Part shown: positions 1 through 35,760 of the stretch, one piece after another
Layout of the letters: each line of letters starts with the position of its first letter
Position numbering within the stretch: position 1 is the stretch's first letter
Source of the DNA: a virus
Virus record (IMG/VR): IMGVR_UViG_3300002835_000558
Coordinates: 1 to 35,760 of that record
Reading direction: 5' to 3' (one strand)
Length of the DNA: 35,760 bases
Notes under the pieces: generated by a model
Told to the model about the DNA's origin: nothing
Databases searched by the model: none
The model's input: only the letters and a program-made list of their open reading frames with translations
Translations under genes and position numbers: made by a program

Positions 1-1742
1 TTGTATAAAAATGAACCATAACAAGTATTAAATGAAAAATAATCCCCAATATTGTTATGTGATGTATTACCACTAAAAGTATTTGGTGAACACCCAAACC
101 CTATATTATTAAATCCAAACTCCTCAAATATATCATTACCCTTAAAATCTGTTTTAATTTGGTTACTCCAAAAATTACCTTGAATGTCGTTACCCTTAAA
201 ATTATTCATAATTTGGTTGTTTTCAAAAGTAAGTAAGTTGTCAACTCCACCAATTGTGTTTAGATTGAAACCATTTAATATTGAATTTTTTCTAAACATA
301 AAATATATTGTATTAGTATTAAAATCATCTCCTATACTATTTGAGTAGAAAGAGTTTGGTATGATATTGTCATAAAAATTATCACCTATAAAATTGTCAT
401 TGAAGGACTGATTAATAATAAGATTGCTATAAAAGTCACCAACAATAGTATTGTTTCGGAATCCACTATCTATGAGGTTATTATTAAAGCTGTCCCCAAT
501 ATTATTGTTAATGAAATCACCATTTATATTCGTTAAGAAATTATTTGTGAAATATGAACCTATTCGGTTAAAATCAAAATCTTGTCCATCAGCATTTCCT
601 AACATATTATTTTGAAAATAGTTACCAATCTGATTTGAGTCCATATCACAATCAATAATATTATATTGAAAATATGAACCTATAATATTTCCGTCAAAAT
701 TATTTGTTATTATATTATATTGACAATACGGTCCGACTATATTTGAGTTCATAACATCATTGAAGGTATTACTCACCACATTTCCACCAAATGTGTTATT
801 TTCATATGGTCCGCTTAAAAATACGTTATTTGATAATATGAAAATATTATAATCAATATTATTCCCCAAGTATGTGTTATAATTATTCCCATCATTAAAT
901 GTATAATACTCCGCAAATTCATCATTAGTTGTTCCTGTGATATTACATTGGAATGGATTCATATAATCAGGTAATCTTATCCCCGCAGAATAATAGACAT
1001 TACTCACATTTGCTAATGTTCTACCTGTGACATACATTTCAACATTACTAACTATCGATGAAATTTCATAATATTGGAAACTAGCTATCCCATTAATACC
1101 CGGTGAGTAAACTCCAAAAATATCACCAACAGTAAAATCAGTTGTGAATGATGTTCCTGATTGTGCTGTAGTAACTTGTCCGGTTGTACCATCCAAATTA
1201 ATTTTACCATTATAGAATTGTTCTGAAAAATAACCAACATATCTTATAAATTGAACCGCTCTGAAATCATAGTCGGCTCTGTTATTAAATTGGTCAATTC
1301 TTTCAGTAATTCTACCTTTAGCCGGTCCACCTGTTACTTCAGTTATATTCCAAGTTATATCATAAGATATTTTATCTTGTGGGTGTAATGTTGAATATAC
1401 CGTAGGAGAGAATCCTGTTGTTGATATTGCTAACAATAATATAGGTTCTGTTGACCCTGTCTTATAATTACCGGTAGCTATTGGGGTACCATTAACATCA
1501 TAGTTTGGTTGGTCGTAACACGTTTGGAAGTCAGTCATTAAATAATAACTTCCTGCGGTTAGTGTTTCACCTGTGGCGAATGAATATAACTCATCGTAAG
1601 TTCCTTCGTTATAGTTTGAATTAGTGAATGCCGAATATGCTATATGGTATGTGTCACCGCTCAATTCTACGGGAAATAATGTATCGTTTGTTGGAAATTG
1701 TAAAAGAGATAATTCTCCGATTGTTTTACCTGTTAATGCCAT
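1..1742 (-). CDS. Partial repeat-rich adhesin / tail fibre protein
   Basis: The reading frame is open from the ATG at 1742 to the left edge (about 580 codons), so the C-terminus is missing. Residues 1-300 are mixed beta-type sequence beginning MALTGKTIGELSLLQFP. From about residue 300 the protein turns into a tandem repeat of roughly 10-11 residues with the pattern N-x-I-G-x-x-F-x-x-N (for example NNIGDSFNNNLI, NFIGDNFYDNII, NSIGDDFNTNTI). Regular Asn, Ile and Phe spacing is what a beta-solenoid needs, with hydrophobic side chains stacked inside and Asn ladders at the turns. This is inference from the pattern. Phage fibres and secreted adhesins commonly have this architecture. It sits downstream of two other fibre-like genes on the same strand, which supports a receptor-binding role. 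No homologue is recognised with certainty. Confidence 0.75.
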   Translation of the reverse strand, partial: MALTGKTIGELSLLQFPTNDTLFPVELSGDTYHIAYSAFTNSNYNEGTYDELYSFATGETLTAGSYYLMTDFQTCYDQPNYDVNGTPIATGNYKTGSTEPILLLAISTTGFSPTVYSTLHPQDKISYDITWNITEVTGGPAKGRITERIDQFNNRADYDFRAVQFIRYVGYFSEQFYNGKINLDGTTGQVTTAQSGTSFTTDFTVGDIFGVYSPGINGIASFQYYEISSIVSNVEMYVTGRTLANVSNVYYSAGIRLPDYMNPFQCNITGTTNDEFAEYYTFNDGNNYNTYLGNNIDYNIFILSNNVFLSGPYENNTFGGNVVSNTFNDVMNSNIVGPYCQYNIITNNFDGNIIGSYFQYNIIDCDMDSNQIGNYFQNNMLGNADGQDFDFNRIGSYFTNNFLTNINGDFINNNIGDSFNNNLIDSGFRNNTIVGDFYSNLIINQSFNDNFIGDNFYDNIIPNSFYSNSIGDDFNTNTIYFMFRKNSILNGFNLNTIGGVDNLLTFENNQIMNNFKGNDIQGNFWSNQIKTDFKGNDIFEEFGFNNIGFGCSPNTFSGNTSHNNIGDYFSFNTCYGSFLY

Positions 1743-1758
1743 AATTTGTTTTTTATTT

Positions 1759-1766
1759 TATAAATA
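1759..1766 (-). promoter_or_regulatory. TATTTATA motif upstream of partial fibre gene
   Basis: On the minus strand the sequence reads AAATATTTATAAA, 16 nt before the ATG at 1742. The same 8-mer in sense orientation precedes eight other genes here. A late promoter core for the gp55-like sigma factor is the leading reading; a translation-initiation element is the alternative. Confidence 0.45.
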
Positions 1767-1780
1767 TTTTTAATTTTATT

Positions 1781-2767
1781 TTAATACATTAAATAAAAAT
1801 TATCACCAACAATAATATATTCATCATTTTCAGTTATAATTGGATTAATTAAAATGTCAATTGGTGTTGAAGGTGTAGGAGTTGGTGTAGGAGTACTTGT
1901 CAATGTAGGTGTAGGGGTACTTGTAAATGTAGGTGTTGGCGTTGGCGTAGGAATAAAAGGAATAACAATAATTTCATATGTACTTCCAACCGGAGTTCCT
2001 GATAATTGACTAAAAAATGGCTCTCCTGTGTAGTTGTTATAATCTTCATCTATTGTAACAATAGTTTGTCCTGATAAACTTCCCAAATTAACCGTAACAC
2101 CTGTAAATATTGTAATTGGAGAACCACTATAAACATTTAGAACATTTTCAAAAGTAACATTTATTTCTTCACTATATGGACGATTTAATACTAATGTATA
2201 ATATGCAATTATAGACCCCGGTTCATATTCGACAAAAAGAGTTAAATTTAATGGTTCTAATGTTGGCGTTGGAGTTGATGTCTGCGTAGGGGTATTTGTT
2301 TGTGTTGGTGTTAAAGTTGGTGTTGATGTTGAAGTTGGTGTTACTAAACAAGGATTAAGTGTAACAGTAGGTGTTGGAGTAGACGTTAACGTTGGAGTTA
2401 CGGTTGATGTGTTTGTTGGTGTTGGTGTTGGAGTTAATAAACAAGGGTTTACCGTTACTGTTGGTGTTGGAGTACTTGTTTGAGTTGGAGTTAATGTAGG
2501 TGTACTTGTCGGGGTTAATGTCGGAGTTGGTGTTGGGGTAGGTCTTGGAACATTTAATAAGTTTGGACATTGAACCCCATTTACTGTAACAACAATAGTA
2601 TAAGTACCGTAAACATCTCTAGGTGGAGATAATAAATAAGGTCTAAACAAAAACGGTAATGTTTGTTGTCCCAAATTAATTACTACATTATCAACGTCAG
2701 GGGTAAAGATTATATTAGCAATCTCCCCATCGTAATTTATACTATTAATTATTATTGACTGTGACAT
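1781..2767 (-). CDS. Thr-Pro-rich fibre or linker protein
   Basis: A 328-residue protein of unknown exact function. An N-terminal beta-rich segment (1-75) is followed by a long Thr-Pro tract (about 76-170), a second globular beta segment (about 172-275, beginning LNLTLFVEYEPGS), another Thr-Pro tract, and a short tail ending DNFYLMY. Within the long tract a unit with a single Cys recurs (TPTPTVTVNPCLLTPTPT and TPTPTVTLNPCLVTPTST). TP repeats form extended rod-like spacers, and in Bacteroidota Thr-rich linkers are common O-glycosylation sites; glycosylation here is only a guess. It lies between two other fibre-like genes, 10 nt downstream of the 754-residue protein and in the same direction, so it is probably co-transcribed and part of a tail adhesion structure. 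Confidence 0.7.
   Translation of the reverse strand: MSQSIIINSINYDGEIANIIFTPDVDNVVINLGQQTLPFLFRPYLLSPPRDVYGTYTIVVTVNGVQCPNLLNVPRPTPTPTPTLTPTSTPTLTPTQTSTPTPTVTVNPCLLTPTPTPTNTSTVTPTLTSTPTPTVTLNPCLVTPTSTSTPTLTPTQTNTPTQTSTPTPTLEPLNLTLFVEYEPGSIIAYYTLVLNRPYSEEINVTFENVLNVYSGSPITIFTGVTVNLGSLSGQTIVTIDEDYNNYTGEPFFSQLSGTPVGSTYEIIVIPFIPTPTPTPTFTSTPTPTLTSTPTPTPTPSTPIDILINPIITENDEYIIVGDNFYLMY
2255..2545 (-). repeat. Tandem repeat encoding Thr-Pro linker
   Basis: Degenerate ACN-CCN dipeptide coding repeat, seen on the plus strand as GGTGTTGGAGTT-type units, interrupted by two Cys-containing segments. Shorter blocks of the same repeat occur near 1875-1950 and 3925-3970 in the neighbouring gene. Such tracts are prone to length change by slippage or recombination. 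Confidence 0.75.
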
Positions 2768-2777
2768 ATTAATTTAC

Positions 2778-5042
2778 TTATTGTATTATTGTTGTTGTCG
2801 TTGTTGTTACAGGTATTGTTGTTGTCGTGGTTGTTACCGGAATAGTTGTCGTTGTTGTAGTTGAGATATCACCTATTGTGTATGTAAAATCATCAGGAGG
2901 ACAAATTTCTGTACTACAATCAGGACAATCAGGATTAAACATTCTAAATGTATTTTTCAATATATTAAAATTGTGTTTAACTTCCGGAGCTGATAATGGT
3001 GTTACATACATTCTAAATTGAGAAATTCCCCCTTCAAATGTTCCTGCAAAATTTTGTTCAATAACTATATTTGTGTTCATCCCATTAAATGTTGTTCCTG
3101 TCAAATCATTAACAGGGAAACATTCAGGGTCTTGTTGATATGGACCATAAGGTAATGTACAAGATGAAAATGTTAAATTTTCTCTTAAACCTTGAGTTCC
3201 ACCACCCCATGATATATTAAAAGGAACACCAACTTGTTTTTCCTTATCAGTACTTAACGCTCTTGGTATTATTTCTTGAAAATCTTCTATGGTATAAAAT
3301 ATTTTACCATTAATATAAATTTTTAATCTTCCTCTTCTGTATTTTTCCTCCTCTAACCATCTTGCATTTAAATTAACCAATTCAATTTTTGCTGGGTCGA
3401 TGTTTAATTGTGAAGTATAAGGTACATTAATTAATGATACCGAGTTATGTGCTAATGATTCTAAATATTTTTCTTGAGTAATAATACCTAAACCACCTCT
3501 ATACCATAAATCACAATCATCAAGCCAAGTGTATCTTTCCCACACAGCGTCTAATTGAAACCAATGTTCCTCATCTAACCACGCAGGGTTTTCTGTGTAA
3601 CAAGTTGGATAAATTCCTCCCGGTGAACAATATTCTGTAACAGTATATCCTGTTGTATAAGTTAATCCACTAGTTGAACATGTTCCGCTAGTTTCACAAC
3701 CACCGGTAAATCTTAAAACCTTAACACCTATTTGAGGATTTTTAGGGTCACCACATAATTTAAATGATAATGCGTTAGACATCGCATCAAACAATGGATT
3801 TGTTTCACACGTATATTCTATTGATGAGTATCCCGTAGGTACACAAGTGTTACAATTATTAAAATCATAACATGGATTACAATCACTACAAGTTTCTGTA
3901 CACGTCGGTGTAGATGGTAAACAATTTGTTGGTGTTGATGTCGGTGTTGGTGTTGGAGTAGGCGTTGGTTCAATAATTGACGCACAAGTATGTGTCTGAC
4001 ATTCCCATCCACAAGATTCACACGGGTCTAAATTACAATTACAACCACAAGTTATTTTTTGTTCAGGAATACCACGACATTCATGACATCCATAATTAAC
4101 GTGTGGGTCGTGAATACCATATAATGACCTTGGAGGATAAACATAGATACATCTACTATCCGTCACCGTTCTATTACAACAAGCACAAGTTTGAATACAA
4201 TTATATAAATCTGATGTTACACGAGTATATCCTGTAAAACAATTTGGTGTTCCGTTAGCGTGATGATAAAATTTATTTTCGGCTCTCGCACCTAAATAAA
4301 AGAATATGTTTTTATTTTGTGGATAAATTTTGTTTAATGTTGTTTCACCTGATGTTGGAATATATTCATTAAACAATCTTGGTTTTAACAACATTTCAAC
4401 AGACCACCCTCTATTCATTCTTTCAGGAAATATTTCGTAATCATAACCAAATAATTTATAAAACCCTTGATAGAATCCACCGTATAATTCGTGGTATCTT
4501 CCTTCATAAGGACTATATTTACTTACAACTTCATATAAAACAGTTTTATTAAATCCGGAAAATCTAACATTAGGTGATTGAGTGTTTCCGGTTACTTGGA
4601 ACAATTTCAATCTTCTATCAAAATACATTCTATTAAACTTTAAGTCATCAGAAAATAACCCTTCGGTAAATGTAATAGTTTCTCCGGTCATTTTAGTAAC
4701 CAAACCATTATCAATACCGGTCAATCCAATATCACAAGAAGTATGTGATTTAAAACATGTTATATCTAATTCTTTAGGATTGTAAAAATTTTGAGAAACA
4801 AAAATATTATTTCTATTGTAGTCCTTATATGTTAATGTTAAATCTTGAACACTTAATGGATTATTAATGTCAAAATAAAATGGTAATCTATTACCATAGG
4901 TCTGAGCAATCAAATATGGGGAGAAAACAACCTCTTGATTGTATCCTCTCTCATCTGATGTTAAAGACATATCGTAGGATTCTAAAGCAAAATTTAGACC
5001 CCAATTTGGATAGACGTATTGATTTATATTTTGTTGTGCCAT
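2778..5042 (-). CDS. Large Cys-rich virion protein with lectin-like region
   Basis: A 754-residue predicted tail or fibre protein. The N-terminal half (to about 260) contains NRGWSVEMLLKPRLF, and a later segment (about 560-610) contains RGRLKIYINGKIFYTIEDF. Both are typical of the strands of concanavalin A/LamG-like jelly-roll domains that bind glycans, so a sugar-binding role is suggested but not proved. Between about 265 and 415 is an unusually Cys-rich stretch with many CxxC and CC pairs, split by a TPTPTPTPTS linker. The last 27 residues are Thr blocks separated by IPV (TTTTTTIPVTTTTTT). It reads into the Thr-Pro protein 10 nt downstream. The start is at 5042, with a divergent gene beginning at 5093. 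Confidence 0.65.
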   Translation of the reverse strand: MAQQNINQYVYPNWGLNFALESYDMSLTSDERGYNQEVVFSPYLIAQTYGNRLPFYFDINNPLSVQDLTLTYKDYNRNNIFVSQNFYNPKELDITCFKSHTSCDIGLTGIDNGLVTKMTGETITFTEGLFSDDLKFNRMYFDRRLKLFQVTGNTQSPNVRFSGFNKTVLYEVVSKYSPYEGRYHELYGGFYQGFYKLFGYDYEIFPERMNRGWSVEMLLKPRLFNEYIPTSGETTLNKIYPQNKNIFFYLGARAENKFYHHANGTPNCFTGYTRVTSDLYNCIQTCACCNRTVTDSRCIYVYPPRSLYGIHDPHVNYGCHECRGIPEQKITCGCNCNLDPCESCGWECQTHTCASIIEPTPTPTPTPTSTPTNCLPSTPTCTETCSDCNPCYDFNNCNTCVPTGYSSIEYTCETNPLFDAMSNALSFKLCGDPKNPQIGVKVLRFTGGCETSGTCSTSGLTYTTGYTVTEYCSPGGIYPTCYTENPAWLDEEHWFQLDAVWERYTWLDDCDLWYRGGLGIITQEKYLESLAHNSVSLINVPYTSQLNIDPAKIELVNLNARWLEEEKYRRGRLKIYINGKIFYTIEDFQEIIPRALSTDKEKQVGVPFNISWGGGTQGLRENLTFSSCTLPYGPYQQDPECFPVNDLTGTTFNGMNTNIVIEQNFAGTFEGGISQFRMYVTPLSAPEVKHNFNILKNTFRMFNPDCPDCSTEICPPDDFTYTIGDISTTTTTTIPVTTTTTTIPVTTTTTTIIQ
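2781..2862 (-). repeat. Thr-codon microsatellite at C-terminus
   Basis: Trinucleotide GTT/GTC/GTG runs (ACN codons on the coding strand) in three blocks separated by Ile-Pro-Val codons. Slippage in whole codons would change tail length without a frameshift. Confidence 0.7.
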
Positions 5043-5072
5043 CTTTTTTATGATAAATACATTAAAACGAAG

Positions 5073-5080
5073 TATTTATA
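5073..5080 (+). promoter_or_regulatory. TATTTATA motif upstream of 5093 operon
   Basis: AGTATTTATATG, 12 nt before the ATG at 5093, in the short divergent region between the minus-strand fibre genes and the plus-strand operon. A near copy in the opposite direction (GTATTTATC, 5052-5060) lies upstream of the minus gene starting at 5042. Candidate late promoter. Confidence 0.45.
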
Positions 5081-5092
5081 TGAAAAAGTTAT

Positions 5093-5923
5093 ATGATAAA
5101 TTTTAATACAGAGTACTATAGTAATAATTATTACTTCTTTTTGAAAGAGAGAGCGGACAAAATCTCCTTATATTATTCTATTGCGGATACTTTAACTGAA
5201 TCTCGAAAGAATGATGAGAGAATTGACTTCGATAAAAAAGATTCTAAAAAAGTTAAAAATATTGTTGGAAATGTTTTAAAATCTAAAACAAAAGTTTCCA
5301 AAGACGCATTAACCAAAAAGTTAAAAAGTATTAAACCTAAAAAAGAAATTGATGAATTAGTTGATTCTGATGGAACAATGTTAAGTTCAAAAATACCATT
5401 TCTTAATCAAACTTTAACACCACACAAAACTACTGACCAAACTGTTGCTATGGCAAGAATTACGAATGACCCGGTAACAAGAGGTTATAGAGTTTATTAT
5501 GGTGAAAGTGAAGAAGGTTCTGATGAAGTTATTAATGAGGTTGATTATTCTGAAGCATTTGGGTATGAAGAAACCAAAGATATGGATTTTAAAGATACGG
5601 TTAAAACACTTAAAGAAATGGGTGTTGAGAATGCGATTGAAAGAGCGAAACAATTTGGTAAATTACCAAAACAAAAAAGAGAAGATGGTGAATTAAAACA
5701 AAGATTATCTGAAAAAGATAGTATTGAAGAACAACAAAGAAAAAAAATGATTAAAATGGTTGAGGATATGTTAACCAAAAAATCATCAAATAATTCTGAT
5801 GTAGTAAAAGATAAAGGAATAAGTAAAATATTATTAAAAAATATTCAATCAATTAAAAAAATTGCTGATAAAGAAGGTATCAGTATCAATATGTTAATCA
5901 AAGCGTTAAAATCTAATGAATAA
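5093..5923 (+). CDS. Hypothetical protein, charged and helical
   Basis: 276 residues, not recognised. It is rich in Lys, Glu and Asp. The middle part (about 88-160) looks more ordered (SSKIPFLNQTLTPHKTTDQ, then DPVTRGYRVYYGESEEG); the C-terminal 110 residues are strongly helical with coiled-coil character and end in a small helical module (KKIADKEGISINMLIKALK). It is the first gene of a five-gene plus-strand unit preceded by the TATTTATA motif and closed by the terminator at 7981. Its end overlaps the next gene by 8 bases, so translation is probably coupled. The company of genes with capsid-targeting-like motifs hints at a virion or assembly role, but nothing in the protein itself proves it. 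Confidence 0.75.
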   Translation: MINFNTEYYSNNYYFFLKERADKISLYYSIADTLTESRKNDERIDFDKKDSKKVKNIVGNVLKSKTKVSKDALTKKLKSIKPKKEIDELVDSDGTMLSSKIPFLNQTLTPHKTTDQTVAMARITNDPVTRGYRVYYGESEEGSDEVINEVDYSEAFGYEETKDMDFKDTVKTLKEMGVENAIERAKQFGKLPKQKREDGELKQRLSEKDSIEEQQRKKMIKMVEDMLTKKSSNNSDVVKDKGISKILLKNIQSIKKIADKEGISINMLIKALKSNE

Positions 5924-6386
5924 AGATTTATATGGAAATACCGTTCAATTACCTGAAGATGTTGTAGAATATTTACAACAATGCTTTGATTCTGCAAACA
6001 CAGATGATTCAACCATTGAAGGATTTAAAAGAAATCAAGAATTAAGAGATAGTCGTGAAACCACTTATCAACAATTAAAACGAATGAAAAATTGGTTTGA
6101 TAATTTTAATGGTCTTGAAAATGATTTACCTTTTATTTTGAATGGTGGACACTATGTAAAAAATTGGGTTAACGACACATTAGGTGGAATGAGAAATAAT
6201 GTATATATGGGTAAGAAATCAAAATCTGAAGTTTTACCAAATCAATTTATACAAACTCACACTAAAGATAATTTAAATACAATGAATAGACAAAGTAAAA
6301 GTCATAGTTCAACCACCGGTAATATTAACAAAGATATCACAGAAAGTTTAAAAAGAATAAACGAATTAATAAAAAAAATAATTTAA
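5916..6386 (+). CDS. Hypothetical protein, helical
   Basis: 156 residues, not recognised. The N-terminal two-thirds is predicted helical with conserved-looking aromatic positions (RMKNWFDNFNG, LNGGHYVKNWVNDTLGGMR). The C-terminal third is polar and low-complexity before a short final helix (ESLKRINELIKKII). The start overlaps the end of the previous gene by 8 bases, and the next gene starts 1 nt after its stop, so it belongs to the same transcript. Confidence 0.75.
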   Translation: MNKDLYGNTVQLPEDVVEYLQQCFDSANTDDSTIEGFKRNQELRDSRETTYQQLKRMKNWFDNFNGLENDLPFILNGGHYVKNWVNDTLGGMRNNVYMGKKSKSEVLPNQFIQTHTKDNLNTMNRQSKSHSSTTGNINKDITESLKRINELIKKII

Positions 6387-6387
6387 T

Positions 6388-6681
6388 ATGGCAAATTTAG
6401 AACCTTTAGATTTCGCACAACCCGAAAATGAATTATCAGCAATTGCGGATATGCAAAGAAAAATGTTATTCCCAAAGAATGACTTTAAAATCACAAATCA
6501 ATACTCAGCCGTTAACCCTGACGCTTTAGCCGATGGTGATGAGCAAGGTAAAGGTACTGGTGGATTTTTAGATGTTTATAATCAAGGTGCGGGGGCAATA
6601 CAAGACATTATGGAAAGAAAATCTGAAATAGTTGTTAATAAATACAAAGAAGTAAAACCATACACAACACCAAGTGCATAA
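6388..6681 (+). CDS. Small hypothetical protein
   Basis: 97 residues, acidic and polar, not recognised. It contains a Gly/Asp-rich stretch (DGDEQGKGTGGFLDVYNQGAG) in the middle and no membrane segment or signal peptide. The last base of its stop codon is shared with the ATG of the next gene, a tight arrangement that supports its being real and translated. Confidence 0.7.
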   Translation: MANLEPLDFAQPENELSAIADMQRKMLFPKNDFKITNQYSAVNPDALADGDEQGKGTGGFLDVYNQGAGAIQDIMERKSEIVVNKYKEVKPYTTPSA

Positions 6682-7361
6682 TGAAACTTTACAACACATT
6701 TAAATCACTTATTTTAGAAATAGCGTCTGTTGACTCTATAGTCGACGCTATAAAAAAACGAGATAAGATTATAATTTACTATGATGGGGATGAACCAGGT
6801 GGACGTGGATTACGTTTAATTGAACCGGTTTGTTTTGGTTATTCAAAAGCTGATAATCCTGTTGTAAGAGCGTGGGACTCTCAAGGAGCTTCTCATACCG
6901 CGTATTTAGGAGAACAACCTTTACCGGGATGGAGACTTTTTAGAGCTGACAAAATATTCTCTTTTAAACCAACGGGTGAAACATTTAACGAACCAAAACC
7001 AAACTACAATCCAAATGGTGATAAAAGTATGAATCGTGTTATTATTAATGCCGATTTTTCTGAAGTCACACCACAACAAGCACCTGAACCAACTACACCA
7101 GAAACTGAAGTTGAAGTTAATGATGTAATTGATGATGTAATTATCACCACAGTTAATGATATGATTAACAATATCATTGAAAAAGATGGTGCCGATTCAT
7201 TAGAAGGTGTTGATTTATCTAAAGCCGCAGAATCATATAAAAGAATATATTCCGGTATTGAAGATAAGATTCGTAGAAATTTATCCAATCAAGAGAAAAA
7301 TGATTTAAGACCAAAAGTTTCAGAACTAATACAACAATCTCAAAGTTTAATTAAAAAATAA
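6681..7361 (+). CDS. WYL-like domain protein with T4 internal-protein-like N-terminus
   Basis: 226 residues. Residues about 17-97 look like a WYL/Sm-like SH3-fold domain: an N-terminal helix (DSIVDAIKKRDKIIIYYDG), then strands with LIEPVCFGYSK, VVRAWDSQG, PGWRLFRADKIFSF. WYL domains bind ligands or nucleic acid in regulators; here there is no attached HTH. The first residues, MKLYNTFKSLILEIAS, resemble the capsid-targeting N-terminus of T4 internal proteins (recalled as MKTYQEFIAEA) and include an I-L-E cleavage-type site at 11-13. The middle is a disordered acidic/Pro linker; the C-terminus is helical. An injected or head-packaged WYL protein is the inference. The domain call is moderate; the packaging idea is weaker. 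Confidence 0.6.
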   Translation: MKLYNTFKSLILEIASVDSIVDAIKKRDKIIIYYDGDEPGGRGLRLIEPVCFGYSKADNPVVRAWDSQGASHTAYLGEQPLPGWRLFRADKIFSFKPTGETFNEPKPNYNPNGDKSMNRVIINADFSEVTPQQAPEPTTPETEVEVNDVIDDVIITTVNDMINNIIEKDGADSLEGVDLSKAAESYKRIYSGIEDKIRRNLSNQEKNDLRPKVSELIQQSQSLIKK

Positions 7362-7362
7362 T

Positions 7363-7959
7363 ATGACAAACGAAAATGATTTAATTCAAAAACTTATGAT
7401 TTCCAAACAAATCATGGAAAAACATAATCAAACCCCAAGAGGTGGTCTACCATCTATAGATACGTATGGTACACCTGAAGTAGCAACATACAATGCTCCT
7501 CCGGCAACTTATAACTTACCTCAAGATATGTTACAAGAAGCCTCTGTACCGGTACAAACAGTTAGCCAACCAATGACTCAAGATAGAGTTATGGCTTCAA
7601 AATTACCGGATGAGATTAAACGATTAATGATTGAACACCCAATAGCTCAACCGGCAGGTATGGGTGGACCTACTCTATCCAATGATTTAATTGATAAGGC
7701 GGCAAGATTAATGAATGCAGATGCCAGAGGTAATCAAGTAAGCCAACCAAAACAAAGAGTTCAAGAACAATCTCAACCTCAATCTAACTTTAATAACAAA
7801 CAATTAAGAGATATGTTAAAAGAAGTTGTAGAAGAAGTATTACTAGAAAATGGGATTTTAGCTGAATCAACACAAAAATCAAATAACGAACTATTTTCTT
7901 TTAAAGTAGGAAAGCATATATTTGAGGGTAAGGTTACTAAGATTAAAAAAATATCTTAA
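7363..7959 (+). CDS. Hypothetical protein with shared helical motif
   Basis: 198 residues, not recognised as a family. A low-complexity Pro/Gln/Thr-rich N-terminal half contains short helices (LPDEIKRLMIEHPI, LSNDLIDKAARLM). Residues 147-164 form an amphipathic helix (KQLRDMLKEVVEEVLLEN) that resembles motifs in the core protein and two other proteins of this window. The last 25 residues (ELFSFKVGKHIFEGKVTKI) look like a small beta module. It is the last gene of the operon, followed 21 nt later by a strong terminator. A virion-assembly role is possible but inferred only from the motif and context. Confidence 0.7.
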   Translation: MTNENDLIQKLMISKQIMEKHNQTPRGGLPSIDTYGTPEVATYNAPPATYNLPQDMLQEASVPVQTVSQPMTQDRVMASKLPDEIKRLMIEHPIAQPAGMGGPTLSNDLIDKAARLMNADARGNQVSQPKQRVQEQSQPQSNFNNKQLRDMLKEVVEEVLLENGILAESTQKSNNELFSFKVGKHIFEGKVTKIKKIS

Positions 7960-7980
7960 ACTTTATTTACTCTAAAAACT

Positions 7981-8007
7981 AAACCCTCAAGGAAACTTGG
8001 GGGTTTT
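7981..8007 (+). terminator. Rho-independent terminator
   Basis: AAACCCTCAAG pairs with CTTGGGGGTTT around a GAAA tetraloop, with one G-T wobble, followed by a T run. It ends the 5093-7959 operon and separates it from the glycan cluster. Confidence 0.9.
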
Positions 8008-8070
8008 TTATTTCTTAATAGTTGATATTATAATACTCTTTAATTATACTTTCTGTGATAATATTAAACT

Positions 8071-9291
8071 ATGAAAGAAAAAATTAATGTTTTAGTTCTC
8101 CCATCAGACAAAACCGGTGTTGGGAAATTCAGGTCTATTGACCCTCACGTATTTTTACAAAATCTATATCCTGACGATTTTCACGTTGAGATTGATTATG
8201 AACCAAAAATAAACGATATCAAATATTGGGATAAATACCAAATTATCCACGTACACCGAAACATCGGCAGTCATTACGACCAAACACCATCAATCATTAA
8301 GTATTTAAAGTCGATTGGTAAAGTTGTTATTATTGATATTGATGATTATTGGTTACCTACTGTTGACCACCCAATCCACAGTATTATTGTACAAAACAAA
8401 ATTCACGAAAAAATTGTAGCAAATTTAAAAGAAGCTGATTGGGTAACAACAACAACGGATATATTTGCAAATGAAATTCGTAAACTAAATAAGAATGTGT
8501 TGGTGTTACCAAATGCAATCGACCCTAAAGAACCTCAATTTAATCAAGTGACACCACCATCAGATAAAATTAGAATTGGTTGGTTAGGAGGTTCATCTCA
8601 CTTACACGATTTAGGTTTATTAGACGCGTTTGTTCAAAAGAATCAAGACATCAACGATAAATTACAATATGTAATTTGTGGGTTCGATACAAGAGGTTCT
8701 GTAACTGAAATTAATCCAACAACCGGAGAACAAAAGAAAAGAGATATTTTACCTCACGAAACAGTGTGGGTTAATTATGAGGGAATTTTCACAAATAATT
8801 ATAAAACGTTAGACGAAAATTATGTTAAATTTTTAAAGGAATTTAAAGACGAAAACTATATTTCAGATAAAGAATTACCTTACGTTAGAGTTTGGACAAA
8901 ACCTGTTAACTCTTACGCCATGAATTATTCAAAATTTGATATATCTTTAGCACCAATTAAAAACCACATTTTTAATAGAATGAAATCTCAATTAAAAGTA
9001 ATTGAAGCAGGATTTTATAAAAAAGCATTAATTGCTTCAGAGATTGGACCATACACCATAGATTTGGTTCATTGTTTAAAAAATGGTGAGTTTAACGATA
9101 ATGGTAATGCAATTTTAATACCTGAATCAAGAAACCATAGTGATTGGTCAAAATCAATTAAAAAATTAGTTCAAAACCCTGAAATGATAACCGAATTAGG
9201 TGAGAGATTATATAACACCGTAAAAGACAAATATGACCTTAATAAGGTTACAGTTACAAGAGCGGAATTTTATAAAAGTTTAATTAAATAA
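8071..9291 (+). CDS. Glycosyltransferase, GT4-like (GT-B fold)
   Basis: 406 residues. The N-terminal half has the Rossmann-like strands and VHRNIG / IIDIDDYW segments seen in phage and bacterial GT-B enzymes. The middle carries VLPNAIDP followed by RIGWLGGSSHLHDLGLL, the usual junction into the nucleotide-sugar-binding C-terminal domain. The later KSQLKVIEAGFYKKALIASEIGPY matches the E-x7-E-type donor-binding region of family 4 enzymes. It presumably transfers a sugar from an NDP-sugar; the acceptor is unknown. It opens the glycan cluster, 64 nt after the terminator, and the next gene starts 2 nt after its stop. No clear promoter was identified in the 8008-8070 gap. Confidence 0.8.
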   Translation: MKEKINVLVLPSDKTGVGKFRSIDPHVFLQNLYPDDFHVEIDYEPKINDIKYWDKYQIIHVHRNIGSHYDQTPSIIKYLKSIGKVVIIDIDDYWLPTVDHPIHSIIVQNKIHEKIVANLKEADWVTTTTDIFANEIRKLNKNVLVLPNAIDPKEPQFNQVTPPSDKIRIGWLGGSSHLHDLGLLDAFVQKNQDINDKLQYVICGFDTRGSVTEINPTTGEQKKRDILPHETVWVNYEGIFTNNYKTLDENYVKFLKEFKDENYISDKELPYVRVWTKPVNSYAMNYSKFDISLAPIKNHIFNRMKSQLKVIEAGFYKKALIASEIGPYTIDLVHCLKNGEFNDNGNAILIPESRNHSDWSKSIKKLVQNPEMITELGERLYNTVKDKYDLNKVTVTRAEFYKSLIK

Positions 9292-9293
9292 AA

Positions 9294-9749
9294 ATGAATA
9301 CAAAAAAAACAATCGGTTTTACCGCAGGTAATTTTGACTTACTTCATCCGGGATATATCTATACATTTGAAGAAGCTAAACGTCATTGTGATTATTTTAT
9401 GGTTTTTTTACAAAGAGACCCATCTGAAACTAGATTCACAAAATATAAACCTGTCGTTCCTTTATATGAACGATATAAAACATTAATGTCAATTAAATAT
9501 GTTGATGAAGTGGTCACATATCAAACTGAAGAAGATTTGATTCAATTAATGGAATTTTACAAACCTGACGTTAGAATTTTAGGCGATGATTATATTGGAA
9601 AAAGATTTACCGGAGACCATTTACCTATTAAAGTAATTTATACAACAAGGTCTCACAATTGGTCAACAACTAAAATTAAAGATTTAATTACAAGACAAAC
9701 AATCATACAAAATCCGGATATTATTAAAAATTTAGAATCAAATGATTAA
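9294..9749 (+). CDS. Cytidylyltransferase-like nucleotidyltransferase
   Basis: 151 residues, the usual size for the TagD/RfaE-C type single-domain nucleotidyltransferases, which activate sugar or polyol phosphates with CTP or ATP. The first strand and loop (GFTAGNFDLLHPGYIYTFEEAK) is diagnostic, and the C-terminal SHNWSTTKIKDLI matches the family STTKI signature. One deviation: the catalytic HxGH motif reads H18-P19-G20-Y21, with Tyr in place of the second His. This may lower activity or change specificity. It is embedded among glycosyltransferases, consistent with making an activated precursor. It overlaps the exonuclease gene by 8 bases. Confidence 0.8.
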   Translation: MNTKKTIGFTAGNFDLLHPGYIYTFEEAKRHCDYFMVFLQRDPSETRFTKYKPVVPLYERYKTLMSIKYVDEVVTYQTEEDLIQLMEFYKPDVRILGDDYIGKRFTGDHLPIKVIYTTRSHNWSTTKIKDLITRQTIIQNPDIIKNLESND

Positions 9750-10452
9750 AACACCATTAACTAAAATATTATTTTTAGATATTGAAACAGTTGGAATTGA
9801 AAAAGATTACGACACTTGTTTAGAAAAAAGACCTGAATTGGCAAAACAATTTGACAAATATTATGATTGGTTTTTAAAACGTTTCCCTGAAGACAAGGAA
9901 ATTGAATCAGACCAAAAGAATAAAGTATTTTCAACAAGAACCGCATTAGTTCCTGAATTTGCAAAAATTGTTTGTATGAGTGTCGCCTTTGTAATGGAAA
10001 ATGGCGAGATTAAAAAACAAACGTTTTCAGGGGATGACGAAAAAGTGTTACTAAAAGAATGTCAAAATTTATTAGAACGTTGTGGAAAATTAGATTTTTT
10101 CCTATGTGGTCATAATTTAAAAAACTTTGATATTCCAATGACCGCCAAAAGAATGATAATCAATGGATTATTACCCCCATCGATTCTACCATCTTATGAT
10201 ACAAAACCGTGGGAAATAAAAGCAATTGATACCAGAGAAATTTGGCAATACGGAGCATACACCGCAATTGGTTCATTAGATTTAATGTGTACATCAATGG
10301 AAGTTCCTTCACCAAAAGAAGGTGATGTTACCGGAGATAAAGTACACGACGCATATTGGAATAAAAATATGTTAGAAGAGATATCAGCATACTGTGAACG
10401 TGATGTACTAGTATTGATTGATTTAATAAAAAAATTAAAAAATTTAGAATAA
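9742..10452 (+). CDS. 3'-5' exonuclease, PolB-exonuclease related (DnaQ-like fold)
   Basis: 236 residues. Exo I is LFLDIET (D13, E15); Exo II is the segment CGHNLKNFDIPMTAKR; Exo III is YCERDVLVLIDLI with the catalytic Asp. The four acidic residues of a DEDD exonuclease are therefore present. The architecture matches stand-alone predicted 3'-5' exonucleases related to the proofreading domain of family B polymerases, without a polymerase domain. A role in DNA repair, recombination or nucleotide recycling is likely. It overlaps its neighbour upstream by 8 bases, and its stop shares a base with the dUTPase start, so it is translationally coupled to nucleotide metabolism despite lying inside a glycan cluster. 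Confidence 0.85.
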   Translation: MIKTPLTKILFLDIETVGIEKDYDTCLEKRPELAKQFDKYYDWFLKRFPEDKEIESDQKNKVFSTRTALVPEFAKIVCMSVAFVMENGEIKKQTFSGDDEKVLLKECQNLLERCGKLDFFLCGHNLKNFDIPMTAKRMIINGLLPPSILPSYDTKPWEIKAIDTREIWQYGAYTAIGSLDLMCTSMEVPSPKEGDVTGDKVHDAYWNKNMLEEISAYCERDVLVLIDLIKKLKNLE

Positions 10453-11048
10453 TGTTAAACGAAGATTTAGATTTCTTAAAAAACAAAGCCGAGGAATTAA
10501 AAAAATTGGCAAATATTGATTTAGATGATTTAAGTTATGAGGACATAATGAGTGAGTTTGGTTTGGATTTAAAGCAACTTGAAGACGATATGATGAATTC
10601 AAGAACTAGGCTTCCATTAGGGTTTGTAAAACTTCATCCTGACGCAGTAACACCAAAATATAATTATGATAGTGATTCAGGGTTTGACCTACACTCTATT
10701 GAAGAGGTTACAATTGAACCTTTTGGTAGAGCATTAGTCCCAAGTGGATTATCATTTGATATTAAAGACGGATATGAACTTCAAGTAAGAACTAAAAGTG
10801 GATTAGCAATCAATCAAGGACTTATGGTTTTAAACTCACCGGGGACTGTTGATAATGGTTATACAGGTGAAGTTAAAGGTATTATATTTAACACCAACCA
10901 TCACCCCGTAACTATCCATAAAGGAATGAAATTTGGCCAAGCGGTATTATGTCCCGTTGTAAATGGGGGTTGGGTTCATTTGGACCAAAGAAAAGAAGTA
11001 ATTGATAAAGAAAGAGGTAATAACGGATTTGGGTCAACAGGAATTTAA
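10452..11048 (+). CDS. dut: dUTP diphosphatase (dUTPase)
   Basis: 198 residues. It hydrolyses dUTP to dUMP and pyrophosphate, keeping uracil out of phage DNA and feeding dTMP synthesis. All five trimeric-dUTPase motifs are visible: SDSGFDL (74-80), RTKSGLA (113-119), GTVDNGYTGE (131-140, with the catalytic Asp), KGMKFGQAVLCPV (157-169), and the Gly-rich C-terminal arm RGNNGFGSTG (188-197). The first 54 residues are an acidic helical extension absent from the usual 140-150-residue enzyme; its role is unknown. The start is shared with the end of the exonuclease gene. Confidence 0.93.
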   Translation: MLNEDLDFLKNKAEELKKLANIDLDDLSYEDIMSEFGLDLKQLEDDMMNSRTRLPLGFVKLHPDAVTPKYNYDSDSGFDLHSIEEVTIEPFGRALVPSGLSFDIKDGYELQVRTKSGLAINQGLMVLNSPGTVDNGYTGEVKGIIFNTNHHPVTIHKGMKFGQAVLCPVVNGGWVHLDQRKEVIDKERGNNGFGSTGI

Positions 11049-11049
11049 A

Positions 11050-11772
11050 ATGGAAATAAATAATGTAAATGTAGGTATTTGTTTAATAATTAAAAACGAA
11101 ACCCAATATTTGGATGAATGGTTAGAACATTATCGTAAATTAGGTGTTGATAAATTTTTTATTTATGATAACAATTCTTCAACACCAATTAAAATTGACG
11201 ATAATGATGTTGAAGTTATTTTATGGGATAATGAGTTATTTGGTTCTCAAAATAACGCATATTTAGATTGTTGTCAAAAAAATCTATCATTTGATTTTAT
11301 AGGATTTTTTGATACTGATGAGTTTTATTTTTCAAAAAGTATGAACATTAAGTCAGACATTAATCATTTTAAATCTTTATATGGTGATTTTGATGGATTT
11401 GCAATCTATTGGAGATTATATGGTAAACAATCTCCTTATTTCACAGAAAGACAATCTATTGAAATGTATACCCAATATTATGAAGATGGTCATATAAAAA
11501 GTTTATTAACCCCTAAAAAAGTTGTAAGTTTTGGTCAACCCCATTTTGCTAGTTTACTTAACGGTAAATATATTGATGAATTAGGTAGAATTGTTTTTTC
11601 CCCAATAGGAGAACATACTAGTGATTATGTGTGGATAAAACATATTTGGGCTAGAAGTGAAGAAGAATTCAAAGAAAAATTAATAAGAGGTGATGTTAAT
11701 TGGAGAAAACAAATAAACACAGATTTTAACGAATTTTACAATTATAATGATAGATGTGTTTTAAATGACTAA
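11050..11772 (+). CDS. Glycosyltransferase, GT92/GT2-like (GT-A fold)
   Basis: 240 residues. The opening CLIIKNETQYLDEWLEHYRK followed by KFFIYDNNSS is the hallmark of family 92-like and related GT-A transferases. FFDTDEF (D88-x-D90) is the metal-binding DxD. The start at 11050, 1 nt after the dUTPase stop, is chosen because an upstream in-frame ATG at 11002 would lie entirely within the dUTPase gene and precede the first conserved strand. Donor and acceptor are unknown. It is part of the glycan cluster. Confidence 0.8.
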   Translation: MEINNVNVGICLIIKNETQYLDEWLEHYRKLGVDKFFIYDNNSSTPIKIDDNDVEVILWDNELFGSQNNAYLDCCQKNLSFDFIGFFDTDEFYFSKSMNIKSDINHFKSLYGDFDGFAIYWRLYGKQSPYFTERQSIEMYTQYYEDGHIKSLLTPKKVVSFGQPHFASLLNGKYIDELGRIVFSPIGEHTSDYVWIKHIWARSEEEFKEKLIRGDVNWRKQINTDFNEFYNYNDRCVLND

Positions 11773-11784
11773 CAGATAAAATTT

Positions 11785-13293
11785 ATGATAACAATAATAT
11801 ATTCAACACATAAAGATGAACAATTTAATAACAAATTTAAACAACATTTGTTACAAACTGTTGGTCTAAAAGATGTTCAAATTTTGGAATATAAAAACAA
11901 TAATGAATTTAGTTTGAGTGAGATTTATAATAAAGGTATATCTCATTCAAATTTTGATATTGTGGTTTGTTGCCATAATGATATAAAATTAGAAAATGGG
12001 TGGGGTAAAAAACTTTTAAAAGATTACTCTGATAATCCTGAATATAGTATTATTGGAAAAGCAGGTACATCATATTTTCCTGAATCAGGGGTGTTTTGGG
12101 AAAAAATGCAACAAACTATGGTGGGACAAGTTTACCATCAACCTGATAAAGATAAGTGGTTAAGTAAATATTCCCCAAAATTACCAATAATTGTTCCCGT
12201 AGTTTCAATAGACGGTTTATTTTTATCATTTAATAAGACAAAAATAAAACATACGTTTGATGAAAGTATTGGTAGATTTCACTTTTATGACCATTTATTT
12301 TGTTTACCAAATTATTTAGACGGAGTTAAGATTGGTGTCACATCATCTTTTGAAATTATTCATCAATCAATCGGAAGACCAAATCAGGAGTTTTACGAAA
12401 CCAAAGAAAAATTTGTGGAGAAATGGAAACACGTTTTACCATTAGATTTAAAACCTGAAAAAATTTACATTCCGGAAATAAAAGAAAAACCAATTAAAAA
12501 TATTGGTAAAGTAGCCGTTATCATCCCAACCAAAGGAAATATTGAAATGTTGAAAGAATGTGTTGATTCATTTTACATTCATTGTAACTCTGAATTATTT
12601 GACATTTTCATTGCTGATACCGGTTCAACAGATGACGAAAAAGAAACATTAAAAAGTAATATAAAAGATTATAATAACATAAAATTAATTGAATATGATT
12701 ATTATAATTTTGCAAAAATTAATAATGATGTTGTTAAAAATCACGTAACTGATGAATACGAATTTTTATTATTCTGTAATAATGATATTAAATTATTGAA
12801 TAATGTAATTTATGGAATGTTAAACATTTTTAAAACAACACCTAAAGTTGGTACGATTGGATGTAGATTACATTTTGAAGACAATACCATCCAACATGAC
12901 GGTGTCATTTGTTTATTTGATAGTAAACAAAATTTATTAATATCTCATCACGGATTAAATAGTTATTACAATTTTTCAAATAATAACAGAAAAATATTAG
13001 GTTCTACGGCAGCATTACTTATCATTAAAAAAGAGGTATTTATTAAATGTGGTTATTTTAATGAAAATTACACCACTTGTTTTGAAGATGTTGAATTGAA
13101 TTTAAAGTGTTTAATGTTGGGTTTAGATAACTATTGTAATAGTAATTTAGTTTCTTATCATTATGAAAGTCAAACAAGAAATAACGATGATGAAAAATCT
13201 AAAAAACAATTTAATGATTATAACAATATATTAAAACCATTTGTTATTAACAATTATGATAAGTTAAAAACTCATATACAAATAATAAAATAA
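11785..13293 (+). CDS. Two-domain glycosyltransferase (tandem GT2)
   Basis: 502 residues containing two GT-A domains. Domain 1 (about 1-225) has IIYSTHK, then VCCHNDIKLENGW (H64-N65-D66 in the DxD position). Domain 2 (about 243-500) has VAVIIPTKGN, IADTGSTDD, LLFCNNDIKLL and a later CFEDVELNLKCLMLG, typical of family 2. Twin-domain enzymes often add two sugars in alternation or in sequence to a growing chain. The canonical DxD is replaced by HND and NND in the two domains, which is common in divergent GT2 proteins. It lies between another transferase and the sugar aminotransferase. Confidence 0.8.
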   Translation: MITIIYSTHKDEQFNNKFKQHLLQTVGLKDVQILEYKNNNEFSLSEIYNKGISHSNFDIVVCCHNDIKLENGWGKKLLKDYSDNPEYSIIGKAGTSYFPESGVFWEKMQQTMVGQVYHQPDKDKWLSKYSPKLPIIVPVVSIDGLFLSFNKTKIKHTFDESIGRFHFYDHLFCLPNYLDGVKIGVTSSFEIIHQSIGRPNQEFYETKEKFVEKWKHVLPLDLKPEKIYIPEIKEKPIKNIGKVAVIIPTKGNIEMLKECVDSFYIHCNSELFDIFIADTGSTDDEKETLKSNIKDYNNIKLIEYDYYNFAKINNDVVKNHVTDEYEFLLFCNNDIKLLNNVIYGMLNIFKTTPKVGTIGCRLHFEDNTIQHDGVICLFDSKQNLLISHHGLNSYYNFSNNNRKILGSTAALLIIKKEVFIKCGYFNENYTTCFEDVELNLKCLMLGLDNYCNSNLVSYHYESQTRNNDDEKSKKQFNDYNNILKPFVINNYDKLKTHIQIIK

Positions 13294-13314
13294 ACAAAAA
13301 AAAAATAATTAAAA

Positions 13315-14463
13315 ATGAAAAGAGAAACAATACAACTGTTCAAAGTTTTTATGTCTGAAAACGCAGCACCTGAAGTTGCCAAAGTATTAAACAGTGGATA
13401 TATTGGTCAAGGTGAAAAGGTTGAACAATTTGAATCTAAATTACAAGATTTCTTTATGAAAGATTACATTGTAACATTAAACTCCGGTACTAGCGGACTT
13501 CATTTAGCTTTAGATTTATTAAAAAAATCTTCAGGTAAATGGCCAGGATTAGAAGATGGTGATGAGGTATTAGCAACATCATTAACGTGTACAGCGTCAA
13601 ATTTTCCAATTTTAGCAAACAATTTAAATATTAAATGGGTAGATGTTGACCCAACAACATTAAATATGGATTTAGATGACTTGTCAAGAAAAATAAGTCC
13701 AAAAACCAAAGCCATTATGTTAGTACACTGGGGTGGTTATCCAAATGATTTAGATAGAATTAAAGAAATTCAAAATAAATGTTTTGAGTTATATGGGTTT
13801 AAACCGGCGGTTATTGAAGATGGTGCTCACTCATTTGGTTCTAAATATAAAGGCAAATATATTGGTAACCATGGTAATATGACTATGTATAGTTTACAAG
13901 CTATTAAACATATCACATCCATTGATGGTGGTTTATTATTATTACCTCACCAAGAATTATATGATAGAGCGAAATTATTAAGATGGTACGGTATCGACAG
14001 AAATTCAAACAGAAAAGATTTTAGATGTGAGGCGGATATTCAAGAGTGGGGTTTTAAATTTCATATGAATGATGTTTGTGCAACAGTTGGTATGGAAAAT
14101 TTAAAACACGCAGAGGAAATTGTTGGTAGACATCAATCTAACGCAAAATTTTATGATGAAAATCTACAAAATATTCCGGGATTAACAACATTAACTAGAC
14201 ATGAGGGTCATGAATCAGCATTTTGGATTTATAGTATGTTAGTTGAAAATAGAGACGGTTTTTATAAACACATGAAAGATTGTGGTATTGTAGTTTCTCA
14301 AGTTCACGAAAGAAATGATAAACACACTTGTGTTTCTGATTATAAATCATCATTACCTACTTTAGATAGAATTATTGGGAAAGTTGTTTCAATACCTGTT
14401 GGATGGTGGGTTACAGATGAAGATAGACAATACATTGTTGATTGTATTAAAAAAGGTTGGTAA
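13315..14463 (+). CDS. DegT/DnrJ/EryC1-family sugar aminotransferase
   Basis: 382 residues, normal length. PLP-dependent enzymes of this family aminate keto-sugars bound to a nucleotide to give amino-sugars for glycans. Visible features: phosphate-binding loop NSGTSGLHLAL (56-66), LATSLTCTASNFPI, VDVDPTTLNMD, the cofactor Asp in VIEDGAHSFGS (D169), and the Schiff-base Lys in SLQAIKHI (K198). It ends with IGKVVSIPVGWWVT. It implies a glycan containing an amino-sugar, and the N-acetyltransferase downstream could then acylate it; that link is inference. Confidence 0.9.
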   Translation: MKRETIQLFKVFMSENAAPEVAKVLNSGYIGQGEKVEQFESKLQDFFMKDYIVTLNSGTSGLHLALDLLKKSSGKWPGLEDGDEVLATSLTCTASNFPILANNLNIKWVDVDPTTLNMDLDDLSRKISPKTKAIMLVHWGGYPNDLDRIKEIQNKCFELYGFKPAVIEDGAHSFGSKYKGKYIGNHGNMTMYSLQAIKHITSIDGGLLLLPHQELYDRAKLLRWYGIDRNSNRKDFRCEADIQEWGFKFHMNDVCATVGMENLKHAEEIVGRHQSNAKFYDENLQNIPGLTTLTRHEGHESAFWIYSMLVENRDGFYKHMKDCGIVVSQVHERNDKHTCVSDYKSSLPTLDRIIGKVVSIPVGWWVTDEDRQYIVDCIKKGW

Positions 14464-14464
14464 T

Positions 14465-15412
14465 ATGATTAATTCAGAACAAAGAAATCTTTTGAATGAA
14501 ATGATTTTGGATTTAAATAACTCCAAAATTTCAGAATATAAACCTAGTAGTGTGTGTTGGGAAAGTTTATCAAACCAATTTGAGATATTTTTCAATGAAA
14601 TTGGTATTAATAATGTTCAAAACCAAATAAGGTATAATAATTTATTTTCTTTTATACATGATATTCCAGGATTGTCATTTCAGTCTGCTGTATGGAGTTA
14701 CTATAGTTATTTGAAATTAAAAGATAAGTACAATATATTAACTCTAACAACCGCTTTACCATCAGGTAATTCTAATTTAGATTATAACCCATCTGAAAAA
14801 ATAGATGGTAGACCTAAAGATAGAGAAAATAAATTAATTAATTGGGATTATTTAATTTCTTTAGATACGATTATGACTATCTTGGAATGTAATCCTGATT
14901 TATTAAACAAACCTGTAACTATTTGTGAAGTAGGTGCTGGATGGGGTCGAGTAGGTTATTATTTAACACAAATTAATAATAAAATATCTTATAACATATT
15001 TGATATCCCGCACACTTTATTAATATCGTCTGATTATTTGTATAATAATGTTAAACACATTAAAGTATTTAAGTATTTAGAAACTAAACAAAATAATTTT
15101 ACAACCAAAAAATTACTGTTAAAAAATCCGGGTATAAATTTTTATACACCAAATAAGTTAGAAGATTTTGAAGATAAGTGTTTTGATTTATTTATTAACA
15201 TAGCGTCATTTCAAGAAATGAATATTGAACAAGTGACAAATTATTATAAAAAAATTAATCAGTTGTCAGATAATTTTTATAATCAACAAAGATATAAAGA
15301 TTTAGATATGGAATATAATAAATATCCATTGTACGATAACTGGAAAAAGGTGTTTGATAAAGACATAAACTTTCACCCATTATGGTTTGAGCAATATTTT
15401 AAAATAAGTTAA
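14465..15412 (+). CDS. Putative sugar O-methyltransferase
   Basis: 315 residues. The SAM-binding motif I is EVGAGWGR (155-162), followed by the acidic post-I region YNIFDIPHTLLISSDYL, matching the putative sugar O-methyltransferases found in surface-polysaccharide clusters. The N-terminal region (KPSSVCWESLSNQFEIFF, then a long helical segment) also fits that family. The start at 14465, 1 nt after the aminotransferase stop, is preferred over an upstream ATG at 14375 that lies within the aminotransferase gene. It probably methylates a hydroxyl of a sugar in the glycan made by this cluster. Confidence 0.75.
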   Translation: MINSEQRNLLNEMILDLNNSKISEYKPSSVCWESLSNQFEIFFNEIGINNVQNQIRYNNLFSFIHDIPGLSFQSAVWSYYSYLKLKDKYNILTLTTALPSGNSNLDYNPSEKIDGRPKDRENKLINWDYLISLDTIMTILECNPDLLNKPVTICEVGAGWGRVGYYLTQINNKISYNIFDIPHTLLISSDYLYNNVKHIKVFKYLETKQNNFTTKKLLLKNPGINFYTPNKLEDFEDKCFDLFINIASFQEMNIEQVTNYYKKINQLSDNFYNQQRYKDLDMEYNKYPLYDNWKKVFDKDINFHPLWFEQYFKIS

Positions 15413-15416
15413 AAAA

Positions 15417-16118
15417 ATGTTTGATTACATTGTTTGTTTTTATTTTGGAGAAAGAAGAGTTAGAACAACCAATTCATTATTATTATCTGATAGATATTTT
15501 TTTGTTAAAAAACATTTAGATTTTATAAAAAATAATGAAACAGTTTTAAACGACATTAATAACGTAATTTTAGTTATTAATAATTCAAATGATGACGATT
15601 TAAAATCCGTTACAAATATTAAAAATGAATATCCCTTCTCAGATAAAATTATTATCATAGGAAGGGATAATTCAAATTATTCTTATGGTGGGTGGAATGA
15701 ATCATTAATTCATCAAATAAATTTAAATACCCCATCGTTACACGCATTTCTTTGTGAAGATGATTACATACCTTGTAATGATAATTTTCATAAAAAATTT
15801 ATAGAATTTTTTAATTCCGATGTTATATATGTTTGTCAATTATTTATGAATAATCATGCGGCAATTTCAAATGGTTTCATAACTTATAACATAATAAAAG
15901 ATTATTATAATAATACCAAAGAATTATTTGTGCTCACTAATAGTTATGATTATAGAAGTGCCGAAATTAACCAAGTTAACTTTTTAAATAATTTTAAAAA
16001 TTTAAAGTGTGTTGACATCAGTGAAAAATATTGTTCAAAATTTTTAGATTTCAATAATAGTATTGTTGTTTATGGGAATAAAACCGGTGAAGAATTAATA
16101 AAACCAATTTTAGAATAA
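15417..16118 (+). CDS. Probable glycosyltransferase, GT-A-like
   Basis: 233 residues. The N-terminus has an alternating strand-helix pattern (YIVCFYFGERR, NNVILVINNSNDD, DKIIIIGRDNSNYSYGGWNES) and then FLCEDDYIPC, where E114-D115-D116 sits where the DxD of GT-A enzymes is expected. The overall family is not certain. Neighbours are a methyltransferase upstream and an acetyltransferase whose ATG overlaps its stop, so a sugar-transfer role fits. Confidence 0.6.
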   Translation: MFDYIVCFYFGERRVRTTNSLLLSDRYFFVKKHLDFIKNNETVLNDINNVILVINNSNDDDLKSVTNIKNEYPFSDKIIIIGRDNSNYSYGGWNESLIHQINLNTPSLHAFLCEDDYIPCNDNFHKKFIEFFNSDVIYVCQLFMNNHAAISNGFITYNIIKDYYNNTKELFVLTNSYDYRSAEINQVNFLNNFKNLKCVDISEKYCSKFLDFNNSIVVYGNKTGEELIKPILE

Positions 16119-16600
16119 TGATAAAATTTAAAAAATTAGAAGAAGACGACTTACAATTCTTAAACGATGTAAGAAACGAATATTGCGAAGAATTTTTACA
16201 TGATAGTAGACAATTCACATTAGAAGAAACCAAACAATGGTTCCATAAATATAATCCGGACTTTTACATTATTACGTTAGACGATGAAAGAATTGGGTAT
16301 TTTAGACTATCCAACTATTCTGATGTGAATAAAAATATTTACATTGGTGCCGACATTTCACCAAAATTTAAAGGTAAAGGTTTGGGTAAATTATCTTATG
16401 AAAAATTTATACCTTTTTTGTTTGAAACCTATAATTTGAATAAAATAAGTTTAGAAGTATTGTCTAATAACATAATTGCTTTAAATTTATATAATAAACT
16501 TGGGTTTGTAACCGAAGGTGTTAAACGTCAAGAAGTTTATAAAAATAATCAATGGGTTGATTCCATTATTATGTCAATATTAAAAAATGAATATGAATAA
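16118..16600 (+). CDS. GNAT-family N-acetyltransferase (RimJ/RimL-like)
   Basis: 160 residues, full-length for the family. Motif A, the acetyl-CoA pyrophosphate-binding loop, is SPKFKGKGLGKLSYEKFIPF; motif B is LNKISLEVLSNNIIALNLYNKLGF; the end is VTEGVKRQEVYKNN. The RimJ/RimL-like subgroup includes amino-sugar acetyltransferases of surface glycan pathways. With a sugar aminotransferase in the same cluster, an amino-sugar substrate is plausible but not shown. Its end overlaps the start of the first twin glycosyltransferase. Confidence 0.85.
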   Translation: MIKFKKLEEDDLQFLNDVRNEYCEEFLHDSRQFTLEETKQWFHKYNPDFYIITLDDERIGYFRLSNYSDVNKNIYIGADISPKFKGKGLGKLSYEKFIPFLFETYNLNKISLEVLSNNIIALNLYNKLGFVTEGVKRQEVYKNNQWVDSIIMSILKNEYE

Positions 16601-17324
16601 TTTAAAATTTGAACTTATTATAGCTTACTATAAAAGACCTAAAATTGTTTTAAATGCTTTAGAATCTATATTAAAATCCACATATGACAATTGGCATCTA
16701 ACATTTGTTGATGATTCCGGTGACGATTCTTTTAAAGAGACCTTTTTAAATTATGGTTTTGATTCTTCTAAAATAACATATTCCCCAATATTAATGTCTG
16801 ATGACGAAAAAAATAATATAGGAGGTTCAATATTTGGTAAGTACGTTAACGACGCTATCCAAAATACCGATGCCGATATTATTATATTAATATGTGATGA
16901 TGACGCAATATTTCCTGATTATATGGAAAATCTTAATAAATTTTATACTAAAAATCCTGATAAAATGTGGGGGTATTGTCATGTTGAATTTTATAACCCT
17001 GAAATTGAACATTATACCCAATCAACCAAAACTAACGGAGACTCATCTTTAGGATTTTCAGATTTAAATGCTTTAACAATCCCAATAATGCCAGTTAATA
17101 AAATTGATAGTTCTCAAATTTCTTTTAGAAAAACCGCATTTACTGATGGTAATGTTTGGTATCCACATCCGTATACCGTAAGTTTAGATGCCCACGTTTT
17201 TCGTAATATGTTTAAGGTTTGGGGATTATGTGAGTTCACAAATTGTTATGGACAATATAAAGGTTGGTTCGCAAATCAATTAGGGGTTAGAGTTAGAAAA
17301 AAAATAGGTACATTTATAAAATAA
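16593..17324 (+). CDS. Glycosyltransferase family 2, first tandem copy
   Basis: 243 residues. GT-A features: FELIIAYYKRP at the first strand, LTFVDDSGDDS, and D102-D103-D104 in ILICDDDAIF as the metal-binding site. The start at 16593 is chosen over the ATG at 16587 because the downstream paralogue begins at the equivalent codon with the same residues, MNNLKFE. Residues 1-130 are nearly identical to that copy and so is the last stretch NCYGQYKGWFANQLGVR, while about 135-215 diverge. In GT2 enzymes the C-terminal part shapes the acceptor site, so the two copies may act on different acceptors. Confidence 0.85.
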   Translation: MNNLKFELIIAYYKRPKIVLNALESILKSTYDNWHLTFVDDSGDDSFKETFLNYGFDSSKITYSPILMSDDEKNNIGGSIFGKYVNDAIQNTDADIIILICDDDAIFPDYMENLNKFYTKNPDKMWGYCHVEFYNPEIEHYTQSTKTNGDSSLGFSDLNALTIPIMPVNKIDSSQISFRKTAFTDGNVWYPHPYTVSLDAHVFRNMFKVWGLCEFTNCYGQYKGWFANQLGVRVRKKIGTFIK

Positions 17325-17336
17325 TAAAAAATAAAT

Positions 17337-18068
17337 ATGAATAATTTAAAATTTGAACTAATAATCGCTTATTATAAAAGACCCAAAATTGTCTTAAACG
17401 CGTTAGAATCTATATTAAAATCTACATATGATAATTGGCATTTAACATTCGTTGATGATTCCGGTGACGATTCTTTTAAAGAAACTTTTATAAACTACGG
17501 GTTTACACCTTCTAAAATAACATACTCACCAATATTAATGTCAGATGATGAGAAAATTAAAATAGGTGGGTCAATATTTGGAAAGTACGTTAACGACGCA
17601 ATACAAACCACAGATGCTGATATCATTATACTAATATGTGATGACGACGCATTGTTTCCGGATTGTATGGAAAACCTTAATAAATTTTATACCGAAAACC
17701 CTGATAAAATGTGGGGGTATTCTCATGTTAAATTCTTCAATCCCGAAAAACAACATTATTCAGAATCAACCGATGTACCAAGCGATAGAACATTTAACAC
17801 ATCAAATTTAAATGATTACACATCACCAATTCAACCATCGTGTAGAGTTGATAGTTCTCAAGTATCTTTTAGAAAAAACGCTTTTACACAAACAAATTTA
17901 TGGTACCCTTATCCACATACAAAAGATTTAGATAGAAATGTTTTTGAAAAATTATATAAAAAAATAGGACTATGTCATTTTACTAACTGCTACGGACAAT
18001 ATAAAGGTTGGTTTGCAAATCAATTAGGTGTTAGAGCACGAACAGGTAAAGGAGATTTTATTAACTAA
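17337..18068 (+). CDS. Glycosyltransferase family 2, second tandem copy
   Basis: 243 residues, paralogue of the gene ending 12 nt upstream. It carries the same catalytic-domain features (LTFVDDSGDDS, ILICDDDALF) and the same C-terminal NCYGQYKGWFANQLGVR. The middle section (about 135-215) shares only scattered residues with the first copy, such as the VDSSQ-SFRK stretch. The DNA of the first 390 bases differs mostly at synonymous positions, so purifying selection acts on the donor half after duplication. It is the last gene of the contiguous glycan cluster; PhoH follows 18 nt later. Confidence 0.85.
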   Translation: MNNLKFELIIAYYKRPKIVLNALESILKSTYDNWHLTFVDDSGDDSFKETFINYGFTPSKITYSPILMSDDEKIKIGGSIFGKYVNDAIQTTDADIIILICDDDALFPDCMENLNKFYTENPDKMWGYSHVKFFNPEKQHYSESTDVPSDRTFNTSNLNDYTSPIQPSCRVDSSQVSFRKNAFTQTNLWYPYPHTKDLDRNVFEKLYKKIGLCHFTNCYGQYKGWFANQLGVRARTGKGDFIN

Positions 18069-18086
18069 ACAACTAAAATAATTTAA

Positions 18087-18833
18087 ATGGCTACATACAG
18101 CAAATCAAAGAACGCTAAACCTACCCCTACTCCGGAAACTACAAGTAAACCGGTTAATAAGAAAGAATTAATTAACCAAATTATTAAAAGAAAAACTAAA
18201 GAAAAGTTTTTAACCAACAATCAAAAAAAATATTATGATACTTTAATTGACAGTGAAATCACTGTTTGTTCCGGACCTGCGGGTGTTGGTAAAAGTTATA
18301 TTACAATGAAAGCCGCGATTGACTTACTCGCTGACCCTGAAACACCATATGAAAAAATTATTATTGTTAGACCCGCTGTTGAAGCTGAAGAAAAATTAGG
18401 TTCACTACCAGGTAATGTTGAAGAAAAATTAGACCCATACATTTTCCCATCATATTATTTATTAAATAAAATTATTGGGAAAGAATCTAGAGAAAAATTA
18501 AAAGAAATCGATGTTATTGAAGTATTTGCCTTGGCATTTATGAGAGGTATGAACATTGATAATTCTATTTTAATTTTTGAAGAGGGTCAAAATGCCACCC
18601 CAAGTCAAATGAAATTACTTTTAACTAGAATTGGGTTTAACAGTAAATTCTTTATATCCGGTGATGTAGAACAATCAGACAAATATAAAAATAAAACTCA
18701 TAGTGGTTTATGGGACGCAATTGAAAAATTTAGAGATAGTGAATATATATCAATTTTTGAATTTAAAGATAAAAAAGATATCGTTAGAAATCCGTTGATT
18801 AGTAGAATATTAGACAAGTACGAAGAAAACTAA
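18087..18833 (+). CDS. phoH: PhoH-like ATPase
   Basis: 248 residues. Walker A GPAGVGKS (63-70), the VRPAVEAEEKLGSLPGN loop typical of PhoH, MRGMNIDNSILIFEEGQN as Walker B, and the sensor segment KFFISGDVEQSD identify it. PhoH proteins are P-loop NTPases, with helicase-like or RNA-linked roles proposed; they are very common in large phages. Walker B reads EEGQN rather than the usual DEAQN. A Lys/Thr/Pro-rich N-terminal extension of about 40 residues precedes the core. A terminator follows. Confidence 0.92.
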   Translation: MATYSKSKNAKPTPTPETTSKPVNKKELINQIIKRKTKEKFLTNNQKKYYDTLIDSEITVCSGPAGVGKSYITMKAAIDLLADPETPYEKIIIVRPAVEAEEKLGSLPGNVEEKLDPYIFPSYYLLNKIIGKESREKLKEIDVIEVFALAFMRGMNIDNSILIFEEGQNATPSQMKLLLTRIGFNSKFFISGDVEQSDKYKNKTHSGLWDAIEKFRDSEYISIFEFKDKKDIVRNPLISRILDKYEEN

Positions 18834-18852
18834 TTTTAATATATTTTATTAT

Positions 18853-18895
18853 AAAAGATAGGTAAACACAATTTAGTTTACTTATCTTTTTTTTT
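18853..18895 (+). terminator. Rho-independent terminator after phoH
   Basis: AAAAGATAGGTAAAC pairs with GTTTACTTATCTTTT (one G-T pair) around an 8-nt loop, followed by a long T run. It closes the phoH transcript before the HAD-like gene at 18913. Confidence 0.88.
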
Positions 18896-18912
18896 ATATA
18901 ACTTTTGTTGAT

Positions 18913-19515
18913 ATGAGAATTGGTATAGAAATTAATGGAGTGTTAAGAGATACTTTAGGAAAAATTGAACAAACTTATCAGAAATTTTTAATCGATAAAA
19001 CTGATGGTATTGAAGACGACGAGTCATTTGAATATAAAATGACCTACCCGATAAATAGTTTAACATTAAACGACCATTTTTCATTTCCGGATGATGATGA
19101 ATTATATTCATTTTTATATGAAGAATTTGCTATGGAAATTTTTGGTCACGCACAATCCTCAGAATATAATACATTTATTGATTTAAACGAAATTTATATA
19201 TCTTTAAGAGATAATCACGATTTATTAATTGTTTCGGATGAAATAGGAAAATCAAAACCCGCATCATTATTCTTTTTATCAAAATTTGGATGTCAATTAG
19301 AAAAAGTAAAATTTTATAGTAATTCAACAATTAATTCAATGTGGGATGAATTAGATATTTTACTTACATCCAATCCAGCCTTATTATTGGATTATCCGTC
19401 AGATAAAATATTAATAAAATATGAAACGGATTATAATGAGAATATTACCACAATCCATTCTATAAAATCTATAAAAGAATTGGATGATAAATTAAAACAA
19501 ATTTTAGAATGTTAA
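18913..19515 (+). CDS. HAD-like protein with degenerate catalytic motif
   Basis: 200 residues. The N-terminus MRIGIEINGVLRDT lines up with HAD motif I (DxDGVLxDT) of the 5'-deoxynucleotidase type, but the nucleophile and acid/base Asp are Glu6 and Asn8. Other family features persist: a strand ending in Ser (LLIVSDEIGKSKPAS, with the Lys), and LLLDYPSDKIL near motif IV. It is therefore probably not a standard phosphatase and may have kept a binding or structural role. No promoter is clear in the gap after the upstream terminator. It overlaps the following 92-residue gene by 7 bases. Family confidence is moderate. Confidence 0.65.
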   Translation: MRIGIEINGVLRDTLGKIEQTYQKFLIDKTDGIEDDESFEYKMTYPINSLTLNDHFSFPDDDELYSFLYEEFAMEIFGHAQSSEYNTFIDLNEIYISLRDNHDLLIVSDEIGKSKPASLFFLSKFGCQLEKVKFYSNSTINSMWDELDILLTSNPALLLDYPSDKILIKYETDYNENITTIHSIKSIKELDDKLKQILEC

Positions 19516-19787
19516 AAGTATTAGGAGAAAACTATTATGTAGATTTGGATAAAATTGACGATTATGTTCAAATAAAAGCAAAAAAAACCGTCACGTCAGG
19601 TGACACTGAAGGGACTACCATAAGTATAATTAAATACGAAACAATTAAATTAATGTTAGAGATAGTTATGGATGAACCTGAAGAAATTGATGAGCAATTA
19701 GGGGCTAAAGGTACTAACAACTTATCAATCCCATTTAAACTAGCGTTTAATACTCTATTGTATAAAAAATTAATAAATAAAATATAA
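19509..19787 (+). CDS. Small hypothetical protein
   Basis: 92 residues, not recognised. Beta strands at the start (LKVLGENYYVDLDKIDDYVQ) are followed by a Thr/Ser-rich loop and an acidic helix (MLEIVMDEPEEIDEQLG). The ATG lies inside the end of the HAD-like gene, and the next gene starts 5 nt after its stop, so it is part of the operon that ends with the late sigma factor. Confidence 0.7.
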   Translation: MLKVLGENYYVDLDKIDDYVQIKAKKTVTSGDTEGTTISIIKYETIKLMLEIVMDEPEEIDEQLGAKGTNNLSIPFKLAFNTLLYKKLINKI

Positions 19788-19792
19788 TAAAC

Positions 19793-20854
19793 ATGACACA
19801 AGAACAAATTACAAAATTAGAACAGTCGATTCAAAACATGAAAGATAAAAAGTCAAGGATTTATCTTTTAGTTCAAGACACTAAAGGTAATGCAAAAGCT
19901 TCAGTCGCTTACATATACGAGTTAGGTATGGCATTATTAAAAAATGGATACAACCCAATTATCTTACACGAAACACCTGATTATACTGGAGTTGGTGAAT
20001 GGTTAGGTGAGGATTATATGACATTACCACATAAAACAATTGAAGGCCAAAATTTAGAAATTGCACCTGAAGATTTAATTGTTATCCCTGAATTATACGG
20101 GTTTGTGATGAGTCAAATTTCAAAATTACCTTGTGGTAAAATTGTATTGTCTCAAGCCCATGACCATATCTTGGAAACATTACAACCAGGCCAGACATGG
20201 TCACAATTAGGGTTTTATAAATGTATAACAACTTCTGAAGCTCAAAAAGAATATATCGAGAATATTATGAGAGGTATTTCGATAGATGTTTTAAAACCAT
20301 TTATTTCTGATAAATTTAAACCACATACTTTACCATCAAAACCTATTATTGCAATTCATGCTAGAGAACAAAGAGAAGCCCTTAACATGATTAAAAGTTT
20401 TTACATTAAATTTCCTCAATACAGATGGATAACTTTTAGAGACATGAGAGGACTATCTATTGATGAGTTTGCAAGTGCTATGAAAGATTGTTTCTTATCT
20501 GTTTGGATTGATGAAACAAGCTCTTATGGTACATTCCCATTGGAATCTATGAAATGTAAAATACCTGTAGTTGGTTTAGTACCAAATTTAGTTCCTGAAT
20601 GGATGAATGAAGACAATGGTGTTTGGGTTAACAATAAAATCCAAATGGTTGATTTTGTCGCGGACTTTTTACAAAATTGGTTGGAAGACAGTATTAATGA
20701 AAATTTAGAAACTGAAATTATTAAAACTGCAGAAAATTTAAGTACTAAAGAAGATTTTGAAAAAATTTCATTAAACTTATTTGAAGGATATCTAACTAAA
20801 AGATTGGAATCATTTGAAGAACAATTAAATAAACTACAAACAATAGAAGAATAA
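19793..20854 (+). CDS. Glycosyltransferase, GT-B-like
   Basis: 353 residues. IYLLVQDTKGNAKASVAYIYELGMALL with DLIVIPELYG form the N-terminal Rossmann domain. KPIIAIHAREQREALNMIKSF starts the second domain, and SSYGTFPLESMKCKIPVVGLVPNLVPEW is the donor-binding E-x-x-x-x-x-x-P-V stretch of GT-B enzymes. It lies outside the main glycan cluster, 30-odd kb-scale neighbours aside, directly before another glycosyltransferase with which it forms a pair (1-nt gap). Substrates are unknown. Confidence 0.75.
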   Translation: MTQEQITKLEQSIQNMKDKKSRIYLLVQDTKGNAKASVAYIYELGMALLKNGYNPIILHETPDYTGVGEWLGEDYMTLPHKTIEGQNLEIAPEDLIVIPELYGFVMSQISKLPCGKIVLSQAHDHILETLQPGQTWSQLGFYKCITTSEAQKEYIENIMRGISIDVLKPFISDKFKPHTLPSKPIIAIHAREQREALNMIKSFYIKFPQYRWITFRDMRGLSIDEFASAMKDCFLSVWIDETSSYGTFPLESMKCKIPVVGLVPNLVPEWMNEDNGVWVNNKIQMVDFVADFLQNWLEDSINENLETEIIKTAENLSTKEDFEKISLNLFEGYLTKRLESFEEQLNKLQTIEE

Positions 20855-20855
20855 T

Positions 20856-21662
20856 ATGGAAAATTACTTTGACGTATCAGTTATATTACCGATTAAATCG
20901 GCAACCGCACCATTTTTTGAAGATTACTTTAAGAAATGTATTGAATCATTAAATAATCAAAAATTAAAAATTAATGAATTAGTTATTGTTCACACAAATG
21001 AAATACCTTTAGTTGAACTTTTAAAAGATTACGATTTTGGTGACTTAAATGTAGTTAAATTAGAATGGGAAAAAGAACCTAATTACGCGGCACAAGTTAA
21101 TCACGGTGTTAGAAATTCAAAATCTGAATGGGTTTCATTATTTGAATTTGATGATGAATATTCTAACATATGGTTTAAGAATGTTGACATCTACTCAAAA
21201 GCATACCCTAATATGGATGCGTTTTTACCAATCGTTGTTGATACAGACCAACAAGGTAAATTTGCCGGGTTTACTAATGAAGCAACTTTCGCGGCAAACT
21301 TTACTCCGGAAATGGGTGTATTAACTCACGATACTTTATTAGATTATCAAAACTTCCAATCATCAGGAATGGTAATCAAAAAATCAAAATTTGTTGATTA
21401 TGGATTAATCAAACCTTCGTTTAAATTAACGTTTGGGTATGAATTATTTTTACGATTAACACATAATTCAATTAACATTATGTCTATCCCAAGAATTGGT
21501 TATAAACATACTAATTTAAGAGATGGGTCAATCTTTTGGAATTACAAAAATGGTAGAGATGTCTTAACTCCGGAAGAAGTTAAATTTTGGATTGAGTCCG
21601 CAAAAAAAGAATATTTTTTCATTAATGACAGAGCGATAAAATTTGAATCTCAAGAAGTTTAA
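20856..21662 (+). CDS. Glycosyltransferase family 2
   Basis: 268 residues. VSVILPIKSATAPFFEDYFKKCIESL is the GT2 first strand and helix; NYAAQVNHGVRNSKSEWVSLFEFDDEY gives the F-D-D metal-binding region; the C-terminal part (SGMVIKKSKFVDYGLIKPS, FGYELFLRL) is the usual family 2 acceptor side with its catalytic acidic residue. It shares its final base with the start of the sigma factor gene, so the glycosyltransferase and the late regulator are translationally coupled. Confidence 0.82.
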   Translation: MENYFDVSVILPIKSATAPFFEDYFKKCIESLNNQKLKINELVIVHTNEIPLVELLKDYDFGDLNVVKLEWEKEPNYAAQVNHGVRNSKSEWVSLFEFDDEYSNIWFKNVDIYSKAYPNMDAFLPIVVDTDQQGKFAGFTNEATFAANFTPEMGVLTHDTLLDYQNFQSSGMVIKKSKFVDYGLIKPSFKLTFGYELFLRLTHNSINIMSIPRIGYKHTNLRDGSIFWNYKNGRDVLTPEEVKFWIESAKKEYFFINDRAIKFESQEV

Positions 21663-22411
21663 TGACTGAAAATATTAATTTAACAGGGGATACAAATGTT
21701 GAGTTAAAAAAGAAAGGTAGAAAACCAACCCAATTAAATTATTTTGATGTCCGAGAAGAAATGGCGGTAATAAGATTTTTAGAGTCCACGTCTTACGAAG
21801 AAAAAAATAAAATATACAATGAGTTTTTAAAAAAACCTTTAGACAAAATGATATCTTCAATCATACGAAGATACAAATTATATAGAAAAGACATGGATTT
21901 CACTGATATACATGTAGATACTCACTCGTTTTTAATGACAAAGATAGATAAGTTTAAACCTTCTAGAGAAAAGAAGGCTTATTCTTATTTTGGTACAATA
22001 TGTAAAAACTATTTAATGGGTCAAATCATTAAAGACCAAAAAGAAACAAATAGAAAAATATCTTATGAAGATATTTCAACTAATTTGGAGAATAATGAAA
22101 ATTTTTCCTATTACATAGAAAATGACGGACTAGATTCTGAAAAAGTAATTAAACACTTTTTAATTGAATTAGACAGATTCATTAAAGAAGAAAATTTATC
22201 AGAAAATGAAATTAAATTAGGACACGCACTTTACGACATTTTTGAAAATTATGACTCGATATTTATTGGTAACGATAATAACAAGTTTAATAAAAATATT
22301 ATTTTATTGTCTTTAAGAGAAATGACCAATCTTTCAACTAAAGAAATTAGGGGTTCAATGAGAAAATACAAAAATATGTATTACTCATTGATTCAACAGA
22401 TGGTTAATTAA
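21662..22411 (+). CDS. Late-transcription sigma factor, T4 gp55-like
   Basis: 249 residues; T4 gp55 is shorter (about 185). Region about 60-125 fits sigma region 2: long helices, then DKFKPSREKKAYSYFGTICKNYLMGQII followed by KDQKETNRKISYEDI. This parallels the T4 gp55 segment recalled as HNFDETKY...AYITQACFNAFV with KKERKEV after it. T4 gp55 directs host RNA polymerase to late promoters whose core is TATAAATA, working with the sliding clamp and gp33. The C-terminal third has helices that could serve as the clamp- or polymerase-binding tail. The motif TATTTATA found before structural genes in this window is the natural candidate target. Identified from pattern, not from a search. Confidence 0.72.
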   Translation: MTENINLTGDTNVELKKKGRKPTQLNYFDVREEMAVIRFLESTSYEEKNKIYNEFLKKPLDKMISSIIRRYKLYRKDMDFTDIHVDTHSFLMTKIDKFKPSREKKAYSYFGTICKNYLMGQIIKDQKETNRKISYEDISTNLENNENFSYYIENDGLDSEKVIKHFLIELDRFIKEENLSENEIKLGHALYDIFENYDSIFIGNDNNKFNKNIILLSLREMTNLSTKEIRGSMRKYKNMYYSLIQQMVN

Positions 22412-22427
22412 AAAATAATAAATTAAA

Positions 22428-22435
22428 TATTTATA
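22428..22435 (+). promoter_or_regulatory. TATTTATA motif before 22439
   Basis: AAATATTTATAAT only 3 nt before the ATG at 22439. That is too close for a standard promoter to make a transcript containing this ATG, so either the motif works in translation here or the real start is further in (next Met is residue 16). Confidence 0.35.
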
Positions 22436-22438
22436 ATT

Positions 22439-22819
22439 ATGGCAAGACCGACAAAAAAAGAAATTAATTTAAGTAAAGAATCAATGTTATCATTGATGCA
22501 GGAAATCTACAATGAACTTGTGGAACAAAGAAGTACTGCTATTAGAATTCAAAACAAAATGTTAACAATGATGAAAGGTCCTGAAGATATGACTTTAATT
22601 GGTCCGGTGATTGAAAAACAACAAAAAATTATTAATGATTGTGTTGAAAAAAAATTAACCCTATCTAAACTACAATCAAGTATGTGGGAAAAAACAAACA
22701 ACAATGATGATGGTGGAGGATTTTCTATTACTGATTTAGGAGTTGACGACGCAATGCTTAAAACTTTAATTGAGAAAGACGCGTCTAAATCAGAGGGTTC
22801 TTATAAAATGAAAAAATAA
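22439..22819 (+). CDS. Hypothetical helical protein
   Basis: 126 residues, mostly alpha-helical (SMLSLMQEIYNELVEQRSTA, then an Ile/Lys-rich helix IEKQQKIINDCVEKK), with a polar Gly/Asn linker (NNNDDGGG) before a C-terminal segment DLGVDDAMLKTLIEKD. Not recognised. It is the first gene of the baseplate-like unit and the next begins 6 nt after its stop. A small assembly or chaperone protein is possible. Confidence 0.7.
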   Translation: MARPTKKEINLSKESMLSLMQEIYNELVEQRSTAIRIQNKMLTMMKGPEDMTLIGPVIEKQQKIINDCVEKKLTLSKLQSSMWEKTNNNDDGGGFSITDLGVDDAMLKTLIEKDASKSEGSYKMKK

Positions 22820-22825
22820 TTTGTT

Positions 22826-24739
22826 ATGGCGTCATTAGATTTAGGTGTTGATTATAAAAAAATACAAGACAAGGTTACTGCTACCAGAAATTATAATGAG
22901 TTAAAAACTCAATATGATGATACTAGAAAACAAGCCGGTGAAGCTTTTGAACAGAAAAAAGCCGCTGTTACAGGTCAACTTGGTAAAATCAAGGAACAAA
23001 CTAAACGTTATCAAAAAGAAATAAAAAATCAATTTGAACAACTTTTAGATTTAGCAAACACTACCGGAGGAAAAGGGAGCGGTTCTCCAAGTTATATTAA
23101 AAGATTATTAATCACCGCTCTTAAAAATATTGAACCTAAACTTTCTCAAATAGCTTTAGAAGAATCAATAAACGCGGTTGGTTGTGACCAACAACAAGAA
23201 TATAATGGTAGTTCTACATATTATATTAAAGTAAAATCAGTTGATTTATTAAATATTTTAACTTTAGACCCGAAAACTGAAGGTAAACCTTTATATGAAA
23301 AAGACCCAATATTAGTTCAGAATTATCCATTTTCAATGAATAAAGAATTATATCAATTGATTCAAACGGGTCAACCATATTCTGTGGATAATGGTCAAAA
23401 TTACATAGGTCAATCAGGTCAAGATTTATTTGATATCCAATACGTTAATTTAAACGCAAACAATGAAACCGGTCCTTGGTTTAAAGTTACATTATCAGAT
23501 AGAGTTAATGGTGTTAATAAAGTTGGGACATTTCTAGTTGATTATTATAAAACAATTAAAATTACCGAACCAACCAATATGATAGCGTCAATAATGGAAT
23601 CGTTAAGTGGTGCAGTATCAATGAGTGTTGGTGCCGGTGTAGGTCAAGTTGAAGACCAAAGTAAATTTGATATATTAATTCAACGAATTCTTGGATTATG
23701 TTTTGATAATAGAAGTGAAATTGATGTTAGCGGTATTGCTAAAGTACCTGAACTTGATGGTGTTGACGAAACGTTTTTTGAATTTACTGATATTGATTTA
23801 AGAAAAATAGACCAAAGAGTAACTAATATTAAAAATAAAGTAATAGAATTAGAAGAGTGTGATAATATATTATTACCTGTTGATTATCCGGCAGTTATCG
23901 CTCAAATTAATAATTTAAATTTAATTGATAATAATAGTGACTTTATAAACGCTGCGGATAATTTAACTCAAGTATTAGCAGATAACCCTCAATGGGGTGC
24001 GGGTATTCAAACCAATGCTCAAGCGGCCCTAAATTTTAATTTTATTAAATTAATCGCTCAAGGTATTGCGGGAGCATTTTTAACACCTAAAATATTACTA
24101 CCAATATACGTAATGTTAAAAGCTATAGGTCAAGAAACAACCGACGCAATAAAAGGATTTGTTGATTTTGTAAAACAATTTAAAAAATTCGCAATAAATT
24201 TTATTTCTAAAATAGGTGCATTATTTGTTCAAGAATTATTTGAATTAATTAAAAGAGATATTTTATTATTAATTCAAAGAGTTATAAGTGATATTGTTAA
24301 AGAAAAAATTGATAAAAGAATTTCAATGATTTTAAAACTTATTCAGTTATTGTTAATTGTTGCTTCTTTTATAAGTGATTGGAGGAAGTGTAAAAGTGTC
24401 GTTGATGAATTACTGGCCCTATTAGATTTAATAACAAGTAGTTTAGGTTTTGGTAGTCAAATCCCTTTACCATTATTATTCGCGTCACAACTATTAGACG
24501 GGTATTCCGAATCAAGAGCTTTTGTTGGGGCTATTGAAGAATTCCAAAAAAGCGGTATCCCAACGGGAGCATTACCTGATGGTAGTCCTAATTTAGATAT
24601 TTTAGGTAAATTTGGACAAATGAAGGCTATGGCAAGAGAAGATTCCGATAATAATAAAGTTCAACTTGCTATCGGCCCATTAACTATAACTCCAGCCGGT
24701 TTAACAGTACCTTCGAGTGCTTTTGGTAAAAAATTATAA
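22826..24739 (+). CDS. Predicted virion (baseplate/tail) protein
   Basis: 637 residues, not assigned to a family. Residues 1-75 are a charged coiled coil. A beta-rich middle (about 85-250) contains SSTYYIKVKSVDLLNIL and WFKVTLSDRVNGVNKVGTFLVDYYKTI. Residues about 400-545 are long amphipathic to hydrophobic helices (IAGAFLTPKILLPIYVMLK, ILLLIQRVISDIV, LIQLLLIVASFI) that may insert in or cross a membrane, or pack in a helical bundle. It lies directly before the gp5-like hub gene, so a baseplate hub or tail-tip role is inferred from context only. Confidence 0.6.
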   Translation: MASLDLGVDYKKIQDKVTATRNYNELKTQYDDTRKQAGEAFEQKKAAVTGQLGKIKEQTKRYQKEIKNQFEQLLDLANTTGGKGSGSPSYIKRLLITALKNIEPKLSQIALEESINAVGCDQQQEYNGSSTYYIKVKSVDLLNILTLDPKTEGKPLYEKDPILVQNYPFSMNKELYQLIQTGQPYSVDNGQNYIGQSGQDLFDIQYVNLNANNETGPWFKVTLSDRVNGVNKVGTFLVDYYKTIKITEPTNMIASIMESLSGAVSMSVGAGVGQVEDQSKFDILIQRILGLCFDNRSEIDVSGIAKVPELDGVDETFFEFTDIDLRKIDQRVTNIKNKVIELEECDNILLPVDYPAVIAQINNLNLIDNNSDFINAADNLTQVLADNPQWGAGIQTNAQAALNFNFIKLIAQGIAGAFLTPKILLPIYVMLKAIGQETTDAIKGFVDFVKQFKKFAINFISKIGALFVQELFELIKRDILLLIQRVISDIVKEKIDKRISMILKLIQLLLIVASFISDWRKCKSVVDELLALLDLITSSLGFGSQIPLPLLFASQLLDGYSESRAFVGAIEEFQKSGIPTGALPDGSPNLDILGKFGQMKAMAREDSDNNKVQLAIGPLTITPAGLTVPSSAFGKKL

Positions 24740-24741
24740 TT

Positions 24742-24963
24742 ATGAATAATATTGAGAAATCCGAAAAAACAAAAAATATAATTAAAGATTATAAAAATTC
24801 ATCAAACAAAGATTTATCGTTTGCTATGGATTTTATTCAAGAAGATTTTAAGTTAACTAAAGAATCATTAATAAATTTAACACATCATTTAGATAAATTA
24901 GAATTAACTTATAATACAATATTAAAAGAGTATCAGTCAAGAACAAAGAAAAATGGTCAATAA
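24742..24963 (+). CDS. Small helical hypothetical protein
   Basis: 73 residues, almost all helix with heptad-like hydrophobics ([21 protein letters not shown]). It starts 2 nt after the large virion gene and overlaps the gp5-like gene by 11 bases, so it is likely co-translated with baseplate genes. Function unknown. Confidence 0.65.
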
Positions 24964-26518
24964 TCAAATAATTTTTCCCGGAATAGTACTTAACAATCAA
25001 GACCCTATGATGTTAGGGAGACTTCGTGTTATACCTGAAACTAAAAATTATCAAGATATTATTGCGTCAATTCCAGATTGGAATGAAGAAACTGACCCGT
25101 GGACATCAAGAGACCCTTTAATTTGTTTATCATTATTACCTTTTTACGTTAGTCAAGTACCTCTTAAAGATGAATATGTTCATATAATTTATTCTAATAA
25201 AGATTTCCCATTTACTAATCAATTTTATGTTCAAGGGCCTTTTTCATCTCCAATGATAAGTCCATTTGAGAATTATCAAGGGGCTAAAAAATTCTTAGCA
25301 TCAGGTGATAGAATTGCTCAAGGTATCTCAATTAAAAACCAAGTAGGTGCTTATAGAAATCAAGGTAGTGTAGGAGTATTTCCTGAACCAGGTGACAATG
25401 CGTTGTTAGGTAGAGGAACTGCTGATGTGGTTGTTAAAGAAAATGAAGTATTAATAAGAGCCGGTAAAACTAAACGATTAGTAAAAGACCAACTACCTTT
25501 AGGTAATGTTAATAGAGCGTTTCTTCAATTATCTAATTTTACACAACAAAAAATAACTAAAGACCCTGAAGGTGTAACAAGATTAGTTGAACAGGTAAAA
25601 GTTGTTAAAAAAATGATTATATGGAACATTGATAATTTAGAAAATCTTCAAGGAGCGTTTAATGGTTCTGTTGGTTTATATAATGTGGTTCCAAGTGTTA
25701 GTGTAAATAGTGCAAATTTTAAATCAGATACTATTACACAGTTGTCCGTTGGAACAAATTATGGGTCACCATTAGAGGAAATTAAATTTAATCAAAAAAC
25801 ATTTGATGAAGCATCTAGTATAATTAATAACTTTGTACAAGGTGTGTTTAGTGGTTTTATAAATATATCAGGTTATACTGTTAATAACCCCCAAAATTTT
25901 GCGCCAAACGTAACATTCCCATTAGTCGTTACCCCTTCAAAATTAACATATACAACCGGTAATAAATTTTCACCTAACGACCTTGTTAGTGAAGTTGCGG
26001 AATATGTTAATTATGTAAGATTTTCTGATAAAATAACATTAGACCCTGCAAGTAAAAAATACAAAGGATGGTTTTTAGTTTGGGAAAACAAATCAGGTAA
26101 ACCAATTCTTGGTCCACAAGCCGATTTAAAAGAAGAAATAGTTATACCAACAGAGTTTATTCCTTCAGATATTACTTATAGTATTATGGGGTCTCAACGT
26201 ATGTATTTCTTATCACAAGATTCCGCAGGGCCTAAAGGAAAAATTAGTTTAAGTCAAACTTTATATGGAATACCTCAAGATAAATTTATTGGAGATGAAA
26301 ATAGTATTCTTAATCAAACATACCCTGTTGTTAGAGGAGATGAATTAATGGCGTTACTTAGAAAAATATTTTCATTTGTTACAGGACACGTTCATCCGGT
26401 GGCCACAATGGCACCTGTTCCGGTCGCAGCGGGTAACGGACAAACAACCGCAGAAATCAATGCAATCCTTGCAGATGCAGAAAATACCATCTTAAATCAA
26501 AATATTAGAATTAATTGA
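24953..26518 (+). CDS. Baseplate hub/spike protein, T4 gp5 OB-fold-like
   Basis: 521 residues. The N-terminus [22 protein letters not shown] aligns by eye with the OB-fold of T4 gp5 (recalled as VGVVEDRMDPLKLGRVRV): the D-P-x-x-L-G-R-x-R-V core is shared. OB-folds of this kind cap the spike at the tail-tube tip. Near the C-terminus (about 478) is TGHVHPVA, a motif typical of spike/gpV-type proteins. No lysozyme-like domain with an obvious E-D-T triad was noticed and no long beta-helix repeat is visible, so it seems to be a hub without the T4 lysozyme module. It sits between the helical baseplate-like genes and another structural gene. Confidence 0.65.
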
Positions 26519-26526
26519 TATTTATA
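26519..26526 (+). promoter_or_regulatory. TATTTATA motif before 26541
   Basis: GATATTTATATG beginning right after the gp5-like stop codon, 14 nt before the next ATG. Candidate late promoter at the junction of two genes. Confidence 0.45.
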
Positions 26527-26540
26527 TGTAAAACATATTC

Positions 26541-28019
26541 ATGTCAATAATTAATTCATATTTCAGCAAGAACAATACCCTTATATCAAATAGCTTTACC
26601 AATACAGGTAGAAACCCTGTAATGGAACTATTTTATGGTAATGTTGCCACAACTCAATACCCAAATAACTATAGCCGTTTTATTTTTGATTTAGATTTAA
26701 CTTTATTAAAACAACTAATTTTTAACGGAACTATAACTACAGGGTGTACAGATAATATGACGCATACTTTAAGAATGACAAATACGTCTACTTTTGATGC
26801 CGAACTATTAAACACACTCACGTCTCAAATGAGAATGAGAGCCACTTCATTTGATTTAATCTTATTTAGAATCCCTTATTTAAATAATAATCCGTCAACA
26901 CCTCAACTTTGGGATGAAGGTGTTGGGTATGATTTTGCGGATTTAATTTATCAATATAGTGAATCAGATAAAAACTTTTCAAATAGACCATCAAATTGGT
27001 ATCAAACAACAACTATTGGTGTTTGGCAACAACAGGGAATTTATAATAATAAAAATTTAGGTCCTGTTCCTTTTAGTGGAATTACCATTGTGGATACACA
27101 ACATTTTGAATTTGGTAACGAAAATATTGCTTTCGATATGACGGCAGAAATTAATGGTGTATTAAATGGTTCAATACCAAATGTATCAGGGTGGGGAATT
27201 GCATATAAACCTCAAGTTGAAAATCTTACAGGTCTTACCGATAACTATGAAGTTCAATTTTTTACTCGTCATACTCAAACATTCTACGAACCATATCTTG
27301 AAACAAGTTACAATGATTTAATTGAAGACGATAGAAATCAATTTACTTTAGGTAAAGTTAACAAATTATATTTATACCTATTTGATAATGGTAACCCAAT
27401 AAATTTAGATTACCCCCCAAATGTTGATATATTAGATATGATGGGTGATGTTATTCCGGGATTATCCGGATTAACAACGTGTCAAAGAACTAGAGGTGTT
27501 TATGAGGTTGTTATCCCACCTCTTATGGGATATCAAACTCCTTGTACATTTTCAGATAGATGGTACAACTTAAGTTATAACAACTTTCCACTTCCACAGG
27601 TATTAAATGATTTTACATTACAACCATTTAAAAATGCAATTCAAATTGGTGTTGTATCCGCAAACCCATTATTATACGGATTTGATTTTTACGGATTAAA
27701 ACAAGATGAACAAATTGTAAATACGGATACTCGTAAAGTAGGTGTAATTATTAAACAAGCTTATACAACCCAAAATTTATTATTAAACGTGGATGCGTCA
27801 TATAGAATTTATGTTAAAGAGGGGACAACTGAAGTACAAGTTCAAGGGTGGACAAAAATTAATAGAACACCTAACGAATACTATTTTATATTTGATAGTA
27901 GAGACAAAATACCAAATGAATATTTCATTGATATACAAGTAATTAGTAGCGGTGAAATAAACACATATAAACGACAAATTAAATTTCAAGTGGTAAATAC
28001 AAAATATTTACAATTATAA
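26541..28019 (+). CDS. Predicted virion structural protein
   Basis: 492 residues, not recognised. Mostly beta-type, with aromatic-rich strands and a long Asn/Thr-rich first half (NYSRFIFDLDLTLLKQLI, TTGCTDNMTHTLRMTNTST). A middle segment repeats ideas of carbohydrate-binding beta-sandwiches (YEVQFFTRHTQTFYEPYLE) and the C-terminal 110 residues look like an Ig-like or fibronectin-like domain (DASYRIYVKEGTTEVQVQGW ... EYFIDIQVISSG). It lies after the hub gene and has its own upstream TATTTATA motif. A baseplate or tail-fibre-attachment role is inferred from context. Confidence 0.6.
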   Translation: MSIINSYFSKNNTLISNSFTNTGRNPVMELFYGNVATTQYPNNYSRFIFDLDLTLLKQLIFNGTITTGCTDNMTHTLRMTNTSTFDAELLNTLTSQMRMRATSFDLILFRIPYLNNNPSTPQLWDEGVGYDFADLIYQYSESDKNFSNRPSNWYQTTTIGVWQQQGIYNNKNLGPVPFSGITIVDTQHFEFGNENIAFDMTAEINGVLNGSIPNVSGWGIAYKPQVENLTGLTDNYEVQFFTRHTQTFYEPYLETSYNDLIEDDRNQFTLGKVNKLYLYLFDNGNPINLDYPPNVDILDMMGDVIPGLSGLTTCQRTRGVYEVVIPPLMGYQTPCTFSDRWYNLSYNNFPLPQVLNDFTLQPFKNAIQIGVVSANPLLYGFDFYGLKQDEQIVNTDTRKVGVIIKQAYTTQNLLLNVDASYRIYVKEGTTEVQVQGWTKINRTPNEYYFIFDSRDKIPNEYFIDIQVISSGEINTYKRQIKFQVVNTKYLQL

Positions 28020-28021
28020 GA

Positions 28022-28029
28022 TATTTATA
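28022..28029 (+). promoter_or_regulatory. TATTTATA motif before 28043
   Basis: AGATATTTATAAATAAA, 13 nt before the ATG and 2 nt after the preceding stop. The sequence contains both TATTTATA and TATAAATA overlapping. Candidate late promoter. Confidence 0.45.
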
Positions 28030-28042
28030 AATAAAAAAAATT

Positions 28043-28420
28043 ATGGGATATAATGTTAATGTAACCGCAACAACTTGTGAAGGAATATCACAATTAATTA
28101 TTTTACCGGGTGATGTAGAATTTGACGAAAGTAAAATTTATCAATTACCTACCGGACAATGTGTATCGTTAACTTCAGGAGATACTGTTGGATTTTACGC
28201 AAATTCAATGATAATTGCGGGGCCATTTGACACCTGTGACGAATGTGCTGAACCAACTATAGCTAATGATGGTGGTAATGGTGGATTAGTTTGTCAAGAT
28301 AATTGTAGTGGAGGAACATTTACTATTGTCCCACCACACCCTGTTTATACTAATGGACAAAATCAAGCTATCGTACAATTAAACGCAATCACAATTGGTG
28401 GTAATGGATTAAACTCATAA
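28043..28420 (+). CDS. Small beta-rich hypothetical protein
   Basis: 125 residues, not recognised. Strand-rich throughout, with Cys pairs (TCDECAEPT, CQDNCSGG) and a Gly-rich centre (NDGGNGGLVC). No signal peptide. It follows the structural gene with its own TATTTATA motif and precedes the 28425 gene by 4 nt. A small virion or tail decoration protein is possible. Confidence 0.65.
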   Translation: MGYNVNVTATTCEGISQLIILPGDVEFDESKIYQLPTGQCVSLTSGDTVGFYANSMIIAGPFDTCDECAEPTIANDGGNGGLVCQDNCSGGTFTIVPPHPVYTNGQNQAIVQLNAITIGGNGLNS

Positions 28421-28424
28421 TAAT

Positions 28425-29102
28425 ATGAAAAGAGTAGTTAAATTATCAGAATCTAAATTAACTGAATTAGTTAAACGAATTATGTCTGAACAAGATAGTG
28501 AAAGATATATGTTTTTTAGTAATTTAGAACAAATTCATAGACAAACAGGTTTATTATTAGAATTAAATAAAAACACTGTTGAAGGTATTTTAGATGGTGG
28601 ACACGATTGGGCTCAAGACCACGTATCAACCGCAAAAGAAAGCCTTGACCAAGTTTTTGATTTTATGATGAATGAAACTAAAAATGAAGACAATATAACT
28701 GTTTTAGAACAAGATTATTCTTCAGACACTGAAAGACCTACAAGTGACAGAGAACGTCAAGTAAAGTCCTTATTTGGTGATAAATATGGACAGTATATTC
28801 CTAACGATGTTATTAGATATATAAGAAAGAGTCCTGCTCAATTCATTAAGAAAATCTATCAAATGTACGGAGACAAGGTTTATGATTATCTTGATAAAGC
28901 AAAAAGTCAAAGTAATGATGAGGTAGTTTCTGAAGGTAAAAAGAAACCCGGTACTAAATTATGTGCTCGTGGTAAAGCGGCTGCTAAATCAAAATTTAAA
29001 GTTTATCCTTCAGCTTATTCAAACGGCTTTGCGGTTCAAGTTTGTAAAGGAACTAAAGCAGGGTTAGACGGTCAAAAGAGGTGTTCATCACCATATTGTT
29101 AA
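28425..29102 (+). CDS. Hypothetical protein with shared N-terminal helix and Cys/Lys C-terminal module
   Basis: 225 residues. The N-terminal helix SESKLTELVKRIMSEQ (8-23) resembles the core-protein segment SQEIKELVKESLTEQ and two others in this window, suggesting prohead targeting. A central acidic helix region follows, then SDRERQVKSLFGDKYGQYIPNDVI, and a C-terminal module (about 173-225) with KLCARGKAAAKSKFKVYPSAY and four Cys, rich in Lys. That module looks like short basic, possibly metal- or DNA-binding, elements seen in other large phages (from memory, not searched). A head-packaged DNA-binding protein is a reasonable hypothesis. The strong terminator starts 7 nt after its stop. Confidence 0.65.
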   Translation: MKRVVKLSESKLTELVKRIMSEQDSERYMFFSNLEQIHRQTGLLLELNKNTVEGILDGGHDWAQDHVSTAKESLDQVFDFMMNETKNEDNITVLEQDYSSDTERPTSDRERQVKSLFGDKYGQYIPNDVIRYIRKSPAQFIKKIYQMYGDKVYDYLDKAKSQSNDEVVSEGKKKPGTKLCARGKAAAKSKFKVYPSAYSNGFAVQVCKGTKAGLDGQKRCSSPYC

Positions 29103-29108
29103 AAATAA

Positions 29109-29133
29109 AAAACCCCCATTAATTGGGGGTTTT
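29109..29133 (+). terminator. Rho-independent terminator
   Basis: AAAACCCCC pairs with GGGGGTTTT around a short AT loop. It closes the 22439-29102 structural unit. A TATAAATA copy (29138-29145) follows it but is 65 nt from the next start. Confidence 0.88.
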
Positions 29134-29160
29134 ATTTTATAAATAATATTTCTTATTATT

Positions 29161-29191
29161 TTTGGTTATTTAAAAAATTTGTGTATCTTTG
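29161..29191 (+). promoter_or_regulatory. Bacteroidota-type promoter (TTTG / TATCTTTG)
   Basis: TTTG at 29161-29164, exactly 19 nt, then TATCTTTG at 29184-29191, matching the Bacteroidota -33/-7 consensus (TTTG, 19-21 nt, TAnnTTTG). The expected transcription start is near 29198, just upstream of the ATG at 29211. It implies recognition by the host primary sigma factor. Confidence 0.8.
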
Positions 29192-29210
29192 TCGTGTTAA
29201 AATTATTAAG

Positions 29211-29654
29211 ATGATAAAATACATAAAACGAAAATTAAAACGTAGAGCAGTTAGAAAAAAATTATTGCAGTTCCAAATAATTTATGATGTTGTTGACGCG
29301 GGTAAGTTAGCAGACATGAACGATTGTATGTTTATTTTTCGTAATACATTAAAACATCCAAGTTCTATCTATGAAATTGCTCCACTATCTTCACATAGAA
29401 TTATCGAAAATAAAAAATTGGGAGTGTTTGTAGTATTAGATGATAAAAAAATAACAATCATTAATCACGTTTGTTATTATAGTAATATTTCCATGACCGA
29501 TAGAGATTGGAATAAAATGGTTAGAATGTTCGATAATAGAGTTCAAGAAAATCGTATGAGAAGAATTGAACAAATGAAATCTCAAGTAGAACATTCATTA
29601 TCAAAGTTAAAGAATAAAATCTTACTTAAATCAAAAACCCCTACTATCGAGTAA
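29211..29654 (+). CDS. Basic hypothetical protein, probably early
   Basis: 147 residues, not recognised. A very basic N-terminus (KYIKRKLKRRAVRKKLLQ) is followed by a compact mixed domain and a C-terminal helix with many Arg and Met (RVQENRMRRIEQMKSQVE). The start is set at 29211 because the promoter -7 box lies across a possible upstream GTG (29181), so a transcript could not include it. Driven by a host-type promoter, it is probably expressed early. The 3' end overlaps the convergent gene by 11 bases inside a hairpin. A nucleic-acid-binding role is possible from the basic start. Confidence 0.75.
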   Translation: MIKYIKRKLKRRAVRKKLLQFQIIYDVVDAGKLADMNDCMFIFRNTLKHPSSIYEIAPLSSHRIIENKKLGVFVVLDDKKITIINHVCYYSNISMTDRDWNKMVRMFDNRVQENRMRRIEQMKSQVEHSLSKLKNKILLKSKTPTIE

Positions 29655-29664
29655 GGGGTTTTTT
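29633..29664. terminator. Bidirectional terminator inside overlapping 3' ends
   Basis: AAAACCCCTACT pairs with AGTAAGGGGTTTT (one bulged T) around ATCG. T runs flank both sides. The stop codons of the plus gene (29652-29654) and the minus gene (29644-29646) both fall within this hairpin. Confidence 0.85.
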
Positions 29665-30345
29665 AAATTCTTCTTTTAATACCTTTTTAATTATATTTCT
29701 TAATGATTCATTTTTTGAAGGGGTTTTTAGTCCATTTGGGACAACATCTTCTATAAGGGTGTCTTTGGTTATCTCAACCCATTCATTAACCGTATTTACA
29801 TCGTATGTATCAATGTGGTATGTACCATCCACACCTTTTTCCCACATACCAACAACGGTGTCTCTATTACCTTTTAATGTTTTACTTTTACTCTTATTAT
29901 TAAATTCAGATTCAAGGGTATTTACAAATGGGTCTAATTCAGATTTAATCCATTTTCTCAAACCTAATTCAATAGGACCATTGTATTCTCCGGCACTAAC
30001 GGTCGTTGTATTTTCATCAATAGGAACAATTTTCTTACCTTTACCAGGAGTTTGATTTAATACCCCACCTTCTTCATCATTCTGCTCCGGATGTTTTTTT
30101 ACGTATTTGGCAATTTTTCTTGATTCTTTCTCTATTTTAGATATTTTAGATTTTGGAGTACTCATCTCACCATCATAACTATCAAACGCTAATTCAGCAC
30201 TATCATATTTTGATGTAGGTACAGTAAATGGTTGTAGTTGCTCTTTATTGAACAATCTAACTCCCGGGCTCAAAGGAACTCTTACTTGTCCCGAGCCACG
30301 ATGACCGGTTGCCTCTTTAATTTGATTTTTGTTATTTTTATTCAT
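29644..30345 (-). CDS. Hypothetical protein with C-terminal shared helix
   Basis: 233 residues, not recognised. The N-terminal 40 residues are polar (NQIKEATGHRGSGQVRVPLS), followed by a lysine-rich helix region (SKISKIEKESRKIAKYVKKH) and a more ordered part (about 130-205, LRKWIKSELDPFVNTLE, GTYHIDTYDVNTVNEWVEI). The last 22 residues, beginning NESLRNIIKKVLKEEF, match the short amphipathic motif seen in the core protein and others. The start is at 30345 (MNKNNKNQ), with a TATTTATA motif 5 nt upstream, in preference to an upstream ATG at 30429 that would overlap the divergent gene. Confidence 0.65.
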   Translation of the reverse strand: MNKNNKNQIKEATGHRGSGQVRVPLSPGVRLFNKEQLQPFTVPTSKYDSAELAFDSYDGEMSTPKSKISKIEKESRKIAKYVKKHPEQNDEEGGVLNQTPGKGKKIVPIDENTTTVSAGEYNGPIELGLRKWIKSELDPFVNTLESEFNNKSKSKTLKGNRDTVVGMWEKGVDGTYHIDTYDVNTVNEWVEITKDTLIEDVVPNGLKTPSKNESLRNIIKKVLKEEFKKPLTR

Positions 30346-30350
30346 ATACT

Positions 30351-30358
30351 TATAAATA
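30351..30358 (-). promoter_or_regulatory. TATTTATA motif in divergent gap
   Basis: Minus strand TATATTTATAAG, 5 nt before the minus ATG at 30345; read on the plus strand it is TATAAATA, the T4 late core, 15 nt before the plus ATG at 30374. It could serve either gene. Confidence 0.4.
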
Positions 30359-30373
30359 TACAAAATTTTAATT

Positions 30374-30604
30374 ATGGAACAACAACAAGAACTATTCGGA
30401 AAATTATTTAATACAATCCCATTGTACAACGAAGACCATTTAGATGTCCTACTATCAACAATGGATAAAGAACAATCAATCTATATCCTAACACAAGCAG
30501 TTAGTTTTGCATTTCATTCAGGGATATTTTCATTGGGGGAATCTGAAATCATCTCAAAATCAATTAGAACTTTAAATAAAGTTGAAAAAAATGTTGTAGA
30601 GTAA
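30374..30604 (+). CDS. Small helical hypothetical protein
   Basis: 76 residues, helical, with no recognised motif (HLDVLLSTMDKEQSIYILTQ and SESEIISKSIRTLNKVEK). Probably cytoplasmic. It is divergent from the 29644 gene and starts 16 nt after the shared AT-rich motif; it ends 36 nt before the next gene, over whose -33 promoter element its end lies. Confidence 0.65.
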   Translation: MEQQQELFGKLFNTIPLYNEDHLDVLLSTMDKEQSIYILTQAVSFAFHSGIFSLGESEIISKSIRTLNKVEKNVVE

Positions 30605-30623
30605 AAAATAATAATTACATTTG
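30593..30623 (+). promoter_or_regulatory. Bacteroidota-type promoter (GTTG / TACATTTG)
   Basis: GTTG (30593-30596), 19 nt, TACATTTG (30616-30623), a good fit to the host -33/-7 consensus apart from the first base of TTTG. The expected start of transcription is near 30630, about 11 nt before the ATG at 30641. Confidence 0.7.
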
Positions 30624-30630
30624 TAAAAAA

Positions 30631-30638
30631 TATTTATA
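30631..30638 (+). promoter_or_regulatory. TATTTATA motif before 30641
   Basis: AAATATTTATATT, 2 nt before the ATG. Since the gene has its own host-type promoter, the motif here would be in the 5' leader, which argues for a translation or coincidental role at this site. Confidence 0.3.
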
Positions 30639-30640
30639 TT

Positions 30641-30895
30641 ATGAAAAAATTATTAATTATCTTGTTATTATTAGTTAGTGGTTTGTCGTTTTCTCAAGAA
30701 AAGAAAAAAGTTTCAACCAAAAAAATAGACCAAACCGTTACTCAAAAAATGGACTCCTTATCTAAAGTTTATAAAGTAAAAGTTATTGGCTCATATAAAA
30801 TAACCCATAACGATGTTTATGTTGAAGGAATTGTTTATGAAGACAAATCAGGAAATGTCCACGATAAAGAAACTAAAAGAATTAAAATTAATTAA
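30641..30895 (+). CDS. Small secreted/periplasmic protein
   Basis: 84 residues. MKKLLIILLLLVSGLSFSQ is a classic Sec signal peptide with an SFSQ cleavage region typical of Flavobacteria; no Cys follows, so it is not a lipoprotein. The mature part (about 64 residues) is basic then beta-rich (VYKVKVIGSYKITHNDVYVEGIVYE). A host-type promoter directly upstream implies early expression. An envelope-acting accessory such as superinfection exclusion is possible, but function is unknown. It is convergent with the 30906 gene, 10 nt away. Confidence 0.75.
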   Translation: MKKLLIILLLLVSGLSFSQEKKKVSTKKIDQTVTQKMDSLSKVYKVKVIGSYKITHNDVYVEGIVYEDKSGNVHDKETKRIKIN

Positions 30896-30905
30896 AAAAG
30901 GGTGA

Positions 30906-32036
30906 TTAAATACAACCTCCCTCTATTTTAAATCCTGTTGACCCCATTCCAGGACCCCCAATAGGTGCATAAACAAAAAATAAATTATTACCTTTACTAG
31001 TATCATATACTAATTCATATGGTGTAGTTCTTTTTTCATAAAGTACGAACTCTCTAACACCATTATTATATTGCTCTAATAAATTAACGAATCCTAAAGA
31101 AACTTCACCAGTACCTGTATTAGCTTGTAATATTGACTTTAATTTTTTCAAATCATTTTTGTTAATTAAATCTAATGAAATATTTTTTAATTTTTCGTTT
31201 TTAAAAATCAATGAAACTAATTCATCTATTGATGAAACATTTTTAGTAATTATTTTACTACCACTAACTGCAGGGGATTTTTGGTTATATATTTTAGTTA
31301 AACTATCAACCCACGCAGGTATATAATTTATTATATCATCCAAATATAATTCTGTAGATACATATCCGGTGTCTAATGTTATTTGTTTTTGAGTATCAGT
31401 AACAATTAATCTATCAGGCATTGTTCCCGTATCAAAACTCAATTTACCTTTATCATTTAAGTCATTTTGATATTTTGAAGGTAAAATTGCAATATAATTA
31501 TTCGATTTAGAACCTTGAACTCCTTCATAGTCAATGTTAAAGTTACACTTCTCAGTAGATTTTTCTGCGGATAAATTTAAAGTTACATATTGATATTTTG
31601 TATAGTCAGGGTGTTTAGAACCTTTGGTTTCATCCCACTCAGGACCTTGAGCTCCTAAATTATTAATTTTAATAGATATTTTATCACCTAATTTTGATTT
31701 TATATATTTTTCAACTTCCGAAGCTCTTAATTTGGATAAATCTCCTGAGTTTAACCCTACACCTTCATTTGGAACTTTCGATTCTGATGAATTAATCACG
31801 ATAGTGTTAAATGAACCTTTACCGGATTTTAAATAATCATTAATTTGTTTTATTGCATTATCAATTTCAGTAGTATTATTTAACTCATATTCACCACTAG
31901 GAAACGAATTTGAAATATTAAATTTTATAGGTTCTGTAATATCTTCTTTAATTAAATAAAGTTTTTTAGTAGCACTTTCATGAAGTCCTAAAATTCTATT
32001 TTTTTCTTCACTTGAAATTTCAAATAAATTTTTCAT
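30906..32036 (-). CDS. OmpA-like domain protein with prohead-type N-terminal tag
   Basis: 376 residues. The first 32 residues (MKNLFEISSEEKNRILGLHE then SATKKLYLIKED) form an amphipathic helix with two cleavage-type sites, L18-H-E20 and I29-K-E31, like T4 capsid-targeting peptides. Residues about 40-170 match the OmpA C-terminal (peptidoglycan-binding) pattern: IDNAIKQINDYL, TIVINSSES, then LSKLRASEVEKYIKSKLGD and a following strand. The C-terminal half has no recognised domain. Start at 32036 is preferred to an upstream ATG at 32108, which lies inside the terminator and promoter-like region. If packaged in the head, it could act on the cell wall during entry; inference. Confidence 0.6.
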   Translation of the reverse strand: MKNLFEISSEEKNRILGLHESATKKLYLIKEDITEPIKFNISNSFPSGEYELNNTTEIDNAIKQINDYLKSGKGSFNTIVINSSESKVPNEGVGLNSGDLSKLRASEVEKYIKSKLGDKISIKINNLGAQGPEWDETKGSKHPDYTKYQYVTLNLSAEKSTEKCNFNIDYEGVQGSKSNNYIAILPSKYQNDLNDKGKLSFDTGTMPDRLIVTDTQKQITLDTGYVSTELYLDDIINYIPAWVDSLTKIYNQKSPAVSGSKIITKNVSSIDELVSLIFKNEKLKNISLDLINKNDLKKLKSILQANTGTGEVSLGFVNLLEQYNNGVREFVLYEKRTTPYELVYDTSKGNNLFFVYAPIGGPGMGSTGFKIEGGCI

Positions 32037-32050
32037 AATTTTTCTTTTAA

Positions 32051-32058
32051 TATAAATA
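32051..32058 (-). promoter_or_regulatory. TATTTATA motif before 32036
   Basis: Minus strand TTATATTTATATT, 14 nt before the ATG, just downstream of the capsid-gene terminator, so the gene needs its own promoter. This is one of the clearest placements of the motif. Confidence 0.5.
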
Positions 32059-32068
32059 TAAGATAAAA

Positions 32069-32098
32069 AAAAAGAGGACAAATATTTGTCCTCTTTTT
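32069..32098 (-). terminator. Terminator after major capsid gene
   Basis: A perfect 30-base inverted repeat (AAAAAGAGGACAAAT with its complement) with T runs on both sides. It starts 21 nt past the capsid gene stop on the minus strand. Confidence 0.88.
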
Positions 32099-32118
32099 GG
32101 TATATCATAAGATATTGA

Positions 32119-34035
32119 TTATCTCAATTCTCTTAAGTCAAATGTTCTAACACCATCAACGGTAATTCTTCCGTAAAAACGGTTATTTACCATCTTTTTC
32201 GCGTAACGAGTCATTATACCTTTAATCGGTGTAAAGTTGAATGGGTTGTACATTGTAGGTGTTAATTGTAATGGTACATACGGAGCGTAAATGTATCCTG
32301 TGTCTAACAATGATGTTCCTTTGTGTCCAATTAACACTTGGTTAGCTGGGAAGTAAGGGTCACGGTAAACTTGGTAACGACCTGCTAATGTACCTACTCT
32401 TTCAATACCCATGTTGTATTGGTCTTGCTCAGGAGACGCATTAGATACGTGGAAGTACTCTAAATCATCAAAGATAGCTGAAACTTCAGAAGAAACAACA
32501 ATCCAGTTTGCTCCACCTCTTAATGTAGATTTGTGGATTTGTGCAGACAATTGGTTGATTGCTGTAATTAATGTTTGGTTCCAATCTTTTTGAGTATAAG
32601 AAGTTGTTTGAGAAATTCTTCTCCAACCATTGTAATCCCAACGTAAGTTCCATGCTGCACCTTTACGTAAATCTCTTAAGATTTCACGGTCGATTTCAGC
32701 CGCAACTTGTTCAGATAATAAAGCTGTTAATTCAGCTTCAGCATCGATGTTGTGGAAAGCCGCAACGTCTTGAGCTAACTCAGGAGACCATTGTGCTCTT
32801 AATTTTCTTTCTGTAACAGATACAGTAACTGAATCTAAATCGAAAGAAACCTCACCGATTTTATCTTCAAATTCTAACTCTTCGTAACGTCTGAAAGCCG
32901 CTGCGAATGAAGTTCCTGATACCGCAGTTTCGATAGTAGTACCTGTGTAACCATCTAAAGATGTAGAATCACAATCAGCACATACCGGACAAGATAAATC
33001 AACTTCTAACCAAATACATCCATCAGCGTCACAAACATTTTTGAATGAACCACCGTTACCTGTATTAGATGCTGTACCCGCTGGGTTACCTGAAGGGAAG
33101 TAAGTTTGAGTAGTATTACCATATTTCACAATACCTCTACCATAGATTTGAGTCACAACTCTAAATAATAAAGAACCTGTACTAACTGTACATGGTGAAG
33201 TTGAAGAAACAGTTAAACCATTTCCTGTGTAAACGATTAAGTCAGATAAGAATGATTCAGTATCCATTTCGTTACCATCAGGTCCGATTAATTTTCCTGC
33301 ACCTGTATCAGCAAAACCACACATTTTAATGATAACTTTTCTTGTGTTACCTGAAGCAATAACTGCTGCTCCATCAGTTGTTCCTGAAATGTTAGCATCA
33401 ACTAAAACTCCACCTGTCCATTTTTGGATAGTTGTAGTAGCAGTGATTGCTGACCAACGACCTTTAGAATAATCAAATAATCCTGGAGGGTCTAATTGAG
33501 CCTCATTTCCTTCATAGAATAAATCATAAAGATTTTTTTCGTATACAGGGTTATAAGTTCCTGAACCTGTAGTGTAACCTGCATTTGGATTACCACCTGT
33601 ACCGTTAGGTGAAGGTAATGTACCATCATTGTAGTTACCCGGAGCTCCAACAGGTGCATAGTGCTCACCTGAATATTGTCCTGCAATACCATCTTTATAT
33701 CCTTGGATTTTTGGTACAAAGTAGAATAATTTACCGATTGGTAAGTTCATAGCTTGTACAGAAACGATGTCATTCGCTAATAATTTAGAGAATACTCTTC
33801 TTACGATAGGAAATACAACAGTTTCGAATGAACCTGAAGACCCGTCAGAAGTTGCTTCGTTTATTAAGAAAGACGCTTGGTTCTCATATAACTGAGCTAC
33901 GTTTTCTCTTAAGTGACCTTTAAGACCTTCTAGAAATCCTAATTTGTCCCATTTATTAATTGTGTCCTCTTTAATAACTTTAAGGTGTTTTAACCCGATG
34001 TTACCAACTAGACCTGATTCTAATAATGCTCCCAT
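32119..34035 (-). CDS. Major capsid protein, T4 gp23-like
   Basis: 638 residues, longer than T4 gp23 (521). The N-terminal 60 residues are helical and end in FLINE-ATSDG, matching the T4 maturation site FLTE-A, so E60 is the probable cut. Then VVFPIVRRVFSKLLANDIVSVQ and MNLPIGKLFYFVP match the gp23 start of the mature protein. Residues 385-460 (EVSFDLDSVTVSVTERKLRA and LAQDVAAFHNIDAEAEL) are the most conserved gp23 block, and the C-terminus has DPYFPANQVLIGHKG and YVPLQLTP. An inserted region (about 115-370) contains C335, C340, C349, C352 and C355, possibly metal or disulfide linked. It follows the core protein gene with no terminator between. Confidence 0.93.
   Translation of the reverse strand: MGALLESGLVGNIGLKHLKVIKEDTINKWDKLGFLEGLKGHLRENVAQLYENQASFLINEATSDGSSGSFETVVFPIVRRVFSKLLANDIVSVQAMNLPIGKLFYFVPKIQGYKDGIAGQYSGEHYAPVGAPGNYNDGTLPSPNGTGGNPNAGYTTGSGTYNPVYEKNLYDLFYEGNEAQLDPPGLFDYSKGRWSAITATTTIQKWTGGVLVDANISGTTDGAAVIASGNTRKVIIKMCGFADTGAGKLIGPDGNEMDTESFLSDLIVYTGNGLTVSSTSPCTVSTGSLLFRVVTQIYGRGIVKYGNTTQTYFPSGNPAGTASNTGNGGSFKNVCDADGCIWLEVDLSCPVCADCDSTSLDGYTGTTIETAVSGTSFAAAFRRYEELEFEDKIGEVSFDLDSVTVSVTERKLRAQWSPELAQDVAAFHNIDAEAELTALLSEQVAAEIDREILRDLRKGAAWNLRWDYNGWRRISQTTSYTQKDWNQTLITAINQLSAQIHKSTLRGGANWIVVSSEVSAIFDDLEYFHVSNASPEQDQYNMGIERVGTLAGRYQVYRDPYFPANQVLIGHKGTSLLDTGYIYAPYVPLQLTPTMYNPFNFTPIKGIMTRYAKKMVNNRFYGRITVDGVRTFDLRELR
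33853..33864 (-). other. Predicted maturation protease site in capsid protein
   Basis: Codons for I58-N59-E60-A61. The T4 prohead protease gp21 cuts after L/I-x-E; the analogous T4 site is also followed by Ala. Cleavage after E60 would leave a mature subunit of 578 residues. Confidence 0.7.
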
Positions 34036-34068
34036 TTTTTTGGTTTTTATTAATTTTTTAGTTTATTT

Positions 34069-35595
34069 TTATTTTAATTTTGACATTAAATCTTTCATTC
34101 TCAAGAACTGTGGATTCTCATATGTTTTAGATTCAATTAAGTTAACTGCCGACCCTGTTGAAGGTGCTTTAGCAATTGTTCTTTCTAATGATTCATTCAT
34201 AGGTTGAGATGCAGTCCCTGTAAGTTCATCTTTAATGACTTTGTATAAGTTTTTAGATTCTTTAATGTTTTCAACACCGTCAAATCTTCTTAAGATATTT
34301 ATTTTTTCTTGTTTTGATGTTGAATGTTCTGTGAACAAACGAGTAGCGTAAGCTAAGTTTGAATTAAACACTGCAACCTCATTCAATTTATTTCTAAATA
34401 CGTTAAGAGCTTTTCTGTATTCTTCATTCTTTTCTCTTAAAACTTTTAATTCACTTGTGTTTTGGTTCTCTTTAATTGCGGTATTAAAAGATGAGTGAGC
34501 TCTTGGTTTTGGTAACCCACCTCTTCTGAAATTACTTCCATTACCTAATGTACGAGAAGCCTCTTTAGGTTCAACTTTTTTAGTTGTATTAGCAATTTTA
34601 GTTGTTTGCTCTTTTGTTTCTGTTTTTTTAACAGATTTCATTTTTCCTTCAAGATTTTCACCTTCTTTATATTCAAATTTAGCTTTACCTGTTCCCATTG
34701 TTGGATTAACTGATTTTTTCACAGTTTTAAATCCACCATTTTGGTTTGGTTTTGCATCATATTTAAATTTACTAGGATTACCCATTCCGGTTCCTTTTGG
34801 TTTTACAGACATTTTAGATTCCATCATTGTGTCATCATCCATATCCATATCGTCTTGTTCTTCTATTTCCATGTCCATGTCGTCTTGCTCTTCTAACTCT
34901 GAATCATCTTCGTCATCAAAAGAAATTTCATAAACGATTTCTTCATCGTCCATATCTTCTTCTTCGTCAAACATCATTTCATCACTTTCTCCAAATTCAG
35001 AATCTTCGTCGTCATTATCAAATACTCTAGAGATAATATCTTCGATACCTTCAGAATCCATGTCCTCTTCTTCGTCATCGAAGTCCATATCTTCTTCTTC
35101 GTCGTCAAATTCTTCGAACATTTCTAATTCATCTTCACCTTCACCAACAATCATATATTCTTTGTTGTTCTCTTCGTCTTTTAAACTGATGTTACCAGAA
35201 TCATCTTTAGTAACAACAATATTATCTTCAGGTCCCATCAATTGGAATACACGTAAGATTTCTTCATCATCTTCTACGTCAGTAAGGTCTATGGTGTCTT
35301 CATCATCCATATCCATATCCATATTATCGGTATCCATGTCATCTTCCATATCCATATCAACATCTACGTCGTCCATTTCTGTATCGTCCATATCTGTATC
35401 CATATCCATGTCATCCATGTCAACCTCAGTGTCAATCTCCTCATCATCTTGTTCTGTAAGAGATTCTTTTACTAGTTCTTTGATTTCTTGCGACATTGTC
35501 GAAGCAAGTATTCCTTTTGCATTTTCCGCTACCGCCTCTTCCAAATTTTTCATTTGGATGATAGCTTCTTCAACTAAAGATTTTTCTTTTGCCAT
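34069..35595 (-). CDS. Prohead core (scaffold) protein, T4 gp22-like
   Basis: 508 residues, directly upstream of the capsid gene as gene 22 is to 23 in T4. The N-terminal 45 residues are helical (EEAIIQMKNLEEAVAENAKG) and contain EIKELVKESLTEQ (38-49), sharing the motif found in other proteins here, with an L-T-E site. Residues 50-270 are extremely acidic (MDMDMDDE-type repeats), typical of scaffolds that are degraded by the maturation protease. Two related modules follow (GTGMGNPSKFKYDA ... GGFKTVKKS and GTGKAKFEYKEGEN ... GKMKSVKKT), and the C-terminal part is helical (LRREKNEEYRKALNVFRNKL-like, then AYATRLFTEHSTSKQEKINIL). The gp22 assignment rests on synteny, acidity and helical content rather than clear residue identity. 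Confidence 0.75.
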   Translation of the reverse strand: MAKEKSLVEEAIIQMKNLEEAVAENAKGILASTMSQEIKELVKESLTEQDDEEIDTEVDMDDMDMDTDMDDTEMDDVDVDMDMEDDMDTDNMDMDMDDEDTIDLTDVEDDEEILRVFQLMGPEDNIVVTKDDSGNISLKDEENNKEYMIVGEGEDELEMFEEFDDEEEDMDFDDEEEDMDSEGIEDIISRVFDNDDEDSEFGESDEMMFDEEEDMDDEEIVYEISFDDEDDSELEEQDDMDMEIEEQDDMDMDDDTMMESKMSVKPKGTGMGNPSKFKYDAKPNQNGGFKTVKKSVNPTMGTGKAKFEYKEGENLEGKMKSVKKTETKEQTTKIANTTKKVEPKEASRTLGNGSNFRRGGLPKPRAHSSFNTAIKENQNTSELKVLREKNEEYRKALNVFRNKLNEVAVFNSNLAYATRLFTEHSTSKQEKINILRRFDGVENIKESKNLYKVIKDELTGTASQPMNESLERTIAKAPSTGSAVNLIESKTYENPQFLRMKDLMSKLK

Positions 35596-35617
35596 TTGTG
35601 TTTAAGTTATTTTAATA

Positions 35618-35625
35618 TATAAATA
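35618..35625 (-). promoter_or_regulatory. TATTTATA motif upstream of core and capsid genes
   Basis: Minus strand AGATATTTATATA, 22 nt before the ATG at 35595, downstream of a terminator and a hairpin. It would drive the core-capsid transcript. Candidate late promoter. Confidence 0.5.
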
Positions 35626-35630
35626 TCTCC

Positions 35631-35669
35631 CATTATCAAAAAAGCATTATTTTTGCTAATTTGATAATG
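35631..35669. other. Long hairpin upstream of the core gene
   Basis: CATTATCAAA (35631-35640) pairs with TTTGATAATG (35660-35669), with an inner AGCA/TGCT pairing. A T run follows on the plus strand, so it could stop plus-strand transcripts; as an operator it would lie 5 nt upstream of the TATTTATA motif of the minus-strand gene. Confidence 0.55.
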
Positions 35670-35711
35670 AGTTTTTTATATTAATAAATATTACCAAAAA
35701 AATAAAAGCAT

Positions 35712-35738
35712 AAAAAAAGGAGACATTTCTGTCTCCTT
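35712..35738 (-). terminator. Terminator of a gene beyond the right edge
   Basis: On the minus strand AAGGAGACA pairs with TGTCTCCTT around GAAA, followed by a T run. It implies a minus-strand gene ending at or just beyond the right edge. By T4 gene order a prohead protease (gp21-like) would be expected there, but too little sequence is present to tell. Confidence 0.85.
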
Positions 35739-35760
35739 AATTAATTATTGAATATAAATT

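Follow-up and report, generated by a model that had tools for sequence, protein, structure and literature searches.

Clusters of sugar genes large enough to encode a pathway are already known from T4-like phages. Prochlorococcus phage P-SSM2 carries LPS clusters, and Flavobacterium phage vB_FspM_immuto (NC_055915, 49-60 kb) carries a cluster of glycosyltransferases, a DegT-family aminotransferase, a methyltransferase and an epimerase, all of them soluble. The moraphages, a freshwater lineage of jumbo T4-like phages with Bacteroidota hosts, have MCP, dUTPase and PhoH among their core genes, together with four core glycosyltransferase groups and variable islands whose function is not known (PMC12619734). 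In mimivirus, a 12-gene cluster encoding a PLP-dependent aminotransferase, an N-acetyltransferase, a methyltransferase and glycosyltransferases yields 2-O-methyl-N-acetyl-viosamine on the virion fibrils (PMC10117803).

Here we describe an island of sugar genes in a virus record of 35,760 bases (the window, meaning the whole stretch analysed). A sequence-only reading of the same DNA had held that pathway-sized sugar clusters are unusual for a phage, a view that the P-SSM2 and immuto precedents qualify. The source phage has the traits of the moraphages (large, aquatic, T4-related), a likeness of shared traits and not of tree placement; the moraphage paper, unlike the present work, neither locates nor describes a glycan island (PMC12619734). 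Immuto is the nearest cultured phage by DegT (55% identical) and its capsid compares at about 40% with that of the window phage, but its cluster has a different genome position and different flanks, and apart from DegT (gp177 in immuto) the sugar enzymes of the two phages are not closely related. Immuto, whose laboratory host is LMO8, also has deazaguanine genes of its own. P-SSM2 differs in its cyanobacterial host and in the nucleotide-sugar epimerases at the head of its cluster, and the available part of its description mentions no swap between near-identical phages. The mimivirus cluster works alike with the same kinds of enzyme, a functional likeness rather than a demonstrated kinship, and differs in belonging to a eukaryotic virus, in using a UDP-sugar and in having its own dehydratase (PMC10117803); its glycan has been shown on the particle, whereas the sugar of the window phage is predicted from genes. 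New here are the exact borders of the island, the finding that near-identical phages replace it, the conservation of core enzymes around a cassette that varies, the all-soluble island content and the predicted amino sugar. One island of a jumbo aquatic phage now has exact borders, known contents and a testable chemistry.

Source phage and host

The Gp23 major capsid gene (PF07068, 1e-74) lies on the minus strand at 32119-34035 and identifies the source as a T4-like myovirus. The same or nearly the same sequence as the window was found in longer contigs, one of them 86,333 bases long, and a contig of 318,164 bases holds a sister phage whose exonuclease is 93% identical to that of the window; the source is therefore probably a jumbo phage. 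PHROG and Pfam scans gave no match for most of the neighbouring structural-type genes, which for this reason are left unnamed.

In the 318-kb and 86-kb contigs, two motifs resembling promoters are over-represented ahead of genes. Of 177 upstream segments, 16 contain TATCTTTG, where 1.2 would be expected, and a TTTG element precedes these sites by about 20 bases. Bacteroidota promoters take the form of TTTG followed by TAnnTTTG, and this agreement points to a host that probably belongs to the Bacteroidota. TATTTATA, a putative phage promoter, was found in 45 of the 177 segments against 2.1 expected, and in the window it also stands upstream of a head gene at 35625 on the minus strand. Counted over the whole window, it stays at the level of shuffled sequence (13 vs 11.3), so that the window by itself does not make it significant, and weight is placed only on its position and on its enrichment in relatives.

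Gene content of the locus

All genes that the sequence-only reading had named between 8071 and 18068 are real open reading frames lying about where it had put them, and family matches were obtained (Table 1). Six glycosyltransferases, one of them with two domains, are encoded there; the reading had missed two more just outside, at 19793-21662, which brings the whole region to eight glycosyltransferase genes and nine domains. Two assignments depend on predicted structures: the product of 15417-16118, which has an invariant EDD motif, is a GT-A enzyme by its predicted fold, and GTb is likewise a GT-B enzyme by fold.

Table 1. Features of the glycan locus and its flanks, with the evidence for each assignment
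Feature	Position	Strand	Evidence or remark
TATTTATA motif, putative phage promoter	5073..5080	+	20 bases upstream of first plus-strand unit gene (5093)
GTa, backbone glycosyltransferase	8071..9291	+	phrog_7162, 7e-43
Nucleotidyltransferase, TagD/HldE-C type	9294..9749	+	PF01467 CTP_transf_like, 8e-14; TIGR01518/TIGR02199 below cut-off
PolB-type 3'-5' exonuclease, conserved backbone	9742..10452	+	PF10108, phrog_25228, alignment
dUTPase, conserved backbone	10452..11048	+	PF00692, 2.5e-20; stop is left border of island
GT92/GT2-type glycosyltransferase, island	11050..11772	+	PF01697 and PF13704
Two-domain GT2, island	11785..13293	+	PF13712 and PF00535
DegT sugar aminotransferase	13315..14463	+	PF01041, 1e-74
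Sugar O-methyltransferase, NanM family	14465..15412	+	TIGR04371, 86 bits vs cut-off 44
GT-A glycosyltransferase (predicted fold), without family match	15417..16118	+	AlphaFold pLDDT 86; Foldseek to GT-A enzymes, E 3e-5
GNAT N-acetyltransferase, PseH-like	16118..16600	+	PF00583, 1e-14; TIGR03585 below cut-off
GT2, tandem paralogue 1	16587..17324	+	PF00535
GT2, tandem paralogue 2	17337..18068	+	PF00535; end is right border of island
PhoH, conserved backbone, right anchor	18087..18833	+	PF02562, 5e-61
GTb, backbone GT-B (predicted fold), outside 8071-18068	19793..20854	+	AlphaFold pLDDT 87; Foldseek 8xsg, E 3e-13, TM 0.70
GT2c, backbone GT2, outside 8071-18068	20856..21662	+	PF00535, 1e-8

A hypervariable island between dUTPase and PhoH

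Relatives were gathered from IMG/VR through homologues of the exonuclease. Their backbone runs from structural-type genes through GTa, an optional nucleotidyltransferase, the exonuclease and the dUTPase to a variable stretch and PhoH, followed by two small genes, GTb, GT2c and further genes, and because this order recurs in many related contigs it is not due to chance. GTa is about 60-98% identical across all relatives with the same backbone, GT2c is 56-96% identical and GTb is conserved. The exonuclease and dUTPase are thus conserved backbone genes, present beside GTa in every relative, and the cassette begins only at the dUTPase stop; they had previously been taken to lie inside the pathway. 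The genes do overlap (exonuclease and dUTPase by 1 base, nucleotidyltransferase and exonuclease by 8), from which joint expression of the pathway with DNA metabolism had been read. That reading is weak: the first genes of the putative transcription unit, from 5093 on, are of structural type, and the motif ahead of them also precedes the head genes.

The stretch up to PhoH is a hypervariable island. In the window it occupies 11049-18086, and across 71 loci with both borders it is 2.3-11.3 kb long and has 32 different gene contents; since the 71 include duplicates of one contig, the count to rely on is 32. The two-domain GT2 is the only island gene kept throughout (32/32 contents), while the DegT of the window, at 70% identity or more, occurs in 7 of the 32. 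Pairs whose exonucleases reach 90% identity or more have a median Jaccard index of 0.10 for their island gene families. The most frequent families are GT2, GDP-mannose dehydratase/epimerase, methyltransferase, GNAT, DegT, GlcNAc 2-epimerase and UDP-sugar dehydrogenase.

One near-identical phage, with backbone DNA about 94% identical, has its cassette exchanged exactly at gene borders. The DNA of locus L091 matches the window at 93.8% identity over 2370-11042 and at 92.3% over the two-domain GT2 (11784-13293), has no match over 13294-18062 and matches again at 91.3% from 18063. The breaks found by blastn, at 11042, 11784, 13293 and 18063, each lie no more than a few bases from a gene border. 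Another locus, L010, keeps the island of the window at about 90% and has the GT92 gene swapped for other genes; this gene is missing or replaced in near-identical relatives. The part containing DegT is inverted in three further loci (L057, L068 and L070). Hypervariability at gene borders is the main feature of the region and is invisible from a single sequence.

Mobility of the aminotransferase

Relatives of the DegT protein are encoded in more than 200 viral stretches; the 80 kept are 67-100% identical to it and come mostly from unrelated phages. In a tree, the DegT of the window falls with the proteins from L011 and L013, two loci of different backbone, and apart from other DegT proteins of the same backbone; two changes are needed to account for this. 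Homologues of the O-methyltransferase, GNAT and GT2 genes lie beside the DegT gene in L013, which suggests that these four genes were probably transferred together at least once. Among 65 distinct viral loci, GNAT directly follows DegT on its 3' side in 35 and lies within four genes of it in 47.

Such movement between unrelated phages, together with the restriction of 63 of the 98 island protein families to one island, is what would be expected if the cassettes were passing, host-derived metabolic genes, retained through drift or for host metabolism and having no common virion function. We consider this very improbable: every island is flanked or anchored by four glycosyltransferases, the recognised contents are almost all sugar-active, and DegT remains 67-84% identical across unrelated phages.

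Predicted sugar

The nearest solved proteins to DegT, and the closest known systems for this enzyme, are 4zwv, 4xau and CalS13 (4zas), with values of 1e-116 to 1e-109 against 1e-38 for the next subfamily. By these full-length sequence matches it belongs to the CalS13/AtmS13 clade, whose members act in the biosynthesis of AT2433 and calicheamicin, where they aminate 4-keto nucleotide sugars at C4; the sugars they serve are those of actinobacterial antibiotics. Among cellular homologues, one lies beside a dTDP-glucose 4,6-dehydratase (RmlB) and a GNAT, and another beside a glucose-1-phosphate thymidylyltransferase (RmlA) and an RmlC-type epimerase; the other cellular homologues examined are without dTDP-glucose-type neighbours. 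The two contexts support a dTDP sugar as the substrate. From the solved relatives and the context in these few cellular genomes, DegT is predicted to be a dTDP-4-keto-6-deoxyhexose 4-aminotransferase.

The pathway-sized set of enzymes for a methylated, N-acylated amino sugar that had been proposed for the block is supported by the family matches. The predicted product is an N-acylated (N-acetylated), O-methylated 4-amino-4,6-dideoxyhexose, derived from dTDP-4-keto-6-deoxyglucose of the host. No 4,6-dehydratase exceeded the cut-off in the phage's own 86-kb contig, which is a fragment, and the keto sugar may therefore come from the host. The nucleotidyltransferase, likewise a real gene, had been counted in this route; its part there is not clear, because it resembles TagD/HldE-type enzymes, and it is an optional insertion into the backbone found in only some relatives.

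Two other routes were rejected. For a pseudaminic acid pathway, the scores lie below the equivalog cut-offs (PseC, 203.9 vs 423.5; PseH, 67.8 vs 93.1). For a GDP-perosamine route, perosamine synthetase structures match DegT at about 1e-27 against 1e-116 for CalS13/AtmS13. GDP-mannose dehydratase was found in other islands, and none was above the cut-off in the 86-kb contig of the window phage.

Solubility and export

Only one of the 98 island protein families has a hydrophobic segment above the threshold, and that a single one; the other 97 have none. The same script, run on the E. coli K-12 O16 cluster as a control, found six segments in the polymerase WbbH and nine in the flippase RfbX. Searches for a priming transferase, a flippase and a membrane acyltransferase (PF02397, PF01943, PF01757) found none in eight long relatives, which are not certified complete, and the controls worked. 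An O-antigen or capsule locus of the Wzx/Wzy type was rejected, as neither the island nor the long relatives encode its integral-membrane flippase, polymerase and priming transferase. The near-absence of both membrane segments and export families makes a locus of the O-antigen type unlikely, and by its protein sequences the island appears to be cytosolic machinery.

The sequence-only reading had seen neither flippase nor polymerase in the block, which is borne out, and had suggested that the product may go to a protein or a DNA base instead of being exported. A pathway-sized set lacking export genes does make attachment in the cytoplasm probable, the acceptor being a matter of inference in both analyses. 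Host Wzx/Wzy or lipid carriers could still serve a phage that has no export genes of its own. The enzymes might remodel the surface polysaccharide of the infected cell, blocking superinfection or altering recognition, as has been proposed for the LPS clusters of P-SSM2. This precedent and the published suggestion, the resemblance of island families to O-antigen enzymes and the use of lipid-linked sugars by many GT2 enzymes speak for such a role; we nevertheless judge it unlikely, given the solubility of the families, the missing export enzymes in the long relatives and the placement of the glycan genes among structural-type genes on one strand.

Acceptor of the glycan

The favoured acceptor is a virion protein, since the glycan genes are placed among genes of structural type and share an upstream motif with the head genes. 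DNA or a host protein could take this place. If glycans were attached to the DNA bases of the phage they could protect against restriction, and cassette swaps would vary the DNA sugar, a reading that we regard as distinctly improbable. The sole gene of the thymidylate synthase family in the 318-kb relative is a canonical ThyA that carries the dUMP-specific Asn motif, LPFNIASY, and of eight relatives only one has C5 methylases; both observations make DNA a less likely acceptor. On the other side, all steps would be cytosolic, virus-encoded DNA-modifying glycosyltransferases are known, and DNA glycosylation was the first function weighed for the moraphages (PMC12619734). A TET/JBP search gave no match, but its positive control gave none either.

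Proposed mechanism

Taken together, the data suggest, with a probability of roughly 0.6, a glycan-diversification locus of a Bacteroidota-infecting jumbo T4-like phage, in which core glycosyltransferases are combined with a swappable cytosolic cassette and a virion protein is the likely acceptor. In the scheme that we infer, from substrate and order of steps to product, acceptor and advantage, the four glycosyltransferases kept with the backbone (GTa, the two-domain GT2, GTb and GT2c) would build an invariant inner glycan, and the replaceable cassette between dUTPase and PhoH would provide the outer sugars. dTDP-4-keto-6-deoxyglucose would be drawn from the rhamnose pathway of the host and aminated by DegT; GNAT would acetylate the new amine, and the NanM-type enzyme would O-methylate the sugar before or after its transfer. 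The GT92, GT-A and tandem GT2 enzymes would then attach the modified amino sugar, every step being cytosolic. Cassettes would be exchanged between phages by recombination at gene borders, so that near-identical phages would carry different glycans.

More tentatively, the arrangement could be serotype-like, with one jumbo phage species having many virion glycan types: the cassette would be swapped whole while the four core glycosyltransferases keep the attachment, and the sugar at the tip would resemble an O-methylated N-acetyl-viosamine and be convergent with the fibril sugar of mimivirus. If the glycan is on the particle, lake phages would diversify in glycan type without regard to their core genes, with consequences for adsorption, for recognition and for the reading of strain diversity. 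Immuto, a cultured relative with a homologous aminotransferase, makes the proposal testable now.

Some details of individual genes accompany Table 1. The open frame of the GT92 gene runs from 11002, and its first ATG, at 11050, is the likelier start. For the methyltransferase, the likelier start is the ATG after the DegT stop, at 14465, which differs from the mechanical open reading frame. Within the two-domain GT2, the second domain is more diverged than the first.

Upstream motifs

The motif TATTTATA was found in 45 of 177 upstream segments, against 2.1 expected, from the 318-kb contig of a sister phage and the 86-kb contig that includes sequence (near-)identical to the window (stretches L196-L217). 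On these contigs and in the window it lies ~10-30 bases 5′ of many genes, and we regard it as a putative phage-specific promoter. Beside it stands a second motif, TATCTTTG, a Bacteroidota-type promoter.

Coordinates of features in the window
Feature	Position	Strand	Length
TATTTATA site	5073		
TATTTATA site	22428		
TATTTATA site	26519		
TATTTATA site	28022		
TATTTATA site	30631		
TATTTATA site	35625	-	
TATTTATA site	1766	-	
Conserved protein adjoining GT2c	21662-22411		
Major capsid protein	32119-34035	-	638 aa

The protein adjoining GT2c, the backbone GT2, matches no family, but on visual inspection it resembles a sigma factor. About half of the major capsid protein did not align to known Gp23 relatives (best matches cover 50-57%), which points to a large insertion.

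Related loci

Seven C5 DNA methylase matches form an array at 116.9-131.1 kb of G006, the record containing L100, the sole carrier among eight relatives examined (0 in the other seven). DegT is also encoded on PBPJ01000021.1 (L166), a MAG contig labelled Woesearchaeota; the four genes upstream agree in size with those of the immuto cluster, and the contig is probably misbinned phage. In the exonuclease-dUTPase region of L093, a 294-aa ORF is flanked by two dUTPase pieces or copies, a two-part arrangement shared by L094-L098 and L141; the ORF has the appearance of an insertion and might encode a homing endonuclease. Finally, the tandem GT2 paralogues of the window (16587-18068) have nearly identical N-terminal and different C-terminal halves, a pattern that would fit recent duplication followed by new acceptor specificity.
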